DNA of 39,447 bases from positions 1 through 39,447 of the IMG/VR virus record IMGVR_UViG_3300013119_000145. The stretch is one strand, 5' to 3'. The stretch is from a virus. The notes beneath the pieces were generated by a model. That model saw nothing but the letters and a program-made list of their open reading frames with translations, searched no databases and was not told the DNA's origin. The position numbers and the translations under genes are program-made. Positions within the stretch are counted from its first letter, which is position 1; each line of letters starts with the position of its first letter. This document shows positions 1 through 39,447 of the stretch, piece after piece.

Positions 1-2
1 AT

Positions 3-197
3 GATGATATAGGAGAAATAGTTAATGAGCTACCTATAGACTTAATATTTGCTGATACTCATTTACCTGCAACCAAGGTAGATATTATTAGAAGAAATTA
101 TTCAATTGATGATGAATTTAAAATAATAAATAAAGGTATTGCTAACTCAGAAGATATTGATTATGTTATATATCGTAACTTTGTTGATAGCATTTAA
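3..197 (+). CDS. C-terminal fragment of an unknown protein
   Basis: The window opens inside a reading frame that runs without a stop to TAA at 195-197 and gives about 64 residues ending in RNFVDSI. It begins upstream of the window, so neither start nor full length can be judged. The fragment is acidic and mixed in character, with no motif I recognise. Its stop overlaps the ribosome-binding site (TAAGGAG) of the following adhesin gene, so the two are probably cotranscribed. By position, next to a tail-fibre tip gene, it could be a tail or baseplate component, but that is only context. Confidence 0.6.
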   Translation, partial: DDIGEIVNELPIDLIFADTHLPATKVDIIRRNYSIDDEFKIINKGIANSEDIDYVIYRNFVDSI

Positions 198-209
198 GGA
201 GAACGTATA

Positions 210-1718
210 ATGGGTTGGGCATCACAATTAGTAAACTTATTCCACAATAAATTACGTAGCCACACTGATGGACGTAAGTGGAAATACAATGCAACAAAGG
301 GTGTATGGAAAACATATGTATCATCAACTGATAGTTCTAAATTAGCAATTGATGGTAAAGCAGCTAACTCATCTCTATTAGATGGTTACTCGGCTAGTCA
401 CTTTGCTACTAAGTCTGAATTGAATAATATTGATTTAAGTAGTAAAGCTAATGTATCACATAGTCATTCTAATTATTTAGAAAATACTAAATCTTTAACA
501 GTTGATGCTTCTGGTCATACTAGATTTGATCCAAAGGGCTATAATTTTGAAATTGATTCTGATAATAGTCATAGAACAGTATTTGATTTTAATATTGATG
601 GTACATCAAAATGGGCTATAGAAGTAAATGAAACAGGTCAATCAGATTTGTGTATCTTCGATCGAGGTTATGATTTAAATTTTAGAGTAAAAGCAACTCA
701 GATGCAACTAGATCATAGTATAAAATTAGGTAATGATACTAGGGCAGCATCTACTGCAGGGGCAGGAGCATTAAGATGGAATGGATCAAAAATTCAGAAC
801 TCTGATGGAAGTGAATGGAAATCAGTTGCATCAGAATTAGTAACAGAATCATTTAACTATACTGGATCACCTCAAAGATGGAATAAGCCCGCCGGAGTAA
901 CATCAATTGATGTTGTTATGTGGGGTGCTGGAGGAGGCGGCGGTAATCCGGGTGGACACGATGGAGGCGGTGGCGGATTTTCTTCTGGTACAATCAATGT
1001 TTCCAATGTCTCACATTTAGATTTTGTTGTAGGACAAGGCGGGGAAGGAGAAAATTCTTGGTTTAATACTGGCAATGGCAATGGTTGTGGTGGGGGATTA
1101 ACAGGAATCTTTACAACATTCGATAGTGATAGAGTTGCAACACATGGTCGATCAGTTATGATTGCTGGAGGCGGAGGCGGTGGTGGTAATTCTAATGGAG
1201 GTGGAGCTGGCACTGGGGGTGGCGCTTCTGGTTCTAGAGGAAATGGCGGTTCAGCAGGACATCCGGGAACACAATCGGCAGGGGGCACTATACCAAACTA
1301 TGGAAATGGAACATGCACATCAAATTGTTCTGGTCAACAGCTGAGAGGTGGTAATGGTTGCGGTGGTGGTGAAGGTAGCTATGGAGATGGTGGCTCTTGG
1401 CCTAGTAGATATTGGGGTGGTGTTTGGTCTGCAGGCGCTGGAGGAAATGGCTGTAATGCTGGTGGTGGTGGCGGCGGCTATTGGGGTGGTGCTGGAGGCG
1501 GCGGCTCCACCAATGGTGGCAATGGTTCAGGGGGATCTGGATATATAGGTGGTCATAGTACTGCTCCGGTGTCTGTGGCAAGTACATCAGGTAATGGAAT
1601 AACTAAAACACCAGCCGGCACAAGTAATGAATATTATCCAGGCGGTGATATTGGTTATGGAGCTAGTGCAGAACTTAATGGCGGTAATGGATATATAAGT
1701 ATTACATACTGGACATAG
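210..1718 (+). CDS. glycine-rich tail fibre tip / adhesin
   Basis: This 502-residue protein is a likely receptor-binding tail-fibre tip. The first ~230 residues are an ordinary mixed-composition region (N-terminus MGWASQLVNLFHNKLRS; SHSHSNYLENT near residue 85). From about residue 236 to the end it is dominated by runs of glycine (GGGGG blocks with Asn, Ser, Ala and Trp), with several cysteines in the second half (for example TCTSNC). Glycine-rich motifs of this sort form the polyglycine-II tip of T4-like gp38 adhesins; I infer the same kind of fold here, not direct homology. A strong Shine-Dalgarno (TAAGGAG, 195-201) supports the ATG at 210. The next gene begins 2 bases after the stop and resembles tail-assembly chaperones, which fits a fibre gene with its helper. 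The Gly-rich half should vary quickly between relatives. Confidence 0.75.
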   Translation: MGWASQLVNLFHNKLRSHTDGRKWKYNATKGVWKTYVSSTDSSKLAIDGKAANSSLLDGYSASHFATKSELNNIDLSSKANVSHSHSNYLENTKSLTVDASGHTRFDPKGYNFEIDSDNSHRTVFDFNIDGTSKWAIEVNETGQSDLCIFDRGYDLNFRVKATQMQLDHSIKLGNDTRAASTAGAGALRWNGSKIQNSDGSEWKSVASELVTESFNYTGSPQRWNKPAGVTSIDVVMWGAGGGGGNPGGHDGGGGGFSSGTINVSNVSHLDFVVGQGGEGENSWFNTGNGNGCGGGLTGIFTTFDSDRVATHGRSVMIAGGGGGGGNSNGGGAGTGGGASGSRGNGGSAGHPGTQSAGGTIPNYGNGTCTSNCSGQQLRGGNGCGGGEGSYGDGGSWPSRYWGGVWSAGAGGNGCNAGGGGGGYWGGAGGGGSTNGGNGSGGSGYIGGHSTAPVSVASTSGNGITKTPAGTSNEYYPGGDIGYGASAELNGGNGYISITYWT

Positions 1719-1720
1719 AT

Positions 1721-2107
1721 ATGAATAATATAGAAGAAGCTTTAGCACAATTAAATATAGTAGGTTATACACTAGATTATACCCCAACTAATGAAGAGGA
1801 TTTTTTGAATTCTTTTTCTATTAGCTTATATAATAATGATGGGAGTTTTGATAGGGTAAGTAATAATCCAAATGATTTTGGGGTAACTTGGGATTTGTTA
1901 GTAAATGCATCTAATTTATGCTACTTAAGAAAAAGAAGAAATTCTTTATTAAAAGAGACTGATAAAATTACTCTAAAATATTATTCAATGGGGGAACCGG
2001 TTCCTGTTGATGTAGCAACATATCAACAAGCCCTAAGAGATATTACAGAAACATTTTCATCACTGGATAATGTTGAATGGCCAGAAAAACCTAATACAAT
2101 AAAATAG
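1721..2107 (+). CDS. tail fibre assembly chaperone-like protein
   Basis: This 128-residue protein ends in a region resembling the phage tail-assembly chaperone domain (Phage_tail_APC type): an Arg-rich helix (LRKRRNSLLKETD), a Tyr/Gln-containing helix (TYQQALRDITE) and a terminal VEWPEKP. The order 'RxxLLxxTD ... YxQALRDI ... WPxKP' is the typical pattern of that domain. The N-terminal ~65 residues have no motif I recognise. It starts 2 bases after the adhesin stop, the usual place for a fibre-specific assembly factor, so I infer that it helps fold or attach the glycine-rich protein. The start has no strong Shine-Dalgarno and probably relies on translational coupling. Confidence 0.6.
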   Translation: MNNIEEALAQLNIVGYTLDYTPTNEEDFLNSFSISLYNNDGSFDRVSNNPNDFGVTWDLLVNASNLCYLRKRRNSLLKETDKITLKYYSMGEPVPVDVATYQQALRDITETFSSLDNVEWPEKPNTIK

Positions 2108-2123
2108 AATCAGGAGATTTTAA

Positions 2124-2750
2124 ATGACTACAAAATACATAGATGCACACTACTTTTTTCAGGCGGCAGGTGATATTGTTCCCTTAAACCTTTGGTTAGA
2201 TGAAAGCATAATTCCAGAGGTTGATGCATTAAATGCAGATGAATCAACCCATCACATTCGTTATGAGGCAAATGAAAATGCCGGAGGAGATGATGATCAT
2301 TATGGCCAGCGAGGTGGATATGAATATAATCATGTACCTTCCAACTGGGGTCTACCCTCCAATGCCTCTACGGTAAGTAGCCTATTATACAATAAAGGAG
2401 ACTACTTATTTCCTCACCGAGATAAGTGGCGCCACCTAAATGAAGATGGTTCATTCACCAATGAATTCAATGGGTTACGCTTGGTTAACTTCGTTAATAA
2501 AACATCTCAAACAGACTTTTGTTTTGTTGTTGACGGTAAGATTGTAGAACTTGAAAAGGGTAGATGGTATGCAATTAATACCCAACGAGTTCATTATGGT
2601 TTTTCATATGCCGATGGTATTTACCACTTAGGCTGTGATTTATCATTTGCTCCTAAACACCGAGCTCAAACTACTAAGTTCCTATTGGATAATATGGCTT
2701 TCCCTCAACCATTTGATGATAGAAAAGGTGTTGACTGTATGAGAAACTAA
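2124..2750 (+). CDS. 2OG-Fe(II) oxygenase-like protein (aspartyl hydroxylase-like fold), copy 1
   Basis: This 208-residue protein has the hallmarks of a cupin-fold 2-oxoglutarate/Fe(II) oxygenase: an HxD pair in FPHRDKW (H98, D100) and a distal histidine in TQRVHYGFS (H157), with an Arg two residues before it. Family members hydroxylate amino-acid side chains or small molecules; the substrate here is unknown. It starts with GDIVPLN near residue 16 and ends with GVDCMRN. Both features recur in the gene at 13920-14531 (ending GVDCTRN), so the two are close paralogues flanking the radical SAM block. The ribosome-binding site AGGAG (2112-2116) supports the start. GC content looks higher than in most genes downstream. 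Confidence 0.65.
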   Translation: MTTKYIDAHYFFQAAGDIVPLNLWLDESIIPEVDALNADESTHHIRYEANENAGGDDDHYGQRGGYEYNHVPSNWGLPSNASTVSSLLYNKGDYLFPHRDKWRHLNEDGSFTNEFNGLRLVNFVNKTSQTDFCFVVDGKIVELEKGRWYAINTQRVHYGFSYADGIYHLGCDLSFAPKHRAQTTKFLLDNMAFPQPFDDRKGVDCMRN

Positions 2751-2764
2751 AGTTTCTTAGGGGG

Positions 2765-2772
2765 TATAAATA
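2765..2772 (+). promoter_or_regulatory. T4-type late promoter (TATAAATA) before the radical SAM run
   Basis: An exact TATAAATA lies only 5 bases before the ATG of the first radical SAM gene. T4 late transcripts start about six bases after this box, so the RNA would begin at or next to the start codon. A purine-rich AGGGGG just upstream (2759-2764) is too far from the ATG (13 bases) for a normal ribosome-binding site. No other TATAAATA was seen up to 13864, so this may drive the whole run. Confidence 0.6.
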
Positions 2773-2777
2773 CCTTT

Positions 2778-4235
2778 ATGAATATACCTTTAGATAATGT
2801 AGAAGCGGACGCTCAGTTCCCAACGAAATCCTTTTGTGCCCTCCCTTGGATGCATCTCTCCACTAGACCTAATGGTCATATGAGAGTTTGCTGTACCGCC
2901 AATGCGAGTGCCGTGGCAGTTAATGCTGCCTCTAATGAAAAAACAGCTTCTGATATAGGAATCCTCAAGAACGACGACGGTATGCCAGCTAACCTAGCCC
3001 ATACCCCGCTTCTTGAGGCTTGGAATAATACCTATATGAGGACTATCCGAAAACAAATGCTTGCTGGGGAAAAGCCTGATTCCTGTATTAAATGTTTTAA
3101 AGAGGAAGAAGCTGGCCATAACTCTAAGCGTATTTGGGAAACTCGTAAGTGGCTTAAGAAGTTAGGCCTTGAAGATATCATTGGTGGTACTAAAGAAGAT
3201 GGTTCAATTGAGCCTCGTATTAGATATATTGATCTTCGACCAGGTACTAAATGCCAGCTTGCTTGTGTTATGTGTTCCCCTAATGATTCATCAGGGTGGG
3301 TGGTAGAACATAAGAAGATACACCCTAAGTTACAAAATGAAAACCTTGAAAAGACAATGAGGTGGGAAAAGGAAACCGGTAAGCTTAAAGAGATCGGGGC
3401 TTCATATGCCTGGCATAAGAATAATCCTACATTTTGGGATGACCTATACCAACAGATACCCACCCTTGAACAACTCTATTGGGCTGGAGGGGAACCTCTT
3501 ATTATTGAAGAACATTATACCCTCCTTCAAAAGATTATTGATGATGGCCATGCCTCTAAGATTGAATTAAGATATAACTCAAATGGTCTTGAATGGGAAG
3601 ATAACCTATTCGATCTATGGAAAGAATTTAAAGAAGTTATATTTCATTTTTCCATTGATGATATTGGAGATAGACTACACTTCGTTAGATATCCTACCCC
3701 TTGGGAAGATGCTGAAAAACAAATACATAAACTAGATAACTATCCCCACGGCAACCTTAAGTTAACTACAGCTTGGACAGGTATTGCCCTTAATATATTC
3801 TATCTCCCTGAATTTATTAAGTGGAAGCTAAAATCAAACTTTAAACTTCTTAATAAATGGCCATCCGGGGCGGGTATTTTCTCTTGTCACCTAGCCTATT
3901 GGCCACCTCAATTGAACCTTAAGGCCCTTCCGGAAGACTTTAAGATAGATATACGTAATAAGTTTGAAGAAGAATTCTTCCCTTGGCTTGAAGAGAATTG
4001 GGAGTTATGCACAGGGGTAGCTGAAGCAGGGGTATCATATGATAAGTGGAGGGACTCTGAATATGGTATTGCACGCTTTGAAGGCCTCCTTAACTTTATG
4101 GATGCTGATGATTGGTCTGTAAGGTTACCTGAAATGGCCGAATGGTGTTATACAGTGGCTGAACAAAGAAATTTAAATTTTAATGAAATATATCCAGAGA
4201 TGGATTGGTTGGAGTGGTATGATAAACGCAGTTAA
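2778..4235 (+). CDS. twitch-domain radical SAM protein 1 (N-terminal twitch type)
   Basis: A 485-residue radical SAM enzyme. The SAM-binding 4Fe-4S motif CxxxCxxC is at C159, C163 and C166, and GGEP at 237-240. Before the core is a Cys-rich N-terminal module: CALPW (C20), a CC pair (C38, C39) and CxxC (C103, C106). This is the arrangement of the 'N-terminal twitch' radical SAM family, in which the extra cysteines likely hold a second iron-sulfur cluster. The same module occurs in the genes at 6314, 7636 and 8657, and the 6314 protein is the closest paralogue (both have GIL-K/R-x-DDG and GGEPLIIEEH). The reaction is unknown; radical SAM enzymes with such auxiliary clusters often modify peptides. 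Losing the only upstream start would remove conserved C20, which supports ATG 2778. Base composition is richer in GC than in the radical SAM genes that follow. Confidence 0.85.
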   Translation: MNIPLDNVEADAQFPTKSFCALPWMHLSTRPNGHMRVCCTANASAVAVNAASNEKTASDIGILKNDDGMPANLAHTPLLEAWNNTYMRTIRKQMLAGEKPDSCIKCFKEEEAGHNSKRIWETRKWLKKLGLEDIIGGTKEDGSIEPRIRYIDLRPGTKCQLACVMCSPNDSSGWVVEHKKIHPKLQNENLEKTMRWEKETGKLKEIGASYAWHKNNPTFWDDLYQQIPTLEQLYWAGGEPLIIEEHYTLLQKIIDDGHASKIELRYNSNGLEWEDNLFDLWKEFKEVIFHFSIDDIGDRLHFVRYPTPWEDAEKQIHKLDNYPHGNLKLTTAWTGIALNIFYLPEFIKWKLKSNFKLLNKWPSGAGIFSCHLAYWPPQLNLKALPEDFKIDIRNKFEEEFFPWLEENWELCTGVAEAGVSYDKWRDSEYGIARFEGLLNFMDADDWSVRLPEMAEWCYTVAEQRNLNFNEIYPEMDWLEWYDKRS

Positions 4236-5385
4236 AGATAGATCTAAGAAGTTTCAAATAGTTTGGGATTTAGGCCGACGTTGTACATACGAGTGTTCAT
4301 ATTGTCCACCCAATAGAAGAAATAAATGGAGTCCTCTAGTAACACTTGACGAACTTAAAAAGAATATGTCAAATTTAGATGACTATATTAATTTAATGGA
4401 TTCGGTTAGATACGATACATTATTAAAAGGGTTATCATTTACTGGAGGTGAACCTACTATTCACCCAGACTTCTTTAAATTTATGAAATATTTAAAAGAA
4501 GAATATCCAACATACAAAAGAGCAATAACAACCAATGGTGTATTTGGGTTAAAAACACTAGAGTTATGTAAAAATTATATGGACACCGGAACCATATCAT
4601 ATCACCCGGAAGGTACCAATAAAGAAAAGAAAATGGTAATACATAATATTATGATATTAGGTAAAGAAAATAATTTTAAAGTTAATGTGATGTTTCATAA
4701 AGACTATTTTGATGAGTGTGTTGAATTATGTGCAAAATTAAAGAAAGAAAAGATACCATATGTTCCTAGAGTTATTGGTGATGAAGCAAATGATGACCAC
4801 GGTGTTAAAAAGGGATACGCTCATGTTTATACAATAGAACAGATGCAATGGTTTAAAAACTTTTGGAAAAAACCACCCGCCCCTAAACTTATTGATGGTG
4901 TCACACAGAAGGATTTAGGTAGACCATGTTGTGGTAATAGAGTATTCAAATATAAAGAAGATAACGAGTGGTATAATTCAAAGTTTTTATCTAATACAGA
5001 TTTTATTGGGTGGGGCTGTATGGTTAATTGGTATTTCATATATATAAACCAAGAACTTGATTTAGCTTGGACTCATCAAACATGTGGTGTTAATTTAGAT
5101 GGAGATGTAGCACCTTTAGGGAAATGGTCTGAATTCGATAAGGTGGTAGATACATTAGAAACACATATAATTGAAAATCGTAAGATACCAATGATAAGAT
5201 GCCCTAAACATTATTGTGGTTGTGGTATGTGTATCGATAAAGCAAAGGATGATATAACAGCAATTGAGTTATTTAATGAACATATCCATAGTATATCACC
5301 TATCATACAACCATTTAAAGAATATAGTATTAATGATAATGATAAATTGACTAAATGGGCGTTTAACAACTTGGATAAAAGATGA
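4219..5385 (+). CDS. radical SAM protein 2 (SYCP type with Cys-rich C-terminus)
   Basis: From ATG 4219 this is a 388-residue radical SAM protein. CxxxCxxC falls at C22, C26 and C29 (sequence CTYECSYC), and GGEP at 76-79, followed by TTNG, a normal radical SAM core order. The C-terminal third has many cysteines (CCGN, GWGC, TCG, then CPKHYCGCGMC), consistent with an auxiliary cluster domain of SPASM or twitch type. It most resembles the gene at 11795-12916, not its immediate neighbours. The chosen start has GGAG at 4211-4214 and overlaps the upstream gene by 17 bases; an in-frame ATG at 4183 would lengthen the overlap to 53 bases. Codon use is much more AT-rich than in the gene before it. The substrate is unknown. 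Confidence 0.82.
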   Translation: MINAVKDRSKKFQIVWDLGRRCTYECSYCPPNRRNKWSPLVTLDELKKNMSNLDDYINLMDSVRYDTLLKGLSFTGGEPTIHPDFFKFMKYLKEEYPTYKRAITTNGVFGLKTLELCKNYMDTGTISYHPEGTNKEKKMVIHNIMILGKENNFKVNVMFHKDYFDECVELCAKLKKEKIPYVPRVIGDEANDDHGVKKGYAHVYTIEQMQWFKNFWKKPPAPKLIDGVTQKDLGRPCCGNRVFKYKEDNEWYNSKFLSNTDFIGWGCMVNWYFIYINQELDLAWTHQTCGVNLDGDVAPLGKWSEFDKVVDTLETHIIENRKIPMIRCPKHYCGCGMCIDKAKDDITAIELFNEHIHSISPIIQPFKEYSINDNDKLTKWAFNNLDKR

Positions 5386-6002
5386 AAATAGAATTAGAAT
5401 TAACTTCGGCTTGTAATGCCAAATGTCCTTTATGCATGAGAACAGTGTTGATGGAAAGAAATCAACCAGTTCAAATTGATAATTATACAATAAAAGAAAT
5501 CGAAACATATTTTAAGGATATGGATCTTAAAGGAGCCACTATAAAGTTTTGTGGTGTATTAGGTGATCCTATTGCATGTAGAGATCTATATGCAATAACA
5601 GAATATTTCATTATAGAAAAAGATGTAAAAATTATAGAAGTATCAACCAATGCTGGGTTAAAGACCAAAGAATTTTGGTCTAAATTTGGCCAGATATCTA
5701 AAGTATCAGGTAAGAAATTAGAGGTTCATTTTGCAATTGATGGTCTTACTCGAAATGATTATAGAGTAGGAGTTGATCTTAAAAAGGTATGGAACAATGT
5801 TAATGCATATTTAGATGCAGGCGGCTCTGGTGTATGGCAATATATTGTATTCGATTATAATGAGCACGAATTAGAAGATGCTAAAAAATTATCTAAAAAG
5901 AAAGGTATGCGATTTATAACTCGCATTGCATGGAAGAATCAAATATCAAAAAGAGATAAGGCTAAAATTGTAAGAAAATCTATTAGGAGAAATTATGATT
6001 AG
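5382..6002 (+). CDS. radical SAM core protein 3a, lacking its SPASM domain
   Basis: This 206-residue protein is a nearly bare radical SAM core. CxxxCxxC is at C11, C15 and C18. The usual GGE motif is replaced by CGVLGDP (57-63), and STNAG and AIDGL follow at the expected distances. It stops just where the fused paralogue at 10743 goes on into a linker and SPASM-like domain; that missing part is encoded separately by the next gene, which overlaps by 8 bases. I infer that the two polypeptides form one split enzyme. The start overlaps the previous stop by 4 bases (ATGA). A single-base frameshift is unlikely because the partner has its own ribosome-binding site and the same split occurs again at 9823-10750. 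Confidence 0.8.
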   Translation: MKIELELTSACNAKCPLCMRTVLMERNQPVQIDNYTIKEIETYFKDMDLKGATIKFCGVLGDPIACRDLYAITEYFIIEKDVKIIEVSTNAGLKTKEFWSKFGQISKVSGKKLEVHFAIDGLTRNDYRVGVDLKKVWNNVNAYLDAGGSGVWQYIVFDYNEHELEDAKKLSKKKGMRFITRIAWKNQISKRDKAKIVRKSIRRNYD

Positions 6003-6321
6003 AGTACATAATATATCGTGTCAACATTTAGATAAAGATGAAATATTTCTCGGTGCGGATCATAGAGTATATCCATGTTGTTATTTGTATGATTCAAAAA
6101 TACAATTCGATGAAGATATTAAAAGAATCTACAACCATTATGGAGAAGATTTTAATAATTTAAAGGTACATACATTAAAAGAGATATTAGATAATCCTTG
6201 GTTTTCAGGTGAATTGGAGGAATCATTAAATAAAGACCACCCACTAAATTGTGCTAGATGTTGGAAGTCATGTGGTGATGGTGGAATTAGAAAAACAAAA
6301 AAGGAGGTTGATCGTGACTAA
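5995..6321 (+). CDS. stand-alone SPASM/twitch-like Cys-rich protein 3b
   Basis: This 108-residue protein has no radical SAM core but carries the Cys pattern of the C-terminal SPASM-like domain of the fused paralogue at 10743-11804: C9, then VYPCCY (C28, C29), then CxxCxxxC (C86, C89, C93). In the family such cysteines hold auxiliary 4Fe-4S clusters and form part of the substrate site. Its ATG lies within the end of the core gene, 8 bases of overlap, and AGGAGA a few bases upstream gives it an independent but coupled start. I infer that it docks on protein 3a. The end overlaps the next gene by 8 bases. Confidence 0.75.
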   Translation: MIRVHNISCQHLDKDEIFLGADHRVYPCCYLYDSKIQFDEDIKRIYNHYGEDFNNLKVHTLKEILDNPWFSGELEESLNKDHPLNCARCWKSCGDGGIRKTKKEVDRD

Positions 6322-7639
6322 TACTATGTGTCCACTCCCGTGGAATTCTATTAACCTAAGAAATAATGGTGATTTAAGAATTTGTTGTAATGCTAATTCA
6401 TACTCTGAACGTAAGGGTATATTAAGAAAGGATGATGGAACCCCATATAATGCTGGACATGATGATTGGAATGAAGCACGAAATTCTGAATTAGCAAAAG
6501 AAATAAGAGCAGATATGCTTAAAGGCGAGTGGAATCCTGAATGCGAGCGGTGTAGGCAGGAAGAAAATAGTGGTCTTAGATCCAGACGTGAATATGAATT
6601 AGCTGATTATGATATAGATTTAAAGCACGCATTGGAAATAACTAAGGAAGATGGTACACTTAATGTTGATAAACAAGATATTGAATATATGGATATTCGT
6701 TATGGCAATTTCTGTAATTTAAAATGTAGAATGTGTGGCCCGACTGATTCACATACATGGTATGGTGATTATGTTAAAATGACTAATAATACAACATATA
6801 AAGATACTCACGATATTATTGAGTTATGGAAAAAACCTAATGGTAAATATACCACTGAACAATATAATTGGTTTAAAGAACCAGATCATTACTGGTCCCA
6901 ATTTGATAAGCATACAGAAAACGTACAAAAGCTTTATATTGTTGGAGGGGAACCTTTAATTATTGAAGAACATGTTGAGTCATTACAAAGGTTAGTTGAT
7001 TCAGGTAAAGCAGAAAATATTGAAATAGAATATAATAGTAATTTAACTAATATTACTAATCGTATGCTTAAGTTATGGGAGGAATTTTTCTGTATAAGAA
7101 TTGGAGCCAGTATTGATGGGTATGGTAAAGTATTTGAATATCAAAGACCACCTGGGAATTGGGAATCAGTATATAAAAACTTAAAGAAACTTAACGATAA
7201 TGATGATGTTAACTTTAAACTTTGGAATACATACACTGTTACAGTATTTAATGTATTCCATTTTCCTGAGTTCATTAGATGGAAGTTGGAGGATTCAGGT
7301 TTAGATAATTTTAATAGCCCATCATCACCTAGACCTACTATTTCTGAGCATATGTGTCACGGCCCAAAATATTATAATATTAAAGTACTACCTAACATGA
7401 TTAAAGACGAAATTGAAGATGTTTATGAAGACTATATTGAATGGGTATATACAACAGACTTTAATGATAATATTAAAAACCACTATAAGGATGTATTAAG
7501 AGGTGTGGTTAAATTTATGAAATCTGAAGATTATTCTAATCACTATAATGACTTTATTAAGCATACTAAAGAATTGGATATCATTAGAAACCAAAACATC
7601 ATTGATATAGTACCACAATATAAAGAGATGTTTGAATGA
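6314..7639 (+). CDS. twitch-domain radical SAM protein 4 (N-terminal twitch type)
   Basis: A 441-residue paralogue of the protein at 2778. From the GTG at 6314 the N-terminal twitch cysteines are C6 (CPLPW), C24/C25 (CC) and C77/C80, then the radical SAM CxxxCxxC at C134, C138 and C141 and GGEP at 211-214. The GTG start is chosen because AAGGAGG ends 6 bases upstream; an ATG at 6326 would sit 18 bases from that site. An upstream in-frame extension is possible but would add residues not present in paralogues. The start overlaps the stand-alone SPASM gene by 8 bases. Its mid-region keeps the same order as the 2778 protein, including FPEFIRWKL, matching LPEFIKWKL there. Function beyond radical SAM chemistry is unknown. 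Confidence 0.83.
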   Translation: MTNTMCPLPWNSINLRNNGDLRICCNANSYSERKGILRKDDGTPYNAGHDDWNEARNSELAKEIRADMLKGEWNPECERCRQEENSGLRSRREYELADYDIDLKHALEITKEDGTLNVDKQDIEYMDIRYGNFCNLKCRMCGPTDSHTWYGDYVKMTNNTTYKDTHDIIELWKKPNGKYTTEQYNWFKEPDHYWSQFDKHTENVQKLYIVGGEPLIIEEHVESLQRLVDSGKAENIEIEYNSNLTNITNRMLKLWEEFFCIRIGASIDGYGKVFEYQRPPGNWESVYKNLKKLNDNDDVNFKLWNTYTVTVFNVFHFPEFIRWKLEDSGLDNFNSPSSPRPTISEHMCHGPKYYNIKVLPNMIKDEIEDVYEDYIEWVYTTDFNDNIKNHYKDVLRGVVKFMKSEDYSNHYNDFIKHTKELDIIRNQNIIDIVPQYKEMFE

Positions 7640-8664
7640 AAGAATACTGTAATGCCCCTTGGGTATCATTATATTATTCAGGATCAAATGGATATAAACC
7701 ATGTTGTTCTTGGGGAGGTGATACATTTACAGGTGCCATAGAAGAATATTTTAAATCTGATTTTTTAAATAATATTAAAAGAGATGATTATGATTATGAA
7801 TATACATGTAGGGAATGCATAAAAGTTGATAGTATTAATACATTATCGACCAGAACTAATCTTAATAAACATTATGCTATTGAGGATGGTATACAATCAT
7901 TAGACTATAGACCCACAAATAAATGTAATCTCGCTTGCAAAACATGTACACCAAGAGCATCATCTTTAATAGCTAAGTTAAGAGATAAAGATGTTGTTAA
8001 TTTAGGATATAATGATATAATTGATTATGATTTTAATCTTAAGAAATTAAAAATATTGGGTGGGGAACCTTCTATTGAAGATTTATCTTTTGAGGCTATC
8101 GAGAAGTTTGGTAACACCAACACTGAAATTAGTATCACCACTAATGGTATGGGTATAAGTAACAGATGGTTAACAGCATTAAAATCATGTAAGTCATTAG
8201 GCATTAATATATCAATTGATGGTACTGAAAAGGTATTTGAATATATACGATACCCTGGTAAGTGGGATAAAATAAAAAGAAATATCCAAATATATGAAGA
8301 CAATTTTAAAAGTAAAGATATGAAATTTCATTTGACTGTTTCAGTGTTTAATTACTTAGTAATAGATAAATGGTTAGATTATTTTATGGAATCTAATATT
8401 AAATTGCTTCAATACCCTTTAACATATCCTGAATGGCAATCATTGGATATTATACCACCAGAGATAAAGGATCTTATATTTGATTATTTGTATAGTGTTA
8501 ATCATAAATATGCATTTAAAGCAATAGAAATATTAGAGGCTTCTATATTTAGACCTGAGCTTTTAAGATCATTTCAAATTAATATCTTGAAACAGGATAA
8601 ATTATATAAAGATAATTTATTCAACGTTGACCCTAGATTTAAAGCATTAATGAATTATGATTAA
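7636..8664 (+). CDS. twitch-domain radical SAM protein 5 (N-terminal twitch type)
   Basis: A 342-residue, shorter member of the N-terminal twitch group. Twitch cysteines are C5 (CNAPW), C23/C24 (CC) and C58/C61; the SAM cluster motif is C97, C101, C104 (CNLACKTC) and GGEP is at 142-145, with TTNG and SIDG following. The spacer between twitch and core is shorter than in the 2778 and 6314 proteins, accounting for the smaller size. It starts in an ATGA overlap with the upstream stop, so translation is probably coupled. It overlaps the next gene by 8 bases. Very AT-rich. The substrate is unknown. Confidence 0.83.
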   Translation: MKEYCNAPWVSLYYSGSNGYKPCCSWGGDTFTGAIEEYFKSDFLNNIKRDDYDYEYTCRECIKVDSINTLSTRTNLNKHYAIEDGIQSLDYRPTNKCNLACKTCTPRASSLIAKLRDKDVVNLGYNDIIDYDFNLKKLKILGGEPSIEDLSFEAIEKFGNTNTEISITTNGMGISNRWLTALKSCKSLGINISIDGTEKVFEYIRYPGKWDKIKRNIQIYEDNFKSKDMKFHLTVSVFNYLVIDKWLDYFMESNIKLLQYPLTYPEWQSLDIIPPEIKDLIFDYLYSVNHKYAFKAIEILEASIFRPELLRSFQINILKQDKLYKDNLFNVDPRFKALMNYD

Positions 8665-9826
8665 ATGTGCGTATCCATGGATGCATTTAAATGTTACTAT
8701 CTCAGGTAATATCACACCATGTTGTATATCATTCAGTGGTGATGATCCTCAATGGTGGCATAATGTTAAATTAAGTGATGGATTATATTCGAGTGAACAT
8801 ATTAAGATGCGTAATGATATGCGTAATGATATATGGCCTAAAATATGTAAGATATGTGAGGATACTGAGAAAGAAGGTGTTATATCACATAGAGAAGCTA
8901 GTACAAAACATTTGGATCTAGATATAGATTATAATAAGGAGCCTAATAAGTTAGAATTTCTTGGTATTACATTTAATAATATTTGTAACTTAGGTTGTAG
9001 AATGTGTAACCCAGATTCATCATCTTTATTAAGTGATGAATATAAAAAGCATAATGAATACCCTATATTTTTAACTGATTATAATAAGAAAGAAATAACA
9101 ACTACATTTAAAGAAGATGAAAAGATTAAATTAACTAAAGATGCTATTGTTAATGGGCTTCAAATATTAAAAGTTACTGGGGGTGAACCATTTGCTTCAA
9201 GTCATTTTATGGATCTTATTAATTGGTGTATTGATAAGGGCTACGCTAAAAATCTTTCTTTACGAATAACAACCAATGGTATAAAATTTAATAGTGTGTT
9301 ATTGAATAAGCTGTTGAAGTTTAAAAAAACTAGATTTACAATAAGTATTGATGGGGTCAATAAACTATTTAACTATATTAGATGGCCAGGTAAGTGGGAT
9401 CAAGTTGAAGTTTCAATTGATATGTTAATGAATTATATCAATAAACACCCTGATAAATTTACCCAAGTACAATTGAATGTAGTGTTACAATCATATAATG
9501 TCTTACAATTAGCTGATATATATAATTGGTGCACCAATAAAGGGTTAAAATTTAATGTTGATACTAATTTTAAACCTAGAGATGCAGAATTTAATGTATT
9601 ATATCTACCAGATTCAGTTATAGATGAGGCTATAAATAGAATAAAGGATATTGATAATGATAAAATACGCGCGGTTATTAAAATATTGTGTATGTCTAAT
9701 ATAAACTATAAGAAGTTAAATGATCTATTAACCTCTACTAAAATATTAGATAAACATCGTGGCCAAGATTATAGAAATTATTTGGATAGTAAAATGGTTG
9801 CAGTATTAGAGATGTTAGATATATGA
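8657..9826 (+). CDS. twitch-domain radical SAM protein 6 (N-terminal twitch type)
   Basis: A 389-residue N-terminal twitch radical SAM protein. Cysteines C4 (CAYPW), C22/C23 (CC) and C64/C67 form the twitch pattern; C110, C114, C117 (CNLGCRMC) form the radical SAM site; GGEP is at 175-178 and ITTNG and SIDG follow. The region between the SAM cysteines and GGEP is longer than in the 7636 protein, with a charged Lys/Asp/Glu stretch. Start and stop overlap both neighbours (8 and 4 bases). Hand inspection shows it among the most AT-rich genes of the run, which may mean that it has a different recent history from the first gene. Confidence 0.83.
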   Translation: MIKCAYPWMHLNVTISGNITPCCISFSGDDPQWWHNVKLSDGLYSSEHIKMRNDMRNDIWPKICKICEDTEKEGVISHREASTKHLDLDIDYNKEPNKLEFLGITFNNICNLGCRMCNPDSSSLLSDEYKKHNEYPIFLTDYNKKEITTTFKEDEKIKLTKDAIVNGLQILKVTGGEPFASSHFMDLINWCIDKGYAKNLSLRITTNGIKFNSVLLNKLLKFKKTRFTISIDGVNKLFNYIRWPGKWDQVEVSIDMLMNYINKHPDKFTQVQLNVVLQSYNVLQLADIYNWCTNKGLKFNVDTNFKPRDAEFNVLYLPDSVIDEAINRIKDIDNDKIRAVIKILCMSNINYKKLNDLLTSTKILDKHRGQDYRNYLDSKMVAVLEMLDI

Positions 9827-10443
9827 GTTGGTTTAATAAAAATGAGATACAAAGAATACAAATAGAGATAACAAACTATTGTAATGCTTCTTGTCATTTA
9901 TGCTCTAGAGAAAATAAGAAGGTTAAATTCAACAATAATAATATAACACTAAACCAAATTAAAAAATCATATACTGGACAATGGCCTTCTTTAACTAATA
10001 TACATTTATGTGGTAATGTAGATGAACCAACTATTAATCCAGAAATTATAGATATAATATATCACCTATCAACTTTAAATAATAATATTAAGTTTAACAT
10101 TGCTACAAATGGTGGTACACGAAATGAAAAGTTTTGGTCTGAATTAGGATCTATTAACAATGTTATGGTAACATTTGGTATTGATGGCCTTAAGGATACA
10201 AATCATCTATATAGAAAAAATGTCAAGTGGGGTCTATTAGAAAAAAATTATAAAGCTTTTATTAGAGCCGGCGGTAAAGCTACTTGGCAATTTATACCAT
10301 TTGAACATAATAAACATCAAATTAGTGAAGCTAAAGATCTAGCAATGAGTGAAGGATTCTCTGAATTTATTATTAGAAAAACAATAAGAGAAAATACTAA
10401 AATTGATATTGATGTACCTACAGGACATACTAATGAAAGATAA
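9823..10443 (+). CDS. radical SAM core protein 7a, lacking its SPASM domain
   Basis: A second bare radical SAM core of 206 residues, the same length as the protein at 5382. The SAM motif is C20, C24, C27 (CNASCHLC). The GGE position reads CGNVDEP (63-69), close to CGNHGDP in the fused paralogue at 10743. ATNGG and GIDGL follow. The SPASM-like partner is the next gene, overlapping by 11 bases. It begins in an ATGA overlap with the upstream gene. Splitting of the same family at the same domain border in two places in this run argues that it is a stable architecture and not a sequencing error. Confidence 0.8.
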   Translation: MSWFNKNEIQRIQIEITNYCNASCHLCSRENKKVKFNNNNITLNQIKKSYTGQWPSLTNIHLCGNVDEPTINPEIIDIIYHLSTLNNNIKFNIATNGGTRNEKFWSELGSINNVMVTFGIDGLKDTNHLYRKNVKWGLLEKNYKAFIRAGGKATWQFIPFEHNKHQISEAKDLAMSEGFSEFIIRKTIRENTKIDIDVPTGHTNER

Positions 10444-10750
10444 AGTTATATGCCAAGCTAAAGTTGGTAATGGTAAATATGCATTCAATACTGATATGGG
10501 TAACATATATGTGTCACACCAAGGATATGTAGTACCTTGTTGTTGGATGGGAACCGATCATCAATTAGAACTACTATGGAAAAATAGTAATATTAATAAA
10601 GAAACTCATAATATAAAACACGAATCAATTGAAAACATATTAGAAGGACCTATGTGGAAATGGATTGATGATAATATAAATGATTATCCATTATGTATTA
10701 AGAAATGCGTTAATAAAGAATTTGATGCCTGGTCATATAAGTATGTTTAG
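10433..10750 (+). CDS. stand-alone SPASM/twitch-like Cys-rich protein 7b
   Basis: From ATG 10433 this is a 105-residue Cys-rich protein aligning by eye with the C-terminal part of the fused protein at 10743: C7, then YVVPCCW (C36, C37), an Ile/Glu-rich helix (IENILEGPMWKWI) and CxxxC (C88, C92) near the end. The CCW motif is shared exactly with the fused paralogue (HPCCW). It has no SAM-binding motif, so it probably acts with 7a as an auxiliary-cluster and substrate-binding subunit. An AGGA about 8 bases upstream supports the start; the frame is open a little further upstream, but only with a TTG. It overlaps the next gene by 8 bases. Confidence 0.73.
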   Translation: MKDKVICQAKVGNGKYAFNTDMGNIYVSHQGYVVPCCWMGTDHQLELLWKNSNINKETHNIKHESIENILEGPMWKWIDDNINDYPLCIKKCVNKEFDAWSYKYV

Positions 10751-11804
10751 CTATAATGAAATAGAACAAGTACATTTAGAACCTACACAGAAGTGCCAGG
10801 CTCGTTGTCCTATGTGTGATAGAAATAAAGATGGTGGTGAAACAAATCAATACCTAACCAATGCTGATTTATCATTGGATGATATTAAGAAGATGTTTCC
10901 TATTCCCTTCGTTAAACAATTAAAGAATCTTTATATGTGTGGTAACCATGGTGATCCTATCTTTGCACCGGAGTGCTTAGAAATAATGGAGTGGTTAAGA
11001 GAAGTTAATCCAAATATATACCTATCATTAACTACCAATGGTGGAGCAAGAGATCCTGAATGGTGGGAAGCATTAGCACCTATTGTGAATCAAGTTATCT
11101 TTTCTGTTGATGGTCTCGAAGATACAAATCATTTATATAGACAAGGTGTTAATTGGGAATCAGTAGAAGAAAACATGTCGGCCTTCTGTGATGCTGGTGG
11201 TGTAGCCCAATGGGTATTCCTTGTCTTTAACTATAATGAGCATCAAGTTGAGGAAGCAAAGGAGTGGTCTAAAATGATAGGGGTTAAAGAGTTTGTCATT
11301 AAGAAAAGTGGCAGGTATATATCCACGGCCAAACTTAAAAAGAAAGGTAACAAACAAGCAACTGATCGAAAGGGTAATGATACAACATTGTTGAGTCCAC
11401 CCAAGGCTAGAAAATATCAAAATAAATCTAATAAAGATTATGATGAGATCGAAATTAAATTTGGTAATTTAAAGAATTATTTACAAATTGCTGAAGTCGA
11501 ATGTAAGGCAATACCTAAGAAAGAGGTTTATATCACAGCTGAAGGTTATGTGCATCCATGCTGTTGGACCGCGGGTAGAATGTATAAATGGTGGAGAGGC
11601 CCAGGTGAAGGACAAATATGGGAACATATTAATAAGTTTGAAACGAATGCCCTTAAAACTACTATTGAAGATATTGTCGATAATGGTTTCTTTAAATCAA
11701 TTGAAGATTCATGGAGTAAAGACGGTTTTGAAAACGGTAAGCTAAAAGTATGTGCTTTAAAATGTAATAAGAAATATGATCCCTTCTCGGCCCAATGGCA
11801 ATGA
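10743..11804 (+). CDS. radical SAM/SPASM-like protein 8 (fused form)
   Basis: This 353-residue protein carries in one chain what the pairs at 5382/5995 and 9823/10433 carry in two. The core has C18, C22, C25 (CQARCPMC), CGNHGDP at 66-72, TTNGG and SVDGL. A Lys-rich linker covers about 190-250, followed by the SPASM-like part with C254, HPCCW (C273, C274) and CALKC (C337, C341). The start is ATG 10743, just before the core; the frame is open upstream within the 3' end of the preceding gene, but those residues are not shared by paralogues. Overlap with the upstream gene is 8 bases, and there is no clear Shine-Dalgarno, so coupling is likely. GC content is somewhat higher than in the split copies. 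Confidence 0.83.
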   Translation: MFSYNEIEQVHLEPTQKCQARCPMCDRNKDGGETNQYLTNADLSLDDIKKMFPIPFVKQLKNLYMCGNHGDPIFAPECLEIMEWLREVNPNIYLSLTTNGGARDPEWWEALAPIVNQVIFSVDGLEDTNHLYRQGVNWESVEENMSAFCDAGGVAQWVFLVFNYNEHQVEEAKEWSKMIGVKEFVIKKSGRYISTAKLKKKGNKQATDRKGNDTTLLSPPKARKYQNKSNKDYDEIEIKFGNLKNYLQIAEVECKAIPKKEVYITAEGYVHPCCWTAGRMYKWWRGPGEGQIWEHINKFETNALKTTIEDIVDNGFFKSIEDSWSKDGFENGKLKVCALKCNKKYDPFSAQWQ

Positions 11805-12916
11805 ATGATTTAAAATGGAGTGAATATGACTTCACTAAAATACCCTTTGATGACATAGTACAGTTTGGCCAACGGTCAATGCTACACAGAGATACGTTTA
11901 CAGTATCTTGGCTACTTGGGAGATTTTGTAACTATAGATGTTCTTACTGTTGGCCTTACGCTAGGTCCGACAGAAAAGACTTTAGGCCACTCGATGTGTG
12001 TATTAATACTATTGATTCTATTAAAGAACAAGCAAGGGAGCGAGGGTTTAATTCATTCCATTTTAGTCTATCCGGCGGGGAACCTACATTCCATCCGGAG
12101 TATTTAGAAATAGTAAAGTATCTTAATGATGATGCAAAGAATTGTAACTATCATTCGTTACATATGACATCAAATTGTTCTAGACCTATTGAATGGTTTA
12201 AAGAATACTATGAAGCTTCTAAAGATATGCATAGGGTTTCAGTAACTGCTTCTTACCATAGGGAACATGTTAAGAGTATTGAAGAGTTTGCTGATAAACT
12301 TGAGTTCATGCAAGAGCATGGTATACAAGTTACAGTTAATATGGTTATGTTACCTAATTTATTTGAGGAACATTATGAGGATGCTTTATACTTCCATGAA
12401 AGAAATATCAATGTGACATTAAAACCTCAAAGTGATCCAACAGCATCATTTGTTGTTGATGGATACACAAAGGATATGATGGATAGGTTACATAATGGAA
12501 TGCCTCAACGAAACTTTACTGATATAAAAACCAAGGTTAAAAGACCAAAGAGGTCTTTGAATGCATTAGCCAAAGAATCAAATGAATCAATCCCTGCACA
12601 TTACCAAATAGAATTTACAGATAAAAATGGTAAGTTATGGTATATGGATCAAGCAGAAAGATTCAATGCATTCAATTTTAATAATTTTAATGGGTGGGAA
12701 TGTTCATCAGGATATAGATCTATTATTATCAGAGAGCCAGATGGTACGGTTAAGCGCTCTTATTCCTGCCATGATGTGCCTATTGGTCATGTTGAAACGG
12801 GGTTTAAATTATATGATGGGCCTAAGTTATGTACAACAAATGGTTGTGTATCAAGTGCTGATTCGAAAATACCAAAGAGGAAAATAGGATGGAAGATCCC
12901 ATTGTGGAATACATAG
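11795..12916 (+). CDS. radical SAM protein 9 (SYCW type)
   Basis: A 373-residue radical SAM protein, the last of the run. CxxxCxxC is C45, C49, C52 (CNYRCSYC) and GGEP is at 94-97; an SN pair replaces TTNG (MTSNCS). After a long middle region with Lys/Arg-rich residues, the C-terminal third has a Cys set (WECSSG, SYSCHD, LCTTNGC) compatible with an auxiliary cluster. It is closest to the protein at 4219, so the run starts and ends with similar types. Two ATGs compete: 11795 (10-base overlap) and 11801 (ATGA overlap of 4 bases, as elsewhere in the run); neither has a clear Shine-Dalgarno. The substrate is unknown. Confidence 0.82.
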   Translation: MAMNDLKWSEYDFTKIPFDDIVQFGQRSMLHRDTFTVSWLLGRFCNYRCSYCWPYARSDRKDFRPLDVCINTIDSIKEQARERGFNSFHFSLSGGEPTFHPEYLEIVKYLNDDAKNCNYHSLHMTSNCSRPIEWFKEYYEASKDMHRVSVTASYHREHVKSIEEFADKLEFMQEHGIQVTVNMVMLPNLFEEHYEDALYFHERNINVTLKPQSDPTASFVVDGYTKDMMDRLHNGMPQRNFTDIKTKVKRPKRSLNALAKESNESIPAHYQIEFTDKNGKLWYMDQAERFNAFNFNNFNGWECSSGYRSIIIREPDGTVKRSYSCHDVPIGHVETGFKLYDGPKLCTTNGCVSSADSKIPKRKIGWKIPLWNT

Positions 12917-13095
12917 ATTCATTTGATTTAAGAGAATTACAAATTGAAGCTGCATTAGTTATATCAAATCATGATGCGACTTCTGGTTGGATAAAGAAAT
13001 TTAAAGCCGAGCATGATTCACAACAATTTTATAAAAATGTTATATTATGGCATTATAATAAGTATGGTTTAATGCCTACGACTCATTATAATTAG
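12889..13095 (+). CDS. small unknown protein closing the radical SAM run
   Basis: This 68-residue protein starts inside the end of the last radical SAM gene (28-base overlap), with GAGG and AGG purine patches shortly upstream. It is mainly helical in character, acidic at the N-terminus (MEDPIVEYIDSFDLRE), and ends in NKYGLMPTTHYN. There is no cysteine, no signal peptide and no motif I recognise. It is convergent with the minus-strand oxygenase gene, overlapping it by 20 bases. Its size and position make it a conceivable accessory protein or even a modified substrate of the radical SAM enzymes, but nothing in its sequence proves either. Confidence 0.55.
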   Translation: MEDPIVEYIDSFDLRELQIEAALVISNHDATSGWIKKFKAEHDSQQFYKNVILWHYNKYGLMPTTHYN

Positions 13096-13098
13096 GCA
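13073..13098. terminator. possible bidirectional hairpin between convergent genes
   Basis: TGCCTA (13073-13078) and TAGGCA (13093-13098) form a perfect 6-bp inverted repeat with a 14-base loop, exactly where two convergent genes meet and overlap. It could stop transcription from both sides, but the loop is large and there is no clear T-run on the plus strand. Confidence 0.25.
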
Positions 13099-13654
13099 GC
13101 ATTTTCATTATAACATCCATATTTTCTTTAGTTAAAAATACAGACATTATAACATGGTATATATCATCAGAAAATGAAAATGATCCATGAACCTTCCTAG
13201 TATTTAAAATATATGGAACACCAGGTTTGAATTGGATAAATTTATCATCTAAATAAAACATCCATTTATCTATTTCCGTCTTATTTAAAAACACAACAAT
13301 TCTAAATTGCTCATTGTATCGCCAAGCATCTCTATGAGGGGCAAAATATGATCCTTTCATTAACTTAAATGCTCTACATTTAGCAAGAGAATCAAACTTA
13401 TCAAAGAATTCTTTCACGGTAGGACACTGGTACATATTCTCATTATACGCTTGGTTTTTATCGTGCTTGTTAGAATTTTTTTCACCTAATGAATCGATAT
13501 CACCATTAAAGGTTATACCTTCTTTATTGTTTATTGTAGGTATCCATGTCTTTAAAGATTTAAGCTCTTCAATAGCTTTAGGTGAGAATTTATAATCAAG
13601 TTCGATGGCATCACCATAAGAACTTAATATACTATGAAGACTTTGTGATATCAT
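13076..13654 (-). CDS. 2OG-Fe(II) oxygenase-like protein, minus-strand copy
   Basis: This 192-residue protein belongs to the same broad group as those at 2124, 13920 and 14531. It has an N-terminal GDAIELD (compare GDAIPLN at 14531), the iron-binding HxD in APHRDAW (H107, D109) and a distal His in NTRKVHGSFS (H156). The middle (about 40-80) is a long, Asn/Lys-rich insert not seen in the others. It lies on the minus strand and overlaps the upstream DUF6356-like gene by 23 bases, making a two-gene unit. The substrate is unknown. Because the strand is opposite to the radical SAM run, it must be read from a different promoter. Confidence 0.6.
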   Translation of the reverse strand: MISQSLHSILSSYGDAIELDYKFSPKAIEELKSLKTWIPTINNKEGITFNGDIDSLGEKNSNKHDKNQAYNENMYQCPTVKEFFDKFDSLAKCRAFKLMKGSYFAPHRDAWRYNEQFRIVVFLNKTEIDKWMFYLDDKFIQFKPGVPYILNTRKVHGSFSFSDDIYHVIMSVFLTKENMDVIMKMLPNYNES

Positions 13655-13859
13655 TATGGTGTTTTAATCTTTTAACTTCCTTATATATTTTAACAATCAT
13701 CTTCGGCCCATCCGCAATCCATATTGATGGTATAATACCATGGATGTAAGATTTAAAAGCAGTGGTTATTAATCTATTGCTTTGCATAAAAGAATGTCTT
13801 AAATGTTTCCAATAACTCCATCCGGTATCATTTAAGTGTTTTTTAGATTTTTCAAGCAT
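13632..13859 (-). CDS. DUF6356-like small protein
   Basis: A 75-residue basic protein, first gene of the minus-strand island. The segment HLNDTGWSYWKHLRHSF followed by a hydrophobic helix ending YIHGIIP matches the pattern I know from the DUF6356 family (HLxxxGxsYwxHLxxa... iHaxxP), which occurs in bacteria and marine phages and is probably membrane-associated. The C-terminus is Lys/Arg-rich. No function is established for the family. The start at 13859 is just downstream of an AT-rich intergenic stretch; I could not find a convincing late promoter for this strand there. Confidence 0.6.
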   Translation of the reverse strand: MLEKSKKHLNDTGWSYWKHLRHSFMQSNRLITTAFKSYIHGIIPSIWIADGPKMIVKIYKEVKRLKHHNDITKSS

Positions 13860-13863
13860 TGTT

Positions 13864-13871
13864 TATAAATA
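13864..13871 (+). promoter_or_regulatory. T4-type late promoter (TATAAATA)
   Basis: An exact TATAAATA lies 48 bases before the plus-strand oxygenase gene at 13920, in a very AT-rich 60-base gap between divergent genes. AAAAAGGA (13906-13913) downstream gives a suitable ribosome-binding site. It probably starts the unit 13920-17114. Confidence 0.75.
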
Positions 13872-13919
13872 TGTATTATATATAGTCTATATATATACTA
13901 TTTTTAAAAAGGATAAACC

Positions 13920-14531
13920 ATGATAAATGCAAATCATTTCTTCCAGTCAGCGGGAGATATAGTACCTTTAAATGTTTGGGCGCCCGAAGGTGTTGTTGAA
14001 CAACTAAAAGAACTACATGCTGATAAATCTAAACAGGCAATGTATCGTAATGAAGGCGGTACTAATGACCATGAATCATCTAAAGCGGGTGGTATTGATT
14101 TAATTGATATACCTGAAGATTGGGGAATCCCAAGCCATGCGGGTACAACAGGATCAATTATGTATAATAAAGGAGACTATTTATTCCCTCATAGAGATAA
14201 ATGGCGTTATATGAATCTTGATGGTACATACAAAGAAGGTGCTGATGGTAATGGTATTAGACTAATTTGTTTTGCAAATCACAATTCAGTTACAGACTTT
14301 ACATTTATCTATGAAGGCAAGGTAGTATATTTAGAGCCAAGAAGATGGTATGCCGTTAATACACAGAGAGTTCATTGGGGATTCTCATTTGTTGATGGTG
14401 TATATCATATGGGGTGTGAATTAAAGTTTAATGATGAAGACCGTGCAGCAACAACAGAATTCCTATTAACAAATATGGAATTTGGCCAACCTATTGATGA
14501 TAGAAAGGGTGTTGATTGTACTAGAAACTAA
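13920..14531 (+). CDS. 2OG-Fe(II) oxygenase-like protein, copy 2
   Basis: A 203-residue close paralogue of the protein at 2124. Both have GDIVPLN near the N-terminus, YNKGDYLFPHRDKWR around the iron ligands (here H91 and D93), NTQRVHWGFS with the distal His (H152), and the same ending DDRKGVDC-x-RN. The conserved HxD...H set fits a 2-oxoglutarate/Fe(II) oxygenase; the target is unknown. It has its own late promoter and ribosome-binding site, unlike copy 1, which follows the adhesin genes. The next oxygenase gene begins in its stop codon (TAATG). Confidence 0.65.
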   Translation: MINANHFFQSAGDIVPLNVWAPEGVVEQLKELHADKSKQAMYRNEGGTNDHESSKAGGIDLIDIPEDWGIPSHAGTTGSIMYNKGDYLFPHRDKWRYMNLDGTYKEGADGNGIRLICFANHNSVTDFTFIYEGKVVYLEPRRWYAVNTQRVHWGFSFVDGVYHMGCELKFNDEDRAATTEFLLTNMEFGQPIDDRKGVDCTRN

Positions 14532-15073
14532 TGTTAGCTAGTGAATTGCATAACCTATATGGGGATGCTATACCGTTAAATGTTTTTGCTGAAGTCGGTG
14601 AAGTAGATCATAATAATATTAAGAGGGCATGGGATTATCCTAATATTGGCATGAAGGAAATTCATGTTCAAAAAACTATACCCTCTTATTTCAATATACC
14701 AGAAGAGCTAAAATATACTAAGCCTGTCCATGTACGTGGTATGCGCGGTACATTCTTTACTCCTCATAGGGATCTTATATATATTAATGATACCAATAAC
14801 TGGGTTAGACTCACATGTTTTGCTAATAATGCTAGACCTGAGGAGTGTACTTTTGTTGTTGATAATAAGGTAATGAATTTTGAAGCGGGTAGATGGTATA
14901 TATTAAATCCTAGAAAGACTCATCATAGTTCATATTGGGTAGATAATTGTATACATTATGTAATTAATCTTAGCCTATTAGATAATAAAACTTGGAATTG
15001 GCTATTTTCCAATATACAATTTCATGAAAGGCGTGACACAGGTGAAACAGACACAGGTGAAAATAACAAATAA
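14531..15073 (+). CDS. 2OG-Fe(II) oxygenase-like protein, third type
   Basis: A 180-residue relative of the preceding gene with a more divergent sequence. GDAIPLNVF opens the protein, TPHRDLI supplies the HxD (H79, D81) and PRKTHHSS the distal His (H131). Its start overlaps the upstream stop by one base, so translation is coupled. The C-terminus ends in a short repeated DTGET-DTGEN, encoded by a 15-base tandem repeat that is also read in another frame as the beginning of the next gene. No strong evidence tells what it hydroxylates. Confidence 0.6.
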   Translation: MLASELHNLYGDAIPLNVFAEVGEVDHNNIKRAWDYPNIGMKEIHVQKTIPSYFNIPEELKYTKPVHVRGMRGTFFTPHRDLIYINDTNNWVRLTCFANNARPEECTFVVDNKVMNFEAGRWYILNPRKTHHSSYWVDNCIHYVINLSLLDNKTWNWLFSNIQFHERRDTGETDTGENNK

Positions 15074-15575
15074 AATAAATTATATAACATTCGTTGTTGG
15101 TATACCAGGTGCTAGAACTCATAGATTTATGAGGCATCTAATTGATAATGAAGGCTATGCTGATTATGTACCTAATAAAAATACTAAATTAACCAAACAC
15201 TTTCCATTCCATCCTTCATATGAATTTAATAATGGGTTTAAGTTTCCCCGGTTATTTGATAGATTAGAACCAGGAATTATTAATATAGAAAACTATTATG
15301 AAATGGTTAATAGAAAATTATATAGTAGACATCTAGAACAAGGTAAAAGATTAATTACTGTTGCTCATACCTCCCCTGATAAAATTAGAGAAAGATATCC
15401 CTTTGCTATAATATATTATATTAGGTGTGATTTTGAAGAGTCAATGAAACGTTATGAATTCTTTAAAACTCTTCATGAGGGTAAGCCTTTACCTGATCTA
15501 GATTGGAAACAAATCCATAATGATATGGAAGCTAATAAAGAATTAGCAAACTATATAGTTGATTATGAAAAATAG
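15024..15575 (+). CDS. P-loop / sulfotransferase-like protein A
   Basis: A 183-residue protein with an N-terminal strand-loop reading YITFVVGIPGARTHRFM, which resembles the phosphate-binding loop of sulfotransferase-like P-loop proteins, though it lacks a classical GxxGxGK[ST]. Further on, ITVAHTSPDKIRERYPFAIIYYIRCDFEES resembles the second conserved region (a His/Ser turn, then a strand ending in an Arg and an acidic residue). It shares the VPG/IPG loop with the protein at 16323. The ATG at 15024 gives a 50-base overlap with the upstream gene and has no ribosome-binding site; GTGs at 15042 or 15057 are alternatives. If a sulfotransferase, it would move sulfate from PAPS to an unknown acceptor. 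Confidence 0.5.
   Translation: MKGVTQVKQTQVKITNKINYITFVVGIPGARTHRFMRHLIDNEGYADYVPNKNTKLTKHFPFHPSYEFNNGFKFPRLFDRLEPGIINIENYYEMVNRKLYSRHLEQGKRLITVAHTSPDKIRERYPFAIIYYIRCDFEESMKRYEFFKTLHEGKPLPDLDWKQIHNDMEANKELANYIVDYEK
15035..15062 (+). repeat. 15-base tandem repeat, two near-copies
   Basis: GACACAGGTGAAA occurs at 15035-15047 and again at 15050-15062, a period of 15 bases. It encodes DTGET/DTGEN at the end of the oxygenase at 14531 and, in another frame, VKQTQVK at the start of the next gene. It may have arisen by slippage and leaves the second gene's start uncertain. Confidence 0.7.
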
Positions 15576-16332
15576 AGAACTTCTTAAACGGGATAGTAAA
15601 ACTCTATTCAAAGAACCTAATTCTACTTTTGACTGGTATGGTCAAGATCAACCAGGTAAATATAAATTGGGTGGGGTTGGTACTGATCCACTAACTAAAC
15701 ATCTTTCCCAAACTAATACCTTTGGCGATATTATATATAAAATGAATTCATTAGGATTAAGAGGGCCTGAGCCTGATTATAATAATGATAATAGGATATT
15801 ATGTGCAGGCGGAAGTTTTGTATTTGGTACTGGTGTTAATAATGAAGATACATTTATTGATAGACTTAGTTCTACTTTAAATGCTTCTTATATTAATTTA
15901 TCAGATGCAGATTCAATAACAGAATTATTAGAACCTATTAATGAATATGCAGAGAAGTTTAAACCAACTTGCATTATATTGGGGGACACAAGATTTTTAG
16001 ATGAATATGGTTGGACATGGCGTCATTTATATACTACATTTAAAGATACATTTAAAGAAGGTCATAAAGAATATACTAAGTTAATGAGAAAGAAGTTGGT
16101 GGATAGGAATAGAAAGGTAATGGAATTAATATTATTCTATCTTAAGAATAACTTTGATGTTCCTATATTCTTTATAACAGCCAATAGAAAAGATTTTAAA
16201 TTTAATAATAAATTAAAAGATATGGGTACTCATATTATTAGGGTTAAGGCCTTAGATCTTGCTAGAGATAATAGACATCCGGGTGTTAAATCACATAATT
16301 ATATTAAACAGGAGATACTTAAATGGATTTAA
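15565..16332 (+). CDS. SGNH-family hydrolase
   Basis: From ATG 15565 this is a 255-residue SGNH/GDSL-type hydrolase. The approach NSLGLRGPEP (61-70), then ILCAGGSFVFGTGV with the nucleophile Ser84, is the normal block I of this superfamily in the GxSxxxG form. Near the C-terminus DNRHPG supplies the Asp and His of the catalytic pair. Members remove acetyl or other acyl groups from sugars or lipids. Here it is set between two sulfotransferase-like genes, which suggests work on a decorated polysaccharide or glycoprotein, by inference. An in-frame TTG at 15559 is possible, but the ATG is preferred. It overlaps both neighbours by about 10 bases. Confidence 0.75.
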   Translation: MKNRELLKRDSKTLFKEPNSTFDWYGQDQPGKYKLGGVGTDPLTKHLSQTNTFGDIIYKMNSLGLRGPEPDYNNDNRILCAGGSFVFGTGVNNEDTFIDRLSSTLNASYINLSDADSITELLEPINEYAEKFKPTCIILGDTRFLDEYGWTWRHLYTTFKDTFKEGHKEYTKLMRKKLVDRNRKVMELILFYLKNNFDVPIFFITANRKDFKFNNKLKDMGTHIIRVKALDLARDNRHPGVKSHNYIKQEILKWI

Positions 16333-17114
16333 ATTGGACTGATGAACAATATGAAAACTATCAAGGGGAAGATTTAATATTAGGTACTGGGGTACCTGGA
16401 TCTAAATGGTCTGGGGTGTTTAAAGCTTTAATGTATGTCAATTCAATTAACTCGTCTAATACCGATCTACATTATGGCAAAGAATTTTATAATGTAGATA
16501 AAGATGAAGTTAAAGTTTATGGTTGGCACTATGGTACCTATTGGGGACCATACCATAAGTACGGCCATGGATTTGATCATTTAGATACAATAACTAAGAA
16601 AGAAATAATCCAAGAATTTGCTAAACCTTTTGATAATTGGGGTAGAATTAAATTAGTTAAATCCCATTGGTTTGTTTATCATCTTCCTTTATTGGTAAAG
16701 ATGTTTCCAAGAGCTAGAATAATGGCGGCCTACCTACCTAATGATATATCATTTAATTGGTGGCATAAACTAGGAGGATGGGATATTGATTATCCACCAT
16801 ATGATTGGTTTGTTGATGATACTAGGATGAGAGAAGAGATAAAAATTGGTAATGCCTTAGTAGTAGCGTTTTTTGCAGAAAGAGGTATAGAGCTTAAAGC
16901 CCATGTGGGGTATAAAGAGATGTTTAATGAAGAGTTACATCTTCCTTATGAATATAAAAAGGAACATAAAAACAAAGTACCGGGGCCACTAGTAGGAATA
17001 TTTAATCCTCTTAAGGGTCATACTAATAATAATGTATATCTTAAAAACCTAATGAAATATGAGCCAGAGGTACTTAGATTATTTGATGTGTTGCAAGAGC
17101 CTAAATCTCAATAA
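16323..17114 (+). CDS. P-loop / sulfotransferase-like protein B
   Basis: A 263-residue protein with LILGTGVPGSKWSGVFKAL near the N-terminus, resembling the PAPS-binding loop of sulfotransferases, and a later KLVKSHWF, then FPRARIMAAYLPND, comparable to the conserved 'K-S/T-H ... P-x-A-k-i-i-x-x-x-R-x-P-x-D' part. The usual Arg of that second motif is not obvious (YLPND), so the call is tentative. It is rich in Trp, Tyr and His. It overlaps the SGNH gene by 10 bases and is convergent with the minus-strand oxygenase gene (14-base overlap). Together with gene A and the SGNH hydrolase it looks like a small sugar- or surface-modification set. Confidence 0.5.
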   Translation: MDLNWTDEQYENYQGEDLILGTGVPGSKWSGVFKALMYVNSINSSNTDLHYGKEFYNVDKDEVKVYGWHYGTYWGPYHKYGHGFDHLDTITKKEIIQEFAKPFDNWGRIKLVKSHWFVYHLPLLVKMFPRARIMAAYLPNDISFNWWHKLGGWDIDYPPYDWFVDDTRMREEIKIGNALVVAFFAERGIELKAHVGYKEMFNEELHLPYEYKKEHKNKVPGPLVGIFNPLKGHTNNNVYLKNLMKYEPEVLRLFDVLQEPKSQ

Positions 17115-18063
17115 TAGTATCCTTAGTCATATTATCCATAATCTTTCGAGTCTTATCAGTGATAAATCCTGTGATTTGTAAAGTATATCTTGGTTCATAA
17201 CTAAAGTTAGCCGTACCGTGGGGCATATTACACCAATCATAAACTATAGCTTCCCCGGCTCTATACTGGTCATAAGTATTATTACCCATTAACCAAGCGT
17301 GACCAGGCACCCAATCATTAAGCATTACTAATATACGACGTAGCTTTAATGGATCTTTATCACCGCCGCCGTCTTTCCAAACTCGCCTCCATTGTGGCCT
17401 GGCATATCGCATTTGTTGATCGATATGCATAGGGGTGACCTGACCTAGTAATTGTACATTGATTCTTAATTGATGAACTTCGATACCTAGTTCTTCGGCC
17501 ATCTTAAAGAAAGGTTGATATTCAGGATCCTTTCTATCATTCCACACCGGTATGCCATCATTGGCAATAGTTTCTTTATCCTTAATATGTCTAAGTATAA
17601 CCTGGTACATACAAGATACATCTTCTTTATTAGAAGCCCTTTTGACATCCATTAGTTCCCCATCATTTAATTCCTCATCTTGTTGGGATTGCCCTCGAGG
17701 TCTATAATTACCAATAGTATTTTCATGGCCTTCTTTTAAAGCTTTATCTAAACCTGAAGTCCAGTCACCTTTAAAAGTACACATAACATGAAAATCATCA
17801 TCACTTTTAGGACCAAAGGGATCGAAATGATAAGTACTTCTTATCTTATTATGATCATATCTAGATGGTATATTATCCACAGTGAATACATTTTTATCTT
17901 CCTTGGAGTGTCTCTGCAATTGTTCATCTGAATATAACTCTTGGTCATAATTAGTATCATCAATATTTACTGATTCATCTTTGTCTGGTACCTTATCTGG
18001 AATTAAATCTGATATTAATTCACCTGTATCTCTGTTGTAACCATCGTTGTGTTTTAAGCTCAT
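17101..18063 (-). CDS. large 2OG-Fe(II) oxygenase-like protein
   Basis: A 320-residue minus-strand protein. The first ~140 residues are acidic and charged with no motif I know. The C-terminal half reads as a 2-oxoglutarate/Fe(II) oxygenase: HID in VTPMHIDQQM (H213, D215), a distal His in CNMPHGTANF (H282), and R292 in EPRYTLQITG at the place of the 2OG-binding Arg. It differs from the four smaller oxygenase-like proteins in the window, so it is probably a separate family. It begins 28 bases downstream of a minus-strand TATAAATA, so it is likely a late gene. The substrate is unknown. Confidence 0.65.
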   Translation of the reverse strand: MSLKHNDGYNRDTGELISDLIPDKVPDKDESVNIDDTNYDQELYSDEQLQRHSKEDKNVFTVDNIPSRYDHNKIRSTYHFDPFGPKSDDDFHVMCTFKGDWTSGLDKALKEGHENTIGNYRPRGQSQQDEELNDGELMDVKRASNKEDVSCMYQVILRHIKDKETIANDGIPVWNDRKDPEYQPFFKMAEELGIEVHQLRINVQLLGQVTPMHIDQQMRYARPQWRRVWKDGGGDKDPLKLRRILVMLNDWVPGHAWLMGNNTYDQYRAGEAIVYDWCNMPHGTANFSYEPRYTLQITGFITDKTRKIMDNMTKDTIIEI

Positions 18064-18068
18064 AATCT

Positions 18069-18076
18069 TATAAATA
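18069..18076 (+). promoter_or_regulatory. T4-type late promoter (TATAAATA), plus strand
   Basis: An exact TATAAATA 34 bases before the gene at 18111, with AAGGA (18101-18105) as ribosome-binding site. It faces the minus-strand late promoter at 18092-18099. Confidence 0.75.
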
Positions 18077-18091
18077 GTAATATCTAATAAT

Positions 18092-18099
18092 TATTTATA
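18092..18099 (-). promoter_or_regulatory. T4-type late promoter (TATAAATA), minus strand
   Basis: The plus strand reads TATTTATA, i.e. TATAAATA on the minus strand, 28 bases upstream of the oxygenase start at 18063. Its predicted start overlaps that of the plus-strand promoter by a few bases. Confidence 0.65.
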
Positions 18100-18110
18100 T
18101 AAGGAATATT

Positions 18111-18629
18111 ATGAGCAATAAGAAACTATTTATTATAGGAATAGGTAAACATGCAATTAATCTAGTTAAAAGCGCAGCAATATCATCAAATATAATAAAT
18201 AATGCTAGAGCTAATCCTAGAACTATTACTGTATCTGATACATGGAATAATGTAAAAAGTACTGTTGATTCAGTATATACTAATAATAATAATGGAACAT
18301 TAGATGTGTTTTCAAGTAATTTTGATGGTAATCTTAATCAATATCTACCACAGCTATTAACGGAATACACAAATTCAACTTTTATTATTATCCATGATAA
18401 AGTTAAATGGGACAGTAGACTTGGTCAATTACCATGGTCAGGTTCAGATTTAACCCAAGTCAGTATTGATGCTGCTCAAGGGTTTGTTGATGATAATTCG
18501 CTTGATGTTAATGAATTTAATTCAAGAACTTTAAGCGGTTTTACTGATAGTGGTGTGCCTTTAACTAATGGCGATTTTCCAAATAGAAAAAGTTCATCAG
18601 TTAAATTTTTTACTATAACGAATGCATAA
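18111..18629 (+). CDS. unknown protein
   Basis: A 172-residue protein I do not recognise. It opens with KKLFIIGIGKHAINLVKSA, a beta-strand followed by a Gly-containing turn that vaguely recalls a nucleotide-binding start, but the rest (Asn/Ser/Thr-rich, FDGNLNQYLPQLL, FIIIHDKVKW) gives no known motif. There is no cysteine, signal peptide or membrane segment. It has its own late promoter and ribosome-binding site, and overlaps the lipoprotein gene by 8 bases (ATGCATAA). Late expression suggests a virion or lysis role only in a general way. Confidence 0.65.
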   Translation: MSNKKLFIIGIGKHAINLVKSAAISSNIINNARANPRTITVSDTWNNVKSTVDSVYTNNNNGTLDVFSSNFDGNLNQYLPQLLTEYTNSTFIIIHDKVKWDSRLGQLPWSGSDLTQVSIDAAQGFVDDNSLDVNEFNSRTLSGFTDSGVPLTNGDFPNRKSSSVKFFTITNA

Positions 18630-19047
18630 AATATTTCTATTATCCTTATCTTTGCTACTGGCCTCGTGTACATCTATTCCAGGTGTACCGGAATCTGTAC
18701 AAGGTAAGAATCTAGTTAAGACCGGAGCGACAACTGCAGTTACCTATGCTGTTGCTGGACCTATCCCAGCCCTATTAAATCTTGGTACGTCAATTGCAGT
18801 TGATGAAGTAATGCCTGATGAAGGTCCTAAGATAGAAGATATTAAATCTAATAAACAATTGGTTGCTTACATCTGGTCTGAATTTAAAGACATGATCTTA
18901 TATGGTGCAATTATATTCTTACTATTCACAACAGTTATTACCCCTTGGGCAGTACAGCGAAGAGCGAGAAGGAAACGTAAGTACGATCAATATAAGTACG
19001 AAGCAAAACTAGCAAGAGAACAAAATGAAAACATTCCAAGAAATTAG
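18622..19047 (+). CDS. lipoprotein with C-terminal membrane segment; u-spanin candidate
   Basis: A 141-residue protein beginning with a lipoprotein signal (KIFLLSLSLLLASC, predicted lipid-modified Cys16). A second membrane helix lies at about 91-110 (MILYGAIIFLLFTTVITPW), followed by a strongly basic tail (RRARRKRK). A lipid anchor at one end and an inner-membrane helix near the other is the layout of phage unimolecular spanins, which join outer and inner membranes at the last step of lysis. The middle section has another moderately hydrophobic stretch (38-60), and the basic tail is longer than usual, so other roles remain possible. No holin was identified next to it. It overlaps the next gene by 23 bases. 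Confidence 0.55.
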   Translation: MHKIFLLSLSLLLASCTSIPGVPESVQGKNLVKTGATTAVTYAVAGPIPALLNLGTSIAVDEVMPDEGPKIEDIKSNKQLVAYIWSEFKDMILYGAIIFLLFTTVITPWAVQRRARRKRKYDQYKYEAKLAREQNENIPRN

Positions 19048-19351
19048 AAAGAGTGACTACGCCGGTAGGAAAGGATTCAAAAATAAAGACGTGGCATCTA
19101 AAGGTGGTAAAACCGCTGGTAGAAATAAACAAATGAAAGCGGCTTATGGTGCTCATGATGCAATGCTTGATGCCGCTTTAAAACAAGATAAGAATGCATT
19201 TGATAAAGCGGCTAAGAAAGCTGCTGCAATTAAAAGTAAAACTCTAGGATTTAAAGCAAAACCAGAAGAGATGTGGAGTGTTAAAAAAGCAAAAGCAATT
19301 GAGAATGGTACATATTATGGACTACCACTTAAACAAAGGAAATCATTATGA
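19025..19351 (+). CDS. small basic protein with internal-head-protein-like N-terminus
   Basis: A 108-residue, Lys/Ala-rich basic protein. The N-terminus MKTFQEIRK resembles the capsid-targeting sequence of T4 internal proteins (MKTYQEFIAE), and similar N-termini occur here at 21781 and 34714. Unlike those, the expected gp21 cleavage site (I/L-x-E) is not present at the end of the motif (it reads IRK), so processing is uncertain. Basic composition would suit DNA packing inside the head. The middle (KAAKKAAAIKSKTLGFKAKPEEMW) has no known catalytic motif. Confidence 0.6.
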   Translation: MKTFQEIRKSDYAGRKGFKNKDVASKGGKTAGRNKQMKAAYGAHDAMLDAALKQDKNAFDKAAKKAAAIKSKTLGFKAKPEEMWSVKKAKAIENGTYYGLPLKQRKSL

Positions 19352-19920
19352 TAGATATATTACTTAATTTTTGGCAATTTGGTTTAGTTGGAATATTACT
19401 ATTATTATCTTGGTTATTAATACCTAATAATAAAGAATCTAATATTAAAATTAAATTCAAAGAGATGCCTACTATGAAGCCTATCTCTATTCCTACTAAA
19501 GGTAAAGGATTTTGGGGTGGAGTATGGACTTGGATTATGGTTACACGCACTTGGGAAATCACAAAGGATTGGAGATACGAACTTAATGGTGTTAAGTATG
19601 TAATTCCTAAAGGCATGGTATTTGATGGAGCATCTGTTCCTAAGTTCTTTAGATCATGGTTATCACCTATGGGTGTATTACTTATTGGAGGCTTAGTGCA
19701 TGATTTTGGATACAAATATGGTGCATTACTTAAAGGTAATAAGAAATCAGCTGAAGTTCATAATCAAAAAGAATTAGATCAAATCTTTAGAGATATTAAT
19801 ATTGATGTTAATGGATTTAGAGTATTAAATTATGTAGCATATTATGCGTTAAAACTTGGTGGTTTTGTTGCATGGAATGGACATAGGAAAAACGGTAAAG
19901 ACTGGAAAGAATCAGTTTAA
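19348..19920 (+). CDS. DUF1353 family protein with N-terminal membrane helix
   Basis: A 190-residue protein with one membrane helix at about 8-26, then a DUF1353-like domain: IPKGMVFDGASVPKFF (86-101) and GLVHDFGYKYG (around 115-125), the signature of this phage-associated family. The His/Asp of VHDFGY is conserved in it and may be catalytic or metal-binding, but no activity is established. The start is in an ATGA overlap with the upstream gene. Its position between a candidate spanin and PhoH suggests a late membrane or lysis-related job, by inference. Confidence 0.75.
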   Translation: MIDILLNFWQFGLVGILLLLSWLLIPNNKESNIKIKFKEMPTMKPISIPTKGKGFWGGVWTWIMVTRTWEITKDWRYELNGVKYVIPKGMVFDGASVPKFFRSWLSPMGVLLIGGLVHDFGYKYGALLKGNKKSAEVHNQKELDQIFRDINIDVNGFRVLNYVAYYALKLGGFVAWNGHRKNGKDWKESV

Positions 19921-20003
19921 TGGAAGCATCTTTAATGCCGTTTATTAATGGCGCGTTGCAAATGGCTACGTGTGATTGGGCACCATATTTATATTGTTGT
20001 TAA
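19920..20003 (+). CDS. possible 27-residue peptide gene
   Basis: An ATG overlapping the DUF1353 stop (TAATG) opens a 27-codon frame ending in TAA just 3 bases before PhoH. The peptide has three cysteines, including a terminal CC, and several aromatic residues (DWAPYLYCC). Without it there is an 86-base gap in an otherwise gapless set. The ATG has no strong ribosome-binding site apart from coupling, so it may be only a spacer. Confidence 0.35.
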   Translation: MEASLMPFINGALQMATCDWAPYLYCC

Positions 20004-20006
20004 TTA

Positions 20007-20705
20007 ATGAGTAAAAAGAAAATACCCAGTGCTAAGGCACTGATGAATAAGCAACACTTAGAGTTGCAAGAATGTGAACCTTTAACTGTTGCACAAAGTG
20101 ATTTTTTTAATAATTATGATGAGGGTAAATCTCAGGTATTAAGTGGGAGTGCAGGAACCGGTAAAACCTTTATGTCTTTATATAAGGCATTTAGTGAAAT
20201 ACTGAATTCCAAGTTGAATTATAGAAGAATTGTTATTGTAAGATCTGCTGTTGCTACAAGAGATGTTGGACATCTCCCAGGTACGTTAGAAGAAAAACAA
20301 GCAATTTATGAAATACCTTATATTGGTATTTGTAATGAATTGTTTAATAGAGGTGATGCTTATGGCCTTATGAAGAAGAATGGAATCATTGACTTTTTAC
20401 TTACTTCATATGTTAGAGGTATTACATTAGATGAAACAATAGTTATTGTAGATGAGTTTCAAAACTTAACTGCTCATGAAGCAGATTCTATATTAACTAG
20501 GTTAGGAAAGGGGTCAAAGATTATTTTTTGTGGTGATACATGTCAAACAGACTTCACAAAGAATAATGAAAAGGATGTTAAGTACTTTATAGAGATACTT
20601 AAAAATATGCCAGGTTGGTTTGATATTAATGAGTTTAGTACTGATGATATTGTTAGATCTGGTATTGTTAAGGATTATATAAGAACAAAAGAGAAGATGT
20701 TATAA
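20007..20705 (+). CDS. phoH: PhoH-like ATPase
   Basis: A 232-residue P-loop ATPase of the PhoH family, common in marine T4-like phages. Walker A is GSAGTGKT at 47-54 and Walker B is IVIVDEFQN at about 145-153. RSAVATRDVGHLPGTLEEK (79-97) is also typical of PhoH proteins, and SKIIFCGDTCQTDF follows as the family's sensor-like strand. In bacteria PhoH responds to phosphate starvation and has been linked with RNA metabolism; the phage role is not settled. It lies in a late-looking cluster with small membrane proteins, not next to known phosphate genes. Confidence 0.9.
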   Translation: MSKKKIPSAKALMNKQHLELQECEPLTVAQSDFFNNYDEGKSQVLSGSAGTGKTFMSLYKAFSEILNSKLNYRRIVIVRSAVATRDVGHLPGTLEEKQAIYEIPYIGICNELFNRGDAYGLMKKNGIIDFLLTSYVRGITLDETIVIVDEFQNLTAHEADSILTRLGKGSKIIFCGDTCQTDFTKNNEKDVKYFIEILKNMPGWFDINEFSTDDIVRSGIVKDYIRTKEKML

Positions 20706-20706
20706 A

Positions 20707-21060
20707 ATGAAAATAGAATTAGAAAAAATTGTAGGTGGTGTTGTTTTACTGGCAGGTATTGTTTATGGTTATGGTGAACTAAATAATAAGGTTGATAACC
20801 TACAAGAGTACAATGACACGGAGATCCGTAAGTTGGCTGATGATAATATGAACGCCATTATCGAGTTAAAAACTAAGATGGACTTGTTAGTTACTCAAGA
20901 TGAAATGCGTCAAATTAATATTAATAAGGCTGAGATTGAGAACTTGAAGAACAGACCTGTTAAGTTACCTAGAGACTTCAGAGAGAAGTTTAGAGAGATG
21001 GAAGAAGGTATTGACGAGCTGTTTCAAATAACAGATGAGTATCATGGTAGAAACGATTGA
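20707..21060 (+). CDS. membrane-anchored coiled-coil protein
   Basis: A 117-residue protein with one membrane helix near the N-terminus (IVGGVVLLAGIVYGYG, about 8-23), followed by a long charged helical region likely to form a coiled coil (KVDNLQEYNDTEIRKLAD to about residue 85) and an acidic tail. It starts 1 base after PhoH and overlaps the next gene by 26 bases. The layout (short N-terminal anchor, extended helical rod) fits a small envelope protein; no family was recognised. The protein at 21414 has a similar design with the order of elements reversed. Confidence 0.65.
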   Translation: MKIELEKIVGGVVLLAGIVYGYGELNNKVDNLQEYNDTEIRKLADDNMNAIIELKTKMDLLVTQDEMRQININKAEIENLKNRPVKLPRDFREKFREMEEGIDELFQITDEYHGRND

Positions 21061-21382
21061 TATAAATCAATTCTCATTACAAATTGGAGAGTTAATTACT
21101 CCATTTATAACAATGATGGCGGTTGTCATTATTGGTTTATTAATTAAAGATATTGCTAGTGATATAGCTAATGGCTTATCTTTTAAATATTTTGGGCATT
21201 TTAAAGAAGGCGATAAGGTTATGTTAGATGGCCATAAGGCGGTGATTGTTAAGATTGGTTTGACAACATCAGTATTTGGCTGTGATGATCCGGAGAGAGG
21301 CTATATTTGGAGATATATTCCAAACGATAGAATCGGAACTTTGAAGTTGGGTAAGATTATATCTAGTAGTAAAAAGATATAA
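21035..21382 (+). CDS. MscS-like mini protein (pore helix plus beta domain)
   Basis: A 115-residue protein that looks like a trimmed mechanosensitive channel of the MscS family. A hydrophobic helix (about 20-39) runs into SDIANGLSFKYFGHFKEGDKV, comparable to the end of the MscS pore helix TM3 with its 'AN...' and 'F-x-x-GD-x-V' pattern. After that, VIVKIGLTTSVFG and RYIPNDRIGTLKLG match the MscS beta domain, including its IPN turn. The first two membrane helices and the large cytoplasmic part are absent. It could modify host osmotic behaviour or lysis; this is inference. An alternative ATG lies at 21044. Confidence 0.6.
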   Translation: MSIMVETIDINQFSLQIGELITPFITMMAVVIIGLLIKDIASDIANGLSFKYFGHFKEGDKVMLDGHKAVIVKIGLTTSVFGCDDPERGYIWRYIPNDRIGTLKLGKIISSSKKI

Positions 21383-21385
21383 ATA
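21378..21385 (+). promoter_or_regulatory. T4-type late promoter (TATAAATA)
   Basis: An exact TATAAATA overlapping the stop of the MscS-like gene, 28 bases before the gene at 21414. AAAGGATAGGA (21399-21409) downstream provides the ribosome-binding site. Confidence 0.75.
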
Positions 21386-21413
21386 ACTATAACAGTTTAA
21401 AGGATAGGACAAT

Positions 21414-21779
21414 ATGCAAGAAAAGGTAGCCTCATTAGAGACTCAAATTGCTCTTATGCAAAATGATATTGATATTATAAAGAATAGACAACCTGAATTA
21501 CCTAAATGGTTAAAGACTTCAGCTATTGCTATTCTAATTGCTATGTTTGGTCAAATCATGACAAGTGTATGGTGGGCTTCTTCTATTACTACTACGGTAG
21601 GACATATAAATAAAGAAGTTACATTAAATACTGAGTTTAGATTAGAATGGCCTCGGTTGCATCAAGAAGTAGTAGTGGGATTAACTGAAATCAAGACGCA
21701 ATATAAAGCGGTTGATGAAAAGTTACAAGACATTAAATCAAAAATGAAATATGTCGGTAAAAACGGCAAGGAAAATTAA
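21414..21779 (+). CDS. coiled-coil / membrane protein, unknown
   Basis: A 121-residue protein with an N-terminal coiled-coil helix (KVASLETQIALMQNDIDIIK), one membrane helix at about 36-56 (SAIAILIAMFGQIMTSVWW) and a C-terminal helical, charged region (IKTQYKAVDEKLQDIKSKM). Small proteins with a coiled coil and a single membrane helix occur among phage holins and related membrane proteins, but there is no specific motif. It is the first gene after a late promoter, and the next gene begins immediately after its stop. Confidence 0.65.
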   Translation: MQEKVASLETQIALMQNDIDIIKNRQPELPKWLKTSAIAILIAMFGQIMTSVWWASSITTTVGHINKEVTLNTEFRLEWPRLHQEVVVGLTEIKTQYKAVDEKLQDIKSKMKYVGKNGKEN

Positions 21780-21780
21780 T

Positions 21781-23097
21781 ATGAAAACATTACAGCAAAT
21801 TAGAGAAGCCTCTGGCGGTAAAGAAAAATATCAAAAGTTTGTTAATACAATGCTTAAGAAGTTTGGAGTTAAGTCACCGGCTGAACTCGAAGGTGATAAA
21901 AAGAAGAAATTCTATGATGCATTGGATGCTGGATGGGATGGAGATAATGAAGAACCTGAAAAAGGTGATGTAAAAGAAGATACTATTACAGAAGCTTCTA
22001 TTGCTGGTGTTACTAAAGCGCTGGATAATCTAGCATCAAAGCCTGAATATAAGAAGATTGCTAATGCTTTAAAAGGTTTGGCAAATCCGGTTAACAAATC
22101 AGATAAAAAAGTTGCTACAGCTATCAATAAGCGTTTAAAGCAATTAGCAACTAAAGTGGATAAGAAAGCAGGTGCTAAACTATTAAAAATTGCAGACCTT
22201 GCATCTACTTATGAATCTGTTGAATTAGAAGAAGTTAAGAAAGGTGAAACATTTTCTAAGAAAGAAGCAGAAGTATATTTTAAGAAGCAATATGGTTCTA
22301 AATTCAATGCTAAGAAAATGGGTACTGAAACTGATGATAAAGGTAACAAGTATTGGATGGACAAAGGTCATTCTGGTGAGGCGGTTCCTATGAAGGAAGA
22401 AGTTGAACTTGATGAAATTAAAGAACCATTTGCGGTTATACATGTTGATACTAATGTAGTGGTTGCAACATCTTCTAGTGAAAAGGATGCTGAATATGCA
22501 GCTAAAAATCCATTAAACAAAAAGAATAAAGGTAAACTTAAAGTTGTTAAGACCCGTAAGAAACAAAATCATGGGTATGAATTTAAAGAAGCTAAACAAG
22601 TATCACTTTCAAAGAAAGGTGAATATAATTTAGTTGCTAATGGTAAGACTTCTTCTGGTATTATGTTATCATTACAATATAAAGGTAAACAAATTACTAC
22701 TGGTACTAAGAAAGATGGTATGTTTATTATGGCATTTGATGCTAAGTTCGTTAAAGATAATAAATTAGACCACGGCGCGAAAATCATTAAGAAAGGCAAG
22801 TGGACTCACGTTGGGTTTAAAACAGCTGATGATGTAATTGCTTATGCTGTTCTTGGTGGTTTATCAGAGAGTACTATTTCTGAAAAAGTTGACATGAGAA
22901 CTAAGGGTTTTAAAGAAGCAATTGCAAGATCTTTATTGTTAAAAACTAAACGTGAAGAAAAGAAGGCTAAACTTGAAGCTCAAAAACAAAAAGAAATGGA
23001 AGAAGAAATCGCCAATTCTACAGGTGTTAATATTGCAGGTGTTGATAAACCATTAGGTAAAGTTAATAAGCGTAAATCTTTTAAAGATTCTTTATAA
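21781..23097 (+). CDS. putative internal virion/head protein with capsid-targeting N-terminus
   Basis: From ATG 21781 this is a 438-residue, Lys/Glu-rich protein. The N-terminus MKTLQQIREA matches the design of T4 internal head proteins (MKTYQEFIAE-A), including a gp21-type cleavage site IRE before Ala. Additional I-x-E sequences (ITEA, ISEK) occur inside, so further processing is possible. The chain is made of charged, repetitive Lys-rich segments with no catalytic motif. I infer that it is carried in the capsid and perhaps injected. AAGGA 8 bases upstream supports this start; an in-frame ATG at 21751 lies inside the previous gene and would hide the motif. Confidence 0.65.
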   Translation: MKTLQQIREASGGKEKYQKFVNTMLKKFGVKSPAELEGDKKKKFYDALDAGWDGDNEEPEKGDVKEDTITEASIAGVTKALDNLASKPEYKKIANALKGLANPVNKSDKKVATAINKRLKQLATKVDKKAGAKLLKIADLASTYESVELEEVKKGETFSKKEAEVYFKKQYGSKFNAKKMGTETDDKGNKYWMDKGHSGEAVPMKEEVELDEIKEPFAVIHVDTNVVVATSSSEKDAEYAAKNPLNKKNKGKLKVVKTRKKQNHGYEFKEAKQVSLSKKGEYNLVANGKTSSGIMLSLQYKGKQITTGTKKDGMFIMAFDAKFVKDNKLDHGAKIIKKGKWTHVGFKTADDVIAYAVLGGLSESTISEKVDMRTKGFKEAIARSLLLKTKREEKKAKLEAQKQKEMEEEIANSTGVNIAGVDKPLGKVNKRKSFKDSL

Positions 23098-23103
23098 TAT
23101 GAA

Positions 23104-23922
23104 ATGGGTAAACCTAATACATTAGCATCTACTAAGATTGATAAAAGGGCTAGATTATATTACCATTTAAAGGATTTTTTTAAAAATCTACTGATTCACC
23201 ATGATGGCTTTGCTACAGCTGTAGCAGCACAAAATCATATCACTAAAGGCATGAAGATGATGCATGCCGATGAATCAATTGATACTATTCAGGAAAATTT
23301 AAAGTCTGTATTCTATAAAATAGCATATGAGTTGGTTCCTGATAATGCATACATACTAAACTACCCTAAACACTACTTACCACTTACATCTGAAGGTGTT
23401 AAAATTATAATGCTTGAAGATTATGAAGGTAGTGGGGGATCATGGCATTTTCGTTATGGACTATTATTACTCAATTATAAATTTGCTCAACACTCTAACC
23501 CCCTATGGTTTGCGTCTGTGTTAACCCACGAAGTAGCACACATTAGAGATATAGACGCAAATGATACAGCAGTAGAAATTAAAAGTTTAGATGAATTTAA
23601 CCCATCAAGATGGCTTAATGGAACACCTCAAGAATTAGTGGAAGTGCTTTCAGATTTTTCAATTGATGATGCCGACATGAGACTTGCCGCGGGTATGGAT
23701 AAAATTGCTAAGTATCATGAGATTAAAATCATATTAGAAGTTATTGCTAGAATACAATCAGTAATAGCACTCACTAATAAGTATCATAAATTAGAGGATG
23801 TGTTTAATAATGGCGATTATTCTATATTAACCGAAGAGGGTATTGATAGATTTGAAAAGGCTTTTTGGCCTGCAATTAAGACACCAACCAAATCAGTTAC
23901 AGTAGGTAGCATATGGGATTAA
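23104..23922 (+). CDS. HExxH zinc metalloprotease-like protein 1
   Basis: A 272-residue protein with the zinc-binding motif HEVAH at 142-146 (context SVLTHEVAHIRD), the hallmark of zincin metallopeptidases. The third zinc ligand is not certain; Asp residues follow (DIDANDTAVE). The N-terminus (KIDKRARLYYHLKDFFKNLLI) and C-terminus (KYHKLEDVF ... FWP) match the next gene, so the two are tandem duplicates. There is no signal peptide. Proteases next to an internal-head protein and a lysozyme-like gene could act on virion proteins or the cell wall; this is inference. The start lies 6 bases after the upstream stop. Confidence 0.6.
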   Translation: MGKPNTLASTKIDKRARLYYHLKDFFKNLLIHHDGFATAVAAQNHITKGMKMMHADESIDTIQENLKSVFYKIAYELVPDNAYILNYPKHYLPLTSEGVKIIMLEDYEGSGGSWHFRYGLLLLNYKFAQHSNPLWFASVLTHEVAHIRDIDANDTAVEIKSLDEFNPSRWLNGTPQELVEVLSDFSIDDADMRLAAGMDKIAKYHEIKIILEVIARIQSVIALTNKYHKLEDVFNNGDYSILTEEGIDRFEKAFWPAIKTPTKSVTVGSIWD

Positions 23923-24713
23923 TACCATTACCTAAGAAGATTGATAGAAAAGAAAGACTTCGAGTACATTTACAAAGATTCTTTAAAGACTTTAAAATAG
24001 AGCCTGAAGGTTATATTCAAAATTTTGATCATTTCTTTAGTGGATCAGAATCATTTAAATCTAAAGAAGAAGCTGAAGTTGATTTAAATAATAAGATTAA
24101 TACTATTGTTGAATCTCTAAATGAAGACTCTTATATTATGATGTATCCACAATTCTATTTGCCAATAAGCGAAGATATGCCTCAAATTATATTATCAAAA
24201 TCTATTGATGGACATAATGGTATGTATGTTCCTAGAGGTAATTGGTTAAATGTTAGTATGTATCCAGTTGGAGGAACCTTTCAATGGTTCGGGACAGTAA
24301 TTCATGAATATGCTCATGTGGGAACAAGTGCTATTGATGAATTAGATAAGGCTAGCAATGTATTAACAGCAGCATTTGAAGAATATGTATGGAATGATTG
24401 GGATAAATTAGTTACTATACCAGAAGAACAGTTCGTTGAGGCTATTAATAATAATAAGTTATCTGAAGATTATATGACTGACATGAATAGAATGTTAATG
24501 AGACAACATTTTGATATTGATAGTTATACTCAAAAGATGGCTAAGATTGATGAGTTATTTGTTAGACTTAAAACTAATATAGCTGTGTCTAATCATTATC
24601 ATAATTTAAATGATGTATATGATACACACCCATTTACAGATAAAATGGTATATTTGTTAAGTCAATTTTGTTGGCCCGATACCAAACCTATTGTTATGGA
24701 GACAAATAAATGA
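23913..24713 (+). CDS. HExxH zinc metalloprotease-like protein 2
   Basis: A 266-residue tandem paralogue of the previous gene, with HEYAH at 131-135 (VIHEYAHVGTSAIDE). The GTSAIDE just after the motif recalls the GTxD part of aspzincins (M35-type peptidases), but spacing is shorter, so I do not assign it. Shared landmarks with copy 1 include MYPQFYLPIS, matching NYPKHYLPLT, HYHNLNDVY, and FCWPDTKP. It overlaps copy 1 by 10 bases and the transglycosylase gene by 4 (ATGA). Divergence between the copies is large, so the duplication is not recent or the two act on different targets. Confidence 0.6.
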   Translation: MGLIPLPKKIDRKERLRVHLQRFFKDFKIEPEGYIQNFDHFFSGSESFKSKEEAEVDLNNKINTIVESLNEDSYIMMYPQFYLPISEDMPQIILSKSIDGHNGMYVPRGNWLNVSMYPVGGTFQWFGTVIHEYAHVGTSAIDELDKASNVLTAAFEEYVWNDWDKLVTIPEEQFVEAINNNKLSEDYMTDMNRMLMRQHFDIDSYTQKMAKIDELFVRLKTNIAVSNHYHNLNDVYDTHPFTDKMVYLLSQFCWPDTKPIVMETNK

Positions 24714-25438
24714 TATTGTTTGCTATACCTAAACTTGCTAAACATAATAATACCTGTTTACTTTGTGTTGATAAGAAGCAACGTAAACAAAACCTTAAAG
24801 AGACTACGGCCGGTTGGGTTCATGAAGCTATTGAATTATCATATGATGATATATTAAGATTCAATAAGTCTGGAAATACTACTGAAGATAACTTTGACTT
24901 TAGTAATTATAAAGCAGGTGTTCTTTGGTGGGCAGATAATGTTGCTGGTATGGAATCAGATTGGCGTAAAGATGTAATGAATACTGATAAGAAAGGTAAT
25001 ACAGCATACGGATATACCCAAATAACTGCAGCTACTCTACCTACAATGGTTAATCTTTGGGTTAATGCAGTTGAAAGATACAATAGATCTGCAGGTAAAA
25101 GAAGATGGACTCCAATGAGTACTTTATCTAATTTCAATGATAAAAAGAAAGTACCTGATTGGATTAAAGATTTAAAAGGTGTTAAGGACCACGTTAAAGC
25201 AATTGATACTTTATCATATGACCAAGTGCTTGCTTTAACTATCATACACGCAAGGTCTAAAACAAAAGATGAAGATTGGATAGCATTACAAAATGGTAAT
25301 GAAGCTTCATGCAAAACTTTATATAATTATGGGCATCATACTAAACCAGACGCTAATACCATTGCAAGATCAAAGCAATTCTTTATATGCCAAAAAACAA
25401 AGAAAGATACATCTTCATGGTTTGATGTTTTCAAATGA
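24710..25438 (+). CDS. transglycosylase/lysozyme-like protein
   Basis: A 242-residue protein with an SLT-type signature: a Glu in MESDWRKDV (E82) as likely catalytic acid, and GNTAYGYTQIT (96-106), equivalent to the conserved 'G-x-x-GY-x-Q-I' of lytic transglycosylases and goose-type lysozymes. The role would be cutting peptidoglycan at lysis or during entry. The N-terminus has a CxxC (C16, C19) of unknown purpose and is not a clear signal peptide. It is the last gene before the neck genes; its stop is immediately followed by a late promoter. Whether it is an endolysin or a tail-associated enzyme cannot be settled here. Confidence 0.65.
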   Translation: MILFAIPKLAKHNNTCLLCVDKKQRKQNLKETTAGWVHEAIELSYDDILRFNKSGNTTEDNFDFSNYKAGVLWWADNVAGMESDWRKDVMNTDKKGNTAYGYTQITAATLPTMVNLWVNAVERYNRSAGKRRWTPMSTLSNFNDKKKVPDWIKDLKGVKDHVKAIDTLSYDQVLALTIIHARSKTKDEDWIALQNGNEASCKTLYNYGHHTKPDANTIARSKQFFICQKTKKDTSSWFDVFK

Positions 25439-25446
25439 TATAAATA
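25439..25446 (+). promoter_or_regulatory. T4-type late promoter (TATAAATA) before gene 13
   Basis: An exact TATAAATA directly after the stop of the transglycosylase-like gene and 22 bases before the neck gene at 25469. ATAGGAA (25456-25462) gives the ribosome-binding site. Confidence 0.8.
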
Positions 25447-25468
25447 AGACTATAGAATAGGAACAATT

Positions 25469-26212
25469 ATGGCCATAGTAACAAATAGAGTAGAATTAGT
25501 AGATTATTGTATGCGATCTTTAGGAGCTCCAGTAATTGAAATCAATGTTGATGAAGATCAGGTTGATGATCGTATTGATGAAGCATTAGAATACTATCAA
25601 ATGTTTCATGATGATGCTGTTATTCGTAATTACTTTAAACATCAGTTAACATCAACAGATATTAGCAATAGTTATATTACAATGCCTGATGGTATTACAT
25701 CTGTTACTAAACTAATTAAACATGGTGCTGAAATGGGTGATTCATTATTTGACGTTAAGTATCATATGAGACTTCAAGATGTATTTGCAATTGGTGGTCT
25801 AGGCTCAAACATGCAATCATATGTTCAACGTATGGAAAACATGGAATTAATTGACGGAGCTTTAAATTCAACAGAGTTACTTAGATTTAATAGACATATG
25901 AATAGACTTCACATTGATGAAGGCTTTGATGGACTTGAGGTGGGTGATTATATTGTTGTTGAGGGATACCAAATTGTAGATCCACAAACATATACAGATG
26001 TATACAATGATATGTTCCTAAAGAGATATGCCACTGTACTTATTAAAAGACAATGGGGTTTAAATATGATGAAATTTGATGGCTTCCAACTGCCAGGTGG
26101 TATCACTATGAATGGTAGACAAATGTATGAAGATGCTATTGAAGAAATTACTAAATTGGAAGAAGAAATGCAACTGGCATGGCAAGCACCAGACAATTTC
26201 TTAATGGGCTAG
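25469..26212 (+). CDS. 13: neck protein gp13
   Basis: A 247-residue homologue of T4 gp13, which with gp14 forms the neck that closes the filled head and joins it to the tail. The N-terminal half (ELVDYCMRSLGAPVIEINVDEDQVDDRIDEAL) is the strongly conserved part of the family. It is shorter than T4 gp13 (about 309). The identification is supported by the following genes in T4 order (14, 15, 16, 17). It has its own late promoter and is followed by gp14 after 1 base. Confidence 0.9.
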   Translation: MAIVTNRVELVDYCMRSLGAPVIEINVDEDQVDDRIDEALEYYQMFHDDAVIRNYFKHQLTSTDISNSYITMPDGITSVTKLIKHGAEMGDSLFDVKYHMRLQDVFAIGGLGSNMQSYVQRMENMELIDGALNSTELLRFNRHMNRLHIDEGFDGLEVGDYIVVEGYQIVDPQTYTDVYNDMFLKRYATVLIKRQWGLNMMKFDGFQLPGGITMNGRQMYEDAIEEITKLEEEMQLAWQAPDNFLMG

Positions 26213-26213
26213 C

Positions 26214-27152
26214 ATGGCAACTTCTGTTTATTTCTCAGGTAAAGTAAAATCTGAACAAAACTTATATGAAGATTTAGTGATTGAATCATTAAAGATCTTT
26301 GGGCAAGATGTTGTATACATTCCAAGGGAACAGATATCCCACGATGATATATTAAACGAATCATTTGCAAGATTTAAAGATGGATATCCACTGGAGATGT
26401 GGATTGAAAATATTGATGGTTTCGAAGGTGATGGTTCCCTTATGTCTAAATTTGGTCTTGAAATTAGAGATCAAGCAACATTTGTTGTTGCCAAAAAGAG
26501 ATGGAGACAAGCTGTTGGGACACATTTAACAGAGGCAGTAGGTAATGATACTTCATTTAAACCTGCCGAAGGTGATTTACTATATCTAACTATGTCTGAT
26601 AGAATATTTGAAATTAGATACGTAGATAATAAAGATCCTTTTTACCAACTCCAAGATTTTGCAGTATATAAAATGCAATGTGAGTTATTTGAATACAATG
26701 ACGAGGAATTTGATACTGGATATGATGCAATTGACAGAATAGAAACAATGAACGCAACTTCATATACTTATTCTATGAATGCTGGATCCGGAGACTATTC
26801 TATAGGAGAAACCGTTATTCAATGGACTGGTAATAATGAAGTAGATGGTACTCCAATTAATATCGAAGGTGAAGTTGCTGCTTGGGAAGACTTAGGTGCT
26901 GATACAGGTAACCTAACTATTGTATCCCATAAGGCAACTGATGGAACATTTAAGAAGTTCTATGAATCTGATGATACCCTTAAGGTGGTAACTGGCACAG
27001 AATCCGGTACAGTATATAATGTACAATCAACTACTGTTGCTAATAAGACTAATTATAATAGAGAAGTTTATAATGATAATGATATCTTCCAAACTGAAGC
27101 AGATGATATTATAGACTGGACTGAATCTAACCCATTTGGAGATCCCCATTAA
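26214..27152 (+). CDS. 14: neck protein gp14
   Basis: A 312-residue homologue of T4 gp14, partner of gp13 in the head-tail neck. The N-terminus (YEDLVIESLKIFGQDVVYIPRE) and the FGLEIRDQATFVVAKKRW segment are typical. It is longer than T4 gp14 (about 256); the additional length lies after ~180, a Gly/Asp/Thr-rich beta-like region (for example GDYSIGETVIQWTG) probably forming an added domain. Start and stop fit closely between 13 and 15, so the set is cotranscribed from the promoter at 25439. Confidence 0.88.
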   Translation: MATSVYFSGKVKSEQNLYEDLVIESLKIFGQDVVYIPREQISHDDILNESFARFKDGYPLEMWIENIDGFEGDGSLMSKFGLEIRDQATFVVAKKRWRQAVGTHLTEAVGNDTSFKPAEGDLLYLTMSDRIFEIRYVDNKDPFYQLQDFAVYKMQCELFEYNDEEFDTGYDAIDRIETMNATSYTYSMNAGSGDYSIGETVIQWTGNNEVDGTPINIEGEVAAWEDLGADTGNLTIVSHKATDGTFKKFYESDDTLKVVTGTESGTVYNVQSTTVANKTNYNREVYNDNDIFQTEADDIIDWTESNPFGDPH

Positions 27153-27154
27153 AA

Positions 27155-27886
27155 ATGTTTGAGAATCATTTCTATAACGAATCAACAAGACGTATGGTAT
27201 CTGTGTTCGGATCTTTGTTTAATGATATAAAGGTTCGCAAGGTAGACTCTGCGGGTAATGTATTACAAGAAATTAAAGTACCTCTTGCTTATGGCCCTCG
27301 CCAGAAGTTCTTGGCTAGACTTAGGGAAAATACTAATGATCCAACTATGGCACTCAAGCTTCCGAGAATATCATTTGAAATATCTGATATGACCTATGAT
27401 GGGAGTGCAAAACTAAATAGAAATAAGAAATTTGCTCATGTTGTTGCTGGTGATCCTAAAAATAGAAAATCACTTGGTGCACCTGCCGTATATAAAGTAG
27501 GCTTCGAACTTAATATATTATCGAAGACACAAGATGAAGCATTACAAATTATGGAGCAGATTCTACCTTTGTTCCAACCAGATTATACAGTGACTATTAA
27601 AGATATACCAGAAATGGATTTAACTTCTGACGTGCCTATTATTCTTACCGGGGTTGCAATGAATGATGAATATGAAGGTGATTTGGTAGAACGTAGAGCA
27701 GTTGTATATACATTATCTTTTGAAACGCGTATACGATACTATATGGGCATTCAGGAAAGAGGTATTATTGAGAAAACAGAAGTATACTATAAAGATACAG
27801 ATTCAAGAGAAAATATAGAAGTACAAAAGGTTGATGGAACAACAACACCATATACGGAGACAATAGACTTTTTTAACGAACCGTAG
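27155..27886 (+). CDS. 15: tail sheath stabiliser / completion protein gp15
   Basis: A 243-residue homologue of T4 gp15, which caps the finished tail and connects it to the neck. FENHFYNESTRRMVSVFGSLFNDI and PLAYGPRQKFLARL are clear family landmarks, and 'RIRYYMGIQERGIIEKTEVYY' near the C-terminus also fits. Slightly shorter than T4 (about 272). It begins 2 bases after gene 14 and is followed by the small terminase, in T4 order. Confidence 0.9.
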   Translation: MFENHFYNESTRRMVSVFGSLFNDIKVRKVDSAGNVLQEIKVPLAYGPRQKFLARLRENTNDPTMALKLPRISFEISDMTYDGSAKLNRNKKFAHVVAGDPKNRKSLGAPAVYKVGFELNILSKTQDEALQIMEQILPLFQPDYTVTIKDIPEMDLTSDVPIILTGVAMNDEYEGDLVERRAVVYTLSFETRIRYYMGIQERGIIEKTEVYYKDTDSRENIEVQKVDGTTTPYTETIDFFNEP

Positions 27887-27895
27887 GAATATATT

Positions 27896-28237
27896 ATGAG
27901 TGATGATTTAGATAATGATTATGTAAAGATCAAAAGAAATCTCTTTGATCTAACCGACCAAGGTACTGAAGCTATTGAGTTAATGATGGAATTAGCTCGT
28001 GAATCAGAACACCCTAGGGCCTTTGAAGTACTCGGCCAGCTTATCAAACAAAATGCAGAGATTGGTGAAAAGATCTTAAAGATGCATAAGACTAAAAAGG
28101 AAGTTGAAAAAGTCGATGATAAACCAGCGCTAGAAGATAAAGGAGTTACTAATAATAATGTATTCATTGGGTCGACTGCTGACCTACAAAAAATGCTTCG
28201 TGATGAGATCGTGATTAATGCAACCAAAGAAGATTAG
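27896..28237 (+). CDS. 16: small terminase subunit gp16
   Basis: A 113-residue homologue of T4 gp16, which recognises DNA for packaging and stimulates gp17. The central helical hairpin (EAIELMMELARESEHPRAFEVLGQLIKQNAEIGEKIL) is the conserved coiled-coil core; N- and C-termini are shorter than in T4 (about 164 in all). The C-terminal VFIGSTADLQKML is typical of marine relatives. It overlaps the methyltransferase gene by 20 bases, so that insert is translationally tied to it. Confidence 0.88.
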   Translation: MSDDLDNDYVKIKRNLFDLTDQGTEAIELMMELARESEHPRAFEVLGQLIKQNAEIGEKILKMHKTKKEVEKVDDKPALEDKGVTNNNVFIGSTADLQKMLRDEIVINATKED

Positions 28238-28844
28238 GCCATATAATAAGAATATAAAACTGGCTATATATGATGAGATGCAAAAACATTATGATATAAT
28301 GTTAGATGAAAAACTCGATATGCATATACCTAGAATATGGTATGATAAACGAGTTATGTTCAAGGATATAGTATATTATATTGATATCTTATATGAAAAC
28401 AATCCAGGTAAAGTTGCTGATATTGGTGCGGGTGCTAATATATGGGTTGATTGGTTCCCTAATATCATAGCATTTGAGCCGGATGCTAGAAATCATTATA
28501 CAAATTTACCTGATTATACTACTAAATTTGATTATAATTTTGTAACACAACATATAAATAATTTCGATTGTGCTTTAGCTATTAATAGTTTACATTATAC
28601 ATCATTTGATAAAGTAAAAAATACTATTAAACTTGCGTTGAATATAGTAGAGGATAGATTTTTATTTACATTTAATCTTAGAATGTTATGTAAAAGATCT
28701 AATATAGAATATGATTATCAAATGGCTTTGTATAAACTATTAAATCTTCTACCTAAAGATAATATAGTTATGTTAGATTGGACTGATGATGAAGAAATAG
28801 GACCTATAAACGGTCACGTGAGAATAATTTATGAAACTGGATAA
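28218..28844 (+). CDS. SAM-dependent methyltransferase-like protein between 16 and 17
   Basis: A 208-residue class I methyltransferase-like protein. Motif I is VADIGAGANIWVDWF (DIGAGAN at 68-74) and the acidic end of strand 2 is FEPD (86-89). Later, FDCALAINSLHY occupies the motif IV position. The target is unknown; there is no DPPY-type motif, so DNA adenine methylation is not favoured. It is not present between 16 and 17 in T4. It overlaps both terminase genes (20 and 14 bases), which means that it must be expressed with packaging proteins. Confidence 0.6.
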   Translation: MQPKKIRPYNKNIKLAIYDEMQKHYDIMLDEKLDMHIPRIWYDKRVMFKDIVYYIDILYENNPGKVADIGAGANIWVDWFPNIIAFEPDARNHYTNLPDYTTKFDYNFVTQHINNFDCALAINSLHYTSFDKVKNTIKLALNIVEDRFLFTFNLRMLCKRSNIEYDYQMALYKLLNLLPKDNIVMLDWTDDEEIGPINGHVRIIYETG

Positions 28845-30405
28845 TAGTTACTTAGGTAACCCAAATGTTAGGGGAAGTGATGAACCTGATAATTGGACTA
28901 AAGAAAATATAATAGAATATAAAAAGTGTATGGAAGATCCTGTATACTTTGCAGAGAACTATTGTAAGGTTATTCACGTTGACCATGGCTTAGTACCATT
29001 TGAATTATATGACTATCAACGTGAGATGTTTAAAACATTCAATGAAAATCGTTTCGTCGTTGTACTTGCATGTAGACAATCAGGTAAATCTATATCAACC
29101 GTGGCATATCTATTATGGTATATACTATTCCAAGGTGAACAAGTTGTCGGTATCCTCGCTAATAAAGGTGATACTGCAAGAGAAATGCTATCTCGTATTA
29201 CTCTCATGTTGGAAAACATACCATTTTTTCTCCAGCCAGGTTGTAAAGCATTAAATAAAGGTTCAATTGAATTCTGTAATAACTCTAAGATTGTAGCAAG
29301 GGCTACTTCATCAAGCTCTATTCGTGGTATGTCTATGAACCTGGTATATCTAGATGAGTTTGCTTTTGTAGAAAGAGATGAGGAGTTTTATACTTCAACA
29401 TATCCGGTTATCTCCTCTGGTAAATCAACAAAGATTATTATTACATCTACACGTAACGGTGTTAACAATAGATTTAATAAGATATATGAAGGCGCAGTTC
29501 AAGGTACTAATGAATTTAAACCATTTAGAGTAGACTGGTGGGACGTACCTGGAAGAGATGAGGAATGGAAACGTATGACCATTGCTAATACTTCTCTTAT
29601 GCAATTCAAACAAGAATTTGGTAATGAAGTTATTGGTGCGGGTGATACACTTATTACGCCTGAAGTGCTTATTGGTTTGACAGCAGTGGATCCTATTGCT
29701 ATAAATCATGGTGGTAACTTAAAGATGTATTCAGACCCAGAAGAAGGCCATAATTATATTATGACGGTTGATGTATCACACGGTAGAGGTCAAGACTATT
29801 CTACATTTACTGTTATTGATGTAACATCAAAGCCATTTAAGCAGACATGTACTTATAGAGATAATATGGTATCACCTTTGTTATATCCAGATATTATATA
29901 CAAATATGCTAAACATTACAATGATGCTTATGTTGTTGTTGAAAACAATGATGCTGGTCAGGTAGTATGTAATGGACTATATTATGAATTAGAATATGAA
30001 AATGTATATGTAGAATCAATGGTTAAATCAGCAGGTGTTGGTGTTCGTATGACAACAAAGACTAAACGAATAGGTTGTTCAAACATTAAAGATATTATTG
30101 AACAAGGCGAATTAAGTATTATTGATGCTGAAACAATTATAGAATGTTCTTCATTTGTTGCTAAAGGTAAGTCATATGAAGCAGAGCATAATGGGCACGA
30201 TGACCTAATGATGAACCTTGTTATGTTTGGTTGGTTTACATCAACCGGGTTCTTCCAAGAAGCAACAGATATTAATATGAAAAATTTATTATATAAAGAA
30301 AAGGTTAGGCAAATTGAAGATGATATGATACCAGCTGGTATATTCCATAATGAAAGCATAGAAGATAGTCCTATGGGGCCTGGCTGGGAAATTTGGAAAG
30401 GGTAG
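28831..30405 (+). CDS. 17: large terminase subunit gp17
   Basis: A 524-residue DNA-packaging motor and nuclease, homologous to T4 gp17. The ATPase has Walker A ACRQSGKS (80-87), Walker B LVYLDE (171-176) and the coupling motif TSTR (about 205-208). The C-terminal RNase H-like nuclease has its first Asp in MTVDVSHGRGQD (D314), an acidic residue in VVVENNDAG (E371) and the HDDLMMN segment near 450. Shorter than T4 (about 610), mostly at the ends. It works on the portal gp20 to fill heads and cuts concatemers. Confidence 0.95.
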   Translation: MKLDNSYLGNPNVRGSDEPDNWTKENIIEYKKCMEDPVYFAENYCKVIHVDHGLVPFELYDYQREMFKTFNENRFVVVLACRQSGKSISTVAYLLWYILFQGEQVVGILANKGDTAREMLSRITLMLENIPFFLQPGCKALNKGSIEFCNNSKIVARATSSSSIRGMSMNLVYLDEFAFVERDEEFYTSTYPVISSGKSTKIIITSTRNGVNNRFNKIYEGAVQGTNEFKPFRVDWWDVPGRDEEWKRMTIANTSLMQFKQEFGNEVIGAGDTLITPEVLIGLTAVDPIAINHGGNLKMYSDPEEGHNYIMTVDVSHGRGQDYSTFTVIDVTSKPFKQTCTYRDNMVSPLLYPDIIYKYAKHYNDAYVVVENNDAGQVVCNGLYYELEYENVYVESMVKSAGVGVRMTTKTKRIGCSNIKDIIEQGELSIIDAETIIECSSFVAKGKSYEAEHNGHDDLMMNLVMFGWFTSTGFFQEATDINMKNLLYKEKVRQIEDDMIPAGIFHNESIEDSPMGPGWEIWKG

Positions 30406-30409
30406 GTAT

Positions 30410-30417
30410 TATAAATA
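30410..30417 (+). promoter_or_regulatory. T4-type late promoter (TATAAATA) before gene 18
   Basis: An exact TATAAATA in the 75-base gap after gene 17 and 63 bases before the sheath gene. TAGGAGAA (30470-30477) is the ribosome-binding site of gene 18. Confidence 0.82.
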
Positions 30418-30480
30418 ACTATATTGAATAAATTCGTATTATGAAATTTTTAACATATTAATCTTTGATAGGAGAATTAA

Positions 30481-32154
30481 ATGGCATTTCTAGTCTCACC
30501 TGGTATACAGGTAAAAGAAATCGATTTAACTAATGTTATTCCTGCTACCTCGGCTTCAATTGGTGCTCTTGCTGGTTCATTTCAGTGGGGCCCAGCAATG
30601 GAAATTATTACAGTAGGTAGTGAACAACAATTAGTTGAAACGTTTGGGCAACCAAACTCAGACACTTTTAGAAGTGTATTGAGTGCAGCTCAATTTTTAA
30701 GTTACGGTAACACATTACGTGTTGTTCGTGGTGTAGGTTCATCAGCATTAAATGCTACAGTATCTGGTACAGGTATTCTGGTTAAGAATGATGATGATTT
30801 TGATAATCAGACATTCACTGCTGGCGATTGGGCTTTAGGTAAATACACTGGAACAATTGGTAATTCAGTTTCAATTTCAGTTTGTTCTAGTGCTGCAAAC
30901 TTTGCTACTTGGGCATTTGCGGATAACTTTAATTCAGCTCCAGGCACATCTGATGGTGCAATTGCAGTTGGTGGCTCAAATGATGAAATGCATGTAGTTA
31001 TATATGACAATGATGGTAAAATTACAGGTATTGAAAATTCAGTACTTGAATCATATGAATTTGTTTCACAAGCTAGAAATTCATTTTCAGCTGATGGTAC
31101 TACTAATTACTGGGCTAATGTAATTAATAACAAATCTGATTGGATAAGAATTGGTAATGCACCTTCTGCTTTATCTGATTCAGGTGAGACACTTGCCGGT
31201 ACTTCATTTACAACAACTGCTAATATTGATGCACCATTAAGTGGTGGTATAAATGATAATGATTTAACTGTAGGAGAAACTCAGTTAGCATTTGATATGT
31301 TTGCTGATGCTGAAACCGTTGAAGTTTCTTTAATTATTAATCCAAATCCTATGACTGGTGCTGATGCAACAACAATTGCTAATCATGTTATAGCATTAGC
31401 GGATGCAAGAAAAGATTGTGTTGCTTTCGTATCACCTCCTATCTCTGCTACTGTTGGTAGTTCAGATCCTGTAGGTGATATTACTACTTGGAGATCTTCT
31501 CTTACTTCATCTTCATATGCCTTCGCTGATTCAGGCGCTTTATATGTTTATGATAAATATAAAGACCAATATCGTTGGATTCCTGCTTCAGGTTCTATGG
31601 CTGGCCTTGCTGCTAATGCAGATATGGTTGCAGATGCTTGGTTCTCACCGGCTGGTATGACAAGAGGTAATGTACGTAATGTTACTAAACTTGCATTCAA
31701 TCCTACACAGGCTAACAGAGATGACTTATATAAGCAAGGTATTAACCCTATCGTTGCTTTCCCTGGTCAAGGTACAATGTTATGGGGTGATAAAACTCTA
31801 CAAACTAAAGCTTCTGCTTTTGACAGAATCAACGTTCGTAGATTGTTTATCACTTTAGAGAAAGCAATTTCAAAAGCTTCACGAGCTCAATTATTTGAAT
31901 TCAATGATGAATTTACAAGAGCTCAGTTTAGAAATATGACAGAACCTTTCTTACGTGACATCAAAGGCAGACGTGGTGTAACAGACTTCATGGTTGTATG
32001 TGATGAAACAAATAATACTGGTGATATTATTGATACCAATAGATTTGTTGCAGATATTTACATTAAGCCTGCTCGTTCAATTAACTTTATTACATTAAAC
32101 TTCATCGCTACAAGAACTGGTGTTGAATTTAGTGAAATTGCTGGAGGTAAATAA
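30481..32154 (+). CDS. 18: tail sheath protein gp18
   Basis: A 557-residue contractile sheath subunit, homologous to T4 gp18. LVSPGIQVKEIDLTNVIP and GALAGSFQWGPAMEI at the N-terminus and the C-terminal block (FDRINVRRLFITLEKAI, then FEFNDEFTRAQF, DIYIKPARSINFITLNF) are signature regions that form the conserved sheath core. The middle, beta-rich region is shorter than in T4 (about 659 in all), as often seen in surface-exposed sheath domains. A late promoter and a strong ribosome-binding site precede it, fitting a protein needed in many copies. It is followed after 2 bases by the tube gene. Confidence 0.95.
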   Translation: MAFLVSPGIQVKEIDLTNVIPATSASIGALAGSFQWGPAMEIITVGSEQQLVETFGQPNSDTFRSVLSAAQFLSYGNTLRVVRGVGSSALNATVSGTGILVKNDDDFDNQTFTAGDWALGKYTGTIGNSVSISVCSSAANFATWAFADNFNSAPGTSDGAIAVGGSNDEMHVVIYDNDGKITGIENSVLESYEFVSQARNSFSADGTTNYWANVINNKSDWIRIGNAPSALSDSGETLAGTSFTTTANIDAPLSGGINDNDLTVGETQLAFDMFADAETVEVSLIINPNPMTGADATTIANHVIALADARKDCVAFVSPPISATVGSSDPVGDITTWRSSLTSSSYAFADSGALYVYDKYKDQYRWIPASGSMAGLAANADMVADAWFSPAGMTRGNVRNVTKLAFNPTQANRDDLYKQGINPIVAFPGQGTMLWGDKTLQTKASAFDRINVRRLFITLEKAISKASRAQLFEFNDEFTRAQFRNMTEPFLRDIKGRRGVTDFMVVCDETNNTGDIIDTNRFVADIYIKPARSINFITLNFIATRTGVEFSEIAGGK

Positions 32155-32156
32155 TC

Positions 32157-32684
32157 ATGGCTATTTTAGGAGTTGATGACTTTAAAGCAAAACTAACTGG
32201 TGGTGGTGCTAGACCTAATCTATTCAAGGCAACCTTAGGTTTCCCTGGGTATGTTACTGCTGATGTAGAACTTGCATCATTCATGGTAAAGGCTGCTTCA
32301 TTACCTGGTTCAACAATTAACCCAATTGCTGTACCATTTAGAGGTAGACAATTACAAATTGCTGGTGATAGAACATTTGAAACATGGTCTATTTCAGTGA
32401 TTAATGATACTGGTTTTGATATTAGAAATTCATTTGAAGAATGGATGAATGGTATTAACCAACATAATGCTAATACTGGTTTAACTAACCCTAATGATTA
32501 TATGTCAGATATGATTGTTTCTCAGTTAGACAAAGATGGTACAGAGTTAAAAACATATAATATTAGAGGTTGCTTCCCTACTAACCTAGGCGCAATTGAA
32601 TTATCATATGAAAACGAAAGTACTATTGAAGAATTCACTGTTGAGCTACAAGTTCAATATTGGGAATCAGATACAACTAGTTAA
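32157..32684 (+). CDS. 19: tail tube protein gp19
   Basis: A 175-residue tail tube subunit, homologous to T4 gp19 (about 163). Landmarks are FKATLGFPGYVT, ASLPGSTINPIAVPFRGRQLQIAGDRTFETW and the C-terminal IRGCFPTNLGAIELSYENESTIEEFTVELQVQYW, the usual ends of the tube beta-sandwich. It forms the inner tube within the gp18 sheath. It is followed by a terminator hairpin, so 18-19 is a unit. A distant relative lies after gene 23 at 38562. Confidence 0.93.
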   Translation: MAILGVDDFKAKLTGGGARPNLFKATLGFPGYVTADVELASFMVKAASLPGSTINPIAVPFRGRQLQIAGDRTFETWSISVINDTGFDIRNSFEEWMNGINQHNANTGLTNPNDYMSDMIVSQLDKDGTELKTYNIRGCFPTNLGAIELSYENESTIEEFTVELQVQYWESDTTS

Positions 32685-32691
32685 GTAAAGA

Positions 32692-32717
32692 TGGCCCGCT
32701 TCGGTGGGCACTCTTTT
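32692..32717 (+). terminator. terminator with UUCG loop after gene 19
   Basis: GCCCGC-TTCG-GTGGGC (32694-32709) forms a 6-bp stem (one G-U pair) closed by a C(UUCG)G tetraloop, followed by CTCTTTT. This is a classic T4-style terminator and separates the tail unit from the portal unit. Confidence 0.75.
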
Positions 32718-32725
32718 ATAAGGGT

Positions 32726-32733
32726 TATAAATA
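32726..32733 (+). promoter_or_regulatory. T4-type late promoter (TATAAATA) before gene 20
   Basis: An exact TATAAATA 37 bases before the portal gene, just downstream of the terminator. No strong Shine-Dalgarno was seen in the leader. Confidence 0.78.
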
Positions 32734-32770
32734 AATATAATCTTTATAAAAGAATAATAACAAATATAAT

Positions 32771-34282
32771 ATGGCAGAACAAAACGACAAAAGCTTATTT
32801 GGATTTTCATTTAAAAGAAAGAAAACTGATATAGCAAAGAAAGCAGTATCATTTACTGCTCAGGATCATGATGGTTCATATGAGATATCACCTTCAGGTG
32901 GATACTTCGGCCAGTACCTTGATATTAATGGTGATTCATTCCAAAATGATAAAGAATTAATCATGAAATATCGTGCAATCTCTAGTTTCCCAGAGGTTGA
33001 CCAGGCGATTGAAGATATTGTTAATGAAGCTATTTCAGAAGAAGATGGTGTTATTACTAAACTTAATTTAGATAATCTAGATCAACCTGATAAGGTAAAG
33101 AAACTTATCATGGACGAATATGATAAGATTGTTCTATTACTCGACTTTAAAAATAATGGTTGGGATATGTTTAGACGTTGGTATATTGATGGTAGATTAT
33201 TCTTCCATGTTATACTTAATTCTTCACGTACAGAAAAAGGTATTCTTGAATTAAGACAGATTGACCCTACTAAAATTAGAAAGGTTAAGGAAGTTGATAA
33301 GGTTAAAGATCCTAAAACAGGTGCAGAACTAGTTAAAGTTCTTGATGAGTACTATATCTACCAAGATGATAACATGAATTCTGTTGGTGAAGGTCTTAAA
33401 ATCACAACTGATGCTATTATCCAAGTTAACTCTGGTATGTTAAATGACACAAGGGATAAGGTTGTAGGGTACTTAAATAAAGCCCTTAAACCTCTTAATC
33501 AATTATCAATGATGGAAGATTCATTGGTTATTTACCGTATCTCTCGTGCCCCAGAAAGACGCATATTCTATATTGATGTTGGTAACTTACCTCGAGGTAA
33601 GGCAGAAGAATATCTTAATAATACAATGAATAAGTATCGTAATAAGATTGTATATGATCCAACAACAGGTGCTATTAAAGACCAAAAGGATCATAAATCA
33701 ATTATGGAGGACTTTTGGCTACCTCGTAGAGAAGGCGGTAGAGGCACAGAAATTGATACATTACCAGGTGGTAATAATTTAGGTGAAATTGAAGATATCA
33801 TTTATTTCCAAAACAAACTGTACAAATCATTAAATGTACCTACATCAAGACTTATTGATGATGACACATTTAACATTGGACGATCTTCTGAAATTACACG
33901 TGATGAACTTAAATTCCAGAAATTTATTGATAGAATTAGAAATAGATTCTCACACCTATTCTTTGAAATACTTAAACGACAATTGATTCTTAAAAAGATT
34001 ATTACTCCATCTGAGTGGAAATACTTATTGGATGATATGAACATTGAGTGGAGTAGAGATAACTATTATGCTGAACTTAAGGATGCAGAAATTCTTAAGG
34101 AAAGATTAGAAACACTTCAAATGATGGATGAATATATTGGCACATTCTGGTCTAAAGACTGGGTTCGTAGAAATATTCTTAATCTTACTGATGATGATAT
34201 TAAAACAATCGAAAAAGATAATAAGAAAGATCCAGTTACAGATAAGGACTTTAATCCTGATCTTATGAGAAGTACACTTTAG
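32771..34282 (+). CDS. 20: portal vertex protein gp20
   Basis: A 503-residue portal protein, homologous to T4 gp20 (about 524). Recognisable are YRAISSFPEVDQAIEDIVNEAI, WYIDGRLFFHVILN, MMEDSLVIYRISRAPERRIFYIDVGNLPRGKAEEYL and DFWLPRREGGRGTEIDTLPGG, the most conserved portal segment in T4-like phages. It forms the ring at one head corner through which gp17 pumps DNA and onto which the neck builds. Own late promoter; the next gene has another. Confidence 0.95.
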   Translation: MAEQNDKSLFGFSFKRKKTDIAKKAVSFTAQDHDGSYEISPSGGYFGQYLDINGDSFQNDKELIMKYRAISSFPEVDQAIEDIVNEAISEEDGVITKLNLDNLDQPDKVKKLIMDEYDKIVLLLDFKNNGWDMFRRWYIDGRLFFHVILNSSRTEKGILELRQIDPTKIRKVKEVDKVKDPKTGAELVKVLDEYYIYQDDNMNSVGEGLKITTDAIIQVNSGMLNDTRDKVVGYLNKALKPLNQLSMMEDSLVIYRISRAPERRIFYIDVGNLPRGKAEEYLNNTMNKYRNKIVYDPTTGAIKDQKDHKSIMEDFWLPRREGGRGTEIDTLPGGNNLGEIEDIIYFQNKLYKSLNVPTSRLIDDDTFNIGRSSEITRDELKFQKFIDRIRNRFSHLFFEILKRQLILKKIITPSEWKYLLDDMNIEWSRDNYYAELKDAEILKERLETLQMMDEYIGTFWSKDWVRRNILNLTDDDIKTIEKDNKKDPVTDKDFNPDLMRSTL

Positions 34283-34295
34283 AATAACATTTTTT

Positions 34296-34303
34296 TATAA
34301 ATA
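34296..34303 (+). promoter_or_regulatory. T4-type late promoter (TATAAATA) before the head-core genes
   Basis: An exact TATAAATA in the 26-base gap after gene 20, with only 5 bases between the box and the ATG at 34309. The transcript would begin at about the start codon. It probably drives the run 67-like to 23, where I see no other such box. Confidence 0.7.
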
Positions 34304-34308
34304 ACATT

Positions 34309-34500
34309 ATGAATACAATAATAGATTTAATTGATAATATTAAAGCAGGTGATGCACAGGTTAGTAATAACACTTTCAATAGTCTTATGGCTGATAAAAT
34401 GAACTCTGCTTTGGATGACAGAAAACAAGAGATTGCTTCTTCAATGTATGGAGTGCAAGAAACTACTCCAGTAGAGGAACCAGTCAATGCAGACATTTAA
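34309..34500 (+). CDS. 67: prohead core protein, gp67-like
   Basis: A 63-residue acidic protein in the place of T4 gene 67, directly after the portal gene. The helical N-terminus (TIIDLIDNIKAGDAQVSNNTFNSLMADKM) and SALDDRKQEIASSMYG match the small prohead-core proteins of marine T4-like phages. In T4, gp67 is a core component cut to small peptides by gp21. It lacks the long acidic tail of T4 gp67. The leader is almost absent (see the promoter), and the next gene overlaps by 14 bases. Confidence 0.7.
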   Translation: MNTIIDLIDNIKAGDAQVSNNTFNSLMADKMNSALDDRKQEIASSMYGVQETTPVEEPVNADI

Positions 34501-34717
34501 AGAATCATTTAACTTATTAATTGAAAAAAAGCTTGCTTTACCTAAAGGTGAAACAGTTGAAAAAGAACTTACTAAGTTAGGTAAAAAGAAAAAGATAACT
34601 GCCATCATCACAAATAAGTTTAACTTATATATTGATGGTGATAGATTAGATAAATTTAAATCGGTTAAGGAAGCTGAAAAGGCCTTAAAAGAATTTATAA
34701 AGGTAATGGATTTATGA
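34487..34717 (+). CDS. small head-core protein, possible gp68 counterpart
   Basis: A 76-residue Lys-rich protein in the position of T4 gene 68, but shorter than the T4 protein (about 141), and I see no decisive similarity. The N-terminus MQTFKESFNLLIEKK loosely resembles the capsid-targeting peptide, with LIE followed by Lys as a possible gp21 site. The remainder (KGETVEKELTKLGKKKKITAIITNKFNLYIDGDRL) suggests a small mixed fold. Being placed between 67-like and 21 in a tight operon, it probably belongs to the scaffold core. Confidence 0.6.
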   Translation: MQTFKESFNLLIEKKLALPKGETVEKELTKLGKKKKITAIITNKFNLYIDGDRLDKFKSVKEAEKALKEFIKVMDL

Positions 34718-35220
34718 GAACATTAGAAACAATTAGAGAAGGTCGTCGAAATGAAGGTCTAGAAGAAAATGCTAATGTAGATTACAAAGCATCTTCAGAG
34801 AAATCAAAGTTTGGCGGTTATCGTGCTAAGCTTATTAATCCAGAAGGTAAAGTATCTTACCTAGGTGATACTGTATATAAAACAGCTAAAGCTGCTGAAG
34901 GTGAAGCTGCTGCTTACCGCGATGGTTATTTTGATGGACATGGTAGAACTAGTGATCGTCAAGCTAATCGCTCTGTTCATACATATAAACAGAAAAATAA
35001 AAAAGATTTGTACAAGAAAGAATCTGTTAACGAAGGCAAAAAAGAACTTAGCATCTTAGTAAAGTTAGAGAAGATGAATAAAGCTCTTATGAAAGAAGTT
35101 GATAACCTTAGTAAAGGTGATGATGCTGCTGATCTTCATGACCAAATCATAGAAATGGATAAAGCCACTATGAAAATGAGAGATGTTATTCGTAAAGCAA
35201 TGAAGGTAAATCCAAAATGA
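34714..35220 (+). CDS. putative head-core/internal protein with capsid-targeting N-terminus
   Basis: A 168-residue basic protein. MRTLETIREG at the N-terminus resembles that of the protein at 21781 and T4 internal proteins, with IRE as a likely gp21 cleavage site. The middle has a Gly/Ala/Tyr-rich segment (YRAKLINPEGKVSYLGD, AAAYRDGYFDGHGR), and the last ~60 residues are a helical region (LVKLEKMNKALMKEVDNLSK). No enzyme motif. Its place among scaffold genes supports incorporation in the prohead. It starts in an ATGA overlap. Confidence 0.62.
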   Translation: MRTLETIREGRRNEGLEENANVDYKASSEKSKFGGYRAKLINPEGKVSYLGDTVYKTAKAAEGEAAAYRDGYFDGHGRTSDRQANRSVHTYKQKNKKDLYKKESVNEGKKELSILVKLEKMNKALMKEVDNLSKGDDAADLHDQIIEMDKATMKMRDVIRKAMKVNPK

Positions 35221-35465
35221 ATATTGTAGAAGCTTATAAAGAAATGAATGCAGTGAAATTAGACGAGAAGAAATTCGATGCTAAGAAGGCTGAGCAAACA
35301 TTGAGAGATATACTAAAAGTGTATGCTCAAGTTAAGTTTGTTGGAATGGATAAAAACATATATAAACGTTGGGATGGTATGTGGTATACAACATATACTA
35401 CTTGGTTTTCATCTAGCGATATGGAAAAGATGGGTTTACCAACAACATTGAGGATTGGAAGATAA
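35217..35465 (+). CDS. unknown small protein in the head operon
   Basis: An 82-residue protein that I do not recognise. The N-terminal half is charged and helical (EKKFDAKKAEQTLRDILKVYAQ); the C-terminal half has many aromatic residues (YKRWDGMWYTTYTTWF). There is no cysteine or membrane helix. ATGA overlap at the start and a 1-base overlap (TAATG) with gene 21 at its end imply coupled translation, so it is likely made in step with head proteins. Confidence 0.65.
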   Translation: MNIVEAYKEMNAVKLDEKKFDAKKAEQTLRDILKVYAQVKFVGMDKNIYKRWDGMWYTTYTTWFSSSDMEKMGLPTTLRIGR

Positions 35466-36127
35466 TGAAACTAATAGCAGAATATACAACTGAAGGTCTA
35501 GGTTACTCTATTACGGAGAACAAGAAGACTGGTAAAAAGGATGTTTACATCGAAGGAATTTTTATGCAGGCGGAAGGCACAAATAGAAATGGCCGTGTTT
35601 ATACACGCGAAGTTCTTACGTCAGCAGTAGATAGATATAACAATGAACAAGTAATGACTGGTAGGGCCGTAGGTGAATTAAATCACCCTGAAGGTCCATC
35701 AATTAACTTAGATAAAGTTAGTCATAGAATTACTGAACTTAAATGGGACGGTAATAATGTGATTGGTAAAGCACTTATTTTAGATACTCCTATGGGTCAA
35801 ATCGTAAAAGGTTTGGTTGAAGGCGGTGTTCAACTTGGTGTTTCAAGTCGTGGTATGGGAAGTTTGGAAAGTAAAAATGGCGTGAGCTATGTTAAAGATG
35901 ATTTTCATCTTAGCACAGTTGATATTGTACAAGATCCATCGGCACCTAATGCATTTGTTAATGGCATTATGGAAGGTGTTAATTTTGAATTGGACAATGA
36001 AGGTCATATACACCAAACAATTGAAAAAGGTGAGACAGAAATGATACAACCGGAAGAGATAAAAGAAGAGGTGGATAACACTTCTGCTAATCTTGAAGGT
36101 TTTGAACATTTCCTCTCGAAACTATAA
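35465..36127 (+). CDS. 21: prohead protease gp21
   Basis: A 220-residue homologue of T4 gp21 (about 212), the serine protease that matures the prohead by cutting after (I/L)-x-E. Catalytic residues are visible as H74 in GELNHPEGP and Ser in GVSSRG (127/128); VDIVQDPSAPNAFV is the conserved C-terminal segment. Its substrates in this window should be the core proteins, gp22, gp23, and the proteins with capsid-targeting N-termini at 21781 and 34714. It is followed after a 19-base gap by the scaffold gene. Confidence 0.93.
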   Translation: MKLIAEYTTEGLGYSITENKKTGKKDVYIEGIFMQAEGTNRNGRVYTREVLTSAVDRYNNEQVMTGRAVGELNHPEGPSINLDKVSHRITELKWDGNNVIGKALILDTPMGQIVKGLVEGGVQLGVSSRGMGSLESKNGVSYVKDDFHLSTVDIVQDPSAPNAFVNGIMEGVNFELDNEGHIHQTIEKGETEMIQPEEIKEEVDNTSANLEGFEHFLSKL

Positions 36128-36146
36128 CTCTACAGGAGTAAATAAT

Positions 36147-37223
36147 ATGTCAGAAGAAATTAAAAATGACGTGATTGCTGAGGATGTTATTGTTGAGGAA
36201 ACTAATGATGTGGTAGTTGAAGAAACTACTGCGGCACCTTTAACAGCATCTAGAACAATCTCTGCAATCAATGCATCTTTACAAGAAATGAATAAAGATG
36301 AATTGGATGCTATCTTCGAAGCAGCGGAAAAATCAAAGAAAGAGAAATTTAACTTTGATAAAGACGGTGACAAAGATGAGGATGAGGACGAAGAAGGTGA
36401 AGTTAAAGAAGATCAAAAGGAACCTAAAGGTGGAAAACTTTCTAAAAAGAAAGTAAAAGCTGATGACGGTTCTGAAGGTGATGTAGTTGAAGATGAAAAA
36501 GACTTTAAAGAAGATATTGATGCACTTGCTAAAGGTGAAGATTCTCTTTCTGAAGGTTTTAAAGCTAAAGCTGCAACAATCTTTGAGGCTGCATTACAAA
36601 CAAAAGTTGCAACAGAAACTGTTAAATTGGAAGAGCGTTACGCATCTGATTTATCTGAAGAAGTTACAGCAATTAAAGAAGATTTAGTTGATAAAGTAGA
36701 TGGTTACCTTAACTATGTAGTTGAGAACTGGATGAAGGAAAATGAACTTGCCGTTGAGCATGGTCTTAAATCTGAAATCACAGAATCATTTATTACTTCA
36801 CTAGGTGATGTATTTAAAGAGCATAACATTAATGTACCTGCAGATAAAGGTGATTTAATTGACCAATTATCTGAAGAGAACAAAGATGCTAAAGCACAAT
36901 TAAATACTGCTACTGAAGCAAATATGGAATTATCTGAAAAGGTTAAAGCCTTTGAACGTAAGGATATTATTGCTGAAGCATGTGAAGGTTTAGTGGCTAC
37001 TGAAGCTGCAAAGTTAACTGAATTATCGGAAGCTGTTGAAGCATCTGATAACGAAGAATTTGCATCTAAAGTTGCAACAATTAAAGAGTCTTACCTTAAC
37101 AAAGACGACACTGAAGTAGCATCAAATGATATTGATGCAATTACAGAAGATACACAAGAAAAAGAAGCACCGGTGCTATCAGCTAATATGGCTGCGTACA
37201 TGGATGCATTTAAAACACTATAA
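36147..37223 (+). CDS. 22: prohead scaffold protein gp22
   Basis: From ATG 36147 this is a 358-residue acidic, helical protein in the position of T4 gene 22 (about 269 residues), the main scaffold around which gp23 assembles. Acidic runs (DKDEDEDEEGEVKED), long coiled-coil-like helices and many (I/L)-x-E sequences, as expected of a protein degraded by gp21, are visible; the C-terminal AAYMDAFKTL is typical. A clear AGGAG (36134-36138) supports this start over an upstream in-frame one at 36093, which lies inside gene 21. Confidence 0.88.
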   Translation: MSEEIKNDVIAEDVIVEETNDVVVEETTAAPLTASRTISAINASLQEMNKDELDAIFEAAEKSKKEKFNFDKDGDKDEDEDEEGEVKEDQKEPKGGKLSKKKVKADDGSEGDVVEDEKDFKEDIDALAKGEDSLSEGFKAKAATIFEAALQTKVATETVKLEERYASDLSEEVTAIKEDLVDKVDGYLNYVVENWMKENELAVEHGLKSEITESFITSLGDVFKEHNINVPADKGDLIDQLSEENKDAKAQLNTATEANMELSEKVKAFERKDIIAEACEGLVATEAAKLTELSEAVEASDNEEFASKVATIKESYLNKDDTEVASNDIDAITEDTQEKEAPVLSANMAAYMDAFKTL

Positions 37224-37240
37224 TTCTAGGAGAATAGAAA

Positions 37241-38488
37241 ATGGAATTAAATACACAACAATTACAGGAAAAGTGGAATCCTGTACTAGAAGCTGAAGGT
37301 TCAATCCAAGACGCTCATAAGAAAGCAGTTACTGCAGTTGTTCTTGAAAACCAAGAAAAAGCTTCAGTTGCTGATAAAGCACAATTAGGTATGCTAAACG
37401 AAACTGCTGCTAACGCAACAGGTGCATCTATTGATAACTGGGATCCAATCCTAATTTCACTAGTTCGTAGAGCTACACCTAATTTACTTGCATTTGATAT
37501 TGCTGGTGTTCAACCAATGACTGGTCCTACTGGCCTAATCTTTGCAATGAAGTCTCGTTACGGTTCACAAACTGGTACTGAGTCTCATTTCAATGAAGCT
37601 GATACAGACTTCTCAGGTGATCAAGCTGCAGGTTCTGCACATGCAGGTGGCGGCGATCCTTTCCATGCTGACTACTCTTACGGTGTTGGTATGTCAACTG
37701 CTGATGCTGAAGCATTAGGTAATACTGGTAACGCATGGAACGAAATGGCTTTCTCTATCGAGAAGACATCAGTTACTGCTAAGTCACGTGCACTTAAAGC
37801 TCAATACACTACTGAATTAGCTCAAGACCTTAAAGCTGTACATGGTCTTAATGCTGAGTCTGAATTAGCGAACATCCTTTCAACTGAAATCTTGGCTGAA
37901 ATGAATCGTGAAATCATTCGTCAAATCAACGTTGATGCTGTTCTTGGTTCTGCAGGTACTGCTGTTGCAGGTACATTTGATCTTGCTACTGACGCAGATG
38001 GCAGATGGGCTGTTGAAAAGTACAAAGGCCTTGTTACTGCAATTGAAAAAGAAGCTAATGACATTGCGATTGCTACTAGACGTGGTAAAGGTAACTTCTG
38101 TGTTACTTCTGGTAACGTAGCTGCTGCACTTAATGCTGCTGGCGTACTTGATACTGGTTTAGGTATTACTGGTAAATCTTCAATTGATAACGTTGATACA
38201 ACTGGTAACTTGTTTGCTGGTACATTAAACGGTAAGATTAAAGTTTACGTTGACCCATATGCAACAGTTGATTATGTAACAGTTGGTTATAAAGGTACTA
38301 ACCCTTATGACGCTGGTATGTTCTACTGCCCATACGTTCCTTTATCAATGATGAAGACAATTGGTGAGAACGACTTCCAACCACGTATCGGTTTCAAAAC
38401 TAGATACGGCATGGTAAACAATCCGTTTACTACTGTTGGTGCTCGTAACAACGTATATTACAGAATCTTTAAGGTTACTGGCGTATAA
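37241..38488 (+). CDS. 23: major capsid protein gp23
   Basis: A 415-residue HK97-fold capsid protein, homologous to T4 gp23 but clearly shorter (T4 about 521), suggesting loss of the insertion domain. Landmarks: WDPILISLVRRATPNLLAFDIAGVQPMTGPTGLIFAMKSRYG, then FSIEKTSVTAKSRALKAQYTTELAQDLKAVHG, and the C-terminal RIGFKTRYGMVNNPF. The N-terminal propeptide should be removed by gp21; LNE at 52-54 is a good (I/L)-x-E candidate. A strong ribosome-binding site (TAGGAG) precedes it and a terminator follows. Codon use looks more GC-rich than in neighbours, as expected of the most abundant virion protein. Confidence 0.96.
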   Translation: MELNTQQLQEKWNPVLEAEGSIQDAHKKAVTAVVLENQEKASVADKAQLGMLNETAANATGASIDNWDPILISLVRRATPNLLAFDIAGVQPMTGPTGLIFAMKSRYGSQTGTESHFNEADTDFSGDQAAGSAHAGGGDPFHADYSYGVGMSTADAEALGNTGNAWNEMAFSIEKTSVTAKSRALKAQYTTELAQDLKAVHGLNAESELANILSTEILAEMNREIIRQINVDAVLGSAGTAVAGTFDLATDADGRWAVEKYKGLVTAIEKEANDIAIATRRGKGNFCVTSGNVAAALNAAGVLDTGLGITGKSSIDNVDTTGNLFAGTLNGKIKVYVDPYATVDYVTVGYKGTNPYDAGMFYCPYVPLSMMKTIGENDFQPRIGFKTRYGMVNNPFTTVGARNNVYYRIFKVTGV

Positions 38489-38510
38489 TTAGTTAATCAC
38501 TAGTTAAAAG

Positions 38511-38534
38511 AACCCCCTTAATTGGGGGTTTTTT
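38511..38534 (+). terminator. intrinsic terminator after gene 23
   Basis: AACCCCC (38511-38517) and GGGGGTT (38524-38530) form a perfect 7-bp stem with a 6-base loop, followed by a T-run. It ends the head operon. Confidence 0.9.
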
Positions 38535-38548
38535 AGCGTAAAATTTAT

Positions 38549-38556
38549 TATAAATA
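38549..38556 (+). promoter_or_regulatory. T4-type late promoter (TATAAATA) after gene 23
   Basis: An exact TATAAATA with only 5 bases before the ATG at 38562, the third such very close spacing in the window. No Shine-Dalgarno fits in between. Confidence 0.7.
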
Positions 38557-38561
38557 TAATC

Positions 38562-39020
38562 ATGCCAAGTTCAAATTATTTAAACCCTACCTCATTTGTA
38601 TTACAACTAGACACAGTTGTATATCCCACAGCAGAATTCACCGTACAAACAATGGTCTTACCTGATGTGGGTGTTACTGGAGCTCCATTAGCAACACCAT
38701 CAAGAAACATTGCTATTGCATCTGATAAAATTGAATATGGTCCATTCGAATGTTCTTTTCTGGTTGATGAAGATCTAATTAATTATAAAGAAATATATGA
38801 TTGGTTATATAACCAGGTTGATACAAACAATAGTGCTGATAATGTAAGAGATATAACTCTTAATATTATGTCAAGTGCTAATAATATAACTAAACAGATT
38901 AGATTCATTGATGCATATCCAACTGTTCTATCCTCTTTGCCCTTTGATATTACTACCACGGATGTAGAATATCTTACCGCCGTTGTATCATTTAACTATT
39001 CTTATTTCGAGATAGTTTAA
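38562..39020 (+). CDS. gp19-like tail tube paralogue, possible tube initiator or relative
   Basis: A 152-residue protein that resembles the tail-tube fold. It has FVLQLDTVVYPTAEFTVQTMVLPDVGVTGAPLATPSR, comparable to the 'F...PG..V..ASLPG..I.P.AVP.RGR' of gp19, and KEIYDWLYNQVD at the place of EEWMNGINQ in gp19. T4 gp54 is also a gp19 relative, so a baseplate or tube-initiator role is possible; this rests on pattern resemblance only. It lies directly after gene 23, set apart by a terminator and a late promoter. The next gene overlaps by 1 base. Confidence 0.6.
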   Translation: MPSSNYLNPTSFVLQLDTVVYPTAEFTVQTMVLPDVGVTGAPLATPSRNIAIASDKIEYGPFECSFLVDEDLINYKEIYDWLYNQVDTNNSADNVRDITLNIMSSANNITKQIRFIDAYPTVLSSLPFDITTTDVEYLTAVVSFNYSYFEIV

Positions 39021-39391
39021 TGTCTTGTCATTCTAAGTGGTGCACTTGGATATCAGCTATATCTCAATTAGCAGTTGCTTCTGTTATTGTATATGCAGGA
39101 TTAATTGTTAATACCCACATGGAATCATGGACAAAATCATTTGAGCAAGGTTCTGAGGACTTACATTCAATTAGACAAAATATGAATGCTATGACTTATT
39201 CAATGGAATCTATTAATAAAGACATGGATAAGATGAATCAATCCACAGTTAAAATGGAAAAACACATGGTTAATTTAAACAATAACATTGTGACTATATC
39301 TCAACAAATGGATTATATGAATTACAGTGTTGGTGGAATACAAAAGAAATTTAGTCCTCAAGGAATGATGAAGAGTTTTATGCCTTTTTAA
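39020..39391 (+). CDS. membrane-anchored coiled-coil protein
   Basis: A 123-residue protein with two N-terminal cysteines (CHSKWC), one membrane helix (about 12-30, ISQLAVASVIVYAGLIV) and then a long helical region rich in Asn, Met, Gln and Ser (LHSIRQNMNAMTYSMESINKDMDKMNQ and so on) that looks like a coiled coil. It has the same general design as the proteins at 20707 and 21414. Function unknown; its start in the upstream stop (TAATG) shows coupling to the tube-like gene. Confidence 0.62.
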   Translation: MSCHSKWCTWISAISQLAVASVIVYAGLIVNTHMESWTKSFEQGSEDLHSIRQNMNAMTYSMESINKDMDKMNQSTVKMEKHMVNLNNNIVTISQQMDYMNYSVGGIQKKFSPQGMMKSFMPF

Positions 39392-39396
39392 ACGTA

Positions 39397-39404
39397 TATA
39401 AATA
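39397..39404 (+). promoter_or_regulatory. T4-type late promoter (TATAAATA)
   Basis: An exact TATAAATA just after the stop of the membrane protein gene and 24 bases before the ATG at 39429. Confidence 0.72.
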
Positions 39405-39428
39405 AGTTATATATTATGAGGTTATATT

Positions 39429-39447
39429 ATGAATGTAGAAGAAATAC
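39429..39447 (+). CDS. start of an unknown gene, cut by the window end
   Basis: ATG 39429 opens a frame beginning MNVEEI that runs off the end. GAGG (39418-39421) is 7 bases upstream and a late promoter precedes it, so a real gene probably begins here. Another ATG (39416, MRLYY) is possible but has no ribosome-binding site. Too short to identify. Confidence 0.45.

Follow-up and report, generated by a model that had tools for sequence, protein, structure and literature searches.

Clusters of radical SAM genes are already known from phages. The Campylobacter phages CP220 and CPt10 encode 11–12 radical SAM proteins and hold an exchangeable five-gene cluster (PMC2853527), and the marine T4-like genome TARA_ERS488813_N000010 carries 12 radical SAM genes (Nishimura et al. 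2017, PMC5332604). Furthermore, the host recognition cluster of pelagimyophages, located upstream of gp13/gp14, carries glycosyltransferases (PMC7029224). A sequence-only reading of the DNA analyzed here (the complete 39,447-nucleotide viral record, in the following referred to as the window) had considered its radical SAM cluster to be of a kind not known to have been described, a claim which the CP220/CPt10 and TARA genomes do not support.

As outlined in Table 1, positions 2778–12916 of the window hold eleven overlapping genes with nine intact radical SAM cores belonging to three subfamilies. These genes and cores had been proposed from the letters alone, and profile matches and translations located all of them where they had been placed: PF04055 was found in exactly nine places of the record, all of them above the Pfam cut-off, and the translated core motifs are CQLACVMC, CTYECSYC, CNAKCPLC, CNLKCRMC, CNLACKTC, CNLGCRMC, CNASCHLC, CQARCPMC and CNYRCSYC. 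All ten gene junctions within the array overlap, by 4–17 nt, and a twelfth gene of the set, the 68-residue ORF sml, overlaps the end of S2. The motifs read from the translations likewise agree with the proposed grouping into four proteins with an N-terminal CxxPW...CC twitch module (T1–T4), three in which a CG(N/V)xx(D/E)P motif replaces GGE (CGVLGDP in C1, CGNVDEP in C2 and CGNHGDP in C3) and two SYC types (S1 and S2), both of which contain GGEP. In the Pfam/NCBIfam search suggested with that reading, the NCBIfam model NF033640 (N_Twi_rSAM, cut-off 170 bits) was passed by T1, T2 and T4 with 375, 365 and 248 bits, respectively, while T3 with 168.1 bits is just under the cut-off and is therefore no strict member. 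A fold search with T1 as query yielded no more than weak matches to radical SAM proteins.

Table 1 Features of the radical SAM array and its surroundings in the window.
Feature	Position	Strand	Evidence
Putative tail adhesin, glycine-rich	210..1718	+	PF21722 E 0.0075 (below cut-off), phrog_1589 E 2e-9
Tail fibre assembly chaperone	1721..2107	+	PF16778 E 4e-13, phrog_4912 E 4e-15
OX1, HxD...H protein, oxygenase-like by motif only, paralogue of OX2–OX4	2124..2750	+	alignment
T4-type late promoter motif TATAAATA	2765..2772	+	5 nt before 2778
T1, N-terminal-twitch radical SAM protein, core ortholog	2778..4235	+	NF033640 375 bits
S1, SYC/GGEP radical SAM protein	4219..5385	+	PF04055 E 5e-12
C1 core, CGVLGDP type, core domain only	5382..6002	+	PF04055 E 8e-8
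Stand-alone SPASM completing C1	5995..6321	+	PF13186 E 8e-5
T2, N-terminal-twitch radical SAM protein, GTG start	6314..7639	+	NF033640 365 bits
T3, N-terminal-twitch radical SAM protein	7636..8664	+	NF033640 168 bits; phrog_14086 E 6e-33
T4 (family label, not phage T4), N-terminal-twitch radical SAM protein	8657..9826	+	NF033640 248 bits
C2 core, CGNVDEP type, core domain only	9823..10443	+	PF04055 E 6e-10
Stand-alone SPASM completing C2, ATG start at 10433	10433..10750	+	PF13186 E 4e-6
C3, CGNHGDP core fused to SPASM, core ortholog	10743..11804	+	reciprocal best hits, alignment
S2, SYC/GGEP radical SAM protein, C-terminal Cys cluster, core ortholog	11795..12916	+	reciprocal best hits, alignment
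sml, 68-aa conserved helical protein, associated with S2/C3/T1	12889..13095	+	family HMM E 1e-26
OX2, HxD...H protein, OX1 paralogue	13079..13654	-	alignment
OX3, HxD...H protein	13920..14531	+	54% identical to OX1
OX4, HxD...H protein	14531..15073	+	alignment
SGNH/GDSL-like protein (weak)	15559..16332	+	NF047475 E 4e-8, 33 bits vs cut-off 325

The two small genes of the array are stand-alone SPASM domains which complement C1 and C2. With PF13186 (gathering score 21.5 bits) these proteins score 23.2 and 27.4 bits and the fused copy in C3 scores 20.2 bits, just below the threshold. On the C-family profile the C1 core covers positions 12–210 and its separate SPASM 247–351, and the C2 core covers positions 4–200. 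A C1-type split with the identical 8-nt overlap was found at locus L095, and similar core/SPASM splits were identified at L058/L060, L095, L111, L114 and L117, whereas 160 proteins of the C type and 103 of the S type are fused. A sequencing error or frameshift behind the C1 and C2 splits was ruled out, since their junctions overlap like all others and this split is also seen in further viral and bacterial arrays. The auxiliary-cluster domain of C1 and C2 may be supplied by a separate subunit, and stand-alone SPASM subunits would offer a simple system for intermolecular auxiliary clusters in radical SAM enzymes.

With respect to the genomic context, the array belongs to a marine T4-like virus. 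Its assignment to a phage in the sequence-only reading is supported, as a T4-like terminase, portal and capsid are encoded on the same record; the closest deposited TerL (63% identical) is that of Phage C48C1 of the Kyanoviridae. Eight of the 13 plus-strand copies of TATAAATA lie inside the non-coding 1.6% of the window, and a late operon for the array is plausible. The array is located upstream of gp13/gp14, where pelagimyophages have their host recognition cluster. The sequence-only reading had tied it to the adhesin gene, a tie which found no support: neither adhesin nor chaperone gave a single reciprocal best hit across all other loci. Its proposal of a late pathway acting on a virion or surface component fits the context. 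The alignment of OX1–OX4 revealed an invariant PHRD...N...H pattern, and OX1 had no Pfam match. An assignment of the four proteins as Asp/Arg beta-hydroxylases was rejected, as hhalign with shallow alignments gave no relationship and the PDB search was empty; owing to these negative results they are named by motif only.

Arrays of these enzyme families are carried by many other marine viruses: one scan of IMG/VR returned 151 relatives, and the 36 viral records which were checked whole contain between 4 and 20 radical SAM genes each. A recurring orthologous core was obtained, consisting of T1, C3, S2, T2, S1 and C1. T1 gave reciprocal best hits at 80 of 80 viral loci and at 21 cellular-genome loci, followed by C3 (58 viral, 19 cellular), S2 (32 and 14), T2 (31 and 15) and S1 (25 and 10). 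The very high conservation of T1 is easier to reconcile with a fixed substrate than with a glycan that diversifies. The pairs T1-S1, S1-C1, T1-T2, C3-S2 and T1-C3 are repeated as neighbours, so that the search for recurrence in marine phages which had been suggested beforehand found both the core and its neighbourhoods in the viral loci. According to reciprocal best hits and trees, the strongly diverged paralogues noticed in the window are old, separate ortholog families rather than recent local copies, hence the nine enzymes differ; a recent tandem duplication inside the virus was ruled out, as every main gene has orthologs of its own in other loci. dN/dS values are mostly 0.03–0.25 (~72 radical SAM pairs), corresponding to purifying selection, and on these grounds the radical SAM genes are used. 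Scattered and decayed relatives, the finding which would have spoken against the initial reading, were not what we observed: the frames are intact, dN/dS is low, and the genes are clustered as repeated neighbours.

Outside of viruses, some chromosomes of the Bdellovibrionia, relatives of the predatory bacterium Bdellovibrio, carry the same T1-C3-S2 core together with radical SAM arrays of up to about 14 genes within 30 kb. In three trees the viral sequences are nested inside the bacterial ones, and by this placement the core originated from bacteria. T1 was found in 11 of the 119 sampled genomes of the class and was consequently ruled out as a core predator gene. In nine Bdellovibrionia genomes, glycosyltransferase-2 genes were located within 5 kb of NF033640 genes in 19/150 cases (3.5 expected) and within 10 kb of T1 in 10 (0.8 expected), although the p-value of this enrichment is optimistic because glycosyltransferases occur in clusters.

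Based on the enrichment of glycosyltransferases at the bacterial copies, the nucleotide-sugar genes in some viral arrays and the position in the host-recognition cluster, we tentatively favour the view that the array builds or tailors a glycan of the cell envelope or the virion, or else an amino-acid or phosphoryl group attached to such a glycan. Some viral arrays hold a UDP-glucose/GDP-mannose dehydrogenase, a DegT sugar aminotransferase, a CMP-sugar-type cytidylyltransferase or a carbamoyltransferase, and at locus L103 the core adjoins an epimerase-like gene, an asparagine synthase, a GT2 and an acyltransferase. Within the visible 39 kb of the virus, no nucleotide-sugar gene or clear glycosyltransferase gene was identified. 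The GT-like families of the viral loci are defined by DxD motifs only, are present in only 30 of 48 long loci, and their profiles had no PDB match.

Maturation of a protein or peptide (tail fibre/adhesin, capsid protein or sml) by multi-step cross-links, epimers or methylations is the main alternative, though a less likely one, and several features correspond to it. Domains of the SPASM/twitch kind are characteristic of peptide maturases; among solved sequences, T1 is closest to SkfB, C3 to CteB and S2 to anSME; and the array comes after an adhesin and its chaperone; other arrays hold an Asp/Arg hydroxylase, a tryptophan halogenase or an arginine deiminase/amidinotransferase. However, the PDB similarity lies mainly in the common radical SAM core, all NCBIfam equivalog scores for known peptide maturases are far below cut-off, and other arrays show no counterpart of the adhesin next to them. 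The array leaves no gap for a precursor ORF, and no RiPP precursor-peptide ORF was found in or beside it, the only small ORF being sml. At about 30 viral loci this small protein is consistently encoded as a neighbour, but it was not found beside the Bdellovibrionia core and is unlikely to be a RiPP precursor, as AF2 predicts a folded domain (pLDDT 92) without leader/core layout. It had no Pfam or PDB match, and fold searches gave nothing meaningful, which does not count as evidence for a new fold; two unrelated L028 proteins, pulled into the cluster via an L036 fusion, were left out of its alignment.

That the array comprises auxiliary metabolic genes which boost cofactor or redox metabolism of the host, as proposed for CP220/CPt10 by Timms et al. 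2010 (PMC2853527), appears improbable. Some array-bearing viruses do carry Fe-S assembly genes, as in marine T4-like genomes (PMC5332604), but none of the cores reaches the NCBIfam equivalog cut-off of MoaA, PqqE, NirJ, QueE or any other known cofactor enzyme, and nine or more enzymes with one late-type promoter beside fibre genes are unlike a single central pathway. Equally improbable is a 7-deazaguanine- or viperin-like modification of nucleic acids or nucleotides directed against restriction or other defences: QueC-like PP-loop genes occur in 34 loci and also beside radical SAM genes in KVP40, and S2 weakly resembles viperin, yet the scores are far below cut-off for both QueE (TIGR03963, 31 vs 260 bits) and prokaryotic viperin (NF038283, at best 40 vs 180 bits), no QueC, QueD or FolE partner was seen among the window genes examined, and the array sits with fibre genes rather than with DNA-metabolism genes.

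If glycan tailoring applies, the array would represent late-expressed, C-H-activating tailoring enzymes in the host-recognition region. Each enzyme would cleave SAM at the [4Fe-4S] cluster of its CxxxCxxC motif, yielding a 5'-deoxyadenosyl radical which abstracts a hydrogen atom, and the twitch/SPASM auxiliary clusters may help to bind or oxidise the substrate. The near-constant core T1, C3 and S2 (often with T2, S1 or C1) could act on a shared intermediate, to which exchangeable additional radical SAM enzymes would add lineage-specific changes. The virus might benefit from such changes to the surface of its progeny or of the cell it infects, for instance by limiting superinfection or adsorption to debris. 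The wider proposal is more speculative still than the glycan reading, and we regard it as unlikely in its entirety: some Bdellovibrionia and T4-like phages would share a combinatorial tailoring system in which the fixed T1-C3-S2 unit, acquired from bacteria, makes a common envelope or virion intermediate, and up to ~17 rapidly exchanged extra radical SAM enzymes, some split into core and SPASM, give lineage-specific chemistry for host interaction. If true, many marine T4-like viruses would spend 10–20 kb on oxygen-sensitive radical chemistry, and a large virus-encoded biosynthetic capacity would have been overlooked apart from gene counts. For testing, the conserved core comes down to nine defined enzymes that can be expressed, along with a single small partner.

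In comparison with the described systems, the CP220 cluster is likewise phage-borne and tight, with several radical SAM genes, and it can be exchanged between close phages. CP220 has 11 radical SAM domains, and its cluster shares the C- and S-type families as well as an amidinotransferase family with the marine arrays and includes two nucleotide-sugar-transferase-fold genes. The amidinotransferase family occurs in CP220 and 13 related marine loci, but the window array contains none. CP220 and CPt10, which belong to an unrelated host group, have five radical SAM genes per cluster versus nine in the window, and N-terminal-twitch members were not detected in their cluster. The cultured, T4-related Vibrio phages KVP40 and K566 gave five and six radical SAM matches of the twitch type, some beside a QueC-like gene; these groups are smaller, and their proteins share roughly 25% identity with those of the window. 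In pelagimyophages, which are T4-like marine myoviruses, the host recognition cluster is a variable region that lies between VrlC and the neck gene and contains tail fibre as well as glycan genes; radical SAM proteins are mentioned for it and no radical SAM array is analyzed (PMC7029224). TARA_ERS488813_N000010 is a marine T4-like genome with about the same radical SAM number as the window, known there by gene count only (PMC5332604). The Bdellovibrionia NF033640 arrays have the same family, the same T1-C3-S2 core and the same core/SPASM splits as the window; they are chromosomal, and sml was not found at that core. A core common to Bdellovibrionia and phages suggests shared chemistry in two kinds of bacterial killer.

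As outlined in the table, the array (2778-12916) comprises nine radical SAM genes, whose proteins all match the Pfam radical SAM model PF04055 above its gathering score, together with two stand-alone SPASM genes, and overlaps of 4 to 17 nt were found at every junction. The three subfamilies proposed by the sequence-only reading were recovered by all-against-all BLAST, which yielded the same grouping. Five bases before the T1 ATG lies the T4-type late motif TATAAATA. Its total number of copies in the window is not above chance; the motif is nevertheless probably functional, because 8 of 13 plus-strand copies sit in front of genes in the 1.6% non-coding sequence. T1 is one of three genes with this 5-nt gap (2765-2778, 34296-34309 and 38549-38562), so that their late transcripts would be nearly leaderless. 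Four paralogous HxD...H proteins, two of them 54% identical, lie on both flanks of the array and matched no Pfam family.

Features of the array and other sites in the window (start only for radical SAM genes)
Feature	Position	Description
HxD...H protein	2124-2750	array flank
Late motif	2765-2772	before T1
T1	2778	T group (N-terminal twitch)
S1	4219	S group (SYC/GGEP)
C1	5382	C group (CG(N/V)xx(D/E)P); core only, 206 aa
T2	6314	T group
T3	7636	T group
T4	8657	T group
C2	9823	C group; core only, 206 aa
C3	10743	C group
S2	11795	S group
sml	12889-13095	68-aa ORF overlapping the S2 end
HxD...H protein	13079-13654	array flank
HxD...H proteins (two)	13920-15073	array flank
HExxH-type paralogues	23104-24713	tandem, 272 and 266 aa
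GAGANIW-motif protein	28218-28844	directly before terminase large subunit gene

A stand-alone SPASM protein is encoded after C1 and another after C2, whereas in relatives a single polypeptide of about 310-330 aa takes the place of each pair. The split recurs with the same 8-nt overlap in one related locus (L095) and with an inserted gene in L058/L060; L111, L114 and L117, three loci of Bdellovibrionia, show it too. Fused forms number 160 among C-type and 103 among S-type proteins.

The small partner sml has family members of about 73 aa in about 30 viral loci, in each case near C3, S2 or T1; R15, Q18, H42, S44 and P63 are invariant. Its predicted structure consists of five helices (pLDDT 92), and a search of the PDB gave no meaningful match. 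The L036 version of sml (19348-20409) is a fusion with an additional domain, which exists as separate proteins in L028; an HLSRAM motif in this domain is reminiscent of GT-B glycosyltransferases, but database searches gave no match.

With its 39,447 bases, the window represents an entire IMG/VR record, which is a fragment of a genome of probably around 150 kb. From 20 kb onward it carries genes in T4 order (PhoH-like, neck, terminase, sheath, tube, portal, protease, scaffold, capsid), named by their match to Phage C48C1, which is filed under Kyanoviridae, shares 63% TerL identity and has one radical SAM match compared with nine here. The GAGANIW-motif protein resembles, by that motif, a Rossmann methyltransferase and had no NCBIfam match; the tandem paralogues (THEVAHIRD, IHEYAHVG) are possibly metalloproteases, the first again having no NCBIfam match.

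One IMG/VR scan gave 151 T1 relatives, of which 80 were fetched as the viral loci compared. Up to 14 radical SAM genes were found in the 21-kb stretches around them, and all 36 whole viral records checked carry such genes (4 to 20 each), eight of them with a TerL match, including those with 16 and 15. Reciprocal best hits recur across the viral loci (T1 80, C3 58, S2 32, T2 31, S1 25, C1 12), which shows that the genes belong to families older than the window virus. Neighbour pairs recur (T1-C3 in 36 loci, T1-T2 25, T1-S1 22, C3-S2 20, S1-C1 13) and dN/dS between related arrays is mostly 0.03 to 0.25, so relatives show no scatter or decay of the genes, which would have spoken against the earlier proposal. 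The window combines T1-S1-C1 and T1-T2-T3, orders found apart elsewhere. In three viral contigs (L062/L066/L070) small genes named by inspection as ClpP, ClpS-like and Fe-S-assembly-like adjoin the core module.

When 84,980 species genomes were scanned, 18 loci were obtained. Some are on contigs of marine MAGs, with arrays that resemble those of viruses but are not proven to be viral; most of the others are on contigs of Bdellovibrionia and Bacteriovoracaceae, the longest reaching 936 kb. The core C3-T1-S2 is present in the bacterial loci, often with T2, S1 and C1. Counted over the whole genome, members of this group have 16-37 matches to NF033640 (N_Twi_rSAM), compared with none above cut-off in 14 control genomes; in one array, about 14 fall within 30 kb. 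In the large Bdellovibrionia arrays (L111-L117), N-terminal-twitch genes are accompanied by split core/SPASM pairs as well as by genes for amidinotransferase and carbamoyltransferase. T1 as a core predator gene is ruled out, since just 11 of the 119 genomes sampled from the class have it. In all three trees (T1, C3, S2; each rooted on paralogues) viral sequences nest within paraphyletic bacterial ones, some basal nodes being weakly supported and sampling limited; transfer of the core from bacteria to viruses as one unit would be the simplest reading of this nesting.

With respect to function, we tentatively favour, at somewhat below even chances, an array that tailors a glycan. Near bacterial radical SAM copies, 19 family-2 glycosyltransferases lie within 5 kb where 3.5 are expected; for T1, a distance of 10 kb takes in 10 where 0.8 are expected. 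The p-value of this enrichment is optimistic because these genes cluster. This reading is further favoured by UDP-glucose/GDP-mannose dehydrogenase, DegT aminotransferase, CMP-sugar-type cytidylyltransferase and carbamoyltransferase genes in certain viral arrays, and by the array's position, which is that of the pelagimyophage host recognition cluster with its glycosyltransferases and tail fibres (PMC7029224). In the viral loci, families are called GT-like on the basis of motifs, and profile comparison gave no confirmation. Counting against a glycan, the closest relatives of solved structure are maturases that act on peptides or proteins, and some of the partners (genes for Asp/Arg hydroxylase, tryptophan halogenase and amidinotransferase) would also be compatible with amino acids; modification of a protein is the main alternative, at somewhat lower odds. 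A classical RiPP cluster is unlikely, since no precursor ORF fits inside or beside the array.

No account of the ortholog core, late operon, split SPASM subunits, small partner protein or Bdellovibrionia link was found in the open-access literature searched. The initial view that such a radical SAM cluster was undescribed in phages is not supported: 12 radical SAM genes were counted in a marine T4-like genome in 2017 (PMC5332604), and the Campylobacter phages CP220 and CPt10 (2010) encode 11 and 12 such proteins, with glycine amidinotransferase in an exchangeable cluster (PMC2853527). Profiles constructed for the families identify C-type and S-type members in that cluster, which also shares its amidinotransferase family with the marine arrays.
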